Source: Desulfurispora thermophila DSM 16022 (GTDB lineage: Bacteria > Bacillota > Desulfotomaculia > Desulfotomaculales > Desulfurisporaceae). From it: DNA of 64,000 bases. The notes beneath the pieces were generated by a model. That model was not told the origin of the DNA and made no database searches. It was given only the letters and a program-made list of their open reading frames with translations. The position numbers and the translations under genes were made by a program. The stretch is from contig NZ_AQWN01000006.1 of assembly GCF_000376385.1 (NCBI RefSeq), positions 62,001 through 126,000 of the forward strand, written 5' to 3'. How positions within the stretch are numbered: the first letter of the stretch is position 1; each line of letters opens with the position of its first letter. Positions 1 to 64,000 of this stretch are shown piece by piece.

Positions 1-662
1 CCCACCACATAAAGGGGAGCCTCTTTTTGCTGACAAAAGTCCTGGATGACCTCCAGCGCCTCACCCGTGGCCGCCGTCACTACAGGCGTGTTTGGCTTGA
101 TAATCCCCGCCTTTACCGTGGCTATCTCGCGGATGGTGTTACCCAGGTAGTCCATATGATCCATGGCCACGTTGGTGATCACCGCCACCAGGGGACTGGC
201 CACATTGGTGGAATCAATGGCCCCGCCCAGCCCCACCTCCAGCACCAGATAGTCCACCTGCTGGCGGTAGAAGTACAGAAAAGCCAGCGCCGTGCAAACC
301 TCAAACTCGGTGGGGTGTTCCAGCCCCTCGCCGACCATTTTTTCCAGATAAGGCCGCATCTCGGTCAGCAATGCGGCTATATCCTCCCGGGAAGCCGGCC
401 GCCCATTGATGCAGTAACGCTCGGTGTAGTCGTGCAGGTGCGGGGAGGTAAACACGCCGGTTTTATAACCCGCCTCCTGCAAGACGGCGGCCACCATGGT
501 CGAGGTGGAGCCTTTGCCATTGGTACCACCGATATGGACTATTTTTAGACTTTCCTGAGGATTGCCCAGCAGCCCGAGCAAATGGGTAATTCGACCCAGG
601 CCAAAGTTAATACCAAATTTGGTCAAATTCTGCAGAAAAGCTAGCGCTTGCTGGTAGTCCAC
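1..662 (-). CDS. folC: Bifunctional folylpolyglutamate/dihydrofolate synthase, 3' part cut by the window edge
   Basis: About 220 N-terminal residues of a Mur-ligase-type ATP enzyme that adds glutamate to (dihydro)folate in the cytoplasm. Visible signatures are the P-loop region HIGGTNGKGSTS, the substrate-loop motif TSPHLHDYTER, and the VLEVGLGGAIDSTN and TNVAMDHMDYLG motifs, all in FolC order. The start is taken as GTG at 662, because AAGGAG lies about ten bases upstream (around 672-678) and the protein then begins VDYQQALAFL, the usual FolC beginning. The gene follows thiC on the same strand but is separated from it by a terminator. In many Bacillota folC follows valS directly, so thiC looks like an insertion between the two. 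The C-terminal ligase domain lies outside the window. Confidence 0.93.
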   Translation of the reverse strand, partial: MDYQQALAFLQNLTKFGINFGLGRITHLLGLLGNPQESLKIVHIGGTNGKGSTSTMVAAVLQEAGYKTGVFTSPHLHDYTERYCINGRPASREDIAALLTEMRPYLEKMVGEGLEHPTEFEVCTALAFLYFYRQQVDYLVLEVGLGGAIDSTNVASPLVAVITNVAMDHMDYLGNTIREIATVKAGIIKPNTPVVTAATGEALEVIQDFCQQKEAPLYVV

Positions 663-716
663 CTGTCACTTACTCCTTCTTTACTATATAATTATCCCTC
701 AAATGCAATAATAACA

Positions 717-746
717 GGAAAAGCCCCACCTGTCAGCGGGGCATTT
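717..746 (-). terminator. Rho-independent terminator after thiC
   Basis: A 5-bp GCCCC/GGGGC stem (723-742) is followed on the minus strand by TTTT. It lies six bases past the thiC stop and before the folC ribosome-binding site, so folC probably needs its own promoter or readthrough. Confidence 0.75.
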
Positions 747-751
747 TGTGA

Positions 752-2050
752 TCAGCACGGCATAAAATCCTTGCCCAGGTAGTCGGACACCAGCTTCATG
801 GCGCAGAAATCCCCACACATGGAGCAGGCCTGGGCTCCGGCCTGGTTGCGCTGCTCCCGCACCTGACGCGCCCGCACGGGATCCATGGCCAGTTTCAGTT
901 GACCTTCCCAGTCCAGCGCCCGGCGGGCTTCCGACATGGCCCGGTCCCATTCCAGCGCTCCCGGCAATCCGCGGGCAATATCGGCAGCGTGACCGGCAAT
1001 ACGTGAGGCAATCACCCCGGCCCGCACGTCCTCGGCCGTGGGCAGGCCCAGATGCTCGGCCGGCGTGACATAGCACAGAAAATCGGCCCCGGCCCAGGCC
1101 GCCAGGGCACCGCCTATGGCCGCTGTGATGTGGTCGTAACCCGGCGCCACATCGGTCACCAGCGGGCCCAGCACATAAAAGGGAGCGTTGTTGCACAGCG
1201 ACTTTTGCAGCTGGATATTGGCCGCCACCTGGTGGAGAGGCACGTGGCCCGGACCTTCCACCATCACCTGTACACCGGCCCGGCGGGCCCGGTCCACCAG
1301 TTCACCCAGCACCAGCAGTTCGGCCACCTGGGCCCGGTCGGTGGCGTCGGCCAGGGCGCCCGGACGCAGTCCGTCACCCAAACTTAAAGTCACGTCATAC
1401 TGCCGGCAGATTTCCAGCAGGCGGTCAAACTGGCTGTAGAGCGGATTTTCCTGCCCGTGATAGAGCGTCCAGGCCGCCATGTAAGATCCGCCCCGGCTGA
1501 CAATGTCGGTCACCCGGCCCTGCTCTTTCAGCGTCTGAATCACCTGCCGGGTAACCCCGCAGTGCACCGTGATGAAGTCCACCCCGCTGCGGGCATGGTC
1601 TTCAATCACCGCAAACAGCTCGTCCACACTCATATCCAGAATATGCCTGCCGCGCCCGGCCGCCTCCACCCACGCCTGGTAAACCGGCACGGTGCCCAGC
1701 ATAACCGGACAGCGGGAAATAATCTCCTTCCTGATCGCTTTCAGATCACCGCCGGTGCTCAAATCCATCACACTGTCCGCACCAGCATCCAACGCCGCCG
1801 CCAGCTTTTCCAATTCCAGGGACAGTGCGGGGTAAGCGGTGGAAGTACCGATGTTGGCATTGACCTTGACCCTTAGCCCTTTGCCCACCCCGGCGGGCTT
1901 GAGTTGCCGGTGGTTCACATTGCAGGGAATGACAATCTCTCCCCTGGCCACCCCTTCCCGTATATCTTGCACCGGTCTTTTTTCATCTTTAGCCACCTGT
2001 TCCATGGCAGCTGTTACTTTACCAGCCCGCGCCGCTTCCAGCTGGGTCAT
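752..2050 (-). CDS. thiC: Phosphomethylpyrimidine synthase ThiC
   Basis: Radical-SAM enzyme that rearranges aminoimidazole ribotide to hydroxymethylpyrimidine phosphate in thiamine synthesis. The 432-residue protein starts [10 protein letters not shown] and carries family blocks including [48 protein letters not shown] and [15 protein letters not shown]. The C-terminal cluster motif CSMCGDFC (C-x2-C-x4-C) near residues 410-418 binds the 4Fe-4S cluster. At 432 residues it is the short form without the N-terminal extension of the B. subtilis and E. coli enzymes. GGGAGG lies about eight bases upstream of the ATG. A TPP riboswitch and a terminator in the leader indicate thiamine-pyrophosphate repression. 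No other thi gene is visible nearby. Confidence 0.97.
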
Positions 2051-2093
2051 TTGCTCAATCCTCCCATTCTCAATGTAATAGACTTATCGTAAT

Positions 2094-2124
2094 AAAAAAG
2101 CGCACCCCGGCTTCAGGATGCGCG
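2094..2124 (-). terminator. Expression-platform terminator of the TPP riboswitch
   Basis: On the minus strand GCGCATCC pairs with GGGTGCGC across a short loop (2100-2124, one G-U pair) and is followed by six T residues. It sits between the aptamer and thiC, as expected for ligand-controlled premature termination. Confidence 0.85.
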
Positions 2125-2135
2125 CGTAACCCTCT

Positions 2136-2231
2136 TCAGCACTTCCCTCCGCGGGCATTACCCCGTTCAGGTTCTGCGGGTCAGGTGCTCGCCAGCCCTT
2201 TCTCAGCCCATAACATGAGCTCCCCGTTGCC
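2136..2231 (-). promoter_or_regulatory. TPP (THI-element) riboswitch aptamer
   Basis: On the minus strand the aptamer shows the conserved THI-box pieces in order: GGGGAGC, GGGCTGAGAAAGGGC, ACCCGCAGAACCTGA, and GGGTAATGCCCGCGGAGGGA. It is followed by a terminator hairpin and then thiC. Known THI elements of this layout repress biosynthesis when TPP is bound. Confidence 0.96.
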
Positions 2232-2258
2232 TGTGCAGTTTTATGTTATCTTACAATA

Positions 2259-4916
2259 TCAGCCCAGCATTTGCAAGCGGCGTTTTATTGCCTCCGCCTT
2301 GCCGGACAGTTCGGCCTGTTTATCCCTCTCCTTCTGGATCACATCGGCCGGTGCTTTGCTTAAAAAACCCTGGTTGCTCAACTTGCCGCTCACTTTGGCC
2401 AGGTCTTTTTCCACCGTCTGCAGCTCTTTTTGCAGCCTGGTTCTTTCCTTATCAATATCTATCAGCCCTTTCAGCGGTACATAGACCTCCACCCCGCGGG
2501 CCACAGCATGGGCCGCCTGCTCCGGCCTGGCCGGCAACTTTGCCACAATCACCGTCTGGGCTGTGGCCAGGTTATCTATGTCCGCCCGGCAGGACTCCAG
2601 CAGGCTTCTCAGCCCGGCATCCGGGCAAAGCAGCACTACTTCAGCCTTCTTGCCCAACGGCACATTCATCTCGCTGCGGATATGACGGATGGAACGGATA
2701 ATCTCCATCAGCACATTCATTTGCTGCTCGGCCGCTGCATCGCGGTATTCCGGTACCGGCCTGGGCCAGGGAGCTTTCATAATGGTTTGCCCCCGCCCCG
2801 GCAGGCGCTGCCATATCTCCTCGGTAATAAAGGGCATGAAGGGATGCAGCAGTTCCAGCGTGGTCTTGAGCACGCTGGCCAGCACATACTGGGCTACCTC
2901 GCGCTGCCCGCCTTCCGGCCGGTACAGACGCGGCTTGGCCAGCTCAATGTACCAGTCGCAGAACTCGCTCCAGATAAAATCATACAACACCCGGGCCGCT
3001 TCGCCCAGTTCGTATTTTTCCAGGTATTCGGTTGTTTCACCAATCACCTGCTGCAGGCGGCTGATAATCCAGCGGTCGGCCAGGGCAAGCTTCTCTCTTT
3101 CCGGCACCTGACCGGACTGGTAATCCTGCAAGTTCATCAGCACAAAGCGCGAAGCGTTCCAGATCTTATTGGCAAAATTGCGCGCCCCATCCAGCCTTTC
3201 AAAGTGGAAGCGCAGGTCATTGCCCGGCGTGTTACCCGTCACCAGCATGAAGCGCAGGCTGTCAGCACCGTGGCTCTCAATAACATCAATGGGGTCCACC
3301 CCGTTGCCCAGGGACTTGCTCATCTTGCGCCCCATGGCATCCAGCACCAGGCCATGGATGAACACCTGGCGGAAGGGAACATCGTTCATAAAGGCCAGGC
3401 CGCTGAAAATCATCCTGGCCACCCAGAAAAAGATGATATCCCGCCCGGTGACCAGCACAGTGGTGGGGTAATAACAGGCCAGATCCACAGTCTGGTTGGG
3501 CCAGCCCAGGGTGGAAAAAGGCCACAGGGCGGAAGAAAACCATGTGTCCAGCACGTCCGGGTCCTGGTTCAACCTGCTGCCCTGGCAGTTGCTGCAACGG
3601 GTGGGGTCTTCCCGGGAAACTATAGTGGCGCCGCAGTCATCGCAGTACCAAACCGGAATACGGTGCCCCCACCAGAGCTGGCGGGAAATACACCAGTCAC
3701 GGATGTTCTCCAGCCAGTTCAGATATATTTTGGTAAAGCGCTCCGGGATAAACTTCACCCGTCCGGTCAGCGCGGCTTCCATAGCCGGCTCGGCCAGCGG
3801 CTTCATGCGCACAAACCACTGTTTGGAGAGCATGGGCTCGATGACCGTGTTGCAACGATAACAGTGCCCCACGGCATGGTTGTGGTCATCTATTTTCACC
3901 AGATAACCCTGGCTTTCCAGATCCCGCACCAACTTTTTGCGGCACTCCCAGCGGTCCAGCCCCTGGTAAACGCCCGCCTCGGACGTCATCACCGCGTCCT
4001 TGTTGATCACAATCACCTGGGGCAAGCCGTGGCGCTGGCCCACTTCAAAGTCATTGGGGTCGTGGGCGGGGGTAATTTTCACCGCGCCCGTGCCAAAAGC
4101 CGGGTCCACATACTCATCGGCAATTACCGGTATCTCCCGCCCCACCAGAGGCAGCACCAGCGTTTTGCCCACCAGATGCCGGTAGCGTTCGTCCTCCGGG
4201 TGCACGGCCACGGCCACATCGCCCAGTATGGTTTCCGGCCGGGTGGTGGCCACAGTAATGCCGCCGTTGCCGTCTTTCAAGGGATAGCGCACATAGTACA
4301 GCTGGCCGGGTTTTTCCAGGTGTTCCACCTCTATGTCCGAAATGGTGGTGTGGCAACGGGGACACCAGTTGGTAATGTAGTAGTCGCGGTAAATCAGGCC
4401 GCGCTCATAAAGCTGGACGAAGACCTCCCGCACCGCCGCCGAACAGCCCTCGTCCATGGTGAAACGTTCCCGCTGCCAGTCACAGGAAGCGCCCAGGCGG
4501 CGCAGTTGGGTGGTGATGCGACCCCCGTACTGCCGCTTCCATTCCCACACCCGTTCCAAAAACTTCTCCCGTCCCAGGTCGTACTTGCTCAGGCCTTCTT
4601 TGGCCAGTTGCTCTTCCACCTTGGCCTGGGTGGCAATCCCGGCATGGTCGGTACCGGGCAGCCACAGGGTATTATAGCCCTGCATCCGCCGCCAGCGGGT
4701 CAGAATGTCCTGCAGCGTGTTGTCCAGAGCATGTCCCATATGTAATTGCCCGGTCACGTTGGGTGGCGGCATCACAATGCAAAACGGCTCCTTGTCCCCG
4801 TCAGGCACGGCGTGGAAAAAGCCGCTCTCCTCCCAGTACCGGTACCATTTGTCTTCCACTTCCTGCGGGTTATAGGTTTTGGGCATGGTAAAACCCGTCT
4901 CTTTATCCATCCGCAT
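2259..4916 (-). CDS. valS: Valyl-tRNA synthetase
   Basis: Class Ia enzyme that charges tRNA-Val and edits threonine. In 885 residues it shows [15 protein letters not shown] with the HIGH-type motif at residues 59-62, the editing-domain stretch [19 protein letters not shown], Cys pairs (CDDC...CSNC) typical of the zinc knuckle, the KMSKSLGNG loop near residue 530, and a C-terminal coiled-coil arm ([15 protein letters not shown] onward). Full-length for the family. AAGGAG lies just upstream of ATG 4916; the in-frame ATG at 4910 is an alternative. It is first in a minus-strand run followed by thiC and folC. The leader holds a candidate promoter and one hairpin but no T-box consensus. Confidence 0.98.
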
Positions 4917-4970
4917 TCTACTCCTTCCCGTTATTTACCACATAATGAACTCATCAAATACCAAATACAG

Positions 4971-5003
4971 AAAAGCTCCTTTCGCATTTTGACGAAAAGG
5001 AGC
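4971..5003 (-). terminator. Hairpin in the valS leader, possible attenuator
   Basis: GCTCCTTTTCG pairs with CGAAAGGAGC across an eight-base loop (one bulge), followed on the minus strand by TTTT. It lies between the candidate valS promoter and the start codon. The U-run is short and no T-box specifier or T-box sequence could be found, so any regulatory role is only suggested by position. Confidence 0.45.
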
Positions 5004-5028
5004 CCATACCAGCCCGCAATTCAGGTTT

Positions 5029-5058
5029 ATCTTAACCAAACAGGCCGGAAAGTGTCAA
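5029..5058 (-). promoter_or_regulatory. Candidate sigma-A promoter for valS
   Basis: On the minus strand a TTGACA hexamer (5053-5058) lies 18 bases upstream of TAAGAT (5029-5034), about 115 bases before the valS start codon. The match is good at -35 and 4/6 at -10. Confidence 0.5.
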
Positions 5059-5181
5059 GAGATTTCCCGTATCAATACCACCATCAGCAATGGAATAATG
5101 GAATAAACCACTGCGGTTTTATATTAGCGGTAATATTGCCAGCAGCTACCCAATAAAATATTGCGGGAGGTGACTTATGAG

Positions 5182-6222
5182 ATGCGCTACCGCCTGCCGG
5201 CACTGCTCATGGTGTTACTCAGCACCGGCCTGGCCGTGCTCTCCTACTACCTGTTCTGGTGGGGAAAGGACAAGGAATTTACCGGTTATTCCCTGCGTGT
5301 GGCCGTACCGCCATTCAGTATTACCAATCTGCCCCATTTTTTGATCACCTCGCTGGGACACGACCGGCAGGAGAACATGAAAATCAATCAGATAATCTGT
5401 CAGTCAACTGCAGCAGCCTGGGAAAAAGTGCAAAAAAAAGAGGCCGATGTAGCCCTGGTGAACAGCCTGGAATTGTTCTCTACATTCGGTTCTTACCTTA
5501 TTGAACAAGAAGCAGACCAACCGGTTTTCATCGCCGCCGTAGCCGGCAACCCGGCCATCTACCTGGTGGGTACGGAAAGCGTGCCGCAATTTGCCTGGAC
5601 AGGCTTAAAAGACCACTCCATTCTAACCGGTCCGGAAACCGAACAAGACGGCATTCTACTCAAATATATATTAAAACAAAGTAACCTGCTGCCATTTGTT
5701 AATGTACTATTGTATGAAAACATTCCTGTCCAGCTGCGGCAAGCCATAATAGAAGCACGCTTTGCCCACTACGCTGTTTTGCCCGCCCAGCAATTATATG
5801 AACAACCGGAACCCAAAATTTACCCGCTGGCCCAACTGGGGAGTTTCACGGGCCGGTTTCCCGCCGTGGCCTATGTAACCAGCCGCCATTTATTACAAGA
5901 GAAAACGGGGGCCCTCCAGGCACTGGTCAACGCCCTGTACCGCACCCAGCAATGGCTGACGCAAAACGGCCCGGAACTAATCCGGTCCAGCCTGAACCAG
6001 AAAGCAGACCGGCAACGGCCGGAAATAAGCCAGAGACTATTGCAGGAAGCCCTGACCAGCGCCTGGTGGTATACCAGCCCGCTGGCCGGCACAAGCGAAT
6101 GGAATAAATTGCAGGAAATTTTGCAGGCCTATAATGAAAAGCTAATCGTTACTGAAAAAATGGTTTTCCCCGACCTGGCCCAAAACGCCATACAGCAGGC
6201 CCGGTTAGCACCGCAGAAATGA
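5182..6222 (+). CDS. Membrane-anchored NMT1/THI5-like substrate-binding protein (orphan)
   Basis: A 346-residue protein with an N-terminal hydrophobic segment (about residues 5-28, through the SYYLFWW stretch). The rest resembles the periplasmic-binding fold of the NMT1/THI5/SsuA group: INQIICQSTAAAWEKVQKKEADVALVNSLE, AAVAGNPAIYLVGTES, and a long helical C-terminus (ALQALVNALYRTQQWL). The hydrophobic segment has no lipobox cysteine, so it is probably an uncleaved anchor. The in-frame ATG at 5182 is preferred over TTG 5161 because GGGAGGTG at 5165-5172 sits at the right distance. No permease or ATPase gene flanks it, so its ligand and partner are unknown. It is divergent from valS and convergent with the downstream MCP gene. 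Confidence 0.7.
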   Translation: MRYRLPALLMVLLSTGLAVLSYYLFWWGKDKEFTGYSLRVAVPPFSITNLPHFLITSLGHDRQENMKINQIICQSTAAAWEKVQKKEADVALVNSLELFSTFGSYLIEQEADQPVFIAAVAGNPAIYLVGTESVPQFAWTGLKDHSILTGPETEQDGILLKYILKQSNLLPFVNVLLYENIPVQLRQAIIEARFAHYAVLPAQQLYEQPEPKIYPLAQLGSFTGRFPAVAYVTSRHLLQEKTGALQALVNALYRTQQWLTQNGPELIRSSLNQKADRQRPEISQRLLQEALTSAWWYTSPLAGTSEWNKLQEILQAYNEKLIVTEKMVFPDLAQNAIQQARLAPQK

Positions 6223-6238
6223 TATATAGTAAAATTAA

Positions 6239-8167
6239 TTAGAGTTTAAACCCGGCCACGGAGGACTGCAGGCGGGCGGCAATCTCGGCCAGCTGCTGGG
6301 TAGCGCCGGCCACCTGCTGAATGGTGGAGGTCACCTGTTCATTGCTGGCCGCCAGCTGCTGCATCCCTTCACTGGTCTGCCTAGCCCCACTGATGATTTC
6401 CTCTAACATTGCGATGTTCTTGCCGATGGCGTTAATGATATTCTGCAGGGCAACGCCGGCCTGAGAGGCCAGCTCCACACCTTCCCGCACTTCGCTGGAA
6501 CCCTGTTCCATGGTCCGCACTGCTGTTTCCACACCAGCCTGAATCTGTTGAATAAGCTGATCGATTTCCCGTGCTGCACTGGCCGACTGCTCGGCCAGTT
6601 TGCGCACTTCCTCCGCCACCACGGCAAAACCACGCCCCTGCTCGCCGGCCCGCGCTGCCTCGATGGCCGCATTCAAGGCCAACAGATTGGTCTGGTCAGC
6701 AATGCCCGTAATGATATTGGTGATATTACCAATTCGACCGGAAAGTTCTCCCAGGTTTTGTATAGACTGGCTCATCCGGGCGGAGGACTGAGCGATGGAG
6801 TTGATCTTGTCTATGGTTTTTTGCAGTGTCTCTCCGCCACTTTCCGCCAGGGCCACCACCTTTTGGGACTCCCCGGCGGTATGGGTAGCATTCTCCAGAC
6901 TTTTTTCGGCCATGGCCGCCACCTCGCTGCTGGTACCGGCCACCTCCTGCACCGTAGCGCTGACCTGCTGGGCGGAAGCCGCCAGTTCTTCACTGTTGGC
7001 CGCCAGAGTCTGAGCATCATCGGCCAGGCCGGCCAGCACCGGCTTCAGTCTGGCCTGCAATTGATCAATGGCCTGAACCAACCGGCCAATCTCATCCCGC
7101 CGGCTCAGGAACTGCTCGGGCACGGGACGCGTAAAGTCACCTCCGGCAATCAGCCCCAGGTGATCCACGGCCAGAGTGATCGGCCTGGCAATACTCCGGG
7201 CAATAGCAAAAGTGAACACCAGGGCCAGCAAAATGATGAGCAGGGAAACCAGCAGCAGGGACTGTTTCAGACCGCTAACCCGCTCCAGCACCTCTGCTTT
7301 AGGAACGTTAACGCCCAGTGACCAGCCTGTACTTTTAATGGGCACATAGGCCAATATCTTTTCCTGACCCTGGTAGGTGTACTGGCCCAAACCGGTTTCT
7401 CCTTTGGCCATTTTGCTTACTATCTCCGCCAGGGCGGTCAGAGACTGATCGGAGCGAGCTATTTCAATAAAATTTTTCTGCTCCAGAACCAACTTTTCAT
7501 CTTTATGAGCAATCGTCTTGCCCGTGCTGTCCACGGCAAAGCCATAACCGGTGCGGCCATATGTAATGCTCTTTACAAGCTCGCTGAACTTGGCCCCGTC
7601 TACCACACCAATCAGCACACCGCTGATCTCATTGCTGGCATAATGGCGGATGGGCACCGCATAAACAAAAACCACCGAGTTGTCCAGTTTGCTGACAATT
7701 GTACTGGTGATAGCAGTTTTGCCGGCTAGGGCCGCCTGGAAATAATCCCGGCCTGCCGCACTGGCTGATTTACCACTGGCAAAAAAAGCGTTGCCTGTCC
7801 GGTCGGCTATGCCCATATCCTTGAAACCCAGACTCTCCGCCCTTTGCAACTCCTCGCGCAGAACCTGCAGTTGCTCCTCCCGGGTGGCTGCGCGGTCCCC
7901 GGCCTTACCGCGGATCACGTTTCTTTCCGCCACAGCCTGCACCACATACAGGCGGGCCTGGATGCGGCTGTCCACAGTTTCCGCTGCCTGTTTGGCCAGT
8001 TGCTGCAAGGCCTCATCGGCGGCGTTCTCCAGCACACTGCCGGCCTGCCGTTCGCTGACCAGAAACAGGGACAGGCAGCCCAGCAGGACAATCGAACCAA
8101 ACAGTGCTACCATGCGCACCAGCAGGCTGGCCCGGTAATCCCACTTACTGTTTTTTTTCCCCTTCAT
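6239..8167 (-). CDS. Methyl-accepting chemotaxis protein with a dCache-type sensor domain
   Basis: Transmembrane chemoreceptor of 642 residues. It has a TM1 at about 15-37, an extracellular sensor of about 250 residues with Cache-type features ([38 protein letters not shown]), a TM2 at about 303-325, a HAMP domain beginning at [15 protein letters not shown], and a cytoplasmic signalling hairpin. The hairpin tip [20 protein letters not shown] lies around residues 485-510. It would modulate a CheA/CheW complex in response to an extracellular small molecule; the ligand cannot be read from sequence. It lies outside the che operon, separated from it by the GGDEF/HD-GYP gene, on the same strand. 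It is a conventional receptor, unlike the two MCP-like proteins in the operon. Confidence 0.93.
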
Positions 8168-8272
8168 CTCACATGCTGCCCCTGCCCATACAGGAGCAGC
8201 TACCCCCCTTTGTTTATTTTTTAATTACTTACAAAATACCCCCCAGGCCCGCCAGCCAATTTTATGCCCGGT

Positions 8273-10129
8273 CTAACTGCCGGCACCGGCCGGTTCATCC
8301 TGTACCGCCGCCAGATAGCGCAGAAAAACATCCACCACCCGCGGATCGAACTGGGTACCCCGGTTTCTGGCTATTTCCGCCACGGCCTCGGCCCGGCTCA
8401 TGGCCCGGCGGTAAGGCCGATTGCTAGTCATGGCGTCATAAGCATCGGCCACGGCCAGAATGCGGCATAGCAAGGGAATTTCCTCGCCGCGCAACCCGCG
8501 GGGGTAACCCTGACCGTCCCAGCGTTCATGGTGGTAGAGTATATATTCAGCCACAGACGCCAGTTCGGTGGCATTCTGGGTAATGCGGTAGCCGACCTCG
8601 GGGTGTTTTTTCATCTCTTCCCACTCCTCCCGCGTGAGCGGCCCCTGTTTTTGCAGGATACTTTCTTTAATGCCCACTTTGCCTATGTCATGCAGCACAG
8701 CAAACAGTGCCAGTTCATCCAATTCCCGGGCCGCCAGACCCAATGCCCTGCCCACGGCCAGACAGTGTTTTTTCAACCGCGCCGCATGTTCCTCTGTTTC
8801 CATGCTTTTGGCCGCCAGGGTGGTCAGCAGGGCATTGATTATACTGTGCCGGTAACTCTTTCCTTCCAGCAGCTTGCGGTGATACATCCATTTTTCCGCC
8901 TCTTTGATGGTTTGCGTCAGGTTCTCTTCAGTTGACATTTTCACCGCATAGCCCAGCGCCATGCTCAACTGCACACTCCCCGCCCGGTATTGCTCACACC
9001 CGCTTTTGATCCTGGTTATGATCGCCTCAGCCCGCCGGGCGGAAGTGCGGGGTAACAGCAACAGAAACTCGTCCCCGCCCCAGCGGGCAATTATGTCCTC
9101 CTGACGGCAGCTTTTCTTTACTATTGTCGCGGCATTTTTCAACAATTCGTCACCCATGGCGTGGCCGAAAACATCATTAGTCAGCTTTAAACCATTCACA
9201 TCGCCCATGATCACGGATAAAGGCAAACAATGTGCTGTATCCAACCGTTTAATCTCCTCTTCCATAAATCTGCGGTTATACAATCCGGTCAGGGGATCGT
9301 GGTAGCTCAGGTAGCACAGTTCTTCTTTATACTTTTCCCGCTCGGTGACATCAAAGATGATGGAAAAGAGCAGTCTTTCCTGCCCTCTGACAATGGGAGA
9401 GGAATAGACGTCCACCAGGCGGATTTCCCCGCTTTTCACACGGTGCGGAAAAAGAAAATGATGCTGTTTTTGCTGCCAGGCCGCCCGCAATTTTTTGGCT
9501 ACTTCTTCCCGCGGCAGCATGTTGATATCCTGGATCTGCAGGCGCAGCATTTCTTCCCGGCTGTAACCATAAAAAGAGCAGGCGGCGAGGTTGGCATCCA
9601 CAATCCGGCCGCTGACAGGTTCAATCAAAAGCATCACGGCAGCATGTTCATCAAACATTGCCCGTAGCTGCTGCGAAAGATCTTCCTTTGCTTTCTCCTG
9701 CCTTTTTTGCTCAGTGATGTCTTTGCGCGAGCCGACCAGGTACTGCACCTTACCGTTTTCCAGCACCGGGGTCAAACTGGTTAACCAGTATCTCTGCCCC
9801 GCCGGCAGGGTAAGACTTTCTTCATAGGTGATAGGTACCCGGGCATCCACACATCTCTGATAATTGGCCTGCAGCACTGCACCCAGTTCTCTTCCTACTA
9901 CTTCCCCGGGAGTTTTGCCCTGCAAATCAGCCTGGCTAAAACCGGTGGCACGCTGGTGGGCGGCGTTGTTTCTCAAATAGCGAAATGAACCGTCATCTTC
10001 CACCCGCACAAGAAACATGGCGTCCTGGGTGCTGTGAAAGATAATTTCCAGCTCGCGGGTGAGCCTTTCAATCTCTTTTTTTTGTTCTGCCAGAATCCGA
10101 ATGTACTCCACCTCGGGCACAATCTCCAT
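8273..10129 (-). CDS. PAS-PAS-GGDEF-HD-GYP cyclic-di-GMP signalling protein
   Basis: Cytoplasmic protein of 618 residues with no membrane segment. Two PAS domains come first (ELEIIFHSTQDAMFLV; IEPVSGRIVDANLAACSFYGYSREEML). A diguanylate cyclase domain follows, with an intact GGDEF and an RQED inhibitory I-site five residues before it. The last domain is HD-GYP, with HDIGKVGI and HHERWDGQGYP. Synthesis and hydrolysis motifs both look complete, so it may be bifunctional. The start is ATG 10129 behind AGGAAGGA; an open frame extends upstream but runs through a terminator, so the longer form is rejected. A c-di-GMP-I riboswitch and that terminator lie in the leader. It is downstream of the chemosensory operon on the same strand. 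Confidence 0.93.
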   Translation of the reverse strand: MEIVPEVEYIRILAEQKKEIERLTRELEIIFHSTQDAMFLVRVEDDGSFRYLRNNAAHQRATGFSQADLQGKTPGEVVGRELGAVLQANYQRCVDARVPITYEESLTLPAGQRYWLTSLTPVLENGKVQYLVGSRKDITEQKRQEKAKEDLSQQLRAMFDEHAAVMLLIEPVSGRIVDANLAACSFYGYSREEMLRLQIQDINMLPREEVAKKLRAAWQQKQHHFLFPHRVKSGEIRLVDVYSSPIVRGQERLLFSIIFDVTEREKYKEELCYLSYHDPLTGLYNRRFMEEEIKRLDTAHCLPLSVIMGDVNGLKLTNDVFGHAMGDELLKNAATIVKKSCRQEDIIARWGGDEFLLLLPRTSARRAEAIITRIKSGCEQYRAGSVQLSMALGYAVKMSTEENLTQTIKEAEKWMYHRKLLEGKSYRHSIINALLTTLAAKSMETEEHAARLKKHCLAVGRALGLAARELDELALFAVLHDIGKVGIKESILQKQGPLTREEWEEMKKHPEVGYRITQNATELASVAEYILYHHERWDGQGYPRGLRGEEIPLLCRILAVADAYDAMTSNRPYRRAMSRAEAVAEIARNRGTQFDPRVVDVFLRYLAAVQDEPAGAGS

Positions 10130-10147
10130 TTCCTTCCTAATCTGTAA

Positions 10148-10181
10148 AATAAAAACAGGTGACCCCTGTGCCGGCCACCTG
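10148..10181 (-). terminator. Expression-platform terminator of the c-di-GMP riboswitch
   Basis: On the minus strand CAGGTGGCC pairs with GGTCACCTG (nine pairs including one G-U) across a short loop and is followed by TTTTTATTTT. It lies between the aptamer and the GGDEF/HD-GYP start codon. Confidence 0.88.
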
Positions 10182-10205
10182 ATTATGCACACGCCTGCTG
10201 CTATA

Positions 10206-10292
10206 TACCCACCGGCAACCCGGCTACCATATCCACCGTCTGGACTTAGGCCCGTGGCTTTGCGTCCCTGTCTTTCGACAGGTTTGCCTTTA
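10206..10292 (-). promoter_or_regulatory. Cyclic-di-GMP-I (GEMM) riboswitch aptamer
   Basis: Reading the minus strand, the conserved GEMM-I pieces occur in order: AAAGGCAAACC, a GAAA tetraloop, GGGACGCAAAGCC, GGCCTAAG, then GGTAGCCGGGTTGCC. The GCAAAGCC core and the tetraloop/receptor arrangement are diagnostic. It precedes a terminator and a gene for a c-di-GMP-making and -degrading protein, so feedback is likely. Whether ligand switches termination on or off cannot be decided by eye. Confidence 0.95.
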
Positions 10293-10410
10293 TCATAACG
10301 GATTTGCTTGATATTAAATTATGGGATTAAGCAGTCCAGGTTGAACTAAATGATTCTATAAATTCTCGAAAAAATGACAAATTCCTTCCAACTGCTTCAT
10401 GATTGTTAAA

Positions 10411-10773
10411 TTAGCGCAGCAGCTTTTTTAGCACCATTTCCAATTGATCCGGGGTAAAGGGCTTGGTGATCCAGGCGGTGGCCCCGGCCTTGCGGGCCTC
10501 TTCTTTTTTCGCCTGCTGCGACTCGGTGGTCAGCATGATAATGGGTGTAAAACGGCAGGCCGAGTTTGCCCGAACCTGCCGGATAAAAGTTATACCGTCC
10601 AGACCGGGCATGTTAAGGTCGGTGATAACCAGATCCGGCTTTTTGGTGCTCAATTGCTTCAGCGCCTCGTCCGCCCGCTGGAAGGTATACAGCTCGTAGC
10701 CGCGACGCTCCAGGGCCAGCCTGATGCTGGCCAGCACGGTGGGAGAGTCGTCCACCGCCAGAATCTTATACAT
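10411..10773 (-). CDS. cheY: CheY-like single-domain response regulator (last gene of the che operon)
   Basis: A 120-residue receiver domain with no output domain. The acidic pair is in KILAVDDSP, the phospho-acceptor aspartate in VITDLNMPGLDG, the switch threonine in MLTTES and the lysine in WITKPF. All phosphorylation residues are present. It would be phosphorylated by the CheA of the same operon. Its ATG lies inside the end of the upstream STAS gene (8-bp overlap), suggesting translational coupling. It ends 281 bases before the GGDEF/HD-GYP start, across the riboswitch region. Its partner (flagellar motor or another target) is not evident. Confidence 0.93.
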   Translation of the reverse strand: MYKILAVDDSPTVLASIRLALERRGYELYTFQRADEALKQLSTKKPDLVITDLNMPGLDGITFIRQVRANSACRFTPIIMLTTESQQAKKEEARKAGATAWITKPFTPDQLEMVLKKLLR

Positions 10774-11014
10774 CCGGACGCACCTCCACCGCCAGCAGAC
10801 CCCTGAAAATTTCCCCCGGCCCCGCTGGGGTTAGCTCCACTTCCACCTGGGGGAATTCTTTGCGCAAAGCCACAACCAGTTGCAAACCGGCGGCATCCAG
10901 GCCGGGAGCGGTAAACACCACCTGCCTGGTCTCGCCGTTCACCTGCGCGAGGAGCCTTCGCCTTATTTCTTCAACATGAGGCAGCAAAAGCGGTAAATCA
11001 ATTTCCACCCGCAT
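10766..11014 (-). CDS. Small STAS-like protein in the chemosensory operon
   Basis: An 82-residue protein starting MRVEIDLPLL. The stretch VVFTAPGLDAAGLQLVVALRKEFPQVEVELTPAG matches the STAS (anti-sigma antagonist-like) fold around its central helix. The usual phosphorylated Ser/Thr of the D-S/T-AG motif is Ala here (LDAAGLQ), so switching by phosphorylation at that position looks impossible. ATG 11014 lies inside the end of cheA (17-bp overlap), behind an A/G-rich ribosome-binding site, and the gene overlaps the next cheY by 8 bp. STAS proteins occur in some chemosensory clusters; its partner is unknown. The STAS assignment rests on pattern resemblance only. Confidence 0.65.
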   Translation of the reverse strand: MRVEIDLPLLLPHVEEIRRRLLAQVNGETRQVVFTAPGLDAAGLQLVVALRKEFPQVEVELTPAGPGEIFRGLLAVEVRPDV

Positions 11015-13457
11015 CGAGAATTCCCCCCTTACCCTGGTCATTCATAAAGAGGCGCACCATCTCGTTGGGGTCCAGCACCAGCAACACCCGCCCGTCCCCC
11101 AGCACCGCAGCACCCATGAAGACGGACAGCCTCTTCAATTCCCCGGTCAGAGGCTTCACGATAACCACTTCTTTGCCCAGCACGGCGTCCACAGGTAAAG
11201 CGGCCTTCTGCCGCAGTACCACCAGAATTGTCTCATCCCGACAGGAAGCAGTTGTTTCCAAATATAAGCGGCTTTCCAGCAGCGGGATGATCTCCCCCCG
11301 CAGCATTGCCACGGGCCGACCGCGCACGGTCCTGATGTCGTTTTCCTCCACCCGGATGGTTTCCCCGACCGCAGCCAGGGGGATACCGTAAACCCCGCCG
11401 CCAATCCGCACCATCAGAACTTCGCTGGTGGCCAAGGTAAAGGGCAGGCTGATGATAAAATTGCTCCCCCGCCCCGGGGTTGACTCCAGCTGGATCGTAC
11501 CCCCCAGGTGGCTGATCGTTTTTTCAACCACATCCATGCCCACGCCACGCCCGGAAAGATCAGAAATTCCCTCCTTGCTGCTGAGCCCGGGCAGGAAGAC
11601 CAGTTTCAACTTCTCCCGCGCGCTCATTGCTTCCACTTGTTCGCGGGAAAGTATGCCGCCGGAGACGGCTTTTTCCGCCAAGGTTTCCACGTCAATACCA
11701 CGACCGTCGTCCGTTACCTGGATTATTATTCTTTCCCCCTGTCGACAGGCGGCAAGTTGGATAATACCCACAGGGTTTTTACCGGCTTTCAGCCGCTCTT
11801 CCGGTTCCTCCAGGCCGTGATCCAGGGCGTTGCGCACCAGATGCAACAGGGGTTCGTAAATTTCTTCGATGATGTTCCTGTCCAGGCGCGTATCTCCCCC
11901 GGAGGTGACCAACTCCACCTTTTTTTCGAGCATTCTGGCCTGGTCCCGAACGAAGCGGGGAAAACGTCCAAATACCTCCTGAACAGGCAGAAGCCATATG
12001 TCCATTACCCGGTCGTGGATTTCCCTGGCAATACGATCCAGATAAAGGAAGCGTTCCTTCAATTCCCTGGCCTGCCCATCCAGCCCCGCGGCCTCCAGCT
12101 TTTTGACCAGATAGGGCAGACTGTTCTTGGCGATGATCAGTTCCCCAGCCAGGCTCATCAGGGCGTCAGCCGTCTCCCGCCGCACCTTGAACGCGACCTG
12201 CCGGCCTTCCCCGGCAACACTGTTCCACCGCTGCTCCCCGGGAACCTTGCGCGACCGGCTGGAGAAGCTGGCCTTGCCGGCGCGCTCCGGGCCGGAACTG
12301 GGGAGCATCGCAACCGGGAAGCGCACCGGGCCCGCCCCTGTTTCTGTCTCCAGAGCAGCCAGCAAGGAGCGCGCCACCTTGATCAGCCGCTCCCTTTCCT
12401 CTTCCGGCACATCCGCAGGCTCCTGCTCCAGAGCTAGGCCGGCGCGCCCGGCAATCTGCTCCATAATTCGCCGGACCACCGGCAAAAACCCCGGTAACAC
12501 CTCCTTTTCAGCCATCAGCAGGGCCTTTTCCTGCTGCCGCAAAACTTGGAGAACACGCAGGAGCTCCTGACCGGAAAGAGGCGGCGCCTGTCCCGCTACG
12601 GACAGTACGTCGGAGGACTGCTGGATTTCTGCAAATGTTACTTCATTCAGCTCTTTCTCCAGCTCTTCCTCGTCCACCGGCCGCACAACCACCCTGTTTT
12701 CATCACTGTTTACAAAAACAAAGGTCTCTTCCACCGCCTCCCGGCCTTCGCCGGTAGCCAGGTAAAGAGTGAACACCAGGTGGTAGTCTTCGGGGTCAAG
12801 GCCGGACAAAGGCGGTACCCGGCTGTAATCCGCCATAAGCCCAGCTATGGTCCCCAGACCGGCCAGATCCTCCAGCAAGTAGCCCAAATTATGCCCCTGC
12901 CGGAAAAAATTGCGGCCAAAATCCAGCGTCAGGAAAAAGACATTTTTGCCCACGCGCAGTTCGTCACACAGAAGGCGCTTGACCTCTTCCGGCACCTGAG
13001 CCTCAGCCACTTCCAGAACAGCCGCCAAAGGCGCCGCCCCTCTTTCCGGCAGGCCAGGCTCCTTTTCCGAAGGACAGGCTGCCAGCAGTTCACTCCGGCC
13101 GTAGGATGCAATTTCCTCCAGCAACTCCTCCGGGGGCGGAAGATCTTGCCCACCGGCCAGGTCGGTCACCATGGCCTTGACATAGTCGAAACCCACCAGC
13201 AGCAAGTCCACCAGGCCGGGACCGGCTTCTATTTCTCCGCTCCGCAAGCCGTCCAGAAGGTCTTCCAGACGGTGGGTCATCTCACTTATCCCCCTGATCC
13301 CGGCGATACCGGCGGAACCTTTAAGAGTGTGCACCACTCGAAAAAGCTCATCCAGAAGTTCCGGCGACATTTCCTTTTCCAGTTCCAGGACCAGCGGTTC
13401 GATTTGGGCCAGAAGTTCCCCGGCCTCTTCCAAAAAAATTTCTTTCAGGTCAGACAT
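10998..13457 (-). CDS. cheA: Chemotaxis histidine kinase CheA
   Basis: An 819-residue kinase. The N-terminal Hpt domain carries the phosphorylated His43 in VVHTLKGSAG. A region at about 165-270 (VGKNVFFLTLDFGRNFF..., ending EETFVFVN) resembles a P2-like alpha/beta domain. The dimerization domain begins FKVRRETADALMSLAGELI. The kinase boxes are HLVRNALDHGLEEPEE (N), DDGRGID (G1), PGLSSKE (F) and SGRGVGMDVV (G2), and a CheW-like domain is C-terminal (SEVLMVRIGGGVYGIPLAAV). All catalytic boxes look intact. It lies between a cheY (6 bp upstream) and the STAS gene (overlapping). It should signal to the two CheYs and CheB of the operon. Confidence 0.96.
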   Translation of the reverse strand: MSDLKEIFLEEAGELLAQIEPLVLELEKEMSPELLDELFRVVHTLKGSAGIAGIRGISEMTHRLEDLLDGLRSGEIEAGPGLVDLLLVGFDYVKAMVTDLAGGQDLPPPEELLEEIASYGRSELLAACPSEKEPGLPERGAAPLAAVLEVAEAQVPEEVKRLLCDELRVGKNVFFLTLDFGRNFFRQGHNLGYLLEDLAGLGTIAGLMADYSRVPPLSGLDPEDYHLVFTLYLATGEGREAVEETFVFVNSDENRVVVRPVDEEELEKELNEVTFAEIQQSSDVLSVAGQAPPLSGQELLRVLQVLRQQEKALLMAEKEVLPGFLPVVRRIMEQIAGRAGLALEQEPADVPEEERERLIKVARSLLAALETETGAGPVRFPVAMLPSSGPERAGKASFSSRSRKVPGEQRWNSVAGEGRQVAFKVRRETADALMSLAGELIIAKNSLPYLVKKLEAAGLDGQARELKERFLYLDRIAREIHDRVMDIWLLPVQEVFGRFPRFVRDQARMLEKKVELVTSGGDTRLDRNIIEEIYEPLLHLVRNALDHGLEEPEERLKAGKNPVGIIQLAACRQGERIIIQVTDDGRGIDVETLAEKAVSGGILSREQVEAMSAREKLKLVFLPGLSSKEGISDLSGRGVGMDVVEKTISHLGGTIQLESTPGRGSNFIISLPFTLATSEVLMVRIGGGVYGIPLAAVGETIRVEENDIRTVRGRPVAMLRGEIIPLLESRLYLETTASCRDETILVVLRQKAALPVDAVLGKEVVIVKPLTGELKRLSVFMGAAVLGDGRVLLVLDPNEMVRLFMNDQGKGGILDAGGN

Positions 13458-13463
13458 GCCGGT

Positions 13464-13841
13464 TCACCCCAATATCTCGACGTATGCCAGTAGATCCGCA
13501 GGCTCCACCGGCTTCACCAGGTACATGTTGCACCCGGCTTTGAAACCGCGGTCCATGTCCCCCACCCCGGCCTCAGTGGTAATCATCAGAACCGGCACCG
13601 GCTCCAGGTCCCCGGCCCGTCGAATCTCCTTTATAAAACTGTAACCGTCCATCTTGGGCATGTTCACATCCACCAGCAATATGTCAAATTTACCGGCATA
13701 AATCTTTTCCAGCCCCTCGTAACCGTTGGCCGCCTCTTCCACCTGGTGCCCAACGCCTTCCAGCACTTCGCGGTAATACTGCCGCGCAGTAAACGAATCA
13801 TCTATTATCAGAATCCTGGACACAGCTTTCACCATCTCCAT
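13464..13841 (-). CDS. CheY-like single-domain response regulator
   Basis: A 125-residue receiver. Acidic residues are in ILIIDDSFTARQYY, the phospho-acceptor in ILLVDVNMPKMDG, the switch threonine in MITTEAG, and the lysine in YLVKPVE. It lies between cheB (16 bp upstream) and cheA (6 bp downstream). This is the second stand-alone receiver of the operon. Two CheYs with one kinase often mean an output CheY plus a phosphate sink; which is which cannot be told here. Confidence 0.92.
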   Translation of the reverse strand: MEMVKAVSRILIIDDSFTARQYYREVLEGVGHQVEEAANGYEGLEKIYAGKFDILLVDVNMPKMDGYSFIKEIRRAGDLEPVPVLMITTEAGVGDMDRGFKAGCNMYLVKPVEPADLLAYVEILG

Positions 13842-13857
13842 TTACTTTGCCCGGCGC

Positions 13858-14949
13858 TCATTGTACAGCCTTGATCAGCGCTTCGGCAATAGCGTAGTGG
13901 GGTAAAACCAATTTGGCACCACCCCTTTTTACCGCTTCGCCCGGCATCCCCCAGACCACCGCCGTCTCTTCGGCCTCGGCTATGGTCATACCACCGGCCC
14001 GCCTTATATCCACCATGGCGTCTGCCCCGTCGTCACCCATGCCGGTCAGCAGCACCGCCACCAGGTTCCCGGCGTCCAAGCACTCCAGGGCAGAGCGGAA
14101 AGCCACATCTACCGAAGGTCTGAAAAGGGCATCCATGGGCCGGTGGGAGTGCCGTAGCCGGCAAACCTTCTCGCCAGGCCGGCGGTCGACCCTCAGGTGC
14201 ACTCCCCCCCGGGCCACCACCGCCAGCCCCGGCACGAGAGGCATACCCTCGACTGACTCTTTAACCTCTAGCCGGCATTCCCGGTTCAGCCGTTCAGCAA
14301 AAGGCCGGGTGAAGCTTTCAGGCATATGCTGCACCACCACCACGGGAGCGCCGAAGTTCGCCGGCAAAAGGGGCAGTATTTCCATCAAAGTCTTCGGGCC
14401 TCCGGTGGAAACACCGATTAACACCAGTTTTTCGCTTTCACCAGGCACAGTCCTTGTCTTGCCTGGCCTGGCGGGCGGGGCACCGGCCGTGGCAGAATCG
14501 GCCGGACCTGAACCAGGTCTGCGCTTAAATTTCATGGCCCCGACCCGCACCCGGCGGGCGGCCTTGATCTTGTCACGGATCTCCCGGGCCGCGTTTTTTA
14601 TGTTCAAGGACACGGTACCATCCGGCTTGGGAACATAATCCACCGCCCCCAGTTCCAGCGCCTCAAAGGTGGTCAGTGCCCCTTTTTGGGTGAGAGAGGA
14701 CACCACCAGAACCGGGCAGGGACGCTGGGCCATAATGTATTGGATGGCCGTAAGGCCATCCATGTGCGGCATATTGATGTCCATGGTAATCACATCGGGT
14801 TCCAGGGACAGATTCATCTCAACAGCTTCCCTGCCATCACGCGCCGCCCCCACCACCTCCAGCTCCCGATCTTCCTCGATAATTTCCCGCAGGTACTTGC
14901 GCATCAGCGCAGAATCGTCAACGATCAGCACCCGCGTCTTCCTGTTCAT
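13858..14949 (-). CDS. cheB: Chemoreceptor glutamate methylesterase CheB
   Basis: A 363-residue protein with an N-terminal receiver (VLIVDDSALMRKYL; VITMDINMPHMDGLTA; VSSLTQKG) and a C-terminal methylesterase. The esterase triad is visible: Ser in LIGVSTGGPKT, His in VVVQHMPESF and Asp in LLTGMGDDGADAM. It removes methyl groups from receptors, opposing CheR. The linker (about 140-190) is Arg/Pro-rich and variable. The start overlaps the end of the triple-CheW gene by 32 bp, so the two are probably coupled. Confidence 0.96.
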   Translation of the reverse strand: MNRKTRVLIVDDSALMRKYLREIIEEDRELEVVGAARDGREAVEMNLSLEPDVITMDINMPHMDGLTAIQYIMAQRPCPVLVVSSLTQKGALTTFEALELGAVDYVPKPDGTVSLNIKNAAREIRDKIKAARRVRVGAMKFKRRPGSGPADSATAGAPPARPGKTRTVPGESEKLVLIGVSTGGPKTLMEILPLLPANFGAPVVVVQHMPESFTRPFAERLNRECRLEVKESVEGMPLVPGLAVVARGGVHLRVDRRPGEKVCRLRHSHRPMDALFRPSVDVAFRSALECLDAGNLVAVLLTGMGDDGADAMVDIRRAGGMTIAEAEETAVVWGMPGEAVKRGGAKLVLPHYAIAEALIKAVQ

Positions 14950-16438
14950 TCTCCTCTACTCCTCCTGTGAATTCCGCCGCCACCTGCGCCACCTCCATCT
15001 GCTCTGCGCCGGTCAAAACACTCTGCAGTTTCAAGAGCAGGATTGACCGCTGTGAGTCCGCCGACCTGACCACGCCCTGCAGGTAACCGGTATCCAGGTG
15101 AGCCCCCAGAACCGCCGGCACCGGAGCGATCTGGTCAGCGGCAATCTTGCGCACCTCCCGCACGGCATCCACGACGAGGCCGGTGGGAACTCCGTTCATG
15201 TCCACCACAACGATGCGGGACCGGTCGTCGTTTTCCCTGGCCGGAAGACTCAGCTTCAACCTCAGGTTGATCACAGGCAGAATGGTACCCCGGATATTGA
15301 TCACACCTTCCACGTAAGCCGGCGCTCTGGGCACCCTGACTATTTCCGGCGGGCGGATGATTTCCTTCACGCTTTGGATGTTTACAGCGTATTCTTCCTC
15401 CTGCAGGTGGAAGATGACAAACTGCTCCTCGCTGACGACTCTTCGCTCCGGGCCCGCCTCCGTCTCCTCATCGCCGGATCCGTCCAGGTTGATTTCTCCC
15501 TCGGACAAAATGCTGTGGGGATCCAGCAGGTAGATCAGCCGCTTTCCTTCGCCCAGCTTGCAGACACCGGTAAGGTTTTTGGTATCATCTCCTCTCAGCA
15601 ATTCCGGCAGTGGCTCGATCTCTTCCGCTGTAAAGCGCAGGACCTCGGTGATGGAGTCCACACCCAGGCCGACGACCATTTTTTTCTCATTAACACCGAG
15701 GTTCAGCACTAGCACCCTGGCCCGATCGTCGTAGGGCCTGTCGGGTAGATCGAAGAACCGCCTCAGGTTCAGCATGGGCACGGTGCGCCGGCGCAGCGAG
15801 AAAAGGCCGTCCATATAGTGGGGAAAGCCGGGGGAGCGGGAAATCCGGTCCGGTACCCGGACGATTTCCTGCACCGTCTCGATGGCAACGGCGTACTCCT
15901 CCTCAGCCAACCTGAATCCCACAAACTGCTTCAACTCCTCCTGGCCGGCGGCCTCATTTTGCTTTTCCAGTACCGCCGCTCCGGAGTAATGCGCGGAACC
16001 GGCCCCCTCCAACCGCGGAAACAGTACCTCAATATTGATCACCATCACCATGGTGCTGCCATCGTCCGATTTTATCACGCGGGAGATCAATTCCTCCCGC
16101 CCCCGGGCGGCGCACAGGGTATCCTCCGTGGCATTCTCCAGGTTGATTACTTCCGACATGCGGTCCACTATATAGCCTATGGTTTCCCCCCGGTATTCAA
16201 GCACCACCACCCTGGTAGCGTCGGTTTCCACCACATCCGGTATATTAAAGCGCTTACGCCCGTCTATTACCGGCAAAATATTGCCTCGCAGGTTGGCCAG
16301 GCCGGAGAAGTAGTGCGGCGTACCGGGCACCCGCACCATCTCGGGCAGACGAATGATTTCCCGCACATACTCCAGTTCAATACCAAACAGCTCTTTGCCC
16401 AGGTAAAAGGTGACCATCTGACCACCAGCATTTTCCAT
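14918..16438 (-). CDS. Triple-CheW protein: three CheW domains in one chain
   Basis: A 506-residue protein made of three CheW repeats and little else. Domain 1 is about 5-150 (MVTFYLGKELFGIELEYV; GLANLRGNILPVIDGRKRF). Domain 2 is about 168-315 (FVGFRLAEEEYAVAIETV; GLFSLRRRTVPMLNLRRFF). Domain 3 is about 338-485 (FVIFHLQEEEYAVNIQSV; GVINIRGTILPVINLRLKL). Each keeps the hydrophobic core and the LRG/LRR-x-P turn. A single CheW normally couples one CheA to receptors, so three in a chain could act as a built-in array linker. No ordinary single-domain CheW gene is visible in the window. It lies between the tandem MCP and cheB, and overlaps cheB. Confidence 0.93.
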   Translation of the reverse strand: MENAGGQMVTFYLGKELFGIELEYVREIIRLPEMVRVPGTPHYFSGLANLRGNILPVIDGRKRFNIPDVVETDATRVVVLEYRGETIGYIVDRMSEVINLENATEDTLCAARGREELISRVIKSDDGSTMVMVINIEVLFPRLEGAGSAHYSGAAVLEKQNEAAGQEELKQFVGFRLAEEEYAVAIETVQEIVRVPDRISRSPGFPHYMDGLFSLRRRTVPMLNLRRFFDLPDRPYDDRARVLVLNLGVNEKKMVVGLGVDSITEVLRFTAEEIEPLPELLRGDDTKNLTGVCKLGEGKRLIYLLDPHSILSEGEINLDGSGDEETEAGPERRVVSEEQFVIFHLQEEEYAVNIQSVKEIIRPPEIVRVPRAPAYVEGVINIRGTILPVINLRLKLSLPARENDDRSRIVVVDMNGVPTGLVVDAVREVRKIAADQIAPVPAVLGAHLDTGYLQGVVRSADSQRSILLLKLQSVLTGAEQMEVAQVAAEFTGGVEENEQEDAGADR

Positions 16439-16483
16439 GGGTCATCCTCCCTTCCAGGGTGCTGAAAAGGCCGCGCACCCCTT

Positions 16484-18421
16484 TTACACTTGCTGCAGTT
16501 CGTCCGCCAGGGCCGCGATCTCCTCGATGGCCCGAGCCAATTCCTGCATCCCGGCCGCCTGCTGCTTGGCCGCTGCAGCCGCCTCCTCAGCTGCCGAACT
16601 GGCCTCCTGGGCCGCCGCAGCAATCTGGTCCACCGCCTTCCTGGCCTGTTCCACCGCCACGGATATCTGGTCGGCGTTTTCCAGGATTGCTTCGGCGCCC
16701 TTCAGCACCGTTTTCATGTCGCTCTCGATCTGTACCAGATCGTCGGTGGTCTTCTGAGCACGCTTTACCTCTTCGGCGGCGCTTTCGCCCACCCGCACCA
16801 CATCATCAATGACCACTTTCACCTGATCCTGGATAGCCTTGACCAAATCTTTGATCTGCTCCGCGTTTTTAGTGCTGTCCTGGGCCAGATTGCGGATGTC
16901 TGAGGCCACCACTGCAAAGCCCTTGCCGAATTCCCCGGCCCGGGCCGCCTCAATGGCCCCGCTCACCGCCAGCATGTTGGTCTGTATGCCCACATTGACA
17001 ATGGTGTCCACGATCTTGTCGATGCGCCGGGTGATAACCTCCAGTTCCTTGATTTTCTGCACATTTTGCTGGTTGGCGGCCAGCGCCTCTCCAATCCCCC
17101 GGATCAGCGCATCCACGGCCACCTTGTTCTGAGCCAGCATATCCGATAGATTTTTGGTTGTATCCAGGGACTTCCTGGCCGTGCCAGCCACATTCTTAAC
17201 CATGTTGTCTATATTGGCCGCCGCCTCCGCTGATTCATCCGCTGCCTTGGCCTGACGCTGGGCGCCGATGGAAATCTGGTTCAGAGCCTCCATGATCTGC
17301 TGAGAGGCCTGGTTGGCTTCCTCGATGGCGGCGGAAAGCTCTTCCGCGGCGGCGGCCAGTTCTTCCGAGGATTTGTTGATGTCGGTAGAGGCGCGCAGAT
17401 TGTCGGCCATTTCCGAAAGTTCTTCCGCCGCGGAGGTGATGTCTCCCATTACCTTGGCCTGATGTTCCACCGCGACCAGGGACTCCTCCGCCGCGCCAGC
17501 CTGTTCTTCCGCCGCCGCCGCCACATCCGAAATCCCCTTCTGGAACTCCAGGGCGGCTTTTTCTAGCTCCACCGAGAGTTTGTCAATATCCACCGTCAAA
17601 CTGATAACATCTTCCATTTCCCGGCCAATTCTTACCAGGCTTTCGTTGATCTCCTTACCCTTTCCAGCCTCTCCCCGGGCAGTGGTCGCCGCCTGGTTGA
17701 CCGCTCCAGCGATCATCTTGACCTCCCCCTGGATGGTGTCAACCAATTCCCGTATGTCGTTGGCCGCCTTTTCTGAAATCTCCGCCAGTGTGCGCACTTC
17801 ATCGGCCACCACCGCAAAACCTTTGCCGTGCTCACCGGCCCGGGCAGCCTCTATGGCAGCGTTGAGGGCCAGCAAATTGGTCTGATCAGCGATTTTCACC
17901 ACGGTGCTCACAATGTTGCCAATGCTCTCGGCCTGTTTTTCCAGCTGGGCCACCAGATCCGCGGATTCAGCATTGCGTTCTGCCGCAACATTGACGCCAT
18001 CCACCAGGCTGGCTATGTCCCGCATGACATGGTTAACCAGTTGCTGCACTGCCCGGCCCCTTTCCAGAGCCTCGGCAGCCCCCTTGGCGCTGGCTTTTAT
18101 GTTGCCCACGATCTGGTTCACGGCGGCAAGGGACTCCTGGGTGGCCCCACCCGCCTCCTGAGCCCCGGTGGATATCTGTTCCATGGCCGCCCGCAGTTCC
18201 TCTACCGCCGAGGTGGCCTCTTGCACGCTGGAAGACATCTGCTCGGTAGCCGCCGCCAGGCGCTCAGCAATCTGCTGCTGTTTGGCAAATGTTCTCGCCT
18301 GCTTCCTTTGTTGCTCCATCTTCTTCTGCAGTTCCTTGTCCTCCCTGATGGACTTGCTTCCCTCTTTCACCCCGGGTTGCAGACTGTCCTGGGGCAGTGG
18401 CGATAAGGTTTTTTGTGCCAT
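16484..18421 (-). CDS. Soluble MCP-like protein with two tandem signalling hairpins and no sensor domain
   Basis: A 645-residue, almost wholly helical, Ala/Glu-rich protein with no signal peptide, membrane segment or recognisable ligand domain. Two chemoreceptor tips occur in one chain. The first (around residues 175-215) reads [20 protein letters not shown] and [11 protein letters not shown]. The second (around 470-510) reads [20 protein letters not shown] and [11 protein letters not shown]. Coiled-coil heptads surround each tip. Ordinary MCPs have one hairpin. The second tip departs from the usual [11 protein letters not shown] core at VSG, so the two may contact CheA/CheW differently. It lies upstream of the triple-CheW gene. 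FrzCD is a known sensor-less cytoplasmic MCP but has one hairpin. Confidence 0.9.
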
Positions 18422-18568
18422 TAGCCATACCTCCTACCAAAAATAATAAATATTAATTTTTAATGCTCTTAAAAGAACATACATTCCACTTGAGTCTTTC
18501 ACAAAGTTTCCATCAGCCCCGAAAATCTTCCTTTTACCAAACAGCAGCTTGGATAACTAAAAATTTAA

Positions 18569-19657
18569 TTAAAAAAACTCGATATTGCCGGCCATCCCAC
18601 CGCTATCTTCATCGATACTGGCTCCCGGTTGGAGGGCGCGGCGATGGACAGCCCGTTCGCTTTCCATGGTGTACATCTCTTCCAGCTCTTGCAGGATATC
18701 AAACTTTTTAATTTCCTTCCCTGCTTCGCAACCGGCCAGCAGTTCCTCCACCCGCAACAAAATGTCCCGCACATGGGATATTTGCTGGGCCACCGCATCC
18801 TGAAATTGAAAGGCGGTAATACCCTCATCCAGGTAGCGATCCATAGTTTTCAGCTCCGCGGCAATTCTAGCCGCATCCGCCGCCGCATCTTCGTCCCACT
18901 GCCGGTGGAGGGCCAACAGTTCGCGAACTTCTTTTTGACCGTTCGTCAACTCGTCAGCAACTGCCTTGAGGTCGGCGGTACTATTTTCCATATCTGATAT
19001 TTTATCCCTAATATTCTGCAAGAGCAGGTGACCAAACTGCCTAACACTTTGTACTGCTTTCCCGGATTGGCCCGCCAAGTTCTGGATCTCTCCGGCTACC
19101 ACTGCAAAACCGCGCCCGGCCTCGCCAACCCTGGCCGCCTCAATGGCGGCGTTCAGTGCCACCAGGCGAATGCGGGCAGATATTTCCTCCAACTCGTTTA
19201 AAATACCGAAAAGTTTCTCAGCTTTTTGCTCTAGGTCGAATATCACCTGATGCATTTCTTTCGCCACGCCCATGCGATCCTGCAACAGAGCAAGAAGTTT
19301 TTCCATATTTTGATATGCATGGTAAAAAGTCTCTTCCTGCCTACTGCGGCCGTACTGTTGATCCTTGAGCAAAACTTCCAGAGAGGATAGACTCTGGCGC
19401 ACCCGGGCCATCACTTGCCCCACCGCGTCAGCAGACTTTAAAACACCTTCTTCCGCGGTTCGGACGGATTCTTCCAGGTTGGCTCGTAGCACAGGGAATA
19501 GTTTTAACAGCTGCTCGTACACCTTTCTTTCCCCGCTAGAGATGCAATCCTCTGACCCGCCCCTGGTGGCCAGCCAAAGATGAGCGGCAACTAAGCCACA
19601 CAATATTCCGGCCAAAAACAGCAAGGCATAAAACATTTTTCCATACCCCTGTTTCAC
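18569..19657 (-). CDS. Short membrane-anchored MCP-like protein with a C-terminal CheZ-like DxxxQ motif
   Basis: A 362-residue protein with one N-terminal membrane helix (about 9-29), no periplasmic sensor and no HAMP. A central signalling-hairpin-like stretch holds [19 protein letters not shown] and [11 protein letters not shown] (around 160-195). Further on, the helix [16 protein letters not shown] carries Asp287 and Gln291. The F-Q-D-x-x-x-Q pattern is the same as in the active-site helix of the CheY-P phosphatase CheZ. It overlaps cheR by 4 bp upstream and is separated from the tandem MCP by 147 bases. The name MCP is safe; a phosphatase role is only inferred. Confidence 0.82.
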
Positions 19658-20475
19658 TTTTGATATATAATGGCTTCTTTGAATCTGCGCAACTTGAAAA
19701 TTGGTGTTATCCTGCTCATGGATTCGGAATGGCCTAGAAAAATGAACCCGCCGGGCTCCAGAGAGCGGTAAAAACCCAGGGCCACCTCCCGTCTGGAATG
19801 ATCATCGAAATATATCAAAACGTTACGGCAAAAAACAGCATGGAACCCGCTCATCCGCTCCATGGCTTCCCTATCCATCAAATTCAGCCGGTACAGACAG
19901 ACGCGTTTTTTTACATCCGGCCTAACCCAGTAACCGTTTCCGTCGAAACGAAAATATTTTTGCAAATAGTCCACCGGTACATCCTTTACCGCCCTAGCAC
20001 CGTAATACGCCCTTTCGGCCGATTTGAGCGCTTCCGTATTGATATCGGTGCCGTGCACCTCAAAGTGCATTCCTGTATCACCAAGCATCTCCAGTAATAT
20101 AATGGCCAGCGTGTAGGGCTCCTCTCCGGTGGAGCAGCCGGCGGACCAGACTTTCAGCTTGCTGCCCCGGAGGTTCTGAGCCAAAAGCGGGATTACTTCC
20201 TCGGCAAAGCACTTCAACTGCATATACTCGCGGAAAAAATACGTCTCGTTGACGGTCAAAGAATTGACCAAAAATTCAAGTTCTCTTTTCGCGGAATGAA
20301 ACCGCAGGTGGTTGAAATAAAGGCTGAAACTTTTAAAGCCCAGTTCCTGCATACGTTTTTCCACGCGTTTGGTAACATAATAATTTTTGTCGGCCCCAAA
20401 TCTGATCCCGGTTTTCTGGTAAATAAATTCGGCGAGGCGGGTAAAATCGGCTGCATTCAGGATTGCACCACTCAT
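19654..20475 (-). CDS. cheR: Chemoreceptor glutamate methyltransferase CheR
   Basis: A 273-residue SAM-dependent methyltransferase acting on receptor glutamates. The N-terminal helical domain begins at [14 protein letters not shown]. The SAM-binding core shows [40 protein letters not shown] and [14 protein letters not shown], in the order of the CheR family. Full-length. It overlaps the HEAT gene upstream and the short MCP gene downstream by four bases each (ATGA), indicating one translationally coupled operon. The lack of a C-terminal tether partner is normal for Bacillota CheR. Confidence 0.96.
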
Positions 20476-21008
20476 AGGCTTTTCCTCACCAATTCAAGTA
20501 CGTAGCGGAGATAAGGGTAATCGCCAAATTTGGCAATTGTCCCGGCCACCCTGTCCAGCAGATCCACATCCTCAGGCCCACCCAGCACCCCAAGGCATTC
20601 CAGGGCCGCAGCCAGAACGTTCTGATTTTCTACTTCCCCACTTGAGATCAGCCGCTCTAAAAAGCGACGCACCAGCCCCACCGCCGCTTCGCTTCTGATC
20701 CCGGCAAGTATGTTGAAACAGAGTATTTTTAAATCCGGGTCGGAGTTGTGGAGCAATTGTTCCAGACGATCCATGTACATGACACCCAATTCCTGCAGCG
20801 CCTCCACCGCCAGGTTGCGCAGATGGGCTTCGGGAGAAGAAAGGAGTGAAATAAAATTCTCCACTACCTCGGGTGCGCCCAACCGGACGGCCTGCACAAA
20901 GGCCGCCTCTCTTACTGCCGGCTCCTGCGTCTTGACCAGCAACTCAAAGATTGTTTTTAGATCGCCATCAGCAGCATATCTGTTGATCCTCTCAAAGATA
21001 TCATCCAT
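20472..21008 (-). CDS. HEAT-repeat protein, first gene of the chemosensory operon
   Basis: About 178 residues of repeated alpha-helical hairpins with the HEAT/PBS-lyase spacing: EPAVREAAFVQAVRLGAPEVVENFISLL, SPEAHLRNLAVEALQELG, DPDLKILCFNILAGIRSEAAVGLV, and NVLAAALECLGVLGGPEDVDLL. No catalytic motif is seen. Such folds usually bind proteins. The start is taken as ATG 21008 because GGAGG lies upstream (spacing about 13, long); ATG 21032 has no visible ribosome-binding site. It overlaps cheR by four bases and heads the operon, so it probably serves the chemosensory complex as adaptor or regulator. Its partner is unknown. Confidence 0.75.
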   Translation of the reverse strand: MDDIFERINRYAADGDLKTIFELLVKTQEPAVREAAFVQAVRLGAPEVVENFISLLSSPEAHLRNLAVEALQELGVMYMDRLEQLLHNSDPDLKILCFNILAGIRSEAAVGLVRRFLERLISSGEVENQNVLAAALECLGVLGGPEDVDLLDRVAGTIAKFGDYPYLRYVLELVRKSL

Positions 21009-21317
21009 CTTATTGTTCTGCCCTCCTTCCATATAACTTCATATCAAACCCGCTGTTTAAACACTGGCATTAATCGAGTAGGAGGGGGCGGCTAGCCCCC
21101 AACCTCTCACACCACCCTTATCTATTAAACTCAAATTAGGTAACAGGAAAGCTAGCCTAAGCTATCCTTACATCAAAAAACTAATTAATAAATTATTAAC
21201 AAGAAACTTAACTTCGACGTAATGTTTTTTTATCCTACCATTTTTGTCAATTTACCCCCCCCCCGCATAAAATTTTCTTATAGATGTATAAAATTATCTT
21301 ATCAATCATCCCGGAAT
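21009..21317 (-). other. Upstream region of the chemosensory operon, with a C10 homopolymer and a GC-rich hairpin
   Basis: No gene is seen. On the plus strand a run of ten C residues lies at 21255-21264. On the minus strand this is G10, followed a few bases later by TAAATTGACA, a possible -35 without a clear -10. GGGGGCTAGCCGCCCCC (minus strand, around 21083-21100) can form a strong short hairpin in the leader. The rest is AT-rich. It must contain the operon promoter, but no convincing full match was found. Confidence 0.5.
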
Positions 21318-21360
21318 AAAAAAGCGAAACGCACAAGTTGGACCAACTTGCACGTTCCGC
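21318..21360 (-). terminator. Rho-independent terminator after engB
   Basis: A long stem (arms GCGGAACGTGCAAGTTGG and its complement ending CGC) is closed by a very short loop and followed on the minus strand by TTTTTT. It begins six bases past the engB stop and separates the protease block from the chemosensory operon. Confidence 0.9.
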
Positions 21361-21366
21361 TTCCCT

Positions 21367-21969
21367 CTACTCTCCCCTGGCCGGCGTTTTCAACAGCAGT
21401 TCGATCTGGCGCCACAGCTGGGGCAGCCCCTCCCCAGTGCGGGCGGAAAATGGGATCAGGGGCTGTTCATCCGGCAGGTTTAAGGCGTTTTTAATTACAG
21501 CCAATTGCTTTAATCTCTGGTTGTTGGACAGCTTGTCCGCTTTGGTGGCCACCAGCACGGCGGGCACCCGGTAGTAACCCAGCCATTCCCACAGCTGCCG
21601 GTCATGCTGGCCGGGCGCGTGGCGGATGTCCAGCAGCAGCAACACACCCCGCAACTGGGAGCGTTTGAGCAGGTATTCCTCAATCATGGTGCCCCACTGC
21701 TGCTTCATTTCCTCCGACACCGCAGCAAAGCCGTAACCCGGCAAATCCACCAGAAAAAAGTTCTTGTTGATCAAGAAAAAATTCAGCGCCCTGGTCCGGC
21801 CGGGGGTCTTGCTGGACTTGGCCAGCCCCTGCCGCCGGACCAGTTTGTTGATCAGGGACGACTTGCCCACATTGGAGCGCCCGGATACGGCCACCTCCGG
21901 GAAGGGAGTATCCGGGCACTGCTTTAGTGTCATTGCACTTTTGGTAAACTCGGCACTCAGGATTCTCAT
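21367..21969 (-). CDS. engB: Ribosome-biogenesis GTPase EngB/YsxC
   Basis: A 200-residue P-loop GTPase needed for 50S subunit assembly. The G motifs are visible: G1 GRSNVGKSS, G2 TPGRTRALNFF, G3 DLPGYGFA, and G4 TKADK. Its ATG overlaps the lonA stop by four bases, and lon-engB adjacency is common in Bacillota. Full length, nothing unusual. Confidence 0.96.
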   Translation of the reverse strand: MRILSAEFTKSAMTLKQCPDTPFPEVAVSGRSNVGKSSLINKLVRRQGLAKSSKTPGRTRALNFFLINKNFFLVDLPGYGFAAVSEEMKQQWGTMIEEYLLKRSQLRGVLLLLDIRHAPGQHDRQLWEWLGYYRVPAVLVATKADKLSNNQRLKQLAVIKNALNLPDEQPLIPFSARTGEGLPQLWRQIELLLKTPARGE

Positions 21970-24392
21970 GAATGGATCTGTGTTCCTCCCCCGGGAGTAA
22001 TCACCGGCTGGTAGCCGGCCACCTCGGGCGGCAACAGCTCGGGCAGGTTGCCCACCGTGGCGGCATCATCGTCGGCCTCGGCCGGCAGCAGGGCGATATC
22101 CAGCACCTCGTCCATGTGCGCCACGGTGATGAACTCCAGCTGGCGTTTCACATTGGCCGGGATTTCTTCCAGGTCTTTATTATTATCTTTGGGCAAAAGC
22201 ACGGTTTTAATACCGGCCCGGTGGGCGGCCAGCACCTTTTCTTTAATGCCACCCACCGCCAGCACCCGGCCGCGCAGCGTTATTTCGCCGGTCATAGCCA
22301 CGTCGCAGCGCAATTTGCGGCCGGTGAGAGCCGAAGCCAGCGCACAGGCCAGGGTGATGCCGGCCGAAGGCCCGTCTTTGGGGATGGCCCCTTCCGGCAG
22401 GTGAATGTGCACGTCGTACTTCTCAAACATCTCCTGGCTGATGTTCAGTTCGGCGGCCCGGCTGCGCACGTAACTGTAAGCCGCCTGGGCCGACTCGCGC
22501 ATAACCTCGCCCAGCTTGCCGGTCAGGGTTAACTTGCCGCTGCCCTGATACAGCGTTACTTCCACCGCCAGGGTATCGCCTCCCACCTCGGTCCAGGCCA
22601 GACCGGTAGCCACACCCACCTGGTCCTCCTGTTCAGCCACACCGTAGCGGTAACGGGGCATGCCCAGATAGCTCTCCATATTCTGAGCGGTGATCTTCAC
22701 CTTTTCAGCCTTGCCGGTGACAATCTGCCGGGCTGCCTTGCGGCAGAGGGCGGCAATTTTCCGCTCCAGATTGCGCACACCGCTTTCCCGCGTGTATTCG
22801 CGGATAATGCGCCGCAGGGCATTTTCCGAAACCGCAAAGACCTCCTGGGAGAGCCCGTGCTCTTTGACCTGTTTGGGCACCAGGTGACGCAGGGCGATCT
22901 GCAGTTTTTCCTCTTCGGTGTAACCGGGTATTTCAATCAATTCCATCCGGTCCAAAAGCGGACGCGGAATGTTGTACTTGACATTGGCCGTGGTAATGAA
23001 CATAACGTTGGAAAGGTCAAAGGGCACCTCAATGTAGTGGTCGCTGAAAGCATTGTTCTGTTCCGGATCCAGCACTTCCAACAGAGCCGAAGCCGGGTCA
23101 CCGCGGAAATCGCTGCTCATCTTGTCTATTTCGTCCAGCAAAAATACCGGGTTTTTGGTGCCCGCGTTCTTCATGCCCTGGATGATCCGGCCGGGCAGGG
23201 CCCCCACATAGGTGCGACGATGACCACGAATTTCGGCCTCATCCCGCACACCGCCCAGGGAGATGCGCACAAATTTGCGATCCAGAGCCCGGGCAATGGA
23301 GCGGCCCAGCGAGGTCTTGCCCACACCGGGCGGTCCCACCAGGCAAATGATCGGCCCTTTGAGCTTTTTGGCCAGTTTGCGTATGGCCAGGTATTCCAGA
23401 ATTCTTTCCTTGGGTTCTTTCAAACCGTAATGATCTTCTTCCAGGATTCTCTCCGCCTGGTTCAAGTCCAACCGGTCACGGGTGCTCTTGCTCCAGGGCA
23501 AAGCCACCAGCCAGTCCAGGTAGTTGCGCACCACTGTGACCTCGGCGGCCATGGGCGACATTTTCTCCAGGCGCTCCACTTCCTTGAGCGCCTTCTCCTC
23601 TACATCTTTGGGCAGTTTGGCCTGGGCAATTTTGCGCCGGTACTCTTCCCCCTCGGCCAAACGCTCATCCTTTTCCCCCAGCTCATTCTGAATGGCTTTG
23701 ATCTGTTCCCGCAGATAGTACTCCTTCTGAGTCTTTTCCATTTGCTTGCGCACGCGGATACTGATCTTGCGCTCCAGTTCCACAATTTCCAGTTCTTTGC
23801 TCACCAAGGCGCACAATTTTTCCAACCGCCTGGCCACGTCCAGCGCTTCCAGCACGGTTTGCTTTTCTTCCAGACGCAGGGGCAGGTGCGAGGCCACAAT
23901 ATCGGCCAGACGACCCGGATCCTGCAGATTGGCCACCGCCACCATGGTTTCCGGCGGAATCTTTTTGGACAGCTTGACATACTGTTCAAAGCTGTAGATC
24001 AGATTGCGCATCAGCGCCTCAATCTCGGGCGTCTTGCGGCTTTCTTCATTCAACTGCTCAACCTGCACCAGGAAATATGGATCCTGGGAGACATAGCGCA
24101 CAATCCTCGCCCGGGCAATGCCCTCCACCAGGATGCGAATGGTACCTCCAGGCAATTTGAGCAGCTGTTTGACTTCGGCCAGAATACCAATCTGGTAGAT
24201 ATCTTCTTCGCCGGGCTCTTCAGTATGCACATCTTTCTGGGTGGCCAGAAAAATGGCCTTATCTCCGGACATGGCTTCCTCAATGGCCTGGACCGATTTA
24301 TGGCGACCTACGTCTAGGTGAACAATCATATAAGGGAAAACCAGTATGCCGCGCAGGGGTAGCAAAGGTAGCTCCAACATTTGCCCGTTCAT
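21966..24392 (-). CDS. lon: ATP-dependent protease LonA
   Basis: An 808-residue soluble AAA+ serine protease that degrades misfolded and regulatory proteins. It starts [22 protein letters not shown], the typical N-domain opening. The AAA module has Walker [10 protein letters not shown] and Walker [11 protein letters not shown]. The protease domain carries the catalytic Ser in PKDGPSAG and the Lys in [13 protein letters not shown] 24392 is chosen because AAGGAGGTG sits five bases upstream; the frame stays open to 24443 without a better site. It follows lonB on the same strand and overlaps engB. Confidence 0.96.
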
Positions 24393-24506
24393 TACAACAC
24401 CTCCTTGAATGATGGCCAACGGGTCAGCTAACTGGTTCACCAAAGTATATATTATTCTATCATACAGGCTGCAGTACCGCTATAGCAATAACTGACATAA
24501 ATGACG

Positions 24507-24530
24507 TAAACCCGGCAAAAACCGGGTTTA
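24507..24530 (-). terminator. Hairpin at the lonB stop codon
   Basis: AAACCCGG and CCGGGTTT pair across a short A/T loop, and the hairpin includes the lonB TAA. There is no strong U-run, so it may only slow or partly terminate transcription before lonA. Confidence 0.45.
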
Positions 24531-26207
24531 TGTCAGACATACGGGCAAGTTGCTGCCCAAAGCTACCGCTGGCACATTATCTGCCCAGCCCAAGGTGTAG
24601 AGCACGTCCTGCCAGGTGTACACACAAACCACCTGGATATCGGTCCACTTTTGAAATTGCTCCTGGTAGTTCAAGGACGGGATGAGCACCTTTTTCACAC
24701 CCGCCTGGCGGGCAGCAGCCACCTTGGCCACCACCCCGCCCACCGGTAACACATTGCCCTTGATGGAAAGCTCACCCGTCATGGCTACAAGGTTATCAAC
24801 AGGCACTCTTTTAATGGCGGAGTACACTGCCGCGGCGACGGCGATTCCGGCCGATGGCCCATCCACGGGAATGCCACCGGGAAAATTGACATGCAGGTGA
24901 TAGTCGTAGGGGCGCAGGCTGGTCAGGGAATCCAGCACTGTCAGCACATTTTCCACCGCGCTGCGGGCACTGCTCTTGCGCCGGGCCCGCCGCCCCCGTC
25001 CGGCCAGTTCTTCCTCTTCCACCACACCGGTGACCACCAGCCTGCCCGCACCTGCACCGGCCGGCGTTGCGGTCGCTTCAATTTCCAACAGCACACCCTG
25101 CCCCGGCCCGACTACAGCCAGCCCGTTCACCACTCCCACCTGGGGCTTTAGGGAAACTTTCTTCTCCAACCGGGGTGTGTATTGACCACTGCTGATCACC
25201 CATTCCACATCGGCCTGGGTGATGGTGCTTCTCCCTTCCGTTATTACCATACCCGCCGCCAACTGAACCATGTTTACCGCTTCCCGGCCACTGACAGCAT
25301 AACGGGAGATCAATGCTCTGGCACCGGTTTCCAGCGGCATGCCCACCCGCCGCGCGGCATTGGCCGCGATGAGCTCAATTTCGTCCGGTGTCAGGGCGCG
25401 GAAAAACACCTCTAAACAACGGGTACGAATGGCCAGGGGGATTTCCTCGGGTTGCCGCGTGGTCGCTCCCACCAGCCGGAAATCAGCCGGCAGGCCGTTT
25501 TGAAAAATGTCATGAATATAAGCGGGAATATTGGGATCATCGGGATTGTAATAGGCGCTCTCCAGCATCACCCGCCGGTCCTCCATCACCTTGAGCAACT
25601 TGTTCAGCTGTATATGATGCAGTTCTCCTATTTCATCAATGAACAAAATACCGCCATGGGCCCGGGTTACTGCACCCGGCTTGGGCTGAGGCACCCCGGC
25701 CATCCCCAGCGGACCGGCCCCCTGGTAAATGGGATCGTGCACCGATCCAATCAACGGGTCGGCAATACCCCGCTCGTCAAAACGGGCGGTGGTGGCATCA
25801 ATCTCCACAAACCGGGCCTCCTGCTTAAAGGGGGAAAGCGGGTTCTGGCGGGCATACTCCAGCACCAGGCGGGCGGCCGCCGTCTTGCCCACCCCGGGCG
25901 GCCCGTAAATAATCACATGCTGCGGGTTGGGGCCGCACAGTGCCGCCTTGAGAGCTTTAATGCCATCTTCCTGACCAACAATCTCACTGAATAATTTGGG
26001 CCGGGTCTTCTCCGCCAGCGGTTCAGTCAGGCTGATCTGGCGCAGTTTTTTAATCTTCTCCGCCTCCCGGCTGTTTTCCCGCACAGCGGACTGTTTGTTG
26101 CTCTGCTGTGAGCGCAACAGATTGAAAAAAAACATGCCAATGATTACTCCGAAAAAAACCTGCACAAAAGTAAGCAGGCTGCTGAGACCAATACCGGCAT
26201 CGTGCAC
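24528..26207 (-). CDS. lonB: Sporulation-type ATP-dependent protease LonB
   Basis: A 559-residue Lon-like protease with an N-terminal membrane segment (LLTFVQVFFGVIIGMFFFNLL, around 10-30) instead of the LonA N-domain. The AAA module has Walker [10 protein letters not shown] and Walker B ILFIDEIGEL. The protease domain has the catalytic Ser in DGPSAGIAVA and the Lys in GGVVAKVAAA. In Bacillus, LonB acts in the forespore under sigma-F control; a similar role is inferred. It lies between clpX and lonA, the usual order in spore-formers. No forespore promoter was searched for exhaustively. Confidence 0.94.
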   Translation of the reverse strand: MHDAGIGLSSLLTFVQVFFGVIIGMFFFNLLRSQQSNKQSAVRENSREAEKIKKLRQISLTEPLAEKTRPKLFSEIVGQEDGIKALKAALCGPNPQHVIIYGPPGVGKTAAARLVLEYARQNPLSPFKQEARFVEIDATTARFDERGIADPLIGSVHDPIYQGAGPLGMAGVPQPKPGAVTRAHGGILFIDEIGELHHIQLNKLLKVMEDRRVMLESAYYNPDDPNIPAYIHDIFQNGLPADFRLVGATTRQPEEIPLAIRTRCLEVFFRALTPDEIELIAANAARRVGMPLETGARALISRYAVSGREAVNMVQLAAGMVITEGRSTITQADVEWVISSGQYTPRLEKKVSLKPQVGVVNGLAVVGPGQGVLLEIEATATPAGAGAGRLVVTGVVEEEELAGRGRRARRKSSARSAVENVLTVLDSLTSLRPYDYHLHVNFPGGIPVDGPSAGIAVAAAVYSAIKRVPVDNLVAMTGELSIKGNVLPVGGVVAKVAAARQAGVKKVLIPSLNYQEQFQKWTDIQVVCVYTWQDVLYTLGWADNVPAVALGSNLPVCLT

Positions 26208-26280
26208 TGGCCAGAACCTCCCTTGCCTGTATACCGGTATTATTGCTAAATTTTGCTTATTTTATGCCTGCTCCAGGCCC

Positions 26281-26316
26281 AAAACAAAACAGCGGCGTCT
26301 TTATTGGTCGCCGCTG
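26281..26316 (-). terminator. Rho-independent terminator after clpX
   Basis: AGCGGCG pairs with CGCCGCT across a short loop (26291-26315), followed on the minus strand by GTTTTGTTTT. It lies between the clpX stop and the lonB start. Confidence 0.85.
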
Positions 26317-26345
26317 CTCTCTACCAGCATAGCATTTTATTTCAA

Positions 26346-27596
26346 CTACGCGGTTACTTCCTTTTTCTTTTTCCTGTCCATGGAAATAATCAGTGGTTTT
26401 TCCTTGCGCAGGATAGTGTCTTTGGTGATTACCACCTTGGAAACATCCTCCCGCGAGGGAACTTCGTACATCACATCCAGCATAATCTCTTCCAGTATGG
26501 CCCGCAGACCCCGCGCCCCAGTTTTGCGTTTGAGCGCCTCCTGGGCTACCGTGCGCAGTGCTTCTGGCTGAAACTCCAGAGTCACACCATCTATTTCAAA
26601 AAGTTTTTCATACTGCTTGGTCAGAGCGTTGCGCGGCTCGGTCAGCACGCGCACCAGGGCCTCCTCGTCCAGAGCGTCCAGTGTAACGATAATCGGTACC
26701 CTGCCCACAAACTCGGGAATCAAGCCAAATTTGAGCAGGTCCTCGGGCATGATATGGCTCAGGATCTCGCCAATTTTCATTTCCTTGCGGGTCTGAATCT
26801 CGGCGCCGAACCCCATGGTTTTCTTTCCAATGCGGTTCTGGATGATCTTTTCTATGCCGTCAAAGGCACCACCGCAGATGAACAGGATATTGGTGGTATC
26901 CAGCTGGATAAATTCCTGATGCGGGTGCTTACGCCCACCCTGGGGCGGCACGCTGGCCACAGTTCCTTCCAGGATTTTCAAAAGAGCCTGTTGCACACCT
27001 TCCCCGGAAACATCGCGGGTGATGGACGGGTTTTCCGACTTGCGCGCGATTTTGTCAATTTCATCAATGTAGACAATACCTTTTTCGGCCCGCTCCACAT
27101 CGTAGTCAGCGGCCTGAATCAACTTGAGCAGGATGTTCTCCACATCCTCACCGACATACCCGGCCTCTGTAAGCGAGGTTGCATCGGCAATGGCAAAGGG
27201 TACATTGAGCAGGCGGGCCAATGTTTGGGCCAGCAGTGTTTTGCCGCTACCAGTCGGTCCAAGCATGATAATATTGCTTTTTTGCAGTTCAACGTCGTCA
27301 ATCTTGCCACCCAGGTTAATCCGCTTGTAGTGGTTGTAAACAGCCACGGCCAGCGACTTTTTGGCCTGTTCCTGGCCAATGACATACTGATCAAGAATTT
27401 CTTTTATCTCCCTCGGTTTCGGGATATCACCCAGGTCCAGACCAATATCTTCGCTCAGCTCTTCTTCAATGATTTCGTTGCACAACTCAATGCACTCATC
27501 GCAAATATATACCCCGGGACCGGCAACCAGCTTCTTCACCTGATCCTGCAACTTGCCGCAGAACGAACACTTCAGCTGACCCTTTTCATTGAACAT
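26346..27596 (-). CDS. clpX: ClpX, ATPase subunit of the ClpXP protease
   Basis: A 416-residue AAA+ unfoldase. The N-terminal zinc-binding domain has CSFCGK...CDECIELC. Walker A is [12 protein letters not shown], Walker [11 protein letters not shown], with sensor and pore regions [14 protein letters not shown] and GFGAEIQT also visible. It unfolds tagged substrates and feeds them to ClpP, encoded 14 bases upstream. All functional motifs are present. Confidence 0.98.
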
Positions 27597-27610
27597 TTTC
27601 CCACCTCTTT

Positions 27611-28204
27611 TTACCTTTGCTTCCGAACGTCGAACACCTCATCAATGATCCCGTATTCTTTGGCCTCCTGGGCCGACATGAAGTAATCGCGTTCGGTATC
27701 CCGGGCAATCCTTTCCAAAGGCTGACCGGTATGCTGTGCCAACAGTTTGTTCAGGGTATCCTTCATGCGCAAAATCTCGCGGGCGTGAATGTCAATATCG
27801 GTAGCCTGCCCCTGCACTCCGCCCAGTGGCTGGTGAATCATAATGCGGGCGTAGGGTAAAGCGTACCGCTTGCCCTTGCTGCCCGCCGCCAGCAGGAAGG
27901 AAGCCATGCTGGCAGCCTGACCCAGGCAGATAGTAGAAACTGGCGGCTTGACATACTGCATGGTATCGTAGATGGCCATGCCGGCTGTGACCACGCCGCC
28001 CGGAGAGTTGATGTAAACGTGAATGTCCTTTTCCGGGTCTTCCGCCTCCAAAAACAACATCTGGGCAATCACCAGGTTGGCCACATAATCGTCAATAGGC
28101 CCGCCGATAAAAATAATTCTGTCCTTGAGCAGGCGGGAGTATATATCATACGCCCTTTCACCGCGGTTGGTCTGTTCGACAACAATGGGTACCAGGTTGG
28201 ACAC
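27611..28204 (-). CDS. clpP: ClpP, proteolytic subunit of the ClpXP protease
   Basis: A 197-residue serine peptidase. The catalytic Ser is in [14 protein letters not shown], His in [10 protein letters not shown], and Asp in the downstream helix region ERDYFMS. N-terminal processing region [26 protein letters not shown] is typical. It forms the tetradecamer that works with ClpX, in the tig-clpP-clpX order. Confidence 0.98.
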
Positions 28205-28283
28205 TTTTTAAATTTCGCCTCCTGTGTATTATATTCACATTACATACACTGCCTTGACAAGCTGGCATGCGTGAGGTCGTTAT

Positions 28284-29582
28284 TTAAACGTAAACGGCAC
28301 TGTCGGCCAGGAACTGCAAAGCTTTTTCCCGCAGCAGGTTTTCCTTGATCGCACCCATCTGTCCCCTAGCTTCCAGAATCTTGCGCACCACCGCCACATC
28401 CTGTCTTAAACGCTCGCTCATTTTGTTAATCTCAGCGTCCACTTCGGCCTCGGATACTTCCAGGCCCTCCGCCCGGGCCACAGCTTCCAATACCAGGTTC
28501 TGTTTGATGCTGGTAATAACATCTTCGCGCATTCTGGCCCTTAATTCATCCCGGTTACTGTTAGTATACTGAAGATAATTGTCCAGGGAAAGCCCCTGAT
28601 TGAGCAACCGGGTCTCCATGTTTTGCATGGTTTCTTCAGTCTGGGCGGCAATCATTTCTTCCGGAATATCCATTTCGGCCTGAGCAACAGCTTTCTCCAG
28701 CACCTGCTGCTTTACCTGCGCATCGGCCTTCTCCCGGGCCGCTTCTTTCAGTTTGTTCGCAATGTCTTCCCGCAACTCGGCCAGGGTGTCAAACTCGCTT
28801 ACATCCTTGGCGAATTCATCATCCAGCGGGGAAAGCTCCTTGCGCTTGATCAGCTTTACTGTGACAGTGAAAACGGCATCCTTGCCGGCCAGTTCTTCCT
28901 TGCCGTAATCATCCGGGAAACGCACCTTAATATCCCTGGTTTCCCCCACGGTCATGCCGACAATTTGTTCCTCAAACCCCTCGATAAATGTCCGGGAGCC
29001 TATTTCCAGGGTATAGTCGTTAGCCTGCCCTCCAGCAAAAGGTTCGCCATCGATTTTGCCCTCAAAGTCTATGGATACCAGGTCGCCATTTTGCACCTCG
29101 CCCTCTTCCAGGGTGAGCAGGCGGGCGTAGCGATTCTGCAGTTTCTTGAGTTCATTTTCAATGTCTTCATCTGTAACAGTAACATCGGGTGTTGACACTT
29201 CCAGACCCTTATATTGTCCCAACTTTACTTCGGGTTTAACCACAACTTTGGCTTTAAAAACAAAGGGCTTGCCGTCTTCCAGCTGCACCACCTCCAGTTC
29301 GGGAGGTGCCACAGGTTCCACGCCGGTGTCCTGTACCGCCTGTTGGTAGGCATCGGGAACAACCAGCTCCACCGCTTCGTTCAGCAACACTTCTTTGCCC
29401 ACAAATCTTTCAAAAATAACCCGGGGCGCTTTGCCTTTGCGAAAGCCGGGAATGCTTACTTTATGTACCAGCTTGCGATAAGCTCTATCCACAGCTTGCT
29501 CGAATTGGCTTTGCTCAACTTCTACTTCCAGCACTACAGTGTTCTTCTCTATTCTCTCTGCGGTCGCCTTCATCTTAAACAC
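28284..29582 (-). CDS. tig: Trigger factor, ribosome-associated peptidyl-prolyl isomerase chaperone
   Basis: About 432 residues with the three trigger-factor parts. The N-terminal ribosome-binding domain has the signature GFRKGKAPR. The FKBP-type domain contains VQNGDLVSIDFEGKIDGEPF and GMTVGETRDI. A long helical C-domain follows. The start is ambiguous: GTG 29582 lies only about four bases from the GGGGG site, whereas ATG 29573 is about 13 away. First gene of tig-clpP-clpX. Confidence 0.97.
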   Translation of the reverse strand: MFKMKATAERIEKNTVVLEVEVEQSQFEQAVDRAYRKLVHKVSIPGFRKGKAPRVIFERFVGKEVLLNEAVELVVPDAYQQAVQDTGVEPVAPPELEVVQLEDGKPFVFKAKVVVKPEVKLGQYKGLEVSTPDVTVTDEDIENELKKLQNRYARLLTLEEGEVQNGDLVSIDFEGKIDGEPFAGGQANDYTLEIGSRTFIEGFEEQIVGMTVGETRDIKVRFPDDYGKEELAGKDAVFTVTVKLIKRKELSPLDDEFAKDVSEFDTLAELREDIANKLKEAAREKADAQVKQQVLEKAVAQAEMDIPEEMIAAQTEETMQNMETRLLNQGLSLDNYLQYTNSNRDELRARMREDVITSIKQNLVLEAVARAEGLEVSEAEVDAEINKMSERLRQDVAVVRKILEARGQMGAIKENLLREKALQFLADSAVYV

Positions 29583-30208
29583 TGGTCCCCCTTGAAGTTT
29601 TTTCTTTACTCAATACTCATACCTGAAGCAGGCAATTGCTAAAAAGAGTATTCTACAGCAGCATAGTCATTTCCTCTTTAATAATACAAATATGTGCTCG
29701 CCTTTTTACATCCCCCGCATTGTTCCTGTAATACCCGCCCATAACAATTTCAGCCAGTATAGTATTTTACCTTGAACCCAAGCCATATTTCAACCACCAG
29801 CAGGTCTCTCCAACATAAAAAGTTTTTTAACCACACTTCCATTATACCCGGTCATGGCCCGATGTTTACCTCTCCTTGACTACAACATTTACACCTGTCC
29901 ACCGGTTAAACATAGCCGGACAACCCGGAAAGCGGCACCCATTTCAGACTATTACTACAAATTCTAGCTTTTTTAAATTTTTGGTTTTGAAGTTGCTGTT
30001 TTCTCTTTTTGGCACAACACTTGCTTTAGGAATTCAGGAAAAACAATCTTACCCCCGCGCAGCATCTGCTGCCTGATATAACCTCAATCCCCTTTTTACC
30101 ACCCAAAAGGAGGTGGGAAAAACCCGGAACTTTTATAATTTTTTCTCGCCAGTACTACAGCGCGCCAGGCAAATTCAGGCCAGTTCTAGAAAGGAGCGGT
30201 AAAATAAA
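29583..30208. other. 626-base divergent intergenic region between tig and the sigma-54 operon
   Basis: No convincing gene; the open frame at 29876-30076 runs across the sigma-54 promoter and has no ribosome-binding site. The region holds the sigma-54 promoter at 30010-30025. The long AT-rich stretch upstream of it is enough space for activator sites and DNA looping. Confidence 0.6.
30010..30025 (+). promoter_or_regulatory. Sigma-54 (-24/-12) promoter of the thiolase operon
   Basis: TGGCAC-N5-TTGCT matches the sigma-54 consensus, with GG and GC exactly twelve bases apart. It lies about 185 bases before the thiolase TTG start. Sigma-54 promoters need an AAA+ activator; one is encoded at 58670-60040. 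Confidence 0.85.
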
Positions 30209-31387
30209 TTGCGGCAAACAGTGATTGTCAGCGCCGTCCGAACCCCCTTCGGCAAGCTGGGCGGCGGACTCAGCTCCCTTCCTGCAGTGCAGCTGGGAGG
30301 ATTGGTGATTAAAGAAGCGGTCAACCGGGCCGGCATCAGCGGCGAGCAAGTGGAAAATGTCCTCATGGGCATGGTGCTCCAGGGAGGGTGCGGGCAAATC
30401 CCTTCCCGCCAGGCCACCCAGCTGGCCGGTCTGCCCTGGGAAGTACCGTCGGAAACCATCAACAAAGTGTGTGCCTCCGGTTTGCGCAGCGTGACGCTGG
30501 GCGACCAGATCATCCGGGCCGGAGACGCCGATATTATCGTAGCCGGCGGTATGGAAAGTATGAGCAACGCCCCCTACTTCACCCGCGCCCGCTGGGGTTT
30601 CCGCATGGGGGACAGCAAGCTGATTGACCTGATGGTGCACGATGGGCTATGGTGCGCCTTCCACAACCGCCACATGGCCATCCACGGCGGCGTGGTAGCC
30701 AGAGAATACGGCATCAGCCGGGAAGAGCAGGACGAGTGGGCACTCCGCAGCCACCAGCTGGCCCTGGCCGCCATGGACGCCGGCCGGTTAAACGACGAGA
30801 TTATACCGGTTTCCATTCCCCAGAAAAAGGGCGATCCGGTTGTAGTCAGTCAGGACGAAGGACCGCGGCGCGACACCAGCCTGGAAGCGCTGCGCCGCTT
30901 GCCACCTGTATTTGACCCGGAAAACACCGTCACGGCCGGCAACGCGCCGGGGGTCAACGATGGGGCGGGCGCCCTGGTCATCATGTCCGCAGACAAAGCC
31001 CGCGAACTGGGCATTAAGCCGCTGGCCACCATTTTGGGGCATGCCTCGGTTTCGCAAGAAGCCCGTTATATTGCCACCGTACCCGGGCTGTCCATCAACA
31101 AATTGCTCAGCAAAAAAGGTATGAAAGTGGACCAGATTGACCTTTTCGAGGTCAATGAAGCCTTTGCCGCCGTGGCTCTGGTGAGCAGCAAAATTGCCAA
31201 CCTGCCCCACGACAAGGTCAATGTCAACGGCGGTGCTGTTGCTTTTGGACACCCCATCGGCGCCAGCGGGGCACGCATCTTAATGACTCTGGTTTATGAG
31301 CTCCGGCGGCGCGGCGGCGGGCTGGGCATCGCGGCCATTTGCAGCGGCGCGGCCCAGGGCGACGCCATTCTGGTCAGAGTAGACTAG
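30209..31387 (+). CDS. Acetyl-CoA C-acetyltransferase (thiolase)
   Basis: A 392-residue thiolase that condenses two acetyl-CoA or cleaves 3-ketoacyl-CoA. The nucleophilic Cys is in [11 protein letters not shown], followed by [12 protein letters not shown], the NEAFAAVAL motif, and the His in [16 protein letters not shown]. The C-terminal active-site Cys is in [12 protein letters not shown], where the usual C-x-GGG-x reads CSGAAQ. The start is TTG 30209 behind AAAGGAG. First gene of the sigma-54 operon; the acyl-CoA dehydrogenase follows 16 bases later. The chain-length preference cannot be assigned. Confidence 0.94.
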
Positions 31388-31403
31388 ATTTAGGAGGATT
31401 AAC

Positions 31404-32549
31404 ATGCCACTACACCTAACGGAAGAACAAATCATGATGCGCGACATGGTGCGCAAACTGGCTCAGAATGAGCTGGCACCAAGAGCTGCCCATTATGACA
31501 AAACCCACGAGTTTCCCTGGGAAAACATCCGCAAAATGAGCGAGCTGGGCCTGATGGGCGTGCCCATTCCGGAAGAATGGGGCGGCGCCGGTTGCGATTT
31601 CCTCTCCTACATCATCACCATTGAGGAAATTTCCCGGGCCTGTGCTTCCACCGGCGTTATTCTGGCCGTGCACACTTCGGTGGGCACCATGCCCATCCTG
31701 CTTTTCGGCACGGAAGAACAAAAGAAAAAATATCTGCCCAAGCTGGCCTCCGGGCAATGGATTGGCGCCTTTGCCCTGACTGAAAGCAACGCCGGCTCCG
31801 ACCCTTCCAACCTTTCCACCTCGGCCAGGCTGGAGGGCGATCACTACATCGTTAACGGCAATAAAATTTTCATCACCAACGGTGGGGTGGCCGATGTCTA
31901 CGTCACCTTTGTCCGCACCGAAGCGGGCAGCAAGGGGTACAAAGGCATCAGTTGCCTGCTGGTGGACAAAGACACGCCGGGCTTTACCGTGGGCAAGCGG
32001 GAGGAAAAAATGGGCTTAAATGCCTCCCAGACCACAGAGCTGATCTTTGACAACGCCAGGGTACCCAAAGAAAACCTGCTGGGCGTGGAAGGCGAAGGCT
32101 TCAAAGTAGCCATGGCTCTGCTGGACAGCGGGCGCATCGGCATTGCCGCCCAGGGGCTGGGCATCGCCCAGGGAGCGTTTGATGTGGCGCTGGCCTACGC
32201 CAAAGAAAGAGTGATGTTTGGCAAACCCATTATAGAACACCAGGCTGTTGGTTTTATGCTGGCCGATATGGCCACCCAGATTGACGCGGCCCGCATGCTG
32301 GTTTACCGCGCTGCCCGCATGAAGGACATGGGCCTGCCTTTCACCAAAGAGGCTTCCATGGCCAAGATGTACGCTACCGACACGGCCATGATGGTAACCA
32401 CCAACGCCGTGCAAATCCTGGGTGGCTACGGCTACTGCCGCGAATATCCGGTGGAGCGTATGATGCGCGACGCCAAGATCACCCAGATTTACGAAGGCAC
32501 CAATCAGATCCAGCGCATGGTTATAGCCAAACAGCTGATGAAGATGTAA
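31404..32549 (+). CDS. Acyl-CoA dehydrogenase
   Basis: A 381-residue flavoprotein of the short/medium-chain acyl-CoA dehydrogenase family. Seen are the FAD and substrate motifs FALTESNAGSDPS and IFITNGGVADVYV, the YGYCREYPVERMMRDAKI block, and the catalytic-base region QIYEGTNQIQ, with Glu as base. It oxidises acyl-CoA to enoyl-CoA, or works in reverse in reduction, normally with ETF; no etf gene is nearby. It lies between thiolase and the CoA-transferase genes, consistent with beta-oxidation or butyrate-type metabolism. Confidence 0.93.
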   Translation: MPLHLTEEQIMMRDMVRKLAQNELAPRAAHYDKTHEFPWENIRKMSELGLMGVPIPEEWGGAGCDFLSYIITIEEISRACASTGVILAVHTSVGTMPILLFGTEEQKKKYLPKLASGQWIGAFALTESNAGSDPSNLSTSARLEGDHYIVNGNKIFITNGGVADVYVTFVRTEAGSKGYKGISCLLVDKDTPGFTVGKREEKMGLNASQTTELIFDNARVPKENLLGVEGEGFKVAMALLDSGRIGIAAQGLGIAQGAFDVALAYAKERVMFGKPIIEHQAVGFMLADMATQIDAARMLVYRAARMKDMGLPFTKEASMAKMYATDTAMMVTTNAVQILGGYGYCREYPVERMMRDAKITQIYEGTNQIQRMVIAKQLMKM

Positions 32550-32626
32550 TGTTAACACCGGGCAACTAATTAACTGAATGTTTACACTTGGTACACAGAT
32601 ATATATAATACTGTACTAAGCGTAAT

Positions 32627-32648
32627 AAAAAAACCCGCCCTGCGGCGG
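32627..32648 (-). terminator. Small hairpin with a minus-strand U-run
   Basis: CCGCC and GGCGG close a four-base loop, with seven T residues on the minus strand only. No minus-strand gene precedes it, so it could stop antisense transcripts or be incidental. It sits between the acyl-CoA dehydrogenase and CoA-transferase genes. Confidence 0.35.
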
Positions 32649-32721
32649 ATACAATACATCTATTTATTATTATACCGTAAAACAACCGCTTGTTGAACAA
32701 TTTTTCAAGGAGGAACAGCGC

Positions 32722-33705
32722 ATGTCTTTGAAAGATAAGCGCATGACCATCAGCGAAGCGGTGGAATTGATCAAAGATGGCGATTCCATCACCTTCAGCG
32801 GCTTTACCATCTGGCGCCGCCCCATGGCCGCCGTTTACGAAATTGTCCGGCAGAGAAAGAAAAACCTGCACCTGATTGAAGTCAACTCGGGCACACACGG
32901 CGAAATACTCATTGGCGCCGGCTGTGTAAAAATATTTGAATCCTGCTGGATTGGCCATGAACTGTTCGGCAAGCTGGGCGCCAATACGGCCCGCAAACTG
33001 CAAAGCGGCGAACTGATTGTTGAAGACTACAGCCACGTGCACATGGTGATGCGCCTGATGGCCGGCGCCATTGGCGTACCCTTCCTGCCCACCTGGGCTT
33101 CGCTGGGCACGGACATACTGAACCCCGAGTATGACGTGCTGGGTAAACACGGGCTGCGCCAGGGGCAAAACCCAGTCATCCCCCGCCAGAAGTTCGCTTA
33201 TGCCAAAGACCCGTTCTTCGGAGAAGAAGGAGAAATCATCCTGGTGCCAGCTGCCCGGCCCGACGTGTGCATTGCCCACGTTCAACAGGTGGGCGACCAG
33301 GGCACCGTGCGGGTGATGGGGCAGCGTTACTCGGACGCCGAAGCCATGAAGGCAGCCAAAACCCTCATTGTGATCGCCGAGGAGATTGTGCCCGAGGAAG
33401 TCATCCGTCGCGAACCGACAGCCAACCTGATCCCCCACTATCTGGTGGACGCTATTGTGGAACAGCCCTGGGGCGCCCATCCCACCGGCTGCTTTGGTTA
33501 TTACGAAGTGGACGGCGCCTTTATCCGCGACTTCTACAACAAGACCAAGACCCAGGAAGGCTTTGACGCCTGGGCAGAGGAATGGATCCTCAAAGTGGGG
33601 GACTTTAACGAATACCTGTACAAGCTGGGCTTCGGCCGCCTGGACACTTTGCGGGCCAACTCCTCCTACAAATACAGCACACATGTGAAGCGGGGTGCCA
33701 GATAA
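32722..33705 (+). CDS. CoA-transferase subunit A (glutaconate CoA-transferase-like)
   Basis: A 327-residue family-I CoA-transferase alpha subunit (GctA type). Recognisable blocks are AVELIKDGDSITFSGF, LHLIEVNSG, GAGCVKIFESCWIG, FLPTWASLGTD and HVQQVGDQGTVRV. It binds acyl-CoA with subunit B. Its TAA shares one base with the ATG of subunit B, so the two are coupled. AAGGAGG lies upstream of ATG 32722. The true acyl substrate is not readable from sequence; the neighbourhood of thiolase and acyl-CoA dehydrogenase suggests activation or exchange of short organic acids. Confidence 0.88.
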   Translation: MSLKDKRMTISEAVELIKDGDSITFSGFTIWRRPMAAVYEIVRQRKKNLHLIEVNSGTHGEILIGAGCVKIFESCWIGHELFGKLGANTARKLQSGELIVEDYSHVHMVMRLMAGAIGVPFLPTWASLGTDILNPEYDVLGKHGLRQGQNPVIPRQKFAYAKDPFFGEEGEIILVPAARPDVCIAHVQQVGDQGTVRVMGQRYSDAEAMKAAKTLIVIAEEIVPEEVIRREPTANLIPHYLVDAIVEQPWGAHPTGCFGYYEVDGAFIRDFYNKTKTQEGFDAWAEEWILKVGDFNEYLYKLGFGRLDTLRANSSYKYSTHVKRGAR

Positions 33706-34517
33706 TGTTGAACAACCATCAGGAAGCCAAAATAGGTGATTTCAAGGTAATTGACCTGTTGGCCGTAGCCGGAGCCAGGGAAGTGCGCGACGGTGAGGTT
33801 GTTTTTGCCGGTACCGGGTTACCCATGCTGGCCGTCACCCTGGCCCAGAAGACCACTGCACCCAATGCATCAATTATTTACGAAGCTGGTTCCATGGACG
33901 GACGTCCCGCCCATCTGCCGGCCAGCGTGGGCGATGCTCGTTGTGAATACCAGGCCTCCTGCGCTTCCGGCCTCTTTGACGTTTTCGGCCAGTTGCAACG
34001 CGGCGTGGTGGACCTGGCCTTCCTGGGCGGCGCGGAAATTGACAAGTACGGCAATGTAAACACCACCTGCATCGGCGACTATTTCAGCCCCAAGGTGCGC
34101 TTTACCGGCTCGGGCGGTAATCCGGACATCAACGCTCTGGCCCGTCGCACCGTCTTCATCATGGTGCAGGAGAAGCGCCGCTTCAAAGAGCAGGTGGACT
34201 ATGTCACCTCACCCGGCTGGCGGGTGAAAAAATTCCCCGGCGGGGAGTGGGTCAGCCGCCAGGAAGCCTTTGGCTCGGTATTCCGCGGCGGCCCCTACGC
34301 TGTGATCACCAACATGGCGGTCTTCCGCTTTGATGAAAAGACCGGCCTGATGTATCTGGATACCGTCCACCCCGGTTTCACACCGGAAGATGTCTTGCAA
34401 AACGTTTCCTTTGACCTGGACATCAGCCGCTGCCGGGGTACCACCAAACCACCCACCTACCACGAACTGCACCTGCTGTACAACGTCATTGACCCGGAAG
34501 GGCTCTTTCTGGCCTAA
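33705..34517 (+). CDS. CoA-transferase subunit B (glutaconate CoA-transferase-like)
   Basis: A 270-residue family-I CoA-transferase beta subunit. It shows VVFAGTGLPMLAVTLAQKT, IYEAGSMDGRPAHLP, VDLAFLGGAEIDKYGNVN, FTGSGGNPDINALA, and a C-terminal block LDTVHPGFTPEDV. In the glutaconate enzyme the catalytic Glu lies in subunit B; a corresponding Glu is in the IYEAGSMDG region. It is the last gene of the sigma-54 operon, followed by a strong terminator. Confidence 0.88.
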   Translation: MLNNHQEAKIGDFKVIDLLAVAGAREVRDGEVVFAGTGLPMLAVTLAQKTTAPNASIIYEAGSMDGRPAHLPASVGDARCEYQASCASGLFDVFGQLQRGVVDLAFLGGAEIDKYGNVNTTCIGDYFSPKVRFTGSGGNPDINALARRTVFIMVQEKRRFKEQVDYVTSPGWRVKKFPGGEWVSRQEAFGSVFRGGPYAVITNMAVFRFDEKTGLMYLDTVHPGFTPEDVLQNVSFDLDISRCRGTTKPPTYHELHLLYNVIDPEGLFLA

Positions 34518-34531
34518 AAGCATATTTGGGG

Positions 34532-34569
34532 AAAAAAGTAGCCACGGCAATCGCTGCGGCTACTTTTTT
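34532..34569. terminator. Strong terminator after the CoA-transferase genes
   Basis: AAAAAAGTAGCC pairs with GGCTACTTTTTT around a small loop (34532-34569). It is symmetrical, with a U-run on either strand; on the plus strand it ends the sigma-54 operon. Confidence 0.92.
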
Positions 34570-34715
34570 GTTGCGGAATAATTTTGGGCGTACAAATTTC
34601 TGGGTTTAACAAGCAAAAATTCCGCTCTAATGCACTTTTCCGGGTTTGACAGCCAGAGTATAATTTACTTGTAACTCTAAACTAATAGCCATACCTTTGA
34701 GGAGTTGTTCCAACA

Positions 34716-34934
34716 ATGATTAAAGATCTTTATCATACTTCGGGCAGCAAAGTGGTCAGGTTTGTGCTGGATCAACCCCAGCCTTACAAGGACATCATGT
34801 TCATGGATTTTCCCGTCACCGGTACATTGATTATCCTGGATCGCCAGGACTTAAGCGGCAACAAGGCACAGAAAAAGCATGTTGTGGTCAAGAACATCGA
34901 AGAAATGAACCGCTTGCTCCACACACCGGCCTGA
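34716..34934 (+). CDS. Small protein of unknown function (72 aa)
   Basis: Starts MIKDLYHTSGSKVVRF behind GAGGAG. The protein has alternating beta-like stretches (VVRFVLDQPQP; VTGTLIILDRQ; KHVVVKNIEEMNRLL) and no membrane segment or cysteine. It follows a terminator and precedes another small gene. I do not recognise the family. The good ribosome-binding site and codon use like neighbouring genes support it being real. Confidence 0.65.
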   Translation: MIKDLYHTSGSKVVRFVLDQPQPYKDIMFMDFPVTGTLIILDRQDLSGNKAQKKHVVVKNIEEMNRLLHTPA

Positions 34935-35049
34935 GCGACACTGTTATGCTCGGGCTTTACTAACCGGTATATTTTTCAGAAATTTTTTAATTATTTTGCA
35001 GGTAAAACTGCCTTTTTGTAGAATATTTACCCGCAAAGGAGGGATGTGC

Positions 35050-35247
35050 ATGGCCGCCGCCACCGATTTGTATACCCTGGAAAAAGAGATTCGAGAGCTG
35101 GAAACCTCTTTAAAAAGAAGGGAAAGCTGGTGGCAGATTAACGATGACAGATACACCTACGCCAAACAGCGCATCATGTACGATAAAAAACGTCTTTCGG
35201 CCTTAAAGAAGCTGGCCGCCGCACTCCGGGAAAGCATGGCAGAGTGA
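35050..35247 (+). CDS. Small coiled-coil protein of unknown function (65 aa)
   Basis: A charged helical protein (LYTLEKEIRELETSLKRRESWW ... KKRLSALKKLAAALRES) likely to form a coiled coil. ATG 35050 is preferred to ATG 35044 because AAGGAGGG ends right at 35043. A terminator overlaps its stop codon, and cooS converges on it. Function not recognised. Confidence 0.65.
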   Translation: MAAATDLYTLEKEIRELETSLKRRESWWQINDDRYTYAKQRIMYDKKRLSALKKLAAALRESMAE

Positions 35248-35286
35248 GACCCAGCCCATTCATATACCCAGCTGGGCTCTTTTTTT
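35246..35286 (+). terminator. Terminator between the small gene and cooS
   Basis: GAG-CCCAGC type arms (35246-35256 and 35271-35279, one bulged A) are followed on the plus strand by seven T residues. It overlaps the 3' end of cooS on the opposite strand. Confidence 0.75.
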
Positions 35287-37173
35287 CATGATGTGTTGCT
35301 CAATCCCGTCCGCCGCCGCCACCGGTGTATCGCCCAGAGCGATTTTCCCCCCGGTTAAACCCTCCAGATCCCGCGTGAGCAAATTGACCAGTTCCGGCCC
35401 ACCGGTCACAGGAGGCACCGGGGCAAGGTGCGTATACAGGCCAAAGGCCAGGGCAAAAATGGCATCAATGGTGGCCTTTTGCTCCAGGTACTGGGGAGCG
35501 GTTACAGCCACCGGCAGGTCACAGGTATCCACACCCAGAGCGTTGGCAATTTCGGTGACCAGCATGGACATGCGCCCGGTGTCGGTACATGTCCCGAAGC
35601 TGAGTACCGGGGGAATCCCCAGCCCTCGGCAAATTTCCTGCAGGCCCGCTCCGGCCAGGGCCACGGCATCCTGGTTGCACAAACCGGCCACTTCCAGCCC
35701 GTGGTTGCCACAACCACCGCTGATCACCAGAATATCCCTCTTGATCAGCTCCCTGGCCACATGAACAGTCATGTAATCGTGTGGCCCGGTAGCCAGTGTG
35801 GTGCAGTTGACCAGGGCCACCACCCCTTTAATTTTCCCCGCCTTGATCACGTCCAGCAGCGGATCCAGTTTACCGCCCAGCGCCTTTAACACCGCCTCGG
35901 TGGAAAAGCCGGCCACAGCTTTCTGTACCCGGGAGGGAACGTGCGCCTTGATGCCCCGGGCACGTCGCTTCTGGAAATTTTCAATCGCCAGATCAATGAG
36001 CTGGCGAGCAATGCCGGCTACCTCGGGCGGCTTGTAGTCAAATATTTTATGCACACCGGGCACTCGCACCAGGTCGTTCACCGACACCAGAGTAATCTGG
36101 TATTTTTCCGCATAGGGTGCCACATAGGGCGGCGAGCAGTTCTCGTCCATAGCAAAAACGTCCACGGTTCCCGTAGCCAGCAGCGGTTCGATGGCCAGCC
36201 AGTTGCCGGTCAGCCCGCCAAAAACCTCGTCCACGGGAAAGCGCTGCAGCACTTCCTGGCCGCACTCGATTGAGCCGGTCACCCTTACTCCCCTGGCTCC
36301 GGCCTGCCTGGCCTTTTCCTGCACGGCCGGATCCCTGGCGGCCAGAATGCAGGCCACCCCCACCCAGGGTTCGTGACCGTTGAAAACAATATTCACATAA
36401 TCCGGATCCATAATGCCCAGATCCACCCGCACTTCATGCGGAGACGGCGTACCGAAAAGAATATCCTGCACCATTTCCAGGCCAATCTGCGAGCCGTATA
36501 TTGTGGCAATGCCCAGCCGCAGCGCTTTTTTGGCCATGGAAACAAAATCGCCGTCCACGTTGGTCAGGCAGCTGGCCGTAGCATCTTTAATCTCGTGCAA
36601 CACCCCGACCGGATAAATGCCCAGCTCCCGCCATTTCTGCTTGCGTTTTTCCGGTGCAAACACTTCCACCATGCGCGGTGGCTCGTCATAACCACTGGCC
36701 AGCTGCCCGATCAAGAAGTCGGCCAGATTGACAGCCGCCTGCTCTTTACTGTTGCCCTTATCCAATCCCAGGCGGTCGCACATCCAGTACAGCTTGTCCG
36801 TATCGGTGATTTGATAGGGTGTTTTGCCCCCGGCGGTGGATTTCAAGGTGCGAAACGCGTTATAAGCGTGGTGGGTATAGGTAGACGTACCCATCACATT
36901 GCGCAACAGCATATCGCGCATGGCCATGGCATTGCGGTCAATACCACAGGTGCCGTGCGTGGCGCCCACCTTGTCCGAGATGCGGCAGGGACCCCCGGTG
37001 CACAGCTGGCAACTTACCCCCTCGGAGCAGAAATTGCACCGGATTTTGGCCTGGGGTTCAAAACGGTCGAAGACATTGCTCAGACCTTCCCGGTGAATTT
37101 TTTCGTACATTTCCTGCACCGAATCATGAATGCTGACCCGGCCGTCCAGGCGGTAATCTTTTTCGCGGCTCAA
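35260..37173 (-). CDS. cooS: Anaerobic carbon-monoxide dehydrogenase, catalytic subunit CooS
   Basis: A 637-residue Ni-Fe CODH that interconverts CO and CO2. The N-terminal Cys set (CNFCSEGVSCQLCTGGPCRI ... THGTCG) matches the D- and B-cluster ligands. The C-cluster positions are also seen: GHEPW (His), SIECGQE, DENCSPP, LVNCTTL, SGGCGNHG and FGTCTDTG (Cys), and the catalytic-Lys block PQYLEQKATID. The start is TTG 37173, behind GAGGAGGAA; the 25 residues encoded upstream to 37245 are rejected. No acs, cooC or cooF lies beside it, so it is an orphan here. The leader carries an unusual RNA-like element, a terminator and a palindrome. Confidence 0.94.
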   Translation of the reverse strand: MSREKDYRLDGRVSIHDSVQEMYEKIHREGLSNVFDRFEPQAKIRCNFCSEGVSCQLCTGGPCRISDKVGATHGTCGIDRNAMAMRDMLLRNVMGTSTYTHHAYNAFRTLKSTAGGKTPYQITDTDKLYWMCDRLGLDKGNSKEQAAVNLADFLIGQLASGYDEPPRMVEVFAPEKRKQKWRELGIYPVGVLHEIKDATASCLTNVDGDFVSMAKKALRLGIATIYGSQIGLEMVQDILFGTPSPHEVRVDLGIMDPDYVNIVFNGHEPWVGVACILAARDPAVQEKARQAGARGVRVTGSIECGQEVLQRFPVDEVFGGLTGNWLAIEPLLATGTVDVFAMDENCSPPYVAPYAEKYQITLVSVNDLVRVPGVHKIFDYKPPEVAGIARQLIDLAIENFQKRRARGIKAHVPSRVQKAVAGFSTEAVLKALGGKLDPLLDVIKAGKIKGVVALVNCTTLATGPHDYMTVHVARELIKRDILVISGGCGNHGLEVAGLCNQDAVALAGAGLQEICRGLGIPPVLSFGTCTDTGRMSMLVTEIANALGVDTCDLPVAVTAPQYLEQKATIDAIFALAFGLYTHLAPVPPVTGGPELVNLLTRDLEGLTGGKIALGDTPVAAADGIEQHIMKKRAQLGI

Positions 37174-37212
37174 AAATATTCCTCCTCTGAGAACATTTTT
37201 ACGCGCATTATT

Positions 37213-37229
37213 ATGCCTGATATCAGCAT
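37213..37229. promoter_or_regulatory. Near-palindrome upstream of cooS
   Basis: ATGC-C-TGATATCA-GCAT around a TGATATCA centre is symmetrical but for one inserted base. It lies about 40-55 bases before the cooS start, between the leader terminator and the ribosome-binding site. It could be an operator; the regulator is unknown. Confidence 0.35.
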
Positions 37230-37279
37230 GGCTCATGCATATCAACCGGCCAGTCAGACCCGGTGTCGTTTTTAACGGG

Positions 37280-37337
37280 ACAAAAATAAAAATCCCCGCA
37301 AACCTTGATTTTACGGGCTTACGGGGATTTCACCTGG
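37280..37337. repeat. 58-bp imperfect direct repeat, copy A (cooS leader)
   Basis: 50 of 58 positions match the copy at 39153-39210, without gaps; most differences are transitions. This copy includes a terminator for the minus strand and lies at the 5' side of cooS. The other copy is the terminator and 3' edge of tRNA-Val. Confidence 0.85.
37283..37327 (-). terminator. Terminator in the cooS leader
   Basis: On the minus strand ATCCCCG(T/A) and GCGGGGAT arms pair (37293-37327), followed by TTTTATTTTTG. It lies upstream of cooS, about 110 bases before the start, so it would stop transcripts coming from further upstream unless antitermination occurs. Confidence 0.8.
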
Positions 37338-37392
37338 GTGGTGTAGCAGAGCAATTCTGTCCGGGGTATCCGCACCGGAAACCCTACACCAC
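37338..37392 (-). ncRNA. Candidate structured RNA in the cooS leader (unidentified three-way junction)
   Basis: On the minus strand GTGGTGTAG (37384-37392) pairs fully with CTACACCAC (37338-37346). Inside are two more potential hairpins: CCGG...CCGG and CAGA...TCTG. A terminator follows directly. The arrangement of aptamer-like fold plus terminator plus gene resembles a riboswitch or a decayed tRNA. I do not recognise it as any known class. It may also be a remnant of a tRNA-Val duplication, because some short blocks resemble tRNA-Val. Confidence 0.4.
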
Positions 37393-37430
37393 TTCCTGCA
37401 CGGTCCGCGTCCTGCCCACGCCCGGAGCTC

Positions 37431-37949
37431 TCATTCCGGTTGCTGGGGTGTTATCGCCGCGACAATTTTTTGAATTCCGACCACACCCAGCACCAGGGCA
37501 GTGCCACCAATCAACTGGATGGCCATCCATTTTACAGGTTGAGGTCCCGGTGGAACCTTGGCGGCAACGGCTGTGATAAAGAAAAGCATGAAAGCATTGG
37601 TATTAAAGACCCAGGGGATATGATCCTTCAATAATACAATGGCGCCCACAAATATACCGATATATAATAGCTGAGCCGGAAAGATACCAATTGACGGAGC
37701 AAGTGCTTTAATAAATAACAAAATGATAGGGTATTGCAAGATACCAAAAAATGAGCCAATGATTATATGCGGTATTTGTTTTATATCCATATGGTAATAG
37801 AAGAAAATGATCATACAGGCAAATGCAGGCCATGTATCAAGGTGATTCAAATGCAATACTATTTCTCCAACCAGTACCAGGGCCACAAGCAGAACACAAA
37901 AAACGATCCTGCCCTTTGAAAATATCGGAGGCCTTTGCAGTTGTTCCAT
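37431..37949 (-). CDS. Small multi-pass membrane protein of unknown function (172 aa)
   Basis: Five or six hydrophobic segments (VFCVLLVALVLVGEIVL; PAFACMIIFFYY; IIIGSFFGILQYPIILLFI; LLYIGIFVGAIVLL; NAFMLFFITAVAA; LIGGTALVLGVVGI). Short polar ends. It resembles small DUF-type inner membrane proteins, but I cannot name the family. It lies between the cooS leader and the acyl-CoA synthetase pseudogene, inside the segment bounded by the 58-bp repeat. Confidence 0.6.
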   Translation of the reverse strand: MEQLQRPPIFSKGRIVFCVLLVALVLVGEIVLHLNHLDTWPAFACMIIFFYYHMDIKQIPHIIIGSFFGILQYPIILLFIKALAPSIGIFPAQLLYIGIFVGAIVLLKDHIPWVFNTNAFMLFFITAVAAKVPPGPQPVKWMAIQLIGGTALVLGVVGIQKIVAAITPQQPE

Positions 37950-38017
37950 CGTTTTAGTTTCCCCTTTCGTATGAAATTAATTGTTTTGCAGATTTCTACC
38001 TGACCAGCTGGCTCAAG

Positions 38018-38901
38018 TTAACAGGTCGCCGCTTTTTGTTTTTCGTCATCAACAAGCTTCCGTTTCAGCAGTTTGCCCACAGCAGTTTTGGGTAACTCCT
38101 GCCTGAATTCCACCAGTTTGGGCACTTTGTAAGGGGCTAATCTTTCTCTGCAAAAGTCTATTATCTCTTCCGCGGTGGCATTTTGTCCTTCTTTTAGAAC
38201 GATATAAGCTTTTACAGTTTCACCCCGGTATTCATGGGGTACACCGGCCACAGCCGCTTCCAGGACCTTCTGATTGAGGTTGAAATGAGTTAACATGGCC
38301 GCTTTGGGGACACCGGTGGTACCTCCTGTGTACTGAAACAGTGCTACATCCTCCACAGGATCTATTTCCACCTCGGGCGGTTCCGGGCATACAGATCCGG
38401 GAGCCACACAGCATCACCGGGCAGATCCGCCGGCCTGCCGGAAAGGCTGGTGAGAATAACCTTTTCCAGGCCGGTGTTCGGTTTGATATATTTAACCCGG
38501 GGATACAGGCCGGCCAGAGTAATGATCATCTTTGAGCCGGAATCGTTAACCTGATATTCTATTTCTCTTTCCACATACATGGGGTTGGTGTTCACCACTA
38601 TGCCGCCCACTGTCAAAACAGCATAATAAGAGATTACAAAGTCCGGGCAGTTGGGCAGCATCAAGGAAACCCTCTCTCCTTTGCGCAAACCCATCTCGTA
38701 GAGGGCAGAGGCCACCCTTTTCACATATTTGTCCAGTTGGGCACACGTTATCTTTTCATCATAGAAAATAATGGCCACATTGTCCGGATAGTTTTGCGCA
38801 GAGCTTTTTAGCAGGCTTGGTAGCGATTTGGGCTCAATTGTTATGTTCCAATCCACTCCACCCGCCCTGTAGACATCCAAATACGGTGTTGGAAATTCCA
38901 A
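38018..38901 (-). pseudogene. Decayed long-chain acyl-CoA synthetase (AMP-forming), frameshift plus internal deletion
   Basis: Two pieces in different frames make up one AMP-ligase. The N-terminal piece (38362-38901) starts MEFPTPYLDVYRAGGVDW and runs normally to PDLYAR. The C-terminal piece (38018-38407) has the P-loop [16 protein letters not shown], then jumps from HFNL directly to [18 protein letters not shown] and the end [14 protein letters not shown]. In intact relatives about 250-300 residues lie between these. There is therefore a frameshift near 38362-38407 and a large deletion near 38260-38290. The adenylation core is lost, so it should be non-functional. Fragments are still clearly recognisable, so decay is fairly recent. 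Confidence 0.88.
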
Positions 38902-39152
38902 CCAGATATAACTTCCTTTCGAATCAATTTATTTTGTAAATATTTACAATACATAACTCCCCCTTTCACAAAATCAATTGTTATTACTTTTTTAACATTT
39001 ATAATATTGCAAATTTTGTGCCGCTAAGAAAAACGCTCATAATCGAAGAATTCTAACGAGACTGGTTTTTGAAATAAACATTTGCGTTTCAATATGAATT
39101 TAGCGGCAAACTTTATGAACTTCCTGCTTCCCCGCCTCCGGCCCCCTACCGA
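38902..39152. other. AT-rich intergenic region, no gene seen
   Basis: Contains no plausible coding start with a ribosome-binding site. A short open frame at 39024-39206 reads through the tRNA-Val terminator and is not considered real. Probably the promoter region of the decayed acyl-CoA synthetase. Confidence 0.5.
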
Positions 39153-39210
39153 ACAAAAACAGAAAACCCCGCAAGCCTTGATTTTACTGGCCTGCGGGGA
39201 TTTCATCTGG
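39153..39210. repeat. 58-bp imperfect direct repeat, copy B (tRNA-Val 3' edge and terminator)
   Basis: Matches copy A (37280-37337) at 50 of 58 positions. It covers the tRNA-Val terminator (39153-39199) and reaches the encoded CCA. This is what a tRNA-linked attachment site would look like, but no integrase is present. Confidence 0.85.
39155..39199 (-). terminator. Terminator of tRNA-Val
   Basis: On the minus strand CCCCGCAGGCC pairs with GGCTTGCGGGG (39167-39199) and is followed by TTTTCTGTTTTT. Confidence 0.92.
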
Positions 39211-39282
39211 TGGGCGCAGTAGGGATTGAACCTACGACCCCTTCCGCGTCAAGGAAGTGCTCTCCCACTGAGCTATGCGCCC
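39208..39282 (-). tRNA. tRNA-Val, anticodon GAC, CCA encoded
   Basis: Reading the minus strand: acceptor GGGCGCA pairs with TGCGCCC; D-arm GCTC-AGTGGGA-GAGC; anticodon arm CTTCC-TTGACGC-GGAAG giving anticodon GAC; variable loop of five bases; T-arm GTAGG-TTCAATC-CCTAC; discriminator A and CCA. All stems close with 75 bases including CCA. Promoter and terminator are both visible, so it is a single-gene unit. Confidence 0.97.
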
Positions 39283-39286
39283 GTAT

Positions 39287-39328
39287 AAAATTACTACTGC
39301 GGCAGTCCCGCTGCGCAATAGTAATTTT
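39287..39328. repeat. 15-bp inverted repeat between the tRNA-Val promoter and the tRNA
   Basis: AAAATTACTACTGCG (39287-39301) and CGCAATAGTAATTTT (39314-39328) are complementary with one G-T pair, around a 12-base spacer. One arm overlaps the -10 element, so the full hairpin would not be in the transcript. It may be an operator or an insertion footprint. Confidence 0.7.
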
Positions 39329-39353
39329 ACAACGCCGGCTCACCCGGTGTCAA
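39324..39353 (-). promoter_or_regulatory. Sigma-A promoter of tRNA-Val
   Basis: Minus-strand TTGACA (39348-39353), 18-base spacer, TAAAAT (39324-39329), about 40 bases before the tRNA. Confidence 0.75.
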
Positions 39354-39356
39354 TAC

Positions 39357-40496
39357 TTAAAACAAATTTTTCAGCCGGAAAAACAACCCCGGCGCGGGCA
39401 CACCGGCAGCGGCCAGCAGATCCACCCGGGCCAGTTCCCTACCCTGCATATGATAAACCACCCTGCCCAGCACCTGCCCGGCTCGCACAGGCGCCTCCGG
39501 TGGAGAAAAAAGCACAATCTCCCTTTTCACCTGTTGCCCCTGTCCGGCAATTAAATGCACCTGCCTGGTTTCAGCCGCCACCAGGACTACCTGGTTGGCA
39601 ACCCCGTTCTTGACCTGCTGGTGGGCAATGCTTTCCCCGGCCAGACAGAGCGTATGCAAAATCATATTGGAAAACCCATAATCCAGCAAACGCACGGCAT
39701 CCTGATAGCGGTTTTTGCTGTTCAAAACAACGGCTATCAACGTTTTATCCCCCCGGCGGGCCGCCGCCACCAAACAATCCCCGGCCCGGGGTGTGGACCC
39801 TGTTTTCACACCGCAGATACCGGCATAACTATTAAAGCGCACCAGACGGTTGGTATTGCGCACATCCATCTGCCGGCCGTCCTGCCACTCTACCGCATCG
39901 GCCGGTGTGCTCACCAGACGGGCAAAAGTTTCATTACGCAGGGCATAGCGGGTGATTAGAGCCAGATCGTAAGCTGTGGTATAATGATCCGGATGGTGAT
40001 AGCCGTTGGTGTTGGCAAAATGGGTGTTTTTGGCTCCCAGCACCAGCGCCCGCATGTTCATCAGCTGGACAAACTGCTCCACCGACCCGGCCACATGCTC
40101 GGCCATGGCCACAGTGCTGTCATTGGCCGAGTACAGGAGAGCCGCCTTCAGTAGGTTGCCCAGCGTGATTTTGTCACCGGGATTCAAACCGATGTCCTGC
40201 CCCATGGATACCGCAGCCGCCCGTTTGCTGACGGTTACCACATCGTCCAGATGTCCGTGTTCCAGGACAATCAGCGCTGTCATGATCTTGGTCAGGCTGG
40301 CCGGTTCTGCCCGAACCATAGCCCTTTTTTCATACAACACAACACCGGTATCGGCATCCATTAAAACGGCTGCCGTCGCACTAACGACAGGCCTGGTCTC
40401 ATTTTCCGGAGCAGCTGCAGCATAAACCGGAACACAGCACACCACCAATACCAGCAACAGAAACAAGACAACTTTCCTCTGGATTGCCCAAAGCAT
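39357..40496 (-). CDS. D-alanyl-D-alanine carboxypeptidase (DacF/PBP5-like)
   Basis: About 379 residues, exported by a signal peptide (VVLFLLLVLVVCCVPVYAAAA). Trims the terminal D-Ala of peptidoglycan stem peptides. Active-site motifs are SLTK (S-x-x-K), SAND (S-x-N) and KTGST (K-T-G), with the expected spacing. A C-terminal beta-rich PBP5-type domain ends with a helix (GLFFRLKNLF) that may anchor it. ATG 40496 is chosen, behind GGTGGGG. In spore-formers, similar enzymes act on cortex or vegetative wall; which one cannot be told here. Divergent from the deacetylase gene. Confidence 0.9.
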   Translation of the reverse strand: MLWAIQRKVVLFLLLVLVVCCVPVYAAAAPENETRPVVSATAAVLMDADTGVVLYEKRAMVRAEPASLTKIMTALIVLEHGHLDDVVTVSKRAAAVSMGQDIGLNPGDKITLGNLLKAALLYSANDSTVAMAEHVAGSVEQFVQLMNMRALVLGAKNTHFANTNGYHHPDHYTTAYDLALITRYALRNETFARLVSTPADAVEWQDGRQMDVRNTNRLVRFNSYAGICGVKTGSTPRAGDCLVAAARRGDKTLIAVVLNSKNRYQDAVRLLDYGFSNMILHTLCLAGESIAHQQVKNGVANQVVLVAAETRQVHLIAGQGQQVKREIVLFSPPEAPVRAGQVLGRVVYHMQGRELARVDLLAAAGVPAPGLFFRLKNLF

Positions 40497-40614
40497 TTTC
40501 CCCACCTTCTCGCGCCCCCAATGTTCTTTCACTGGCCTTTATTTTTTCTCCGCAGGCGGGGAATATTAGAGGAAAGATTTACAGACACCAATTGTCAGCA
40601 GGAGGAGAAGGCAC

Positions 40615-41481
40615 ATGAAAAAAATCTCTATCAAGCACTCGTTGCTCCTATTGCCTTTACTTTTAATATTGCTGGGTATCTGGTTCATGGCCGAGCTGGA
40701 TTTCAAGCACCCACCGGGCCAAAAAATCGCAGTTAATAAAAACACTACGCTGGAAAAGGATCGTCTGAACGAACCCCCACAGGAAGAAACAACAAGCAAG
40801 CCGGCCGTCGTATCCCGACCTTTACGCCAACAGAGCCCGGCCAACCCAAAGCAAAACCTTATAGCCATCTACCGGGTGGACACTCCGGAAAAAGTGGCTG
40901 CCCTGACCTTTGATATCAGCTGGGGCACCCGGATACCCGGACCGGTGCTGGATATTCTCAAACAGCACGGCGTAAAATCGACATTCTTTCTTTCCGGACC
41001 ATGGGCCAAAAAATACCCGGATCTGGCCCGGCGACTGGTGAACGAAGGACACGAGATCGCCTCACACGGCAACCGGCACATCGACCTGGACAAAGAAGCC
41101 CGCAACACAGTTATGCAGGAAATTATGGCCGCCCACAACGATCTGAAGCAGGTGACCGGCCACAGTCCCACACTGATCCGCACTCCCAACGGAGCATATA
41201 ATGATATGGTCCTGCAGGTAGCCCGGGATCTTAACTACCGGGTCATCCAGTGGAGCGTGGACTCGCTGGATTGGAAAAAACCGGGACAAGAGGCCATTAT
41301 TCAGCGGGTGCTGAACAATATCCACCCGGGTGCCATTATTTTGATGCACGCCAGCGATACCTGCACCCAAACCCCGTCCGCCCTGCCCCGGGTAATTAGC
41401 GGCTTGCAGGAACGGGGCTACCGGCTGGTCACTGTATCTGAACTGCTGCAGATGGGTCCTGCCGTGAACACAAAGTACTAA
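40615..41481 (+). CDS. Polysaccharide deacetylase, PdaB-like
   Basis: A 288-residue protein with an N-terminal membrane segment (LLLLPLLLILLGIWFMA) and a NodB-type catalytic domain. Motif 1 is AALTFDISWG, with Ile where many NodB enzymes have the second Asp; the PdaB-type sporulation subfamily is known to read TFDISWG. Motif 2 has the metal-binding His pair in SHGNRH, and motif 3 is RTPNGAYND. A later His lies in ILMHASD. Likely acts on peptidoglycan or spore-related polysaccharide outside the membrane. AGGAGGAG precedes ATG 40615. Confidence 0.88.
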   Translation: MKKISIKHSLLLLPLLLILLGIWFMAELDFKHPPGQKIAVNKNTTLEKDRLNEPPQEETTSKPAVVSRPLRQQSPANPKQNLIAIYRVDTPEKVAALTFDISWGTRIPGPVLDILKQHGVKSTFFLSGPWAKKYPDLARRLVNEGHEIASHGNRHIDLDKEARNTVMQEIMAAHNDLKQVTGHSPTLIRTPNGAYNDMVLQVARDLNYRVIQWSVDSLDWKKPGQEAIIQRVLNNIHPGAIILMHASDTCTQTPSALPRVISGLQERGYRLVTVSELLQMGPAVNTKY

Positions 41482-41613
41482 GCCCGCATATACTTAATAA
41501 AAACATTATCCAGTACGGCCTGCGGTTTATTAAACTTACATCAAACAAGTTTTGCTATCTCCGGGGCCGGGTACCGTATACGCAGTACCCGCTAAAACCC
41601 CGGATCAGATAAA

Positions 41614-41640
41614 GGCGCCTCCTCCGCGCGAGGAGGCGCC
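41614..41640. other. Strong GC-rich hairpin in a gap between genes
   Basis: GGCGCCTCCTC and GAGGAGGCGCC form a perfect 11-bp stem with a five-base loop. There is no U-run on the plus strand and only a TTTATC on the minus strand. It lies between the deacetylase stop and the TVP38-like gene, 85 bases or more from each. It could be a Rho-independent terminator variant or a processing element. Confidence 0.55.
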
Positions 41641-41726
41641 GCTCAATTATCAGGCCCCGGCAATTGCTTGTCCACAGGCGTCATCTTTTGCTATTATAGT
41701 ATGTGTGCCGGAAAGGCAGGTACAAT

Positions 41727-42422
41727 ATGCATGACGTGGGGAAGCTTGAAATGCGCAATCCTGTAATAATCATACTGGTAATCATCGCCATAGCAGCGAC
41801 TCTCTTGGCCGGGATACATGCGGGAAACAGCCTGCCCTCTCATTTACCGGGTATATGCCAGAAAGATGCCTTCCGGGACAGCCGGGAACTGGCCGAATAC
41901 TTGCGCTCCTTTGGCACAAGGGCAGTGGTTGTCAGTATCCTGGTAATGGTTGTCCAGACCATGTTTACCCCCATACCTCTTTTTCTGGTAGCGGGAGCCA
42001 ACGGATATATCTTCGGTATTATCTGGGGCAGCCTGGTTACACTGACCGGAGCCATGCTGGGATCCACCATTGCCTTTTACCTGGCCCGTTTTCTGGCCCG
42101 CAACTATATAACCAGCCGCCTGGGCAGGTATATCAGCAATGTACAGACAATGAACCAGGCCGGCCCGCGAGCAGTGTTCCTGGCCCGCCTGGTACCATTT
42201 ATTCCCTCCAGTGTGATTAGCTATGCAGCCGGGCTGAGCAAAATGAGTTTTGCCGGTTTTTTTCTGGCCAGCATCCTGGGCAAGCTGCCGGAAATAATTG
42301 TGTACACGGCACTGGGGCACAGCCTGGACCGGGCGGAAAGCCTGCTCAGCAAACTAACTGTTGTGTTATTAATAGTCTCTGTAGTGGTTTTCTCCTGGCA
42401 TAAAAAGAAAAGGTCCGGCTAA
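41727..42422 (+). CDS. TVP38/TMEM64 family membrane protein (DedA superfamily)
   Basis: About 232 residues with four or five membrane segments. The signature region (QTMFTPIPLFLVAGANGYIFGIIWG; GSTIAFYLARFLARNY; ARLVPFIPSSVISYAAGLSKM) is typical of the SNARE-associated/VTT domain. Such proteins are linked to lipid scrambling and membrane homeostasis. The start is uncertain: ATG 41727 or ATG 41751, the latter with GGGGAAG at better spacing. It converges with a DedA gene, so two members of the superfamily face each other. Confidence 0.85.
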   Translation: MHDVGKLEMRNPVIIILVIIAIAATLLAGIHAGNSLPSHLPGICQKDAFRDSRELAEYLRSFGTRAVVVSILVMVVQTMFTPIPLFLVAGANGYIFGIIWGSLVTLTGAMLGSTIAFYLARFLARNYITSRLGRYISNVQTMNQAGPRAVFLARLVPFIPSSVISYAAGLSKMSFAGFFLASILGKLPEIIVYTALGHSLDRAESLLSKLTVVLLIVSVVVFSWHKKKRSG

Positions 42423-42465
42423 ATGTCTCTACGAACGTACTTCCTTCGTTAATTTCGCTACATTA

Positions 42466-43080
42466 CTAATGCCGGCGCCGCTTCCACCACCACCAGATCA
42501 CGGTCGCCAGTATTAAAACCACCACTACCACGTCCGCCCTGTGGAACCAGGGTTTTAAATCGGTCCAATGCTCGCCCAGTTTCACGCCCAGATAGGTCAA
42601 TAATATGGACCAGGGCAGCGAGCCGAGAAAAGTGTAGATGACAAAACGAAAGAAATTCATCCCGGATATGCCGGCGGGAAGCGAAATAAATGTCCTGACC
42701 ACGGGCATGAGACGGGTTACAAAAACAGTAATTTCCCCGTAGCGTAAAAACCAGCTTTCCGCCAGGCGAAAGTTTTTTTCACTTACGCCCAGATAACGCC
42801 CGTAGCGCAACAAAAAAGGCCTTCCGCCCCACCAGCCCAGGGCGTAAGACAGCACAGAACCCGCCGTACCCCCCACAGTGCCGGCCAGCACCACTCCCCA
42901 GAAATTCAGATCACCCCGGGAAACCAGATACCCGCCAAAAGGCAAAATAATCTCGCTGGGCAGAGGGATATTGGCGCTTTCAATCGCCATCCCGACGGCA
43001 ATCCCCCAGTACCCCAGTGAAGCAATAAAAGCAGTAACTTTAACCATCAACACTTCCAGCACATATTCAATGAAGGACAA
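42466..43080 (-). CDS. DedA family membrane protein
   Basis: A 204-residue protein starting MSFIEYVLEVLMVKVTAFIASLGYWG, with TTG 43080 behind GGGGGTGGG. It has the VTT-domain pattern ESANIPLPSEIILPFGGYL, GSVLSYALGWWGGRPFLLRYG, and TRLMPVVRTFISLPAGISGMNF, then a C-terminal amphipathic and membrane helix. DedA proteins support envelope homeostasis, probably as lipid-carrier transporters. Convergent with the TVP38-like gene. Confidence 0.9.
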   Translation of the reverse strand: MSFIEYVLEVLMVKVTAFIASLGYWGIAVGMAIESANIPLPSEIILPFGGYLVSRGDLNFWGVVLAGTVGGTAGSVLSYALGWWGGRPFLLRYGRYLGVSEKNFRLAESWFLRYGEITVFVTRLMPVVRTFISLPAGISGMNFFRFVIYTFLGSLPWSILLTYLGVKLGEHWTDLKPWFHRADVVVVVLILATVIWWWWKRRRH

Positions 43081-43156
43081 ATTCCCACCCCCGGTGGATA
43101 ATTACTGCACATAACAATCCCCCGCATTTTTCGAGCAACGCCAGCGGGGGATGGAT

Positions 43157-44638
43157 TCATTTCTTGAACTGGTCACTGCTGCTGTCCAATTTCATTACCC
43201 GCCAGATATGGCGGTAACTGCCGGATATAGCAGATGCACTGACGCCAAATTGCCGGGCCAGCGCCTGCTGGGGAATAAAGTGCTGGTACAGGCGATGCAC
43301 GGTGTAAACCAGGGCGGCCGCCCACAGCTGCTGCTTGCGCACCCGCAAGGTTGTTTTTTTACAAAACTCGTACCATAATTGCACAGCTGCCTGAATCTGC
43401 CGGGCGGAAAACCCCTGTTCATGCAAAGTCGCTGCCGCCTGACGGGCCACCGCAGCATGAGAAGCAGCGGACCATTTCAGTTCATCCCATTTGACCAGAT
43501 CACCGTCAAACAGCGCTGCCGTGCTCTCGGACTGTAAAAGCACCCCCCCGAAAAGGTTATGCACCCGGGCCAGCTTTTTTTCCGGCAAAAGCCCTAATTT
43601 GCGCCGCACTTTGTTAATGTCATAATGTGGTTCACCGCGCCGGGCCCGAATTTTTTCAATTTTCTCCAATTCTTTGAGCAGTTCCTCCACCTGCGCCCGG
43701 CCGGACGCCGACTGCACGGCCTGGATGGGCGATTTGCCATCCAGAGCGGGAATGACCTGATGAATCCATTGCTCGTAAAAGTCATCCAGAAAAGAGTCGG
43801 TAATGCGCTGGGCAATGTGGGCCGAAAGGCGATCCATGACCTGATGGGCCTGTTCGGGATATTCAAAGGGGTCGAGATCCAGATCGCTCTGCAGGGCAGG
43901 TGACAGATTGAGCGTCCCCAGCTCCAGAACCATGGCATTGATCACGTGCGCCCTGTCACGCAAAAAAGCGTTCCAATCTTTGCTCTGGTCGTGGCCACGC
44001 TTGCGACAGAAAGCACGAAAATCGCTCTTCAAGCGCTTGAGCAGGGGTGCCTTGTAAAAGCCGGGCAGAGCCAGCCCGCCGGTGGAAAACTCATACTCTT
44101 CCCCCACCTTGAGCACGCGAATATATAAAATTACGCCTGGCTCGACACCACTGGCCACTGTAGCATCCCACACCCGGCAGCAGGTCTGGTCCAAAATGTT
44201 GCGCAGGTCAACCCACCTGCCTTTTTCCAGACCCACCACCTCATAAAACGTGGTGCGGGCACCCACCCAGTCGGCCAGCAGGTGACGCTCCAGTTCATCA
44301 AGTTCGCAGGTTTCCCGGAACTCTTCGATGACAGTGCGGCCGCCGGGCAAAGTATAGTCAAATATATACCATTCAAAGCAACGCTCCATGGTAAAATCGT
44401 CTTCGTTATCAGCGATTTCGGGCGGAATAAGTTCAAAATACTTCTCCTGGGCCTGATTGGCCTCCCGGGCATAAAACTGGCTGTCGGCAAACTCGCCCAA
44501 CCGGCGGCGCAACAGCTGACCGGCCCGGCGCCACCTCACTCTGGTCAGAGAAACCACTTTTTCGTTCAACCCGCAGCAGTTATCCACAGGACGACCGCTG
44601 CCGCAGGGACACATCCTGCCAAAACGTGCCTTGCGCAA
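43157..44638 (-). CDS. SEC-C zinc-motif protein with a C-terminal cyclin/TFIIB-like helix-turn-helix (unknown function)
   Basis: A 493-residue protein. The N-terminal CPCGSGRPVDNCCG is a SEC-C zinc-binding motif. The middle (about 60-400) is predicted mixed alpha/beta with no family I recognise; it has EYEFSTGGLALPGFYKAPLLKRLKSD and a charged EEL-KELEKIEKIRARRGEP region. The C-terminus reads AALVYTVHRLYQHFIPQQALARQFGVSASAISGSYRHI, resembling the cyclin-fold repeat of TFIIB-like proteins or a phage/sigma HTH. The start is TTG 44638, behind AGGGGGGTG. It lies 44 bases downstream of ctpA. Confidence 0.6.
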   Translation of the reverse strand: MRKARFGRMCPCGSGRPVDNCCGLNEKVVSLTRVRWRRAGQLLRRRLGEFADSQFYAREANQAQEKYFELIPPEIADNEDDFTMERCFEWYIFDYTLPGGRTVIEEFRETCELDELERHLLADWVGARTTFYEVVGLEKGRWVDLRNILDQTCCRVWDATVASGVEPGVILYIRVLKVGEEYEFSTGGLALPGFYKAPLLKRLKSDFRAFCRKRGHDQSKDWNAFLRDRAHVINAMVLELGTLNLSPALQSDLDLDPFEYPEQAHQVMDRLSAHIAQRITDSFLDDFYEQWIHQVIPALDGKSPIQAVQSASGRAQVEELLKELEKIEKIRARRGEPHYDINKVRRKLGLLPEKKLARVHNLFGGVLLQSESTAALFDGDLVKWDELKWSAASHAAVARQAAATLHEQGFSARQIQAAVQLWYEFCKKTTLRVRKQQLWAAALVYTVHRLYQHFIPQQALARQFGVSASAISGSYRHIWRVMKLDSSSDQFKK

Positions 44639-44682
44639 CCCTAACACCCCCCTGGACAAACAAAAGCAAAACAAGCACTCAC

Positions 44683-46155
44683 TCAACGGACAATCTGTAC
44701 ACTGTCTTTATCTGTCCGGACATTGACGCCCATTTGTTTCAGCACTTCCACGGGCAACCAGCTGCTGCCGGAATTTATGACCACCGGCGCAGGCAGCCTG
44801 GTGTCCTTACCGGCAATCCTGGCCGTGGGCTGACCGGGTTTAAAGGAAAAACTTGTTGTGCCGTTTTGCACGGTGATGGTCTGCTCTCGCTGGTCCCACT
44901 TAACATTATAGCCGGCTGCTTCCAAAACAAACCTTAGCGGCAGGTAGATGTGACCGTCTTTTTTGTAAGGAACCATCTGACCCAGTTTCACCTGCTCGCC
45001 ATTCAGAGACGCCACATTTTGCCCTGCGCGCAAAGTCAAGTTGTACTTGCCACCCGCCAGGATAGCTTTGGCTACCGGCAGTTGCAACTGCGGTGTTTCC
45101 ACGCTGATATCGGGCTGAAGACCCCGGCCGTGAATGGACCGGCCGTTGGGCGTGAAATAGCGCTGCGTGGTGAGCTTGAGGGCTCCACCACCGTCCAGCG
45201 GAATAACACTTTGCACCACGCCTTTACCGTAAGTACTGGTACCCAGCAGTTTGGCCACCCCGTGGTCCTGCAAAGCGCCGGCTAAAACCTCGGCCGAACT
45301 GGCCGTGGAACTGTTCACCAACACGATGATGCTGCAGTTTTGCAGTAATGGCTTGCCCGCAGTGGTGTAGCTCTCTTTTTCCTGCTGGGAATCCTCGGTG
45401 GTTACGACCAGCTTGCCGGCCGGCAGGAACAGACTGGCAATATCCACCGCCGCCCGCAGGTATCCGCCGGGATCATTGCGCAGATCCAGAATAAACTTGT
45501 TGTTCTCCTCGGCCAAAAGGCCCAGGATGATCTTGCGCAGTTCCTTCGCCGTGCCCTGACCAAAGCTGCTCACCTTAACATATGCTATGCCGCCCCCCAG
45601 ACTTTTGCCTTCCACCGTGGGCACACTTACCGGCTGCCGGGTCAGGCGGTAGTCTTTTTCCACACTGCCCCGCCGCACGGTCAGTGTCACCGTTGTTCCC
45701 TCCTGTCCCCGGATCAAGTCCACCACCTGATCCAGAGACATACCTTTGACATCTTGGCCATCTACCTTGATAACCCTGTCATCCACCTGTAGCTGGGCGG
45801 CCTCGGCCGGTGTGCCCGGCAGCACTTCCTGCACTCTGGGGTAGTCCGCCGCTGCCTGCAGCCTGATGCCCACTCCCACATAGTTGCCGTTAATTGATCC
45901 GGTAAACTTCTCCAGATCCTCCGGGCTGAGGTACTCGGTATAAGGGTCACCCACAGCATTTAACATGCCTTCAATGGCCCCTGCGGTCAGTTGCTGCCAG
46001 TCCGGATGGTCAATATGATACTTTTGAACGTAAGTCATTATTTCTTCTATCAGACTGCTGGCCTGGCTGGCATCTTCCACCGCAGCCCTGGCCGGTACCG
46101 CCAGCATCAGCAAAAGTAAAACTGTCGCGACCATACTGCTAAATCTCTTGAGCAA
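44683..46155 (-). CDS. Carboxyl-terminal processing protease (S41, PDZ) with a copper-amine-oxidase-N-like C-domain
   Basis: About 490 residues, exported by a signal peptide (SSMVATVLLLLMLAVPARAA). A PDZ domain (VGVGIRLQAAADYPRVQEVLPGTPAEAAQLQVDDRVIKVDG) is followed by the S41 peptidase, with Ser in NSSTASSAEV and Lys in TYGKGVVQS. The C-terminus is a two-lobed copper-amine-oxidase-N-like domain (GHIYLPLRFVLEAAGYNVKWDQ; SSWLPVEVLKQMGVNV), common in envelope proteins of Bacillota. The start is TTG 46155, behind GAGGTGG. It is divergent from polA. Confidence 0.9.
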   Translation of the reverse strand: MLKRFSSMVATVLLLLMLAVPARAAVEDASQASSLIEEIMTYVQKYHIDHPDWQQLTAGAIEGMLNAVGDPYTEYLSPEDLEKFTGSINGNYVGVGIRLQAAADYPRVQEVLPGTPAEAAQLQVDDRVIKVDGQDVKGMSLDQVVDLIRGQEGTTVTLTVRRGSVEKDYRLTRQPVSVPTVEGKSLGGGIAYVKVSSFGQGTAKELRKIILGLLAEENNKFILDLRNDPGGYLRAAVDIASLFLPAGKLVVTTEDSQQEKESYTTAGKPLLQNCSIIVLVNSSTASSAEVLAGALQDHGVAKLLGTSTYGKGVVQSVIPLDGGGALKLTTQRYFTPNGRSIHGRGLQPDISVETPQLQLPVAKAILAGGKYNLTLRAGQNVASLNGEQVKLGQMVPYKKDGHIYLPLRFVLEAAGYNVKWDQREQTITVQNGTTSFSFKPGQPTARIAGKDTRLPAPVVINSGSSWLPVEVLKQMGVNVRTDKDSVQIVR

Positions 46156-46349
46156 AAAAACCACCTCATTAAAAATATTAGCGGCCGGGCGGGCCGCCAA
46201 CCTTGGTGTAAAGAATATTCGCTCTGTCCTGCCGCTTTTCCTGCCAGCCCCGTGAATTTAAGCTATTTTTAAGCACCACCGGGGCAGGTATGGCCGGCAG
46301 GCACGGTGAAATAATAAAATAGTCTGCAATGAGAAGGTGAAAGTATTTG

Positions 46350-49013
46350 ATGAGTTCCTTCCTGCTGATTGTCGACGGCAACAGCCTGGCGTACCGGGCT
46401 TTCCACGCCATGTCCCACCTGCGCACCAGCACCGGTATTCCCACCGGAGCTGTGTTCGGTTTTACCAGCATGCTGCTCAAACTGCTCCATGAGAAAAAAC
46501 CCGCCTACCTGGCTGTTTGTTTTGACAAGAGCCGCATCAACTTCCGCCACTCCCGGTATGCCGCCTACAAGGCCAACCGCCGGGAAACACCGGAAGAACT
46601 GCGCCCGCAGTTTCCCCTCATCAAGGAAGTGCTGGACGCGATGAACATAACCATCCTGGAAAAGGACAACTACGAGGCTGACGATCTAATAGGCACTGTG
46701 GCCCGCCTGGCCACAGCACAGGATATCCCCTGCCTGATTCTAACCGGTGACCAGGACACTCTCCAGCTGGTCTCGCCCCTGGTCAGGGTCCTGCTCACCA
46801 AAAAGGGCATCTCCCGGCTGGAAGAGTACACAGAAGAAAAAGTAGCTCAAAAATTTGGCTGCCTTCCCCCTTACCTGCCCGATTACAAGGGGCTGGCCGG
46901 CGATAGCGCCGACAACATCCCCGGCGTGCCCGGCATTGGCGACAAAACCGCGGTCAACCTGCTCAAAACCTACGGCAATTTGGAGGAAATTTTGCGCCGG
47001 CTGGACGAATTGCCACCGCGCCTGGCGGGCAAACTGGCCGAGCACGCATCCGCTGCCCGCCTTTACCGGGATCTGGCCAGGATTGATTGCCAGGTTCCCT
47101 TGACCATGAACATTGCCAGCTTAAAATGGACGGGCTGGCAAGGCGAAAGGCTCCTGGCCGTATTCCAAAAGCTGGAGTTTCGCTCTTTAACCAACCAGAT
47201 TAATAATCTCGCCCCAAACAGACAAAAGCAAAAAGAGCAAACCATGCCACAGCCTGCGGCTGTGCAGAACAATAACAATATGGAAAAAGCGGGGACGGAT
47301 TTTCGACCGGCAACATTGTTAACAGAATCAAACTTGGAACAAACCGTCAGCATGATGAAACGGGCGGGCGAAATCGCTCTGGCCTTTACCGGTGGGAAGG
47401 AAGCGGCCCGGCAATCGCTGGCCCTGGACGCCGGGGAAGAATGTTTTTTGCTTGACCTTTCCCCTGCCGCTATTCCGGCCGAAAAGCTAGCTCTTTTGCT
47501 CAGGGATTTGTTTGCACCGGGCATATCCTACATCTGCCACGACGCCAAAACCCTGGCCTGGCTGCTCTACCGCTACCAGGTGCAGCCTCCCGACCCGGCC
47601 TTTGATACATCGATCGCCGCCTACCTGCTCAACCCGGGAAGCGGACCCAGGGGCCTGGGCGAGCTGGCCATGGAATACCTGCAAGCCACCCTGCCTCCGC
47701 CCGACCCAGACAGCCTGCCCGAGCACGCCCGCTGTGTGCGTCGCTTGCGGCCCGTCCTGGACGATGCTCTGGACAGGACGGATATGCGCGAGCTCTACTA
47801 CAGCGTGGAGCTACCTCTGGTGCGCATACTGGCGGAAATGGAAATGGCCGGCATCGCCGTGGATAAAAAACAATTGCAAATCATGTCCGACGAACTGGAG
47901 GAACGGCTGCAGCAGATCTCCACCGAAATCTACCGTCTGGCCGGAGAACCGTTCAATATCAATTCGCCCAAGCAACTGGGCCAGATCCTTTTTGAAAAAC
48001 TGGGGTTGCCGGTCATCAAACGAACCAAGACGGGATATTCCACCGATGCCGAAGTGCTGGAAGAATTGTCCGCCGTCCACCCGCTGGTGGGATTGGTACT
48101 GCAACACCGCCAGCTGGCCAAACTAAAGTCAACTTACTGCGACGGGCTGGCAACGCTGATTGATCCACAGAGCGGGTTGATCCACACCACCCTGCACCAG
48201 AACGTAACAGCTACCGGGCGCCTTTCCAGCTCGGATCCCAACCTGCAAAACATCCCCATCCGCCTGCCGGAGGGGCGCAGGATCAGACGCGTCTTTCGGC
48301 CACCCACGCCGGGATATATTTTGCTCACCGCCGACTACTCCCAGATTGAACTGCGCGTGCTGGCCCATCTGGCGCAGGATCCGCTGCTCAAAGAAGCCTT
48401 CCTGGCCAATCAGGACATTCATACCCGCACCGCCGCCGAGGTTTTCGGCGTGCCCTTAGAACAGGTAACGCCGGAAATGCGCAACCGGGCCAAAGCAGTG
48501 AACTTCGGTATTGTATATGGCATCAGCGACTTCGGGCTGGCCCGCGATTTAAAAATCAGCCGGGGCGAAGCCCGCCGCTATATTGACAGCTACTTTGCCC
48601 GCTACCCGGGCGTAAAAAAATTCATGGAGCAATCGGTAGCCCTGGCCAGGGAGCAGGGATATGTCACCACCCTGCTCAACAGGAGACGCTACATTCCCGA
48701 TGTGAACAGCAAAAACTTTGCCGTACGCAGCGCCGGCGAAAGGGCGGCCATGAACACACCGGTGCAGGGTAGTGCCGCCGATATCATCAAGCTGGCCATG
48801 GTCAGGCTGAGCCGGGAATTAAAAAAAGCGGGCCTGAAAGCCCGCCTGCTGCTCCAGGTGCACGATGAATTGATTCTGGAAGCGCTCCCGGAAGAGGTTC
48901 CCGCCCTGGGCCCGCTCCTGCGCTACTGCATGGAGCAGGCCCTGCCCCTGAGCGTGCCCCTGCGGGTGGATATGAAACAGGGACCCAACTGGTACGAGAT
49001 GGAAAAAATATAA
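46350..49013 (+). CDS. polA: DNA polymerase I
   Basis: An 887-residue repair polymerase. The 5'-3' exonuclease domain (residues 1-290) has LLIVDGNSLAYRAFHA, NYEADDLIG and GLAGDSADNIPGVPGIGDKTA. The middle 3'-5' exonuclease-like domain lacks the first catalytic D-x-E (ALAFTGGKE), so proofreading is probably lost, as in many Gram-positive Pol I. The polymerase domain has LLTADYSQIELRVLAHL, RNRAKAVNFGIVYGIS, and VHDELILEA (motifs A, B, C). ATG 46350 is used; TTG 46347 lies three bases upstream in the same frame. It starts a run with mutM, ytaF, coaE and slt. Confidence 0.97.
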   Translation: MSSFLLIVDGNSLAYRAFHAMSHLRTSTGIPTGAVFGFTSMLLKLLHEKKPAYLAVCFDKSRINFRHSRYAAYKANRRETPEELRPQFPLIKEVLDAMNITILEKDNYEADDLIGTVARLATAQDIPCLILTGDQDTLQLVSPLVRVLLTKKGISRLEEYTEEKVAQKFGCLPPYLPDYKGLAGDSADNIPGVPGIGDKTAVNLLKTYGNLEEILRRLDELPPRLAGKLAEHASAARLYRDLARIDCQVPLTMNIASLKWTGWQGERLLAVFQKLEFRSLTNQINNLAPNRQKQKEQTMPQPAAVQNNNNMEKAGTDFRPATLLTESNLEQTVSMMKRAGEIALAFTGGKEAARQSLALDAGEECFLLDLSPAAIPAEKLALLLRDLFAPGISYICHDAKTLAWLLYRYQVQPPDPAFDTSIAAYLLNPGSGPRGLGELAMEYLQATLPPPDPDSLPEHARCVRRLRPVLDDALDRTDMRELYYSVELPLVRILAEMEMAGIAVDKKQLQIMSDELEERLQQISTEIYRLAGEPFNINSPKQLGQILFEKLGLPVIKRTKTGYSTDAEVLEELSAVHPLVGLVLQHRQLAKLKSTYCDGLATLIDPQSGLIHTTLHQNVTATGRLSSSDPNLQNIPIRLPEGRRIRRVFRPPTPGYILLTADYSQIELRVLAHLAQDPLLKEAFLANQDIHTRTAAEVFGVPLEQVTPEMRNRAKAVNFGIVYGISDFGLARDLKISRGEARRYIDSYFARYPGVKKFMEQSVALAREQGYVTTLLNRRRYIPDVNSKNFAVRSAGERAAMNTPVQGSAADIIKLAMVRLSRELKKAGLKARLLLQVHDELILEALPEEVPALGPLLRYCMEQALPLSVPLRVDMKQGPNWYEMEKI

Positions 49014-49026
49014 GGAGAACGCCATT

Positions 49027-49860
49027 ATGCCCGAACTGCCTGAAGTGGAAACCATTCGTCGCACCTTAAGCCCCCACATTACAGGACGGGCCGTCCACCG
49101 GGTGGAGATCAGCGACCCGCGGGCTGTTGGCCGGCCGGAAGCAGCTGAGTTTGTACCTCAATTGACCGGACGAACCTTTTTACCTCCGGGCCGCCGGGGC
49201 AAATACCTGCTGCTACCCCTGGAGAACAAAATGACTCTGGTAGCCCACCTGCGCATGACCGGCCGTTTGTTCTACAGGGAGGCGGATACTGCTCCGGAAA
49301 AACACACCCGCGTCACCATTTATCTGGACAATGGCCACGCCCTTTTTTTCCACGACCAGCGGCGCTTTGGCCGCCTGTACCTGCTGCCCGACAGCGAGTT
49401 GTCCGGCTGGCCACCGCTGCAAAAACTGGGGCCGGAACCACTGGCCCAGGAGTTTAGCGTACAGTACTGGCAGGAAATGCTGACCAGGCACGGACGCTGC
49501 CGGATCAAGCCCCTGCTGCTTGATCAGTCCTGTCTGGCCGGGCTGGGCAATATTTACGCCGACGAGGCCCTGCACCTGGCCGGTATTCACCCGGCCAGGT
49601 GTGCCGGTACACTCACACCGGCGGAAGCTGCCGCCCTGCGCCGCGCCATCCGCCAGGTCATCCAGGAGGGCATAGCCGCCGGCGGCACCACTTTTCGGGA
49701 CTACCGGGATGGACAGGGCCGGCCGGGCGGTTATGCCACCCGGCTCCGGGTATACCGGCGGGAGAACTTGCCCTGCTCAACATGCGGACACCCAATTGAA
49801 CGCCGCCGCATAGCCGGACGCAGCGCCCATTACTGCCCTACCTGTCAGCCGGAGAAATAA
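49027..49860 (+). CDS. mutM: Formamidopyrimidine-DNA glycosylase
   Basis: A 277-residue base-excision glycosylase/AP lyase for 8-oxoguanine. Starts MPELPEVETIRR, with the catalytic Pro after Met removal and the Glu. Further landmarks are AHLRMTGRLFY, HDQRRFGRL, GLGNIYADEAL, and the C-terminal zinc finger CSTCGHPIERRRIAGRSAHYC. Follows polA by 14 bases, the usual Bacillota arrangement polA-mutM-ytaF-coaE. Confidence 0.97.
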   Translation: MPELPEVETIRRTLSPHITGRAVHRVEISDPRAVGRPEAAEFVPQLTGRTFLPPGRRGKYLLLPLENKMTLVAHLRMTGRLFYREADTAPEKHTRVTIYLDNGHALFFHDQRRFGRLYLLPDSELSGWPPLQKLGPEPLAQEFSVQYWQEMLTRHGRCRIKPLLLDQSCLAGLGNIYADEALHLAGIHPARCAGTLTPAEAAALRRAIRQVIQEGIAAGGTTFRDYRDGQGRPGGYATRLRVYRRENLPCSTCGHPIERRRIAGRSAHYCPTCQPEK

Positions 49861-49953
49861 GCCCCAATTTACAGGTAGTTTTTTCAACTCACCATGCTCT
49901 GCCACACTTCATAGTTTAGAGAAAAATATCTAAACTTGGAGGGATAGCAGAGC

Positions 49954-50637
49954 ATGGAATATTTAACCCTGGTTTTTTTTGCTCTGGCACTGAATATGGA
50001 CGCCTTCACCGTGGGCATTGCTTACGGCATGCGCCGGATCAAGCTGCCGCCGGCATCCTTGCTGATCATCAGCCTGATGTCGGTGGCCGCTTTGAGCATA
50101 TCCATGCTGGCCGGTAAATTGGTGGCCAAATTCATACCCGCAAGTCTGACCCACAAAATTGGCGGCATAATTCTGTTGCTGATTGGTTGCTGGGCCATAT
50201 ACCAGTATTACAGCCAGAAAAGACAAATCAATTTTCTGGACGAGCAGCCAGAAGAGCAGCCCACCCGGCCCACCGGTAGTCCGGACAATAACTGCACACC
50301 GGTTCAGTTAATCCAGATGCGCATTCTGGGCCTGGTGATTCAAGTGCTAAAAGAGCCGCAAGTCGCTGACATGGACCTTTCCGGTGTTATTTCCAGCCGG
50401 GAAGCCCTTTTGCTGGGTCTGGCCCTGTCCATGGACGCCTTAACAGCGGGCATGGCCGTATCCTTAATTGGCTTTCGCCTTTTGCCCACCGCAGTTTGCG
50501 TGGGTGTGGGCCATATTTTGCTGACAGCCGTGGGACTTATGCTGGGGCGGGGGCTGAGCAACAGCAGCCTGGGGCGCCAGCTGGCCGCCCTGCCCGGCAT
50601 TCTGCTGATCCTGCTTGGGATCAGCAAACTGCACTGA
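49954..50637 (+). CDS. ytaF: Sporulation membrane protein YtaF (MntP-like)
   Basis: A 227-residue protein with six hydrophobic segments, split in two homologous halves: NMDAFTVGIAYGMRRIKLPPASLLI and SMDALTAGMAVSLIGFRLLPTAVC. Each half has the Asp-rich NMDA/SMDA motif typical of the MntP/YtaF transporter family. In spore-formers it is linked to sporulation; the substrate is not known. It lies between mutM and coaE, as in Bacillus. GGAGG precedes the ATG. Confidence 0.93.
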   Translation: MEYLTLVFFALALNMDAFTVGIAYGMRRIKLPPASLLIISLMSVAALSISMLAGKLVAKFIPASLTHKIGGIILLLIGCWAIYQYYSQKRQINFLDEQPEEQPTRPTGSPDNNCTPVQLIQMRILGLVIQVLKEPQVADMDLSGVISSREALLLGLALSMDALTAGMAVSLIGFRLLPTAVCVGVGHILLTAVGLMLGRGLSNSSLGRQLAALPGILLILLGISKLH

Positions 50638-50669
50638 AACAATCCAAAATAAAGTGAGGCTATTACAAT

Positions 50670-51299
50670 ATGCTTGTTATCGGTTTAACCGGCAACATTG
50701 GCAGCGGCAAAAGCACTGTAGCCGCCATCTTGCAGGAACTGGGCGCCACAGTGCTGGACGCCGACCGGATCGCCCGCCAGGTTGTCCAGCCGGGTACACC
50801 GGCTCTGGCCGAAATTGTCCGCACCTTCGGGCCGGGCATTTTGGCTGCCGACGGACAGCTGAACCGCCCGGCCATGGCCGGGATTGTGTTCAGCAATTCT
50901 GCCGCCCGACAGCAGCTGGAAGCGATCATCCACCCCCGGGTGAAAGAGTACATCGACCGGGCCATCCAGGAGCAGCGCAAGCTGGCCACACCTCCACCGG
51001 CTCTGGTGATTGAGGTGCCGCTCCTGTTCGAGGCGGGCATGCAAAACATGATGGATGAGGTCTGGCTGGTGACAGCGGATGAGCAAACCCGCCTGGACAG
51101 GATCAGGCAGCGGGACCGGGTCAGCGAAGAGGTGGCCCGGCAGCGCATGGCCGCCCAGATGCCCCAGGAGCAAAAGATCCCCCTCGCCGACCGCATCATT
51201 GACAACAGTGGAGCACCCCAAAAAACGCGCGAACAGGTAACAAAGGCCTGGCAGGATGCTATATTCACCCGGTCGCACCGGGCCGGCAACCACCCATGA
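50670..51299 (+). CDS. coaE: Dephospho-CoA kinase
   Basis: A 209-residue P-loop kinase catalysing the last CoA synthesis step. Seen are Walker A GLTGNIGSGKSTVA, the substrate region DADRIARQVVQPG, VEVPLLFEAGM, and TRLDRIRQRDRVSEEVARQRMAAQ. Its last four bases overlap the start of the lytic transglycosylase gene. Confidence 0.96.
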   Translation: MLVIGLTGNIGSGKSTVAAILQELGATVLDADRIARQVVQPGTPALAEIVRTFGPGILAADGQLNRPAMAGIVFSNSAARQQLEAIIHPRVKEYIDRAIQEQRKLATPPPALVIEVPLLFEAGMQNMMDEVWLVTADEQTRLDRIRQRDRVSEEVARQRMAAQMPQEQKIPLADRIIDNSGAPQKTREQVTKAWQDAIFTRSHRAGNHP

Positions 51300-51877
51300 A
51301 GCGCCGGACACGTTACAAGGCCGGGCCACGGGCCCGGCGCTACCTGCTCCTGCTCATCTTGCTGGCCCTGTTGATCGCCAACCGGGGGCATATTGCCCGC
51401 CTGCTTTTTCCCATCCCGTACAGCGACCTGATCCACAAATATTCTGTCCAGCACGGGGTGGATCCCCTGCTGATTGCCGCCATGATTAAGGTGGAAAGCA
51501 ATTTCAACCCCCGGGCCATCTCACCCAAGGGGGCCCGGGGCCTGATGCAGTTGATGCCCGGGACGGCCGTATGGATCGCCCGGCACATGCCATTAACCGG
51601 CTACACACCGCAATGCCTGAACCGGCCCGACTGCAACATCCAGCTGGGCACCTGGTATGTACATAACCTTTTGTTGGAGTTCGACCACAGCACCCCCCTG
51701 ATGCTGGCCGCCTATAACGGAGGCCGGGGCAACGTGCGCCAGTGGCTGGACAGGCACTGGGATGGCAGCTGGCAGAGCGCCCTGCGCATACCCTTTCCGG
51801 AAACCCGCCGTTATGTTTACCGCGTGCTCTGGCATTACAAACTGTACCAATTGATTTACGGCCGAATTGCCGGATAA
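51296..51877 (+). CDS. Membrane-anchored lytic transglycosylase (SLT family)
   Basis: A 193-residue protein with an N-terminal membrane segment (YLLLLILLALLIANRGHIARLLF). The SLT domain has the catalytic Glu in MIKVESNFNPRAISPKGARGLMQLMPGTA, then WYVHNLLLEF and AAYNGGRGNVRQWL. It cleaves peptidoglycan glycan strands. It overlaps coaE by four bases, resembling the Bacillus yjbJ/slt arrangement downstream of coaE. A terminator follows. Confidence 0.92.
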   Translation: MKRRTRYKAGPRARRYLLLLILLALLIANRGHIARLLFPIPYSDLIHKYSVQHGVDPLLIAAMIKVESNFNPRAISPKGARGLMQLMPGTAVWIARHMPLTGYTPQCLNRPDCNIQLGTWYVHNLLLEFDHSTPLMLAAYNGGRGNVRQWLDRHWDGSWQSALRIPFPETRRYVYRVLWHYKLYQLIYGRIAG

Positions 51878-51910
51878 AACACCCGCCCGGATACCCGGCG
51901 CGGGTGTTTT
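51876..51910 (+). terminator. Terminator of the polA-mutM-ytaF-coaE-slt run
   Basis: AAAACACCCGC and GCGGGTGTTTT form an 11-bp stem ending in TTTT (51876-51910). Confidence 0.95.
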
Positions 51911-51995
51911 ACTGCCGGTCCGACATAATTGGTGCCGAACAGGAAGATACTACTAACCGTAAAGTTAAATCCGCCCTGCAGGGAGGCCGGTGGAA

Positions 51996-53090
51996 ATGCT
52001 GCGGCGTTTGCTAATATACCTGTGCCTGGGCTGGCTGCTCCTGATTACCGGCTGCTGGGACGGCCTGCGCCTGGAACAGCGCAACATTGTCATCGCCATG
52101 GGCATAGATCCCGGGCCGGACGGCCTTTACAAGTTCACTTTCACCAACCCCGTGCTGGAAGCGGCAGAAGTGGCACCGGAAAGAGTGCAGCGCATCACCA
52201 CCATCGCCTCATCCATCGGCGAAGCGCTGGACAACCTGAACAAGGTCTCCGACCGGCGGGCGTCGGTGGGCCAGTTGCGCACCATTTTATTTAATGAAGA
52301 AGTTGTCCGGCAGCGGGGGATCAAACGCTTTATTGACGACATAAACGCCAACCCCCTGTTTCCGCCCATTACCAACCTGGTGGTGGTCCAGGGCAATTGC
52401 CAGCAGCTCTTAAACAGCCAGTTCAAGGACAAAAGCCGCATCGCCTTTTACATCAACGGTGTGATCTTAAACGCCACCCAGCGGCATGACATCAAAAAGA
52501 GTGAACTATTGCTCCTCAATTCTCAACTTATGGATCCACTTGCCATTGTCATGCTGCCTTACATTACCTACGGCCGGGAAGAGGTAAAAGTGGCCGGCCA
52601 GGCGGTTATTAAAAGCAACAGGATGATTACAACCATCAACACCTTCCAGAGCGGCCTGAGCCAGATTATCACGGGCAGGGCCCGCGAATTTGTCTTCACG
52701 GTCCATCAGGGGCCGCAAAACAGCATCACCCTGCGCGTACTGCGCAACAAAACCGAAAAAAAATGGCACTGGCAGGATGATGTGCCGGTGTTTGATATTA
52801 AAAACCACCTTTCCCTGGACATCATCAGCGCTTACAACCAGCAACGCGTCACTGACGAACAATCGCTACTCCGGGCGGAAAATGAGGTAGCCGCTTTCCT
52901 GAGCAAAGAATACCGCCGTCTGACAGCCCTGTCCCAGGAAAAGAACCTGGACATTTATCAGCTGGGCAAACTGCTCAGGCAAAGCCTGGGCCGGGAGATG
53001 GATCCCCGCTGGTGGGAGGAAACCTACCCCCGGGCCCGCATCACCATTCAGCCCACCGTGCACATCCGCCGGGTGGGACGCACTATCTGA
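51996..53090 (+). CDS. GerC-type spore germination lipoprotein (orphan)
   Basis: A 364-residue Ger(x)C-family protein with a lipoprotein signal (LLIYLCLGWLLLITGC, lipobox LLITGC-W). Family blocks WDGLRLEQRNIVIAMGIDPG, GQLRTILFNEEVVRQRGI, and the last domain RVLRNKTEKKWHWQDD are present. In germinant receptors it pairs with GerA- and GerB-type subunits; neither gene is visible, so it is an orphan here. ATG 51996 has GGGAGG at nine bases; GTG 51990 in the same frame is too close. It is convergent with the PstS-like gene (3 bp apart). Confidence 0.88.
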   Translation: MLRRLLIYLCLGWLLLITGCWDGLRLEQRNIVIAMGIDPGPDGLYKFTFTNPVLEAAEVAPERVQRITTIASSIGEALDNLNKVSDRRASVGQLRTILFNEEVVRQRGIKRFIDDINANPLFPPITNLVVVQGNCQQLLNSQFKDKSRIAFYINGVILNATQRHDIKKSELLLLNSQLMDPLAIVMLPYITYGREEVKVAGQAVIKSNRMITTINTFQSGLSQIITGRAREFVFTVHQGPQNSITLRVLRNKTEKKWHWQDDVPVFDIKNHLSLDIISAYNQQRVTDEQSLLRAENEVAAFLSKEYRRLTALSQEKNLDIYQLGKLLRQSLGREMDPRWWEETYPRARITIQPTVHIRRVGRTI

Positions 53091-53093
53091 CCT

Positions 53094-53876
53094 TCAGTCC
53101 CGCATTGCCGCGCGAATTATCTGCTGGCCGGCCGGGCTGCGCGCATAGTCCAGGAATTGCCTGACCAACCCTCCCGGCGCGGGCTGGGTAACATAATACA
53201 GCGGCCGGGTCAGACTGAGCGGCGCGCCATCCTGTTCGGTAACCAGTAGCGCCTTGACTTCCGGGTTGTGGTAGGTGGAAGCCACATAACCGATGGCATT
53301 GGGGTCACCACCCACACTGGCCACCACCGCCCCGGCCGAGGACATGACCAGGGCGCGCGGGCTGACGGAGCGTCCCTGCATGATCATCTCTCCAAACACC
53401 TGCGCCGTACCCGAACCGGCTTCCCGCACCACCAGATGCACGGGAGCATCGGCACCACCCACCTGGCGCCAGTTACTGATCTGACCGGCAAATATCCCCT
53501 GCAGCTGGGGCAAGGTCAGCTGGCGCACCGGATTGCTGCGGCTGGTGATCACCTGCAGGCGGTCGTAACCCAGCAGGTGAAATTCCAGTGACTTTTCTTC
53601 ACCAGCACTGGGGCGGCGGGAAACAGCACCAATCTCCACCAGGTGGTGGACAACCGCCCTCACGCCCAGGGTCGAGTCCCCCTCCTGGACAAAAACTTTC
53701 ACACCGGGATGCCGGAGCTGAAACTGCCGGGCCAGGGCTTCCGACACCGGCCAAACCGATGTGGAACCGGCAATGCGGATTACCTGTTCCTCCCCGCGCA
53801 ACGAGCTATTCTGGCAACCGGTTGAAAACATTGTCAAAAACAGTATCAATGCCAGTATAATCTTGCTCAGTTTCAT
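53094..53876 (-). CDS. PstS-like phosphate-binding lipoprotein (orphan)
   Basis: A 260-residue solute-binding protein with lipobox LFLTMFSTGC. PstS-like features are IRIAGSTSVWPVSEALARQF, VVHHLVEIGAVSRRPSAGE, REAGSGTAQVFGE, and VGGDPNAIGYVAS. No pstCAB genes are adjacent, so it may serve a distant Pst system or signal phosphate. Converges on gerC with only three bases between stops. Confidence 0.88.
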   Translation of the reverse strand: MKLSKIILALILFLTMFSTGCQNSSLRGEEQVIRIAGSTSVWPVSEALARQFQLRHPGVKVFVQEGDSTLGVRAVVHHLVEIGAVSRRPSAGEEKSLEFHLLGYDRLQVITSRSNPVRQLTLPQLQGIFAGQISNWRQVGGADAPVHLVVREAGSGTAQVFGEMIMQGRSVSPRALVMSSAGAVVASVGGDPNAIGYVASTYHNPEVKALLVTEQDGAPLSLTRPLYYVTQPAPGGLVRQFLDYARSPAGQQIIRAAMRD

Positions 53877-53965
53877 TGCCCTTCCGCCTCTCCCGGGTAA
53901 ACATCATTAACAAAATATTATAGCGTAAAACACGCGATAAACAATGGCCAAAGTGCCCTGATGCC

Positions 53966-54003
53966 AAAAAGGCGCTGCAGCCGTCCATCAGCCGCAGCGC
54001 CTT
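53966..54003 (-). terminator. Terminator after the DRTGG-domain gene
   Basis: AAGGCGCTGC pairs with GCAGCGCCTT around a 15-base loop, with TTTTT on the minus strand (53966-54003). Ends the acd-DRTGG operon. Confidence 0.93.
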
Positions 54004-54035
54004 GCAAATCATTTCTCCACGGGAAAGCTTGTAGT

Positions 54036-55088
54036 TCAGCCTTTCAGTACCTCTAGAATTGACTGCCAGTTGCAGTATTCTTCAATGTTCTCCAGCGTGA
54101 TGCGAATGCCGTTTTTGTCCTCGGGCTTGAGGTGCCGGCTGACGCGGTGCATTTTTTCCACCGCGGTATAGGTATCATAGTGCACCAGGATTACCGGCAC
54201 ACCCTTTTCCTCCGCCCGGGCCAGCACCTTGACATCGGGGTAAAGGCCACCGGTCAGGATCAGCACCGAGGTACTGGTTTCCAGCGCAGCCAGAGCCAGA
54301 TCGGCCCGGTCACCGCCCAGCACCACTGCCTTGTCGGCCGAACGGCGCAGGTAACGCAGCGCGCTGTCCAGGGTCATGGCCCCGATGATAATATCTTCCA
54401 CCAGCAGGTGCAACCTGTCCTGTCCCACCAGGATTTCACCACCCAGCGCAGCCTGGTATTCAGCCACAGTGGGGGAAGAAATCTCGGCCCGGCGGGGGAT
54501 CACACCCGCCACAGGATAACCTTTTTCTTGCAACAACGGCACAAAGATGCCCTCGGTTTTGGCCTGCAGCGGCCGGGGTACACCGTTGAAAATGTTGCCC
54601 GCAATGGGGATGTTCTTAAGCCGCAAATGCTCGTTGTAGAAGAGAGCCCGGTCGAAGCTGAAATCATCCTCCAGCTTGATCACCACCACCGCCGCCGCAT
54701 TGAAGCGACGGGCAAAGGAAATATCATCCATTTCCCAGCTGCTCATCACAAAGGGGAACATGGCCCCATCAATGATCACCAAATCGGCATTGCTGGATAC
54801 CCGCTGGAAAGCAGCCTCAATTGCAGCCAGCTTTTCCTTTTTGCGGTTGCCGGAAAGATATGAGCTACCCGCACAGAAGGGTACTATGTCGGAAATGGGC
54901 GCCGACATCTGCAGCGTCTCTTTCAGCAAAACTGCATCAGCGTCATACTGGTCCGGCGAAGGGCAGGGAGCTCCGACGGGCTTGAAGTAGGCTACTTTGT
55001 AACCTTCTGCCTGGAATTTCTGAGCCAGCCCCAGCGCCACCATGGTCTTGCCGCTACCCGGAGCACCCATGATATAAAGATTTTTCAT
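54036..55088 (-). CDS. P-loop (BioD-like) and DRTGG-domain protein, partner of ADP-forming acetyl-CoA synthetase
   Basis: A 350-residue protein. The N-terminal AAA_26/BioD-like domain has IMGAPGSGKTMVALGLA and LVIIDGAMFPFVMSS. A DRTGG-type domain follows (about 215-320: GEILVGQDRLHLLVEDIIIGAM; AVVLGGDRADLALAALE). This domain pair matches the N-terminal part of long phosphotransacetylases, without the catalytic Pta domain. It lies 25 bases downstream of the acetyl-CoA synthetase gene, so it is probably a regulatory partner. The exact activity is unknown. Confidence 0.82.
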   Translation of the reverse strand: MKNLYIMGAPGSGKTMVALGLAQKFQAEGYKVAYFKPVGAPCPSPDQYDADAVLLKETLQMSAPISDIVPFCAGSSYLSGNRKKEKLAAIEAAFQRVSSNADLVIIDGAMFPFVMSSWEMDDISFARRFNAAAVVVIKLEDDFSFDRALFYNEHLRLKNIPIAGNIFNGVPRPLQAKTEGIFVPLLQEKGYPVAGVIPRRAEISSPTVAEYQAALGGEILVGQDRLHLLVEDIIIGAMTLDSALRYLRRSADKAVVLGGDRADLALAALETSTSVLILTGGLYPDVKVLARAEEKGVPVILVHYDTYTAVEKMHRVSRHLKPEDKNGIRITLENIEEYCNWQSILEVLKG

Positions 55089-55113
55089 GACCTATCTCCC
55101 ACCTTATTAAATT

Positions 55114-57222
55114 TTATGATAACGATATTGTAATTTTCACATCCAGCGCGCTCAGGCCGTTGGGATAAGTGAAGACCGGGTTGATGTCCATTTCGGTGAT
55201 TTCCGGGAAGTCCAGCACCAGCCTGGCCACCCGGGCAATGGCCTCCACCAGGGCCGGGATGTCGGAGGGTTGCTCACCCCGGTAGCCCCGCAGCAAAGTA
55301 TATGCCTTGGTTTCGGCCAACATGGCTTCAATTTCCTTGCGGGTCAGCCCCCTGGCCAGACGGAAGGATACATCCTTGAGCAGGTTGACATAAATACCAC
55401 CCAGCCCGCAGCCAATCATGGGACCGAACTGCACATCCCTGGTCATACCGATGATCAGCTCATTGCCCTTGGGCATCATTTTCTGCACTTCAATGCCGTA
55501 AACCACGGCCTGGGGCATCAGGCGGGTGACGTTTTCCATGATTTCCACAAAGGCATTGCGCACTTCGGCTGCATTTTTCAGGCCCACTTTCACCCCGCCC
55601 ACGTCGGTCTTGTGCAGAATTTTGGGCGAGGCCACCTTCATAACTACAGGATAGCCCATTTTTTCCGCTTCTTCAACCGCCTCGTCCGGGCTGGTAGCCA
55701 GCACGATGGGGGCAGCCGGAATACCGTAGGCCCTGGCCACATCGTAAGCCTCGCTGCCCAGCAAGACCAGGCGGTTGTCTTTCACCACATCGTAGAAAAT
55801 GGCCTTGACCGCCCGCTTGTCCACATCGGGAAAGACCAGTTCATCACCGGCCAGGGGGGTATTCTTGAATTTTCCGTAGTTGACCAGTTCCTTGATGGCA
55901 TTAATGCCGGGTTCGGGGAAGGTGAAACAGGGAATACCGGCCTGGGCCAGCATGTCCGCGCCTTCCTGCAGCGACCCCCCACCCATATAGGCGGCAAAGA
56001 AAGGTTTTTCCGGATAACGATCCCGCATTTCAATAAATACCCGGCTGGTTTCCACCGGTTCGGTCACCGCCGTCGGGCACATGAGAAGGATCACACTGTC
56101 AGTGTTGGGATCGGCGCAAACCTTTTCCAGAGCGAAGCGATAGCGATCGGTCTTGGCATCGCCCAACACGTCCACCGGGTTGTAAATGCCGGCCTCCGGC
56201 GGCAGGCCGGCCCTGAGTTCGTCCAGCGTTTCTTTGGTAAAGCGGGACATTTGCAGACCTTTCAATTCCACGTTGTCCGTGGTGATAATGCCAGGGCCGC
56301 CCGAGTTGGTCACAATGGCCACCTTGTCGCCGCGGGGCACGGGACACTTGGAAAAAGCAATGGCCAGGTCGAAAAGCTCGGTCATGCTGCGGGCCCGGAT
56401 CACCCCGCACTGTTTAAAGGCTGTATCATAGGCCAGGTCACTGCCGGCCAGCGCACCCGTGTGGGAGGATGCTGCCAGAGCGCCCGCCTGGCTGGTACCC
56501 GATTTCAAAATAATTACCGGCTTCTTGCGGGTGGCTTTGCCCACCACTTCCAGGAAGCGCGCTCCATCCATAACATCTTCAATATAGCAAAGAATTACGC
56601 GGGTATACGGGTCGTCAGCCGCTTCTTCAATGAAATCGATTTCGGAAAGGTCGGCCTTGTTGCCCAGGCTGACCACCTTGGAAAAGCCCAGACCGATGGA
56701 ACGGCTCCAATCCAGAATGGCGATCATCATAGCGCCGCTCTGGGAATAGAAAGCAATATCGCCCTTCAAGGGGAACCCTTTGGCAAAAGAGGTATTGATG
56801 GGCACGTGGGTATCCATCATGCCAGCGCAGTTGGGGCCCAGGTTGCGCATGCCGTACTGCCGGCAGATGTTGATCAACTCTTTTTCCGCTTCCAGACCTT
56901 CCTTACCCAGCTCCTTAAAGCCGGCCGTGATGGTTACCAGGTGTTTCACACCATGCTCGCCACACTCCCTGGCCACTGGCAACACCAGTCTGGCCGGCAC
57001 GGAAATCACCGCCAGATCCACTTTTTCCGGCAATGCGGCCAGTGAGGGATAGGCAGCCAGGCCCAGGATCTCTTTATCCTTGGGGTTAATTGGATAAATC
57101 CGGCCCGGATAGCCACAATCCAGCATGTTGCGCAAAATGGCGTAGCCAATTTTGCCCGGCGTGTTGGAAGCGCCGATAATTGCTACCGAATTGGCATCGA
57201 AAAAGTTTTTTAACTGACTCAT
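55114..57222 (-). CDS. Acetate--CoA ligase (ADP-forming), fused alpha-beta form
   Basis: A 702-residue enzyme that forms ATP from acyl-CoA, ADP and phosphate, or the reverse. The alpha part has a CoA-binding Rossmann domain (SVAIIGASNTPGKIGYAILRN) and a succinyl-CoA-synthetase-like ligase domain, with the phospho-His region AASSHTGALAGSD. The beta part has the ATP-grasp domain (PVVMKVASPKILHKTDVGGVKVGL; FGPMIGCGLGGIYVNLLKDVSFRLA). Fusion of both subunits occurs in several bacteria and archaea. It conserves energy from acyl-CoA, fitting the CoA-transferase loci. The substrate range is not predictable from sequence. Confidence 0.93.
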   Translation of the reverse strand: MSQLKNFFDANSVAIIGASNTPGKIGYAILRNMLDCGYPGRIYPINPKDKEILGLAAYPSLAALPEKVDLAVISVPARLVLPVARECGEHGVKHLVTITAGFKELGKEGLEAEKELINICRQYGMRNLGPNCAGMMDTHVPINTSFAKGFPLKGDIAFYSQSGAMMIAILDWSRSIGLGFSKVVSLGNKADLSEIDFIEEAADDPYTRVILCYIEDVMDGARFLEVVGKATRKKPVIILKSGTSQAGALAASSHTGALAGSDLAYDTAFKQCGVIRARSMTELFDLAIAFSKCPVPRGDKVAIVTNSGGPGIITTDNVELKGLQMSRFTKETLDELRAGLPPEAGIYNPVDVLGDAKTDRYRFALEKVCADPNTDSVILLMCPTAVTEPVETSRVFIEMRDRYPEKPFFAAYMGGGSLQEGADMLAQAGIPCFTFPEPGINAIKELVNYGKFKNTPLAGDELVFPDVDKRAVKAIFYDVVKDNRLVLLGSEAYDVARAYGIPAAPIVLATSPDEAVEEAEKMGYPVVMKVASPKILHKTDVGGVKVGLKNAAEVRNAFVEIMENVTRLMPQAVVYGIEVQKMMPKGNELIIGMTRDVQFGPMIGCGLGGIYVNLLKDVSFRLARGLTRKEIEAMLAETKAYTLLRGYRGEQPSDIPALVEAIARVARLVLDFPEITEMDINPVFTYPNGLSALDVKITISLS

Positions 57223-57386
57223 CGTCCACCCCTCAACTCGTATAATTGTGTTAATATTGCCAATAATGCCGCATACATAACCTAAACTACCAGTTTCTTG
57301 TGTACATTATAAATTAACCTTAATTTGAGTAAAACCTAAAACACTAAAATAGTACTATTAAAAATAAATTAATTTTAATATACTTA

Positions 57387-58136
57387 TCAGAATTTTAAGT
57401 TTGATCTCTTGATATCTCCCCACAAATTTTGCAAATCCGCACTGTGCAGGGCGCTAATGCACCTTTCGCGCAACTCGGGGTAGCTTTGCCGCAGCAAAGC
57501 CACCAGTTGTTTCACTTCCTGCCTTTTAGTATTTTTACTGGCCGGGCAGGGATTTTCCAGAACCGGCACCTCCGCCATTGCAGCAATTTGTACCACATAC
57601 TCCTGGGGCAAATACACCAGGGGCCGGATCATATGAAGACCGGCTCTATCCAAATACGTGTTGGGCATAAAAGTGCGCAACTGGCCATTGTAAAACAGGC
57701 TCATGAAGAAGGTATCCACCACATCGTCCATATGATGACCCAGAGCCACTTTGTTGCAACCCAGCTCCAGAGCCTTGTTGTTCAGCGCTCCCCGTCGCAA
57801 ATTGGCACAAAGGGCGCAGGGGTGTTTTTCCTGCCGGGTTTCAAAGACAACCTCGCCAATATCGGTCTTCTGGTGAATAAAGGGCACGCCGAGACGCGCG
57901 CAAAACTCCTGCAAAGGCCTGGTATCCATGCCAAAGCCCAGATCCAAAAAAATGCCATAAAGTTGAAAATCCACCGGCGCCGTGCGCCACACCTGATGCA
58001 ACAGGTACAGGAGCACGCCGCTGTCTTTTCCCCCTGACAGCCCCACCGCTACACGGTCACCGTTCTGCAACATCTGAAAATTGACCATGGCTCTCTTCAC
58101 TTTTCCCAATACATGCTTTAAAAAACTCTTCTTCAT
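57387..58136 (-). CDS. TtcA-like PP-loop ATPase (tRNA 2-thiolation family)
   Basis: About 249 residues. The PP-loop VGLSGGKDSGVLLYLL and the CxxC pair in HPCALCANLRRGALNNKA, followed by LGHHMDDVVDTFFMSLFYNG, match TtcA/TtuA-type tRNA thiolases. The second Cys needed for the Fe-S cluster lies in ENPCPASKNTKRQE. ATG 58136 is used because a terminator lies inside the longer frame to 58220, and AAAGGG is upstream. The tRNA target position is not certain. Divergent from the YvlD-like gene. Confidence 0.85.
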   Translation of the reverse strand: MKKSFLKHVLGKVKRAMVNFQMLQNGDRVAVGLSGGKDSGVLLYLLHQVWRTAPVDFQLYGIFLDLGFGMDTRPLQEFCARLGVPFIHQKTDIGEVVFETRQEKHPCALCANLRRGALNNKALELGCNKVALGHHMDDVVDTFFMSLFYNGQLRTFMPNTYLDRAGLHMIRPLVYLPQEYVVQIAAMAEVPVLENPCPASKNTKRQEVKQLVALLRQSYPELRERCISALHSADLQNLWGDIKRSNLKF

Positions 58137-58177
58137 CAATTCTGCCGCCCTTTCTGCATTTCTTACCCCATCTAGCA

Positions 58178-58210
58178 TAAAAAAAAACCGGCTGCCTGAC
58201 AACAGGCTGC
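58178..58210 (-). terminator. Terminator upstream of the TtcA-like gene
   Basis: Arms GCAGCCTG and CAGGCAGCC (58188-58210) pair around TTGT with one mismatch and are followed by nine T residues on the minus strand. No minus-strand gene precedes it, so it may be part of a leader attenuator for the TtcA-like gene. Confidence 0.6.
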
Positions 58211-58321
58211 TTTGTGGCATTTTTTAGATTATTCCCTTTCCCTACTGCAGCGCGGGCAGGACACCCGAGCATGCCGTCGAATATTATAAAAAATATAAAG
58301 ATTAGCGCAGGTGATAAAACC

Positions 58322-58669
58322 ATGAACTGGCTGTTGCCCTTTGTTTTGAGCGCCCTGTCCCTGCTGCTGGCTGATTATCTGGTACCCGGCATACACTTTT
58401 CAGGTATCGGTGCGGCTCTGGTGGCGGCAGTGGTCCTGGGAGTGGTCAACACACTGCTCCGGCCGCTACTGATTATTCTCACCCTGCCTCTTTCCGTCCT
58501 GACCCTGGGCATCTTCGTGCTGGTGATCAACGGGGTTTGCTTTGCCCTGACCGCCGCTCTGGTGCCGGGCTTTCAGGTCTACAGTTTCGGGGGCGCCTTC
58601 TGGGGAGCGCTCACCACCGGTATTCTCAACTGGCTGATCCAGACCCTATTCTGGAAACGGGGTGAATAA
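58322..58669 (+). CDS. YvlD-like four-helix membrane protein (phage holin family IV)
   Basis: A 115-residue protein with four hydrophobic helices (LLPFVLSALSLLLADYL; GAALVAAVVLGVVNTLLRPLLIILTLPL; LGIFVLVINGVCFALTAAL; GALTTGILNWLIQTLF). The N-R-P-L-L loop and the LTLGIF block are typical of the YvlD/holin-IV family. Function poorly known; probably envelope-related. ATG 58322 behind GCAGGTG; the stop touches the next gene's start. Confidence 0.85.
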   Translation: MNWLLPFVLSALSLLLADYLVPGIHFSGIGAALVAAVVLGVVNTLLRPLLIILTLPLSVLTLGIFVLVINGVCFALTAALVPGFQVYSFGGAFWGALTTGILNWLIQTLFWKRGE

Positions 58670-60040
58670 ATGGTGGGTTATATTCCCTGTCCGCCGGAAA
58701 TTGCCGAAATAATAGCCGAAAACGACTATGAAGCGATTATTTACGTTGATCAGGCGGGTATTATCCGCTGGATCAACAAGGGCTACACCGACTTTATACA
58801 ACTGACCCAGCAGGATTGTATCGGTAAATTTGTCAAGGATGTTTTCCCCCAGAGCAAACTGCTGGAAGCCATGCAATCCGGCAAACCGCAGTACGGTGAG
58901 CTGTGGGAACTGGGAGGGCAACAGCTCATTGTGCACCGCTGGCCCATTTACTGTAACGGTCAGCTGGTGGGTTGCCTGGGGAAGAGTGTTTTCCGCGACC
59001 AGCTGGACCTGGCCAAAAAATTTGCCCATCGCATTCAAAAACTGGAAAGGGAGTTGCATGGCTACCGGAATGCCCTGGCCAGAGAAAGCCGGGCCAAGTA
59101 CACAACCGAGCAGATCATCGGTCAGAGCGAAAAAATCACCCGCCTGCGGGCCAAAATTCTGCGCATTGCCCGCACCACCTCCACAGTGTTGATCACAGGT
59201 GAAAGTGGCACGGGCAAAGAGCTGATCGCCCACGCCATTCACAACGCTTCCAACCGCAGCCATATGCCCTTCGTCCGGGTCAACTGCACCACCATCCCGG
59301 AAGAACTGCTGGAATCCGAGCTCTTTGGCTATGAGGAAGGTGCCTTTACGGGAGCCAGAAAAGGGGGCAAGCTGGGCAAATTTGAACTGGCCCAGGGCGG
59401 CACCATATTTCTGGATGAAATAGGCGACATCAGCCGCACCATGCAGGCCAAGCTCTTGCGGGTGTTACAGGAAAGGGAAATCGAGCGGGTGGGCGGTACG
59501 CACTCCATCAGTGTCAATGTAAGAGTAATTGCCGCCACCAACCGCAACCTGGAAGAAATGATCCGCAACCAGCTCTTCCGGGAGGACCTGTACTACCGGC
59601 TGAACGTGGTACTGCTGCAGCCTCCACCCCTGCGAGAAAGAAAAGAGGATATTCCCCTGCTCACAGAGCACCTGCTGCACAAAATTTGCCACCGCCTGTC
59701 CACAAAAGAAAAAAAGGTGCATCCCGAGGTGATTGACCTGTTCCAAAAATACGACTGGCCCGGCAATGTGCGCGAGCTGGAAAATATGCTGGAGCAGGCG
59801 GTGAACCTTTGTGACACTGATGTTTTGACACCGCTTGATTTCCCGGCCCTGTTGCGCCGTATTTCCTTCCGGAGCAAGAGAGAATACAAGTCCCTGAACC
59901 AAGCGCTGGCCGCGGCTGAGAAGGATATTTTGGTCAACACCTTGCTGCAAACCGGTAATAACAAAAAAGAAGCCGCCCGCCTGCTGGGCATCCACCGCTC
60001 CGTGCTCTACCGCAAACTGGCCAGGCATAATTTATTATAA
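58670..60040 (+). CDS. Sigma-54-dependent transcriptional activator (PAS-AAA-Fis)
   Basis: A 456-residue enhancer-binding protein. An N-terminal PAS domain ([23 protein letters not shown], about 1-110) is the likely sensor. The AAA+ core has Walker [16 protein letters not shown], the sigma-54-contacting GAFTGA loop, Walker [12 protein letters not shown], and the arginine-finger region [12 protein letters not shown] Fis-type HTH ends the protein ([21 protein letters not shown]). It starts immediately after the YvlD-like stop (58669/58670). A sigma-54 promoter and CoA-transferase gene follow, suggesting it activates that gene and the operon at 30.0 kb. Confidence 0.95.
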
Positions 60041-60071
60041 TGATAACGGCAGTGTTTACCACCACCACCGG

Positions 60072-60088
60072 GAGACACACCGTGTCTC
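60072..60088. promoter_or_regulatory. Perfect 7-bp inverted repeat, possible activator site
   Basis: GAGACAC-ACC-GTGTCTC. It lies about 175 bases upstream of the -24 element of the sigma-54 promoter, a distance typical for enhancer sites. No U-run follows, so a terminator for the activator gene is less likely. No equally good copy was found before 30010. Confidence 0.45.
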
Positions 60089-60260
60089 ATTTATGCAACA
60101 CATTTAAACGCACAGCTGGCGCAACTTCGCAAGGTTTGCTGGCAAGCACGTCCCGGCAACAGGACACGACAAAAAAAATATTATTAATATATTTGGCGAC
60201 ATTATTCTGTATCTATTGATATGCCTGAATTTTTTATTTATTAGAATTGTCATAAATAAC

Positions 60261-60276
60261 AGGCATTGTTTTTGCT
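60261..60276 (+). promoter_or_regulatory. Sigma-54 (-24/-12) promoter of the CoA-transferase gene
   Basis: AGGCAT-N5-TTGCT keeps the invariant GG and GC with the right spacing, the same as the site at 30010-30025, and lies about 45 bases before the GTG start. The flanking positions match less well than at 30010. Confidence 0.7.
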
Positions 60277-60322
60277 GTACCTCCTAGGTGCCAGGTTTTC
60301 TGCACCAGAAGGAGGTATTATT

Positions 60323-61687
60323 GTGCGTACCTATATGGAAGAATACAAATCTAAACTGGTAACCGCCGACGAAGCGGTTAAAGCGGTAAAATCCGACACC
60401 TGGATTGATTACGGCACTTTCATGGGCCAGGTGGTAGAACTGGACAAAGCTCTGGCCAAACGCAAAGATGAACTGCGTAATGTAAAAATCCGCTCGGCAG
60501 CCCGGGTAATGGGCCCACCGGCCGTATGCATGGCCGACCCGACCAAAGAACATTTCATTTTCAACAGCGGCCACTTCACGGTTGTTGATCGTCGCCTGAG
60601 CGACTACGGCCTGGCCTACTACATCCCGCTGCTTTTCCGGGATATTGAAAGCTATCATCAATATACCGAACATCCGGATGTGGCCATGATTTCGGTCAGC
60701 CCCATGGACAAGCACGGCTTCTTTAATTTCGGCCTGAACAACGTTTTCAGCTACGCCACCTTGAAAAAGGCCAAAACCGTCATTGTCGAAGTCAACCCCA
60801 ATATGCCCTACGTTTACGGTGGCCACCAGGAATGCATTCACATCTCCGAGGTGGACTATATTGTGGAGGCCAACTGGCCACTCCTGCCCATTCCCGACCT
60901 GCCGCCCAGCGATGTGGACAAGAAGATCGCCGAGCTGATTCTGCCCCATATCGAAGACGGCAGTTGCATCCAGCTGGGCATTGGCGCCCTGCCCAATTTT
61001 CTGGGTAAAATCATCGCCGAGTCTGATTTAAAAGATCTGGGCGTACACAGTGAAATGCTTTGCGACTCCTTTGTGGATATGTACGAAAGCGGCCGCATTA
61101 CCGGACGCCGCAAAAACATCGACAAGGGCAAGATGGTCTTCACCTTTGCCCTGGGCAGCCAGAAGCTGTATGACTTTATCGACCGCAACCCGGTAGTGGC
61201 CTCCTATCCGGTGTTATACACCAACACGCCGCATATCATTGCCCAGAACGATAAAGTTGTCTCCATCAACAATGCACTGGAAGTGGACCTGTTCGGCCAG
61301 GTGGCTGCGGAGTCTTCCGGCCCGCGCCATATCAGCGGTACGGGCGGCCAGGTGGACTTCATCGAGGGAGCGGCCCTTTCCCGGGGCGGCAAAGCCTTTA
61401 TCGCGCTGCAATCTACTTATACCGACAAAAATGGCGAGCTCAAATCGCGCATCCGGCCCACACTGGAACCGGGCACCATCGTCACCACCACCCGCAGCAC
61501 GGTGATGTACCTGGTCACCGAATATGGCGTGACCTGCCTGCGCGGCATGAGCACCTGGGAGAGAGCGGAAGCTTTGATCAATTTAGCTCATCCCAAATTC
61601 CGGGAGGAACTGATCCGGGAAGCCCAGCGCATGAACATCTGGACACCTTCCAACAAACGCCCCACCGTAGCCCAGGCAGCAATATAA
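60323..61687 (+). CDS. Acetyl-CoA hydrolase/CoA-transferase (4-hydroxybutyrate/butyryl-CoA:acetate type)
   Basis: A 454-residue family-I single-chain CoA-transferase. The N-terminal half holds SDTWIDYGTFMGQVVELDKALAKR; later blocks are VDYIVEANWPL, LQLGIGALPNFLG, and the catalytic-Glu region LGVHSEMLCDSF. The C-terminal half has EVDLFGQVAAES and GTGGQVDFIEGAALSRGG. The start is GTG 60323, behind AAGGAGG; the frame upstream to 60266 runs through the sigma-54 promoter and is rejected. Whether it uses butyrate, 4-hydroxybutyrate or another acid is not certain. Confidence 0.9.
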   Translation: MRTYMEEYKSKLVTADEAVKAVKSDTWIDYGTFMGQVVELDKALAKRKDELRNVKIRSAARVMGPPAVCMADPTKEHFIFNSGHFTVVDRRLSDYGLAYYIPLLFRDIESYHQYTEHPDVAMISVSPMDKHGFFNFGLNNVFSYATLKKAKTVIVEVNPNMPYVYGGHQECIHISEVDYIVEANWPLLPIPDLPPSDVDKKIAELILPHIEDGSCIQLGIGALPNFLGKIIAESDLKDLGVHSEMLCDSFVDMYESGRITGRRKNIDKGKMVFTFALGSQKLYDFIDRNPVVASYPVLYTNTPHIIAQNDKVVSINNALEVDLFGQVAAESSGPRHISGTGGQVDFIEGAALSRGGKAFIALQSTYTDKNGELKSRIRPTLEPGTIVTTTRSTVMYLVTEYGVTCLRGMSTWERAEALINLAHPKFREELIREAQRMNIWTPSNKRPTVAQAAI

Positions 61688-61700
61688 TGCTGTATGTGTA

Positions 61701-61740
61701 AAAAAACACCGGAAAGCGTCAGTGCTTTTCCGGTGTTTAT
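61701..61740 (+). terminator. Terminator after the CoA-transferase gene
   Basis: AACACCGGAAA and TTTCCGGTGTT form the stem (61701-61738), with TTTATCATTTTG after it on the plus strand. It also faces the histidine kinase gene on the other strand. Confidence 0.88.
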
Positions 61741-61838
61741 CATTTTGAGGAGGCATGCATTGCGGTAGCTGCAAGATGATCTTATCATATAACAAACCGG
61801 TCAAACAATACAAAGCCATTGCCAGAAAAGGAAGCCGC

Positions 61839-63317
61839 CTAGCAATGTGACAGGAAAAGGTGAAAGGCGCTGCCCTGTCCGGCCACGCTCTGCACCACCA
61901 GGCCGGCCCGGTGCATACCGGCAATCCAGCGAGCAATGGCCAGACCCAGACCTGTTCCGCTGATTCCCCGCACATGCCGGCTGCGGTAAAACCTCTCAAA
62001 TATCTGCGGCAAATCTTCTGCCGGAATGCCCATCCCGCTATCGTGTACGCTAATGGCCACACAGGCACCTTCCGGCAGGCCACTCGCTTGGTACGATGCT
62101 GCCACCGGCCACTTGTCCAGCACTTCCGCGGCATTTTGCACCACCCGGGCGGATAACTTGACCTGACCGCCGGGCGGGGTGTATTTAAAGGCGTTCTCCA
62201 GCAAAATCAAGAGTAATTGTTTCAGCAGGGCCGGGTTGCCTTCCACACAGGTTTCCGCCGGCAGGGATTGGATGCTGGCGTTAAAGCTCACTTCTCCGGC
62301 TAATATTTGGGCGCTGCGTGCCACTTCGGCCAGCAGCTCGGAAAGCTCCAGGCGGGACATCTGCACCTCCTGCCCGGCATCAGCCCTGGCCAGGGTTAAC
62401 AGCTCGCTGACCATATCGCTCAGGCGCTGCGCCTCGGCAGCAATATCTGTGAGCGCTTCCCGCATCAGCAACCTGTCACATTCCCCCATTTTCAAGAGCA
62501 ACTCGGCATTGCCGCGGATGGTAGTAAGGGGGGTGCGCAGTTCATGTGAAGCGTCAGCAATAAAGCGGCGCTGGGCCTCGTTGGTTTCCTCCAGACGGCG
62601 GTAGGCCTGCGCCATGCGGTTAAACATGTCATTCAGAGTTTCTGTCAGGCGGCCCAATTCATCCGGCGGACCCTTGTACTCTATGCGCCTGGCCAGATCA
62701 CTGCCGCTCTTGATCGCAGCTGCTGCGCGGATGATGCGTTCCACCGGAGCAAAGGCGGCCCGGGCCAGCGTCCAGCCCAGCAGGGTGGCGCAGAACAACA
62801 TGACCAGCCCGATAAAGGTAAGCAAGATGCGCAATCTGAGCAGCACTGCCTGCACCTGGGACAGCGATTGCCCCACTTGTAGTATGCCGGCCAGCTTATC
62901 TCCGACAAACAAAGGCTGGTTGTAGACCCTAAGCCTCTGGCGGCCCGCCTGGACGGTTTCCAAAAAACACTTGCCCTCCCGGGCCAGGGCGAGCGTTTCT
63001 TCGCTCAAGGGCAGCGATTGCATACCCAGGTTGCTGGAATGAGCTACCAGACGGCCGCTGCTGTCCACCACCTGCAGGTAAACGCCAGGCGTAGCAAACA
63101 CATCCACATCGGGCAGAATAATTTTTTGCAGCGAAAACAGCTGACTGTCCGAAACCCGGATCTGTCTGGTAACCGTATCGGCCCGGCTGTAGAGATTCCG
63201 GTCAATTTCGCTACTCAGGGCCCGGTACATGGTAAAATAGACCACCAGACCAAAAATGGCCAGCGTGAGTCCCAGCACCAGTGAGTACAGCAGGGTCAGC
63301 CTGAGTCGTACAGACAA
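61839..63317 (-). CDS. Two-component sensor histidine kinase (HAMP, HisKA)
   Basis: About 492 residues. TM1 is at about 10-32 (LTLLYSLVLGLTLAIFGLVVYFTMY) and TM2 near 170-190, with an extracytoplasmic sensor of about 130 residues between them. HAMP follows (RIEYKGPPDELGRLTETLNDMF). The kinase core has the phospho-His in DASHELRTPLTTI, the N-box LLLILLENAFKYTP, and the G-boxes SVHDSGMGIPAEDLPQIFERFYR and GTGLGLAIARWI. The start is TTG 63317 at nine bases from AAAGGAG; TTG 63326 abuts it. Lies 21 bases downstream of the response regulator. The signal is unknown. Confidence 0.93.
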   Translation of the reverse strand: MSVRLRLTLLYSLVLGLTLAIFGLVVYFTMYRALSSEIDRNLYSRADTVTRQIRVSDSQLFSLQKIILPDVDVFATPGVYLQVVDSSGRLVAHSSNLGMQSLPLSEETLALAREGKCFLETVQAGRQRLRVYNQPLFVGDKLAGILQVGQSLSQVQAVLLRLRILLTFIGLVMLFCATLLGWTLARAAFAPVERIIRAAAAIKSGSDLARRIEYKGPPDELGRLTETLNDMFNRMAQAYRRLEETNEAQRRFIADASHELRTPLTTIRGNAELLLKMGECDRLLMREALTDIAAEAQRLSDMVSELLTLARADAGQEVQMSRLELSELLAEVARSAQILAGEVSFNASIQSLPAETCVEGNPALLKQLLLILLENAFKYTPPGGQVKLSARVVQNAAEVLDKWPVAASYQASGLPEGACVAISVHDSGMGIPAEDLPQIFERFYRSRHVRGISGTGLGLAIARWIAGMHRAGLVVQSVAGQGSAFHLFLSHC

Positions 63318-63338
63318 ATGCAGCAACTCCTTTATGCT

Positions 63339-64000
63339 TCATGAAATTTCCCGCAACACATAGCCAACCCCGCGCACAGTATGAATGAGCCTGGCCTCGC
63401 CCTTTTCCTCCAACTTCTGGCGCAGCATACCAATGTACACTTCCAGCACATTGGACTCACCCGAATAATCATAACCCCAGATGCGGTCCATGATCATGTC
63501 CCGGGCCAGCACCCGGCGGGGATTTTCCATGAACAGCTTCAACAGGTCAAATTCTTTGGCCGTAAGCGCAAATGTCCTCTCCCCCCGCCTGGCCTCCCGG
63601 CTGTCCAAATCCAGGGTCAAATCCGCAAATCTAAGCCGGCGGCCCGCCTCTTCCAGCTGTTTACTGCGGCGCAACATGGCGTGCACCCGGGCCAGCAGTT
63701 CCTCCAGGGCAAAAGGTTTGACCAGGTAGTCATCGGCCCCCAGGTTGAGACCTTTGACCCGGTCGGCCACTTCATCCCTGGCTGTAAGCATTAATATGGG
63801 TACAGTACTGTGCTGGCGCAGCTGGCGACAAACCTCCCAGCCATCCAAACCGGGTAACATAATATCCAGCACCACCAGATCGGGGTTCTCCTGCAGTGCC
63901 ATGTCAATCCCTTCCTGACCGGAAGCCGCCGTAATCACCTCGTACCCCTCAAAGGTTAAAGCGCGGCGCAGCAAAGCCGTGATCTTTGGGTCATCGTCGA
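63339..64000 (-). CDS. OmpR/PhoB-type response regulator, 5' end cut by the window edge
   Basis: The receiver begins inside the window with DDDPKITALLRRALTF; the first few residues lie beyond 64000. The phospho-acceptor is in LVVLDIMLPGLDG, with switch threonine in ILMLTARDE and lysine in DDYLVKPFALEELLARV. The winged-helix output domain has LTAKEFDLLKLFMENPRRVLARDMIMDRIWGYDYSGESNVLEVYI. Paired with the downstream kinase. Confidence 0.95.
   Translation of the reverse strand, partial: DDDPKITALLRRALTFEGYEVITAASGQEGIDMALQENPDLVVLDIMLPGLDGWEVCRQLRQHSTVPILMLTARDEVADRVKGLNLGADDYLVKPFALEELLARVHAMLRRSKQLEEAGRRLRFADLTLDLDSREARRGERTFALTAKEFDLLKLFMENPRRVLARDMIMDRIWGYDYSGESNVLEVYIGMLRQKLEEKGEARLIHTVRGVGYVLREIS

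What the first reader, a model, noticed from the sequence alone, without database searches (positions are those of the whole stretch)
10411..21032. Compact chemosensory operon with non-standard parts: a candidate undescribed array type
Ten genes are in one orientation, most overlapping or separated by 6-45 bases (147 at most): HEAT protein, cheR, short MCP with a CheZ-like motif, double-hairpin soluble MCP, triple-CheW, cheB, cheY, cheA, STAS, cheY. There is no flagellar gene, no single-domain CheW and no CheC/CheD/CheX/CheZ. The receptors in it have no sensor domain, so the input must come through protein partners such as the HEAT or STAS proteins, or other receptors. The output is unclear. 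Neighbouring c-di-GMP enzymes and the separate dCache MCP may be linked. Each part is known from somewhere; the combination is what I have not seen described.
Basis: partly seen in the sequence, partly recalled or inferred. Interest (0 to 1): 0.85.

Follow-up and report, generated by a model that had tools for sequence, protein, structure and literature searches.

The report
F9-class cytoplasmic chemosensory array operon
The ten-gene operon is a complete set of parts for a known but poorly understood kind of internal bacterial sensor array (the F9 class, as in Vibrio cholerae), and its small receptor carries what looks like a built-in off-switch enzyme that appears not to have been described.

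Summary
In detail: ten same-strand genes with the stated domains. The claim of an undescribed array type is wrong. The double-hairpin receptor is DosM and the triple-CheW is CheW3, the two signature proteins of the F9 class (V. cholerae cluster I), known by cryo-ET as a two-layered cytoplasmic array (PMC9321776, PMC7534058). The window CheA falls inside the clade of DosM/CheW3-linked CheAs from many phyla; grouping it with the flagellar F1 CheAs is rejected. The same parts, in a slightly different order, recur in about 10% of sampled genomes of the phylum and in Proteobacteria. DosM tips are 300 residues apart in 78 of 83 homologues.

What may be new: the short receptor carries a CheZ-type active-site pair (D287xxxQ291) and a conserved C-terminal N(V/I)E(L/F)F tail, kept across phyla and shared with two F7-linked McpA-like receptors. 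I propose a receptor-borne CheY phosphatase. The small protein after CheA has a STAS fold and resembles CheS; in relatives STAS is fused to CheA's P1-P2 domains. Output remains unknown.

The parts
20472..21032 (-). HEAT-repeat protein (186 aa), first gene of the operon
   Evidence: Pfam HEAT_2 4e-14; 25-36% identical to the HEAT protein between cheB and cheR in proteobacterial F9 clusters
19654..20475 (-). cheR methyltransferase
   Evidence: Pfam CheR 3e-55; 42-46% to proteobacterial F9 CheR
18569..19657 (-). short receptor (362 aa), called zMCP here: one N-terminal TM segment, MCP hairpin, CheZ-like QFQDAVAQ, disordered tail ending NIEFF
   Evidence: Pfam MCPsignal; TM hydropathy 2.26; AF2 helix 41-311, then two short helices and a disordered tail; family
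18785..18808 (-). CheZ-type motif QFQDAVAQ, residues 284-291; D287 and Q291 correspond to E. coli CheZ D143 and Q147
   Evidence: alignments; HMM alignment to E. coli CheZ at its active site
18572..18586 (-). C-terminal tail NIEFF, residues 358-362 (N[VI]E[LF]F in the family)
16484..18421 (-). dosM: double-signalling-domain receptor, 645 aa, tips at residues 190 and 490
   Evidence: 47-51% identical to DosM-type receptors of five proteobacterial clusters; tip spacing exactly 300 aa
14918..16438 (-). cheW3: concatenated triple CheW adaptor, 506 aa
   Evidence: three CheW stretches, Pfam 3e-100; 32-37% to proteobacterial CheW3 over nearly the full length
13858..14949 (-). cheB methylesterase with receiver domain
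   Evidence: Pfam CheB 3e-59 and Response_reg
13464..13841 (-). cheY1, the CheY directly upstream of cheA
   Evidence: Pfam Response_reg; nearest to other upstream CheYs of F9 clusters
10998..13457 (-). cheA kinase (Hpt, H-kinase_dim, HATPase, CheW)
   Evidence: Pfam; inside the F9 clade
10766..11041 (-). small STAS-fold protein, CheS-like
   Evidence: Pfam STAS 0.003; hhalign to proteobacterial small ORF 97%, to F7 STAS 95%; fold matches RsbS and SLC26 STAS
10411..10773 (-). cheY2, the CheY that travels with zMCP and STAS
   Evidence: groups with 26 downstream F9 CheYs and 2 F7 McpA-linked CheYs, SH-aLRT 95

Best explanation
The operon encodes a complete F9-class chemosensory system. DosM dimers, with a signalling tip at each end, act as 300-residue rulers between two CheA/CheW3 base plates and hold together a flat, double-layered cytoplasmic array. 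Because DosM has no sensor, signals enter through other receptors that share the lattice and perhaps through the HEAT protein. CheR and CheB set methylation. CheA phosphorylates two CheYs. The STAS protein acts like S. meliloti CheS, binding the P1-P2 side of CheA and steering phosphate between the two CheYs. The short receptor zMCP combines an MCP tip with a CheZ-type D-x-x-x-Q active site in its helical bundle and a C-terminal docking tail, and so acts as a receptor-borne CheY phosphatase. Shown by sequence here: class membership, conserved parts, motif, tail, STAS fold. Shown elsewhere for the class: the double-layer array. Inferred: phosphatase activity, CheS-like routing, output.
For: Class: DosM and CheW3 both present; CheA inside the F9 clade, SH-aLRT 96, and a clade with F1 rejected (p-AU 3.6e-50); the same gene set in Bacillota and in Methylobacterium, Sphaerotilus, Eleftheria, Azospirillum and Methylosinus, Alteromonas, Rheinheimera and others; tip spacing 300 aa in 78/83; literature PMC9321776, PMC7534058. 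Phosphatase: motif and tail co-occur in non-DosM MCPs (40 with both, 4 motif only, 3 tail only, 57 neither; Fisher 1.4e-20; relatedness not corrected); the five tail-bearing receptors that lack the strict motif still keep DxxxQ; the strict motif is in none of 100 DosMs and none of 14 other MCPs of this genome; the motif lies 112-117 aa after the tip in nearly all; Pfam CheZ hits in 3/22, best 2.5e-4; the family HMM aligns to E. coli CheZ at the active site; Campylobacterota F9 operons hold a free 131-aa protein with the same motif region and EFF tail; F7 McpA-like receptors share the motif and an xFF tail. STAS: P1-P2-STAS fusions; CheS precedent in PMC12654446.
Against: The CheZ resemblance rests on one helix and weak HMM scores, and the window receptor itself does not hit Pfam CheZ. 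No enzymatic test exists. Many of the F9 operons examined have neither zMCP nor CheC/CheX nearby (many loci are truncated). CheX/CheC presence excludes zMCP in raw counts (0/40 with zMCP against 7/37 without, p 0.004) but not after phylogenetic pairing. In S. oneidensis the F7-linked McpA associates with the F6 array rather than its own system (PMC9855816), so zMCP need not sit in the F9 array. The STAS protein could act on an anti-sigma factor instead. F9 membership was not checked directly against V. cholerae sequences.
Confidence: 0.8

Rival explanations
1. F9 array as above, but the zMCP tail is a CheR/CheB tether (variant of NWETF) and the FQDxxxQ stretch is only a structural part of the bundle; there is no receptor-borne phosphatase.
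For: The tail N[VI]E[LF]F resembles the tether in length and position. CheR is in the operon.
Against: In P. aeruginosa the valine at position 2 of the related McpA tail prevents interaction with any of its four CheRs (PMC7184735). D and Q are kept while neighbouring positions vary, and the module occurs free of any receptor domain in Campylobacterota.
Confidence: 0.3
2. The STAS protein is the output: a partner switch on an anti-sigma factor, as proposed for S. oneidensis Che1 (CrsA/CrsR and RpoS), so the array controls a stress response rather than steering CheY phosphate.
For: STAS fold with RsbS and anti-sigma antagonists among the best PDB matches; anti-sigma antagonists in F7 clusters (PMC7184735, PMC9855816).
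Against: The usual phosphorylatable serine position reads DAAG in the window protein; no anti-sigma kinase gene was recognised beside it; fusion of STAS to P1-P2 in relatives points to CheA.
Confidence: 0.3
3. The system's output is c-di-GMP turnover through the neighbouring PAS-GGDEF-HD-GYP enzyme.
For: HD-GYP genes on the same strand lie within or near 10 of 47 Bacillota F9 loci; this genome has only 12 HD_5 matches in 2.8 Mb.
Against: A terminator-like hairpin lies between cheY2 and the GGDEF gene (10181-10156); close homologues of the enzyme occur far from F9 in other genomes; relatedness of the 10 loci was not corrected.
Confidence: 0.25
4. An undescribed array type.
For: Gene order differs from the usual one: HEAT-cheR-zMCP lies upstream of dosM (compare).
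Against: All signature parts and the CheA clade match F9 (PMC9321776).
Confidence: 0.03

Closest known systems
F9-class chemosensory system (V. cholerae cluster I: DosM VC1403, CheW3 VC1402, CheA VC1397)
   Same: DosM with two signalling domains, concatenated triple CheW, no sensor domain in DosM, CheA/CheB/CheR/CheY, a TM-anchored short MCP in the cluster (VC1394 is described as 24H with a TM region, PMC7534058), coexistence with a flagellar system
   Different: Here HEAT, cheR and the short MCP lie upstream of dosM instead of downstream of cheB and cheA. I found no account of HEAT, STAS or the DxxxQ/tail features for F9 in the papers I could read.
McpA-like receptors of F7 systems (CttP/PA0180, VCA1088, SO_2117)
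   Same: In two F7-type clusters (Aeromonas and Pseudomonas plasmids) the McpA-like receptor carries FQDxxxQ and a tail ending in FF, and sits with an orthologous CheY and a STAS protein. A conserved McpA C-terminus of 'important yet unclear' role is published (PMC7184735).
   Different: F7 clusters have CheD, a single-domain CheW and an Aer2-like receptor, and no DosM or CheW3.
CheZ and CheT phosphatases
   Same: DxxxQ pair on the second helix of a helical hairpin, then a linker and a C-terminal peptide. CheT is a published DxxxQ CheY phosphatase distant from CheZ (PMC12654446).
   Different: CheZ and CheT are free proteins; here the motif is part of a chemoreceptor.
CheS of S. meliloti
   Same: Small STAS-only protein of a chemotaxis cluster that binds CheA and works with two CheYs (PMC12654446)
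   Different: Sequence similarity to CheS itself was not tested. In some Bacillota F9 the STAS is fused to P1-P2 of a split CheA.

Membership tests
F9 chemosensory class | DosM: chemoreceptor with two tandem signalling domains | tested here: met
F9 chemosensory class | CheW3: concatenated triple CheW | tested here: met
   three CheW stretches, near full-length match to other CheW3
F9 chemosensory class | CheA belongs to the F9 CheA clade | tested here: met
   clade of DosM/CheW3-linked CheAs, SH-aLRT 96. Reference is linkage, not the MiST models. A few deep Bacillota rows fall outside.
F9 chemosensory class | Two-layered cytoplasmic array | not testable with these tools
   needs cryo-ET; DosM tip spacing conserved
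F9 chemosensory class | Direct match to V. cholerae cluster I sequences | not tested
F1 flagellar class | CheA groups with flagellum-linked Bacillota CheAs; CheC/CheD present | tested here: not met
   p-AU 3.6e-50; no CheC/CheD in the block. The genome's other CheA is in the F1 group.
CheZ family (PF04344) | Significant whole-family HMM match | tested here: not met
   window receptor has no CheZ hit; 3 of 22 relatives do, best 2.5e-4
CheZ-type (DxxxQ) phosphatases | Conserved D and Q four residues apart on the C-terminal hairpin helix | tested here: met
CheZ-type (DxxxQ) phosphatases | Dephosphorylates CheY-P | not testable with these tools
   needs an assay
STAS / CheS | STAS fold, encoded beside cheA | tested here: met
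   weak E-values in the fold search

The most novel reading that the evidence does not exclude
The short receptors of F9 systems and the McpA-like receptors of F7 systems are one family of receptor-phosphatases: chemoreceptors with a CheZ-type DxxxQ active site and a C-terminal CheY-docking tail, inherited with a dedicated CheY and a CheS-like STAS protein that steers phosphate at CheA. This would supply the missing off-switch of both systems and explain the conserved McpA C-terminus.
Probability: 0.5. Interest if true: 0.72.

Novelty: new member of a known kind. Interest (0 to 1): 0.5.

Why it matters
F9 arrays have been imaged but their inputs, outputs and signal termination are unknown, and a cheA deletion in V. 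cholerae shows no phenotype under standard conditions (PMC7534058). The comparison here defines a conserved accessory set (HEAT, STAS, second CheY, short receptor) across phyla and gives two testable mechanisms: phosphatase activity in a chemoreceptor, and STAS control of CheA phosphotransfer. The same reading offers a role for the unexplained conserved tail of McpA-like receptors in F7 systems.

Tried and rejected
A new array type: rejected by DosM, CheW3 and the CheA tree. F1 membership for the window CheA: rejected. The three miscellaneous CheAs tried as outgroup had very long branches and were dropped. In that first tree the window row itself was lost by de-duplication, so I rebuilt it. 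Exclusion of CheC/CheX by zMCP: significant in raw counts, not after phylogenetic pairing, so only suggestive. c-di-GMP as output: recurrent HD-GYP neighbours, but a terminator-like hairpin intervenes and the enzyme is common elsewhere. Foldseek of the zMCP model finds only MCPs and other long helical proteins, no CheZ among the 50 matches shown. An hhalign of all P1-P2 proteins against STAS was weak (13.6%); the HMM search found STAS in five of the 14.

Full report
What is there. Ten ORFs on the - strand at 10411-21032 read, in order of transcription, HEAT, cheR, short MCP, double MCP, triple CheW, cheB, cheY1, cheA, STAS, cheY2. Seven of the nine junctions overlap or have gaps of 16 bases or less; the other two are 45 and 147. 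A strong terminator-like stem at 21363-21321 separates the block from ysxC and lon upstream, and another at 10181-10156 follows cheY2, so the block is plausibly one transcript. The genome (2.8 Mb, 99.6% complete) also has a flagellar cluster with its own cheW, cheA and cheB beside motA/motB and hook genes (my reading) and a lone CheW. That other CheA falls in the F1 group.

Identity. The double MCP is 47-51% identical over most of its length to receptors in five named proteobacterial clusters, and the triple CheW matches theirs over nearly its full length. Those clusters read dosM-cheW3-cheB-HEAT-cheR-cheY-cheA-small ORF, then in most of them a further CheY and an MCP. Published work names exactly these two proteins, DosM and CheW3, as the signature of class F9 (PMC9321776) and describes the F9 array of V. 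cholerae as two CheA/CheW3 plates with DosM spanning between them (PMC7534058). In the CheA tree the window kinase sits with DosM/CheW3-linked kinases of Bacillota and other phyla (18 + 22 rows, SH-aLRT 96), and holding it with the F1 kinases costs 304 log-likelihood units (p-AU 3.6e-50). Some deep Bacillota DosM-linked kinases fall outside this clade, so F9 as defined by linkage may not be one clade.

Distribution. A DosM match at E <= 1e-60 is present in 41 of 398 sampled genomes of the phylum. Most of these loci share the block, usually in the order dosM-cheW3-cheB-HEAT-cheR-cheY-cheA followed by accessory genes. The window differs by having HEAT-cheR-zMCP upstream of dosM; one other family (L062, L063) shows a similar rearrangement. 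In a scan of named genomes the 80 loci kept span Pseudomonadota, Acidobacteriota, Campylobacterota, Bacteroidota, actinobacteria and others, and many show the same set including STAS, CheY2 and the short receptor.

DosM as a ruler. The distance between the two tip motifs is 300 residues in 78 of 83 DosMs and 301 in three, which fits a fixed plate-to-plate distance. In the Bacillota loci aligned the second tip is distinctive ([17 protein letters not shown] and variants).

The short receptor. It has one N-terminal TM segment, an MCP hairpin, and past the hairpin the sequence QFQDAVAQ. E. coli CheZ has FQDLTGQ at its active site (D143, Q147; positions from my own knowledge of CheZ). Without selecting on the motif, 41 non-DosM MCPs lie in F9 operons: 29 have motif and tail, 3 the motif only (one ends in low-quality sequence, one is cut short, one has two extra residues after the tail), 4 the tail only, and 5 neither; those five end like ordinary MCPs. 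The tail-only ones, and one more, all still carry D-x-x-x-Q at that place. Across all loci motif and tail are tied together (40/4/3/57, Fisher 1.4e-20), though relatedness inflates this. DosMs and 14 other MCPs of this genome lack the strict motif. In the aligned family Q284, D287, Q291 and F362 are invariant (D, Q291 and F362 partly by selection, Q284 not). Sequence support for homology with CheZ is weak but falls at the right place: Pfam CheZ in 3 of 22 members, best 2.5e-4, NCBIfam CheZ 0.037 for one, and a family HMM that aligns to E. coli CheZ through FQD...Q at E 8e-4 for 2485 sequences. The AF2 model shows a helix from 41 to 311, two short helices and a disordered tail, an order like CheZ's hairpin, linker and C-terminal peptide.

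Supporting context. Campylobacterota F9 operons encode a free 131-residue protein with the motif region (YQDIVSQ, NQDILSQ) and an EFF tail. Two F7-type clusters on plasmids have an McpA-like receptor with FQDRVSQ and an xFF tail next to a CheY and a STAS gene. The window CheY2 groups with 26 downstream F9 CheYs and those two F7 CheYs (SH-aLRT 95), so receptor, CheY2 and STAS look like a module shared by both classes. Ortega et al. noted that the McpA C-terminus is highly conserved, has valine where a CheR tether needs an aromatic residue, and has an important yet unclear role (PMC7184735). CheX or CheC genes lie in 7 of 37 F9 operons without zMCP and 0 of 40 with it (p 0.004); the independent-pairs test has too few contrasts to confirm this. 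I found no paper proposing a phosphatase site in these receptors among those searched; most subscription journals and preprints were not searched.

The STAS protein. The 78-87 aa proteins after cheA are annotated 'hypothetical' in the proteobacterial records. The Bacillota set matches the proteobacterial set (hhalign 97%) and annotated F7 STAS proteins (95%); the model has STAS topology and its top matches are STAS domains. In a Bacillota subgroup with a split CheA the P1 and P2 domains sit on a separate protein whose C-terminus matches the F9 STAS profile in the best cases (5e-5 to 4e-4 in L046, L047, L057). This links STAS physically to the P1-P2 side of CheA. S. meliloti CheS, a STAS protein, binds CheA and steers phosphate between two CheYs, and CheT there is a DxxxQ phosphatase (PMC12654446). 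F9 has the same four elements: CheA, two CheYs, a STAS protein and a DxxxQ protein.

Input and output. DosM has no sensor, so input must come through other receptors in the lattice; the genome's other MCPs were not tested for fit. HD-GYP genes recur near Bacillota F9 loci (10 of 47), but in the window a terminator-like hairpin stands between cheY2 and the PAS-GGDEF-HD-GYP gene. The output therefore remains unknown.

Verdict. The operon is a new member of a known kind, in a rearranged order. The part that a specialist would find new is the receptor-borne DxxxQ site with its tail, shared by F9 and F7, and the STAS-P1-P2 fusions. Both are sequence inferences that a simple in vitro assay would settle.

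Noticed in passing
L046:10612-11565, L047:8430-9383, L057 and other Bacillota F9 loci: Split CheA: kinase core of about 490-780 aa followed by a separate Hpt-P2 protein, with a C-terminal STAS-like domain in the best cases. These loci lack zMCP and a separate STAS gene.
   Followed up: partly
L182:15425-15820, L183:15282-15677: Campylobacterota F9 operons hold a free 131-aa protein with the zMCP motif region and an EFF tail but no receptor domain.
   Followed up: partly
L095:16517-17278, L099:16454-17305, L092:3149-3940: ParA-like ATPases inside or beside F9 operons, after the STAS ORF in the two proteobacterial loci; possibly array positioning. None in the window operon.
   Followed up: no
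L046, L050, L066, L072, L076, L080 and others: HD-GYP proteins of about 200 aa next to the F9 operon, same strand, in several Bacillota families.
   Followed up: partly
L085, L092, L093, L094, L098, L176, L177, L179: F9 operons that carry CheX/CheC-type phosphatase genes and no zMCP.
   Followed up: partly
L045:394-1512 and 5182-6309: Two closely similar zMCP copies flank a PAS-GGDEF-HD-GYP gene that is a 68% match, in its GGDEF-HD part, to the one beside the window operon.
   Followed up: partly
window 6239-8167 (-): dCache-HAMP MCP downstream of the GGDEF-HD-GYP gene; whether it feeds the F9 or the F1 system was not tested.
   Followed up: no
window 21966-26207 (-): Two Lon-type protease genes in a row (Lon and a LonB-like one) next to ysxC and clpX.
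   Followed up: no

What the first reader, a model, noticed from the sequence alone, without database searches (positions are those of the whole stretch)
16484..18421. Soluble chemoreceptor with two signalling hairpins in one chain
Two complete MCP tips in a single 645-residue protein, with no sensor or membrane part. The second tip reads [15 protein letters not shown], departing from the usual [11 protein letters not shown]. It could bridge two CheA/CheW rings or two array layers, or pair one conventional and one modified tip.
Basis: seen in the sequence. Interest (0 to 1): 0.72.

Follow-up and report, generated by a model that had tools for sequence, protein, structure and literature searches.

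The report
DosM double-tip scaffold of an F9 array
The gene encodes a receptor-shaped scaffold protein with two signalling tips, a kind already known as DosM from the cholera bacterium's two-layer internal chemosensory arrays; it is real and widely conserved, its two tips are consistently different, and sequence evidence suggests that the two halves lie side by side.

Summary
In detail: window 16484-18421, minus strand, is one intact 645-residue soluble protein with two MCP tips (centred on residues 197 and 497) and no sensor or membrane part. It is no gene-fusion error. It is a DosM-type receptor in a complete F9 chemosensory operon (triple CheW, CheB, CheA, CheY, CheR, HEAT protein), a kind already described in Vibrio cholerae and about 70 other species. 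I found it in about 100 genomes. Tip-to-tip distance is exactly 300 residues in 97 of 99. The odd second tip is a family signature: all sampled C-tips form one clade and their differences are near-invariant. New here is evidence on geometry: AlphaFold2, a heptad-phase slip, the only clear natural indel and clade-controlled covariation point to a break at the exact midpoint (345-350) and to the N- and C-hairpins packing side by side in one four-helix bundle. That can be an intramolecular U-turn, or an antiparallel domain-swapped rod spanning the two layers; these data cannot separate the two. A parallel rod with N-N and C-C ends is disfavoured. In passing: the operon's short receptor carries a CheZ-like phosphatase motif.

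The parts
16484..18421 (-). DosM-type double-tip soluble receptor, 645 aa
   Evidence: ORF; MCPsignal copies, no other domain; family alignments
17780..17893 (-). N-terminal signalling tip, residues 177-214 ([38 protein letters not shown]), canonical
   Evidence: near-invariant in 98 aligned proteins; hairpin turn at residue 195 in AF2
16880..16993 (-). C-terminal signalling tip, residues 477-514 ([38 protein letters not shown]), conserved variant
   Evidence: M/V/G/E/aromatic signature at Tsr positions 377/380/382/391/392; all C-tips one clade, support 1.0
17369..17398 (-). Hub / midpoint break, residues 342-351 ([10 protein letters not shown])
   Evidence: midpoint 347 of tips 197 and 497; non-helical 345-347 in AF2; heptad-phase slip; only clear natural indel, L101, at 349-350
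18290..18421 (-). N-terminal extension (residues 1-44); low confidence to residue 25, conserved basic helix from about residue 39
   Evidence: pLDDT under 50 for 1-25; conservation from residue 39 on
14918..16438 (-). CheW3, concatenated triple CheW adaptor
   Evidence: three PF01584 stretches; a CheW3-type gene beside dosM in 74 of 80 inspected loci
13858..14949 (-). CheB methylesterase
   Evidence: PF01339 + PF00072
13464..13841 (-). CheY-like response regulator
   Evidence: PF00072
10998..13457 (-). CheA kinase (Hpt, H-kinase_dim, HATPase_c, CheW)
10411..10773 (-). second CheY-like response regulator
   Evidence: PF00072
18569..19657 (-). Short membrane-anchored MCP-like protein with a CheZ-like FQDxxxQ motif; candidate array partner or phosphatase
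19654..20475 (-). CheR methyltransferase
   Evidence: PF01739/PF03705
20472..21032 (-). HEAT-repeat protein conserved in F9 clusters
   Evidence: PF13646; a homologue in 59 of 80 loci

Best explanation
This is DosM, the sensorless scaffold receptor of an F9 chemosensory cluster. Each chain has four long helical arms of about 150 residues: arm 1 runs to tip 1, arm 2 back to a central hub, arm 3 to tip 2, arm 4 back to the hub. The two tips are old, specialised paralogues. The N-hairpin and the C-hairpin pack side by side at equal distance from their tips, so each four-helix bundle carries one canonical and one modified tip. This arises either by a U-turn at the hub within one chain, or by two chains crossing antiparallel at the hub, which gives a rod with the same mixed tip pair at both ends. 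The bundles dock in CheA/CheW3 baseplates, alongside sensor-bearing receptors, and hold together the two-layer cytoplasmic array, as reported for V. cholerae DosM. Shown here: identity, operon, frozen length, tip asymmetry. Inferred from AF2 and covariation: side-by-side packing. Taken from the literature on V. cholerae, not shown for this protein: baseplate docking and layer stabilisation.
For: Identity: DosM and CheW3 are the named signature components of F9 (PMC9321776); both are here with CheA, CheB, CheR and CheY; homologous loci in other phyla have the same set. Length: tip-to-tip distance is 300 residues in 85 of 86 homologues (where other anchor letters make it print as 301) and in 11 of 12 further ones; of 98 aligned sequences only L101 has an internal gap in residues 60-629 (two others stop at contig ends). 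Tip asymmetry; tree. Side by side: AF2 model pLDDT 91.3, pTM 0.69, helices 25-194, 196-344, 348-644; structural alignments to helical bundles span model residues 117-579, and a single MCP hairpin (3zx6, 303 residues aligned) spans 50-624, as expected if arms 1 and 4 are neighbours. Covariation at equal distance from the tips, against a within-clade shuffle null: arms 2-3 z 3.6-5.6 (0 of 100 shuffles reach it), arms 1-4 z 2.5-3.4 (0-1 of 100), comparable with the known contact 3-4 (z 3.3-3.9); the diagonals 1-3 and 2-4 are weaker. Hub break: heptad phase slips by about one residue only across 334-362; the only clear natural indel is a 2-residue deletion at 349-350, and L102 has glycines there. 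Spacing: E. coli Tar fragments give 31 nm sandwiches and V. cholerae arrays 35 nm (PMC3964821); lengthening 31 nm for arms of 150 instead of about 132 residues (Tar fragment limits from memory) gives about 36 nm.
Against: AF2 here is a monomer prediction and cannot show a dimer or a domain swap. Covariation rests on about 70 effective sequences; one positive control (arms 1-2) was weak (z -0.6 to 2.2), and part of the raw same-level signal persists after within-clade shuffling. The published cryo-tomography reading is an extended rod with one signalling domain at each end; the original paper was not available to me.
Confidence: 0.7

Rival explanations
1. Parallel rod: two DosM chains run in the same direction, N-tips paired at one end and C-tips at the other, with a continuous 300-residue central helix; the two array layers are then chemically different.
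For: Simplest reading of two tandem MCP domains and of the published extended rod (PMC7534058); fits tip specialisation, since each layer could use one tip type.
Against: Predicts no covariation between N- and C-hairpins away from the hub, but arms 2-3 and 1-4 covary at equal level; AF2 breaks the helix at 345-347; heptad phase slips there; the natural indel lies there.
Confidence: 0.2
2. U-turn single-chain pseudo-dimer that does not span the layers (one of the two forms left open in the best explanation): each DosM chain alone mimics one MCP dimer with both tips in the same baseplate, and the sandwich is held by hub-to-hub contacts.
For: AF2 monomer with a 3-residue break at the hub; alignment ranges; polar S-T-D/N hub, glycines in L102 and a deletion in L101; soluble E. 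coli receptor fragments form sandwiches with no covalent link (PMC3964821).
Against: V. cholerae DosM was reported to reach from one baseplate to the other (PMC7534058). The domain-swapped antiparallel rod explains the same contacts.
Confidence: 0.3
3. Assembly error or fresh fusion of two adjacent MCP genes.
For: None beyond the unusual architecture.
Against: Same architecture and length in about 100 genomes; C-halves form a single clade with support 1.0.
Confidence: 0.01
4. Only tip 1 is functional; tip 2 is a decaying copy.
For: Tip 2 departs from the MCP consensus at several positions.
Against: The departures are themselves near-invariant in 98 proteins (V380 in 97, G382 in 98, M377 in 95, E391 in 94), and the flanks of tip 2 (Tsr 361-366, 413-422) are at least as conserved as those of tip 1.
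Confidence: 0.03

Closest known systems
DosM (VC1403) of the V. cholerae cluster I / F9 system
   Same: Two tandem MCP signalling domains, no sensor, no membrane span, gene in a cluster with a concatenated triple CheW and CheA (PMC7534058, PMC9321776). Two unnamed DosM proteins from the order of Rheinheimera (L092, L093; 42% identical to the window protein) also have the 300-residue tip distance and the STDINKS hub.
   Different: Different host lineage; the V. cholerae protein is modelled in the literature as an extended rod, whereas the evidence here suggests a break and side-by-side hairpins. VC1403 itself was not compared directly.
Ordinary MCP dimer (for example Tsr 1QU7, T. maritima 2CH7)
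   Same: Hairpin tip, long antiparallel coiled coil, methylation-like clusters; each half aligns to these.
   Different: Ordinary MCPs have one tip per chain and pair identical tips in homodimers; here two different tips are on one chain.
R. sphaeroides cytoplasmic cluster (TlpC and partners)
   Same: Cytoplasmic two-baseplate sandwich (PMC3964821).
   Different: Reported spacing 27-30 nm and single-tip soluble receptors (the latter from general knowledge).

Membership tests
DosM (F9 double signalling-domain receptor) | two MCP signalling domains in tandem in one chain | tested here: met
   MCPsignal copies and tips at 190 and 490
DosM (F9 double signalling-domain receptor) | no sensory domain (true of 98% of DosM homologues per PMC9321776) | tested here: met
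   Pfam and NCBIfam find only MCP-type or coiled-coil matches; no membrane segment
F9 chemosensory class | concatenated triple CheW (CheW3) in the cluster | tested here: met
   14918-16438, three CheW stretches
F9 chemosensory class | CheA, CheY, CheB and CheR in the cluster (full F9 set) | tested here: met
   same set in homologous loci
F9 chemosensory class | coexists with another chemosensory system and with flagella (usual, not obligatory) | tested here: met
   second CheA at G000:C9, further CheW genes, two flagellin-type genes
DosM (F9 double signalling-domain receptor) | integrates into both CheA/CheW baseplates of a cytoplasmic sandwich array | not testable with these tools
   needs cryo-tomography
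DosM (F9 double signalling-domain receptor) | extended rod with one signalling domain at each end | tested here: inconclusive
   AF2 monomer and covariation favour side-by-side hairpins; compatible with an antiparallel domain-swapped rod, disfavours a parallel one

The most novel reading that the evidence does not exclude
DosM is not a parallel rod with one tip type per layer. Its two hairpins fold beside each other, as a single-chain heterodimeric receptor or its antiparallel domain-swapped form, so every bundle carries one canonical and one modified tip. That would fix beforehand which subunit faces the trimer centre and which binds CheW/CheA, an asymmetry that homodimeric receptors must choose on assembly.
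Probability: 0.5. Interest if true: 0.62.

Novelty: new member of a known kind. Interest (0 to 1): 0.42.

Why it matters
As a gene it is an ordinary member of a published family. It matters because DosM is a natural case of two different receptor tips in a fixed 1:1 ratio. If they pair in one bundle, the roles of the inner (trimer-contact) and outer (CheW/CheA-contact) receptor subunits can be separated by mutating one tip at a time, which homodimeric receptors do not allow. The conserved 300-residue spacing and the midpoint hub give precise sites for testing how two-layer arrays are held together.

Tried and rejected
Assembly error or gene fusion: rejected. Degenerate second tip: rejected. 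The original DosM paper was not in the library. VIA-align top hits to TTYH channels and pore-forming toxins are generic long-helix bundles, used only for their aligned ranges, not as relatives. Raw covariation offset z-scores overstate the case, because a same-level signal persists after swapping halves within clades; only the clade-controlled values are relied on. Top-pair binomial tests agree in direction but treat pairs as independent. AF2 of the short MCP-like partner was too uncertain at the motif (pLDDT about 50-60), so no fold search was made with it. No Pfam CheZ match for that family. The single 301-residue case (L013) lies in a stretch that looks locally frameshifted.

Full report
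Observation. The finding is real. On the minus strand, 16484-18421 is one intact ORF of 645 residues whose only recognised domain is MCPsignal. The tips lie at residues 190-197 and 490-497. There is no hydrophobic span and no sensor domain.

Context. The gene sits in one minus-strand run: HEAT protein, CheR, a short membrane-anchored MCP-like protein, this gene, a triple CheW, CheB, CheY, CheA and a further CheY. The genome has a second CheA with a CheW elsewhere, and flagellin-type genes. In published terms this is a full F9 cluster: PMC9321776 takes DosM (two signalling domains in tandem) and CheW3 as the signature of F9, found as full clusters in 64 of 2,781 species. PMC7534058 describes V. 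cholerae DosM as an extended rod that integrates into both CheA/CheW3 baseplates of a two-layer cytoplasmic array. The baseplates there are 35 nm apart (PMC3964821).

Distribution. Plasmid-borne F9 loci of Methylobacterium, Eleftheria and Methylosinus carry the order DosM, CheW3, CheB, HEAT, CheR, CheY, CheA. A search with the C-tip as query gave 80 loci from Bacillota, several classes of Proteobacteria, Thermodesulfovibrio, Acidobacteria, an actinomycete (Paractinoplanes), Magnetococcales and others. A CheW3-type gene lies beside dosM in 74 of 80 inspected loci; several of the rest end at a contig edge. Within groups it is rare: 4 of 59 other relatives, 2 of 294 others in the order of Rheinheimera, 8 of 398 and 4 of 384 others in two further groups.

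A frozen ruler. The distance from tip to tip is 300 residues in 97 of 99 proteins; the exceptions are L013 (301, in a locally frameshifted-looking stretch) and L101 (298). Over residues 60-629 only L101 has an internal gap among 98 aligned sequences; two others simply end at contig ends. The conserved hub motif (commonly NSTD-V/I-A-KS) lies at the exact midpoint, residue 347. Within one length class of MCPs such rigidity is expected (general knowledge); here it holds across two linked hairpins. Methylation-like clusters stand 102-115 residues from the nearest tip on arms 1, 2 and 4, whereas the matching place on arm 3 lacks the acidic pair; whether any is methylated is untested.

Two different tips. 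In Tsr numbering the N-tip is canonical (D373, L377, L380, N381, A382; mostly K or Q at 391, H392), while the C-tip reads I373, M377, V380, N/S381, G382, E391, F/Y392, each near-invariant. In a tree with other MCPs of the same genome all C-tips form one clade (support 1.0), and the two halves show similar internal groupings. So the C-half arose once in this sample, long ago, and the halves have stayed together.

Geometry. AF2 with 75 sequences gives mean pLDDT 91.3, pTM 0.69 and helices 25-194, 196-344 and 348-644, with a turn at tip 1 and a break at 345-347. The second tip is scored as helix throughout, but pLDDT dips there as at tip 1, and residues 343-645 align to solved MCP hairpins over 303 residues. 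Single MCP hairpins also align across 50-624, which needs arm 1 and arm 4 as antiparallel neighbours. The heptad phase is steady along each half and slips by about one residue only around the hub. The only clear natural indel falls at 349-350, and L102 has glycines there. Covariation between positions at equal distance from their tips, tested against shuffles of each arm within clades, is strongest for arms 2-3 (z 3.6-5.6, 0 of 100 shuffles) and present for arms 1-4 (z 2.5-3.4), as for the known contact 3-4 (3.3-3.9); diagonal pairs are weaker. This is the pattern of one four-helix bundle in the order 1-2-3-4. It fits a U-turn chain or an antiparallel domain-swapped rod, which share the same contacts; it does not fit a parallel rod. 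Caveats: small effective sample, one weak control (arms 1-2), monomer prediction only.

Size check. Tar fragments, about 132 residues from end to tip (from memory), form 31 nm sandwiches; with 150-residue arms the same stacking gives about 36 nm, close to the 35 nm measured in V. cholerae. Both surviving models share this length, so it does not choose between them.

Partner. The short receptor 18569-19657 has an N-terminal membrane segment, an MCP tip, then FQDxxxQ and a C-terminal acidic-hydrophobic end (here IEFF, IELF in most others). Related proteins occur in F9 loci of several phyla; Q284, Q286, D287 and Q291 are invariant in 14 sequences. A profile of the C-terminal part matches E. coli CheZ (1KMI) with E 0.0014 and aligns the motif with CheZ FQDLTGQ; DxxxQ is the CheZ/CheT phosphatase motif (PMC12654446). 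A Polynucleobacter locus keeps the membrane part, the motif and the tail without an MCP tip. Designed coiled coils of similar E-value appear in the same list, so this is a lead, not proof.

Verdict. A new member of a known kind, with a testable revision of how its two halves are arranged.

Noticed in passing
window 18569-19657 (-); L020, L032, L051, L052, L073, L081, L083, L103, L124, L125, L126: Short, often membrane-anchored MCP-like protein of F9 loci carries an invariant FQDxxxQ-type motif and a conserved C-terminal [IVM]E[LF]F; a C-terminal profile matches E. coli CheZ (E 0.0014) with the catalytic D and Q aligned. Possible receptor-phosphatase hybrid; L033 has the module without an MCP tip.
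   Followed up: partly
L117:644-1516 (G000:C4:149300-151000): Soluble 290-residue MCP with an N-terminal Rossmann-like domain (weak GFO_IDH_MocA match, E 1.7e-4, below the curated cut-off): a possible NAD(P)-type chemotaxis sensor.
   Followed up: partly
L125:394-1512, L126:1423-2550: A relative with DosM on the same contig (G054:C51) carries two near-identical copies of the short FQDxxxQ receptor there.
   Followed up: no
L101, hub at residues 349-350 in window numbering: The one clear natural indel in DosM between the tips is a 2-residue deletion at the hub, in a divergent homologue.
   Followed up: yes
window 20472-21032 (-): A HEAT-repeat protein is a steady but unexplained member of F9 clusters (homologue in 59 of 80 loci).
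   Followed up: no
L001:18631-19392, L003:18346-19197: A ParA-family gene lies downstream of cheA in two plasmid-borne F9 clusters, perhaps for positioning of the cytoplasmic array.
   Followed up: no

Follow-up and report, generated by a model that had tools for sequence, protein, structure and literature searches.

A candidate CheZ-type CheY-P phosphatase built into a chemoreceptor-like signalling hairpin in Desulfurispora thermophila

The chemotaxis operon and its MCP-hairpin protein

The window, that is, the whole stretch of 64,000 nucleotides of Desulfurispora thermophila DSM 16022 DNA analysed here, contains a chemotaxis operon on the minus strand. The gene under study (18569–19657, minus strand, 362 amino acids), which reads from a GTG start at 19657 down to 18569, overlaps the stop codon of cheR and sits between cheR and a gene for a protein with tandem MCP regions. 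The latter (16484–18421, minus) encodes a soluble protein of 645 amino acids with two tandem MCP signalling hairpins per chain (four MCPsignal stretches) and is kept in the same operon of relatives. The same strand encodes a 506-residue protein made of three fused CheW domains (14918–16438), also conserved in relatives, and, adjoining cheR, a HEAT-repeat protein (20472–21032) whose gene relatives retain together with cheR and cheB. The operon further encodes CheA (10998–13457, minus) and two CheY-type response regulators that are possible substrates of the protein studied here, one at 13464–13841 (minus; sequence features DVNMP, TTE and KP) and the other at 10411–10773 (minus; DLNMP and LTTE). 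A small STAS-like ORF (10766–11041, minus) lies between CheA and the second CheY, and a small ORF of similar appearance separates CheY from CheA in a cluster of a gammaproteobacterium (L211) that includes a homolog of our protein.

The 362-residue protein begins with a single predicted membrane anchor (residues about 8–31, 19565–19636, minus), read from a 22-residue stretch of the sequence, with no periplasmic domain. It is followed by a helix at residues about 48–89 (19391–19516, minus), delineated by hhalign against the stand-alone relatives described below and including a conserved T/A-E-E-x-V, and by an MCP signalling hairpin at residues 134–247 (18917–19258, minus) with its tip near E179. 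This hairpin is the sole Pfam domain above cut-off (PF00015, 70.7–70.8 bits, E 1.6e-19, cut-off 34.6). A second helix (residues about 265–311, 18725–18865, minus), defined by a 60-column alignment with CheZ, bears the putative active-site motif A282-x-x-F-Q-D287-x-x-x-Q291 (18785–18814, minus), recognised from family conservation and the published CheZ signature; the D287 codon lies at 18797–18799 and that of Q291 at 18785–18787. Family alignments delimit two further elements, a semi-conserved box of 10 residues (329–338, 18644–18673, minus) and the C-terminal tail N-I-E-F-F (residues 358–362, 18572–18586, minus), for which the family consensus is [DN][VI]E[LF]F. The original prediction had placed a DxxxQ pair, Asp287 and Gln291 preceded by FQ, in a helix after the signalling hairpin, and the translation, the Pfam boundaries 134–247 and the helix of the AlphaFold model all confirm this.

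As in other proteins with an MCP signalling domain (PF00015), the hairpin has a conserved tip, but the protein differs from them by the lack of a HAMP or ligand domain and by an RIR in place of the usual QTN before the tip. Neither Pfam nor NCBIfam detects a sensor or HAMP domain, NCBIfam returns just MCP matches far under cut-off, and Pfam gives no match to the CheC/CheX/FliY families (PF04509 and PF13690). Some cytosolic MCPs likewise have no sensor or HAMP domain. With neither domain found, the name "receptor" may be a misnomer for this protein. The AlphaFold model (mean pLDDT 77, pTM 0.42) is helical throughout, including the motif stretch. The significant matches of this model in Foldseek, for which a helical hairpin would not discriminate, and those of the sequence in the PDB are MCPs and not CheZ, and the model is neutral on a CheZ-like active site, speaking neither for nor against it.

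Conservation of the motif and likeness to CheZ

The spacing of the two residues is by itself weak evidence since a bare DxxxQ is frequent in the post-hairpin stretch of ordinary MCPs, where it occurs in 42 of 134 proteins from the fetched loci; the longer [FY]QDxxxQ occurs there in 1 of 134. A tblastn search with the full-length protein recovered four genes in three genomes of the same taxonomic order, with 25–27% identity, all of which encode QFQDxxxQ and a C-terminal N-x-E-x-F. Across 25 members of the family (19–27% identical to the window protein), the invariant positions are hairpin residues, Q284, D287, Q291 and the terminal F362. Conservation of DxxxQ in orthologues, named beforehand as one of two points on which the original prediction could fail, turned out to be very strong: Q291 is present in 98/98 non-redundant profile matches, D287 in 96/98, both exceptions being ordinary MCPs caught by the profile, and the terminal Phe in 91/98, counts which are partly circular because the motif is prominent in the search profile, the tblastn set and the N-side helix comparison given below being less so.

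Members of the family are spread over distant lineages. A scan of contigs with the full alignment returned mostly ordinary MCPs because the hairpin dominates it, and an alignment of the C-terminal part worked better. The C-terminal profile identified members in 18 genomes out of 398 from the window's phylum, and in Pseudomonadota it matched 198 of 398 genomes with an E-value of 0.001 or lower. Some of the latter matches may be CheZ itself, so that 198 is the most that can be credited to the hairpin type. The whole-protein scan also found members in Gammaproteobacteria and Betaproteobacteria. At the level of sequence, the family site is invariant across two large bacterial phyla. The view that the motif arose by chance or as a coiled-coil coincidence, unrelated to CheY, could draw on the abundance of bare DxxxQ in ordinary MCPs, but this conservation across orthologues already contradicts it, as do the CheZ profile match and the CheY adjacency presented below, and we regard it as extremely improbable.

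The signature of CheZ has been defined as AxxFQ-DxxxQ (PMC7750401), and it is present in full in the window protein. When the 26-sequence C-terminal alignment of the family was compared by hhalign with six CheZ sequences, a score of 33.4 was obtained across 60 columns, and the DxxxQ of the two sides fell in register (34.5 when the proteobacterial hairpin members were left out). By comparison, 300 column-shuffled CheZ alignments gave a mean of 11.2 and a maximum of 20.6, and reversed CheZ gave 15.1. Masking the ten motif columns lowered the score to 16.7 without a change of register, against a null with a mean of 10.3 and a maximum of 15.5, and against up to 17.5 for helices of ordinary MCPs, which matched another part of CheZ and were out of register. 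This indicates that the similarity to CheZ, although significant, comes largely from the motif and is weak, near noise, outside it. The expected alignment with CheZ beyond the motif was therefore borne out for its register over 60 columns and much less so for similarity outside the motif. On the N-side, the best match of the helix to helix 1 of CheZ falls at the expected TEQA segment, with scores of 10.9 (null maximum 13.7) and 15.4 (null maximum 13.1). As this match is just suggestive and the masked similarity is near noise, the family and CheZ may have converged on a short motif.

The Pfam CheZ model (PF04344) does not match the window protein. It is the top match of some family members, the best of which (L061, 21.7 bits, E 2e-4; L077, 19.8 bits) never reach the cut-off of 30.7. 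Conversely, the family profile, built without CheZ, yields CheZ-sized matches in some 20 of the 59 Pseudomonas genomes, all four of those inspected being real CheZ, and it finds real CheZ in 7 of 8 named gammaproteobacterial genomes, six recognised by motif and one (L314) by size only. The profile also picks up a genuine CheZ encoded beside CheY in Halomonas (L108), at the end of a cluster of the type that bears family members. What CheZ of E. coli and other Proteobacteria has in common with the family is the AxxFQ-DxxxQ on helix two of a helical hairpin, an acidic C-terminal peptide ending in Phe and a CheY partner alongside. The window protein differs from CheZ by its tail, where GNIEFF stands and the CheZ peptide DDLLxxLGF is absent (the family tail being acidic with a terminal Phe), by its membrane anchor, by the MCP signalling tip within the hairpin and by the lack of a significant Pfam match. 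Given the Pfam and C-terminal peptide results, we do not file the protein as a member of the CheZ family; we propose that it works like CheZ.

Stand-alone relatives, CheY neighbours and other candidate phosphatases

Related stand-alone proteins of about 160–230 amino acids, devoid of an MCP hairpin, share the Q-F-x-D-x-x-x-Q helix and the acidic tail with the family. Furthermore, the N-side helix of the hairpin type matches that of the stand-alone type with an hhalign score of 27.0 (null mean 6.2, maximum 10.8) in a comparison from which the motif is absent. By these alignments the module consists of two helices, at residues about 48–89 and 265–311 of the window protein. Since both flanking helices are common to stand-alone proteins without a hairpin, the MCP tip looks as if inserted into a CheZ-like helical hairpin, where it would occupy the place of the short loop of the stand-alone type. 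A hairpin-less protein fills the slot of the family gene in several clusters, namely in genome G352, in an F7-type cluster (L290) and in CheY-CheA clusters (L297 and L300–L303).

These relatives bear on whether the window protein could be an ordinary degenerate chemoreceptor, whose C-terminal helix and tail would serve methylation or the tethering of CheR/CheB. Such a reading accounts for the MCPsignal domain scoring above cut-off and for the N-x-E-x-F that the family tail NVELF shares with the NWETF pentapeptide. The distance of the C-side helix from the tip is also about that of the second methylation helix in Tsr. This reading does not explain why the hairpin-less relatives keep the helix and the tail, which neither methylation nor CheR tethering would require, and no sensor or HAMP domain was found. 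Moreover, the CheR pentapeptide requires an aromatic residue at position 2, a valine at this position in P. aeruginosa McpA preventing CheR binding (PMC7184735). Overall, we find this reading improbable.

The gene neighbourhood links the family to CheY. Of the 63 family loci for which flanks were available, 49 carry a response-regulator gene on the same strand at no more than 700 bp, in most cases for a single-domain CheY and just a few bases off. CheA is encoded within 6 kb in 43 of the 63. No response-regulator gene was found within 700 bp in 34 ordinary MCP loci, a control with flanks of about 1.5 kb around the domain in which some neighbours may be missed. The CheY proteins adjoining family genes carry D-x-N-M-P in 31 of 34 cases and T-x-E in 26 of 34, the residues that surround the active site of E. 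coli CheY (N59 and E89). CheY directly follows the family gene in relatives; in the window, the nearest cheY is about 5 kb from it, though in the same operon.

The original prediction had also argued from the lack of any other phosphatase in the operon. No CheC, CheX, FliY or CheZ gene was seen there, but a CheC (220 amino acids) and a FliY-like protein (438 amino acids) are encoded on another contig of the same genome, in which no match to CheX or CheZ reaches cut-off. The window protein is consequently not the sole candidate phosphatase of the cell, and the case does not depend on the argument from a missing operon phosphatase; the protein may serve the CheYs of its own operon. Some genomes elsewhere encode CheZ as well as a family member, and this one encodes CheC/FliY in addition to it. 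The presence of CheZ or CheC/FliY in many of the genomes would suit a FQDxxxQ helix that binds CheY or CheY-P without catalysis, as a sink or for localisation or coupling, the protein being a CheY-docking component of the array, and the synteny and tail evidence fits this equally. However, the most conserved residues are the Asp and the Gln that form the catalytic pair of CheZ, while the residue directly before the Asp varies (Q, E, Y or G), and pure binding would not demand exactly these two, so that we consider docking without catalysis unlikely.

Proposed mechanism and relation to McpA-like receptors

Taken together, the conservation, the CheZ register, the CheY adjacency, the stand-alone relatives and the exchange of slots favour a CheZ-type phosphatase, and we think it probable that the window protein is a membrane-anchored CheY-P phosphatase of this type built into an MCP hairpin. 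In its catalytic helical hairpin, the MCP signalling tip would replace a short loop, and the C-side helix would bring D287 and Q291 to the CheY-P active site where, by analogy with CheZ, the Gln would place the attacking water and the Asp would contact the CheY lysine. The acidic tail ending in FF or LF may act as a flexible tether that recruits CheY, in the manner of the C-terminal peptide of CheZ. The probable role of the MCP tip is to dock the enzyme close to CheA/CheW or to other receptors, in such a way that the signal would be ended at the source of CheY-P. Of the "receptor with a built-in CheY-P phosphatase" put forward in the original prediction, the phosphatase part is backed by the CheZ-type site, the CheY synteny, the stand-alone relatives and the acidic tail, while the receptor part is doubtful in view of the missing sensor and HAMP domains.

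A protein group already described may belong here. F7 clusters have an mcpA-like receptor beside cheB that is membrane-anchored and to which no heptad class can be assigned; it is dispensable for array formation, and its C-terminus is highly conserved with an unclear role (PMC7184735). Furthermore, cheZ is present in F6 and absent from early F7 clusters (PMC7184735). In clusters found via Aer2-type receptors ending in EWEEF, a family member stands at the McpA-like position (L285–L288 and L293), and in Vibrio metoecus (L320) the order is an Aer2-type receptor, cheR, a gap fitting cheD, cheB and a family member with ALQFTDIVSQ and the tail MDEGEVELF. McpA-like receptors (CttP/PA0180 and VCA1088 Mlp44) share with the family the place beside cheB, the membrane-anchored MCP hairpin and the conserved C-terminus, and differ in having been described as receptors of unknown role and not as CheZ-like (PMC7184735, PMC7534058). 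From position and published description, we infer that PA0180 and VCA1088 belong to the family (PMC7534058). A cluster (L205) considered by gene order as an orthologue of P. aeruginosa Che2 was dropped, the tail of its receptor differing from that of Aer2.

CheT of Sinorhizobium meliloti is reported to be a DxxxQ protein with a predicted CheZ-like fold that dephosphorylates one of two CheYs (PMC12654446, citing Agbekudzi 2024). It resembles the family by the motif and the predicted fold and differs in that no MCP hairpin is reported for it; CheT may belong with the stand-alone relatives. A search of the open-access literature found no description of an MCP with a CheZ-type site.

A broader reading, which we put forward tentatively as somewhat less probable than its negation, is that of a large unrecognised family, present in as many as half of the Pseudomonadota genomes examined and in some members of the window's phylum, in which a CheZ-type phosphatase lies inside a chemoreceptor hairpin. 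Arrays would then control both the making and the destruction of CheY-P, the McpA-like receptors would be the missing phosphatase of F7, and the activity would possibly be regulated by the tip. With a phosphatase regulated by the MCP tip, these pathways would end their signal under receptor control rather than constitutively. More generally, this work proposes a testable function for widespread sensor-less proteins annotated as chemoreceptors and bears on the role of McpA-like receptors in F7 systems without cheZ and on their conserved C-terminus (PMC7184735). Unassigned "receptors" may in many cases serve to switch their pathway off, and counts of MCP domains would overestimate the number of receptors.

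Some gene arrangements and architectures found during these scans deserve mention. In one operon (L051, G054:C51), two copies of a family gene (397–1536 and 5185–6315) flank a PAS-containing ORF. Three proteins of about 580–640 amino acids (L199, L201 and L239) match the module and have no MCP hairpin, the L239 ORF showing two separate matches that are possibly tandem phosphatase modules. Finally, the module is also found inside an ORF of 1235 amino acids (L242:6216-9920, G481) that adjoins a response-regulator gene.
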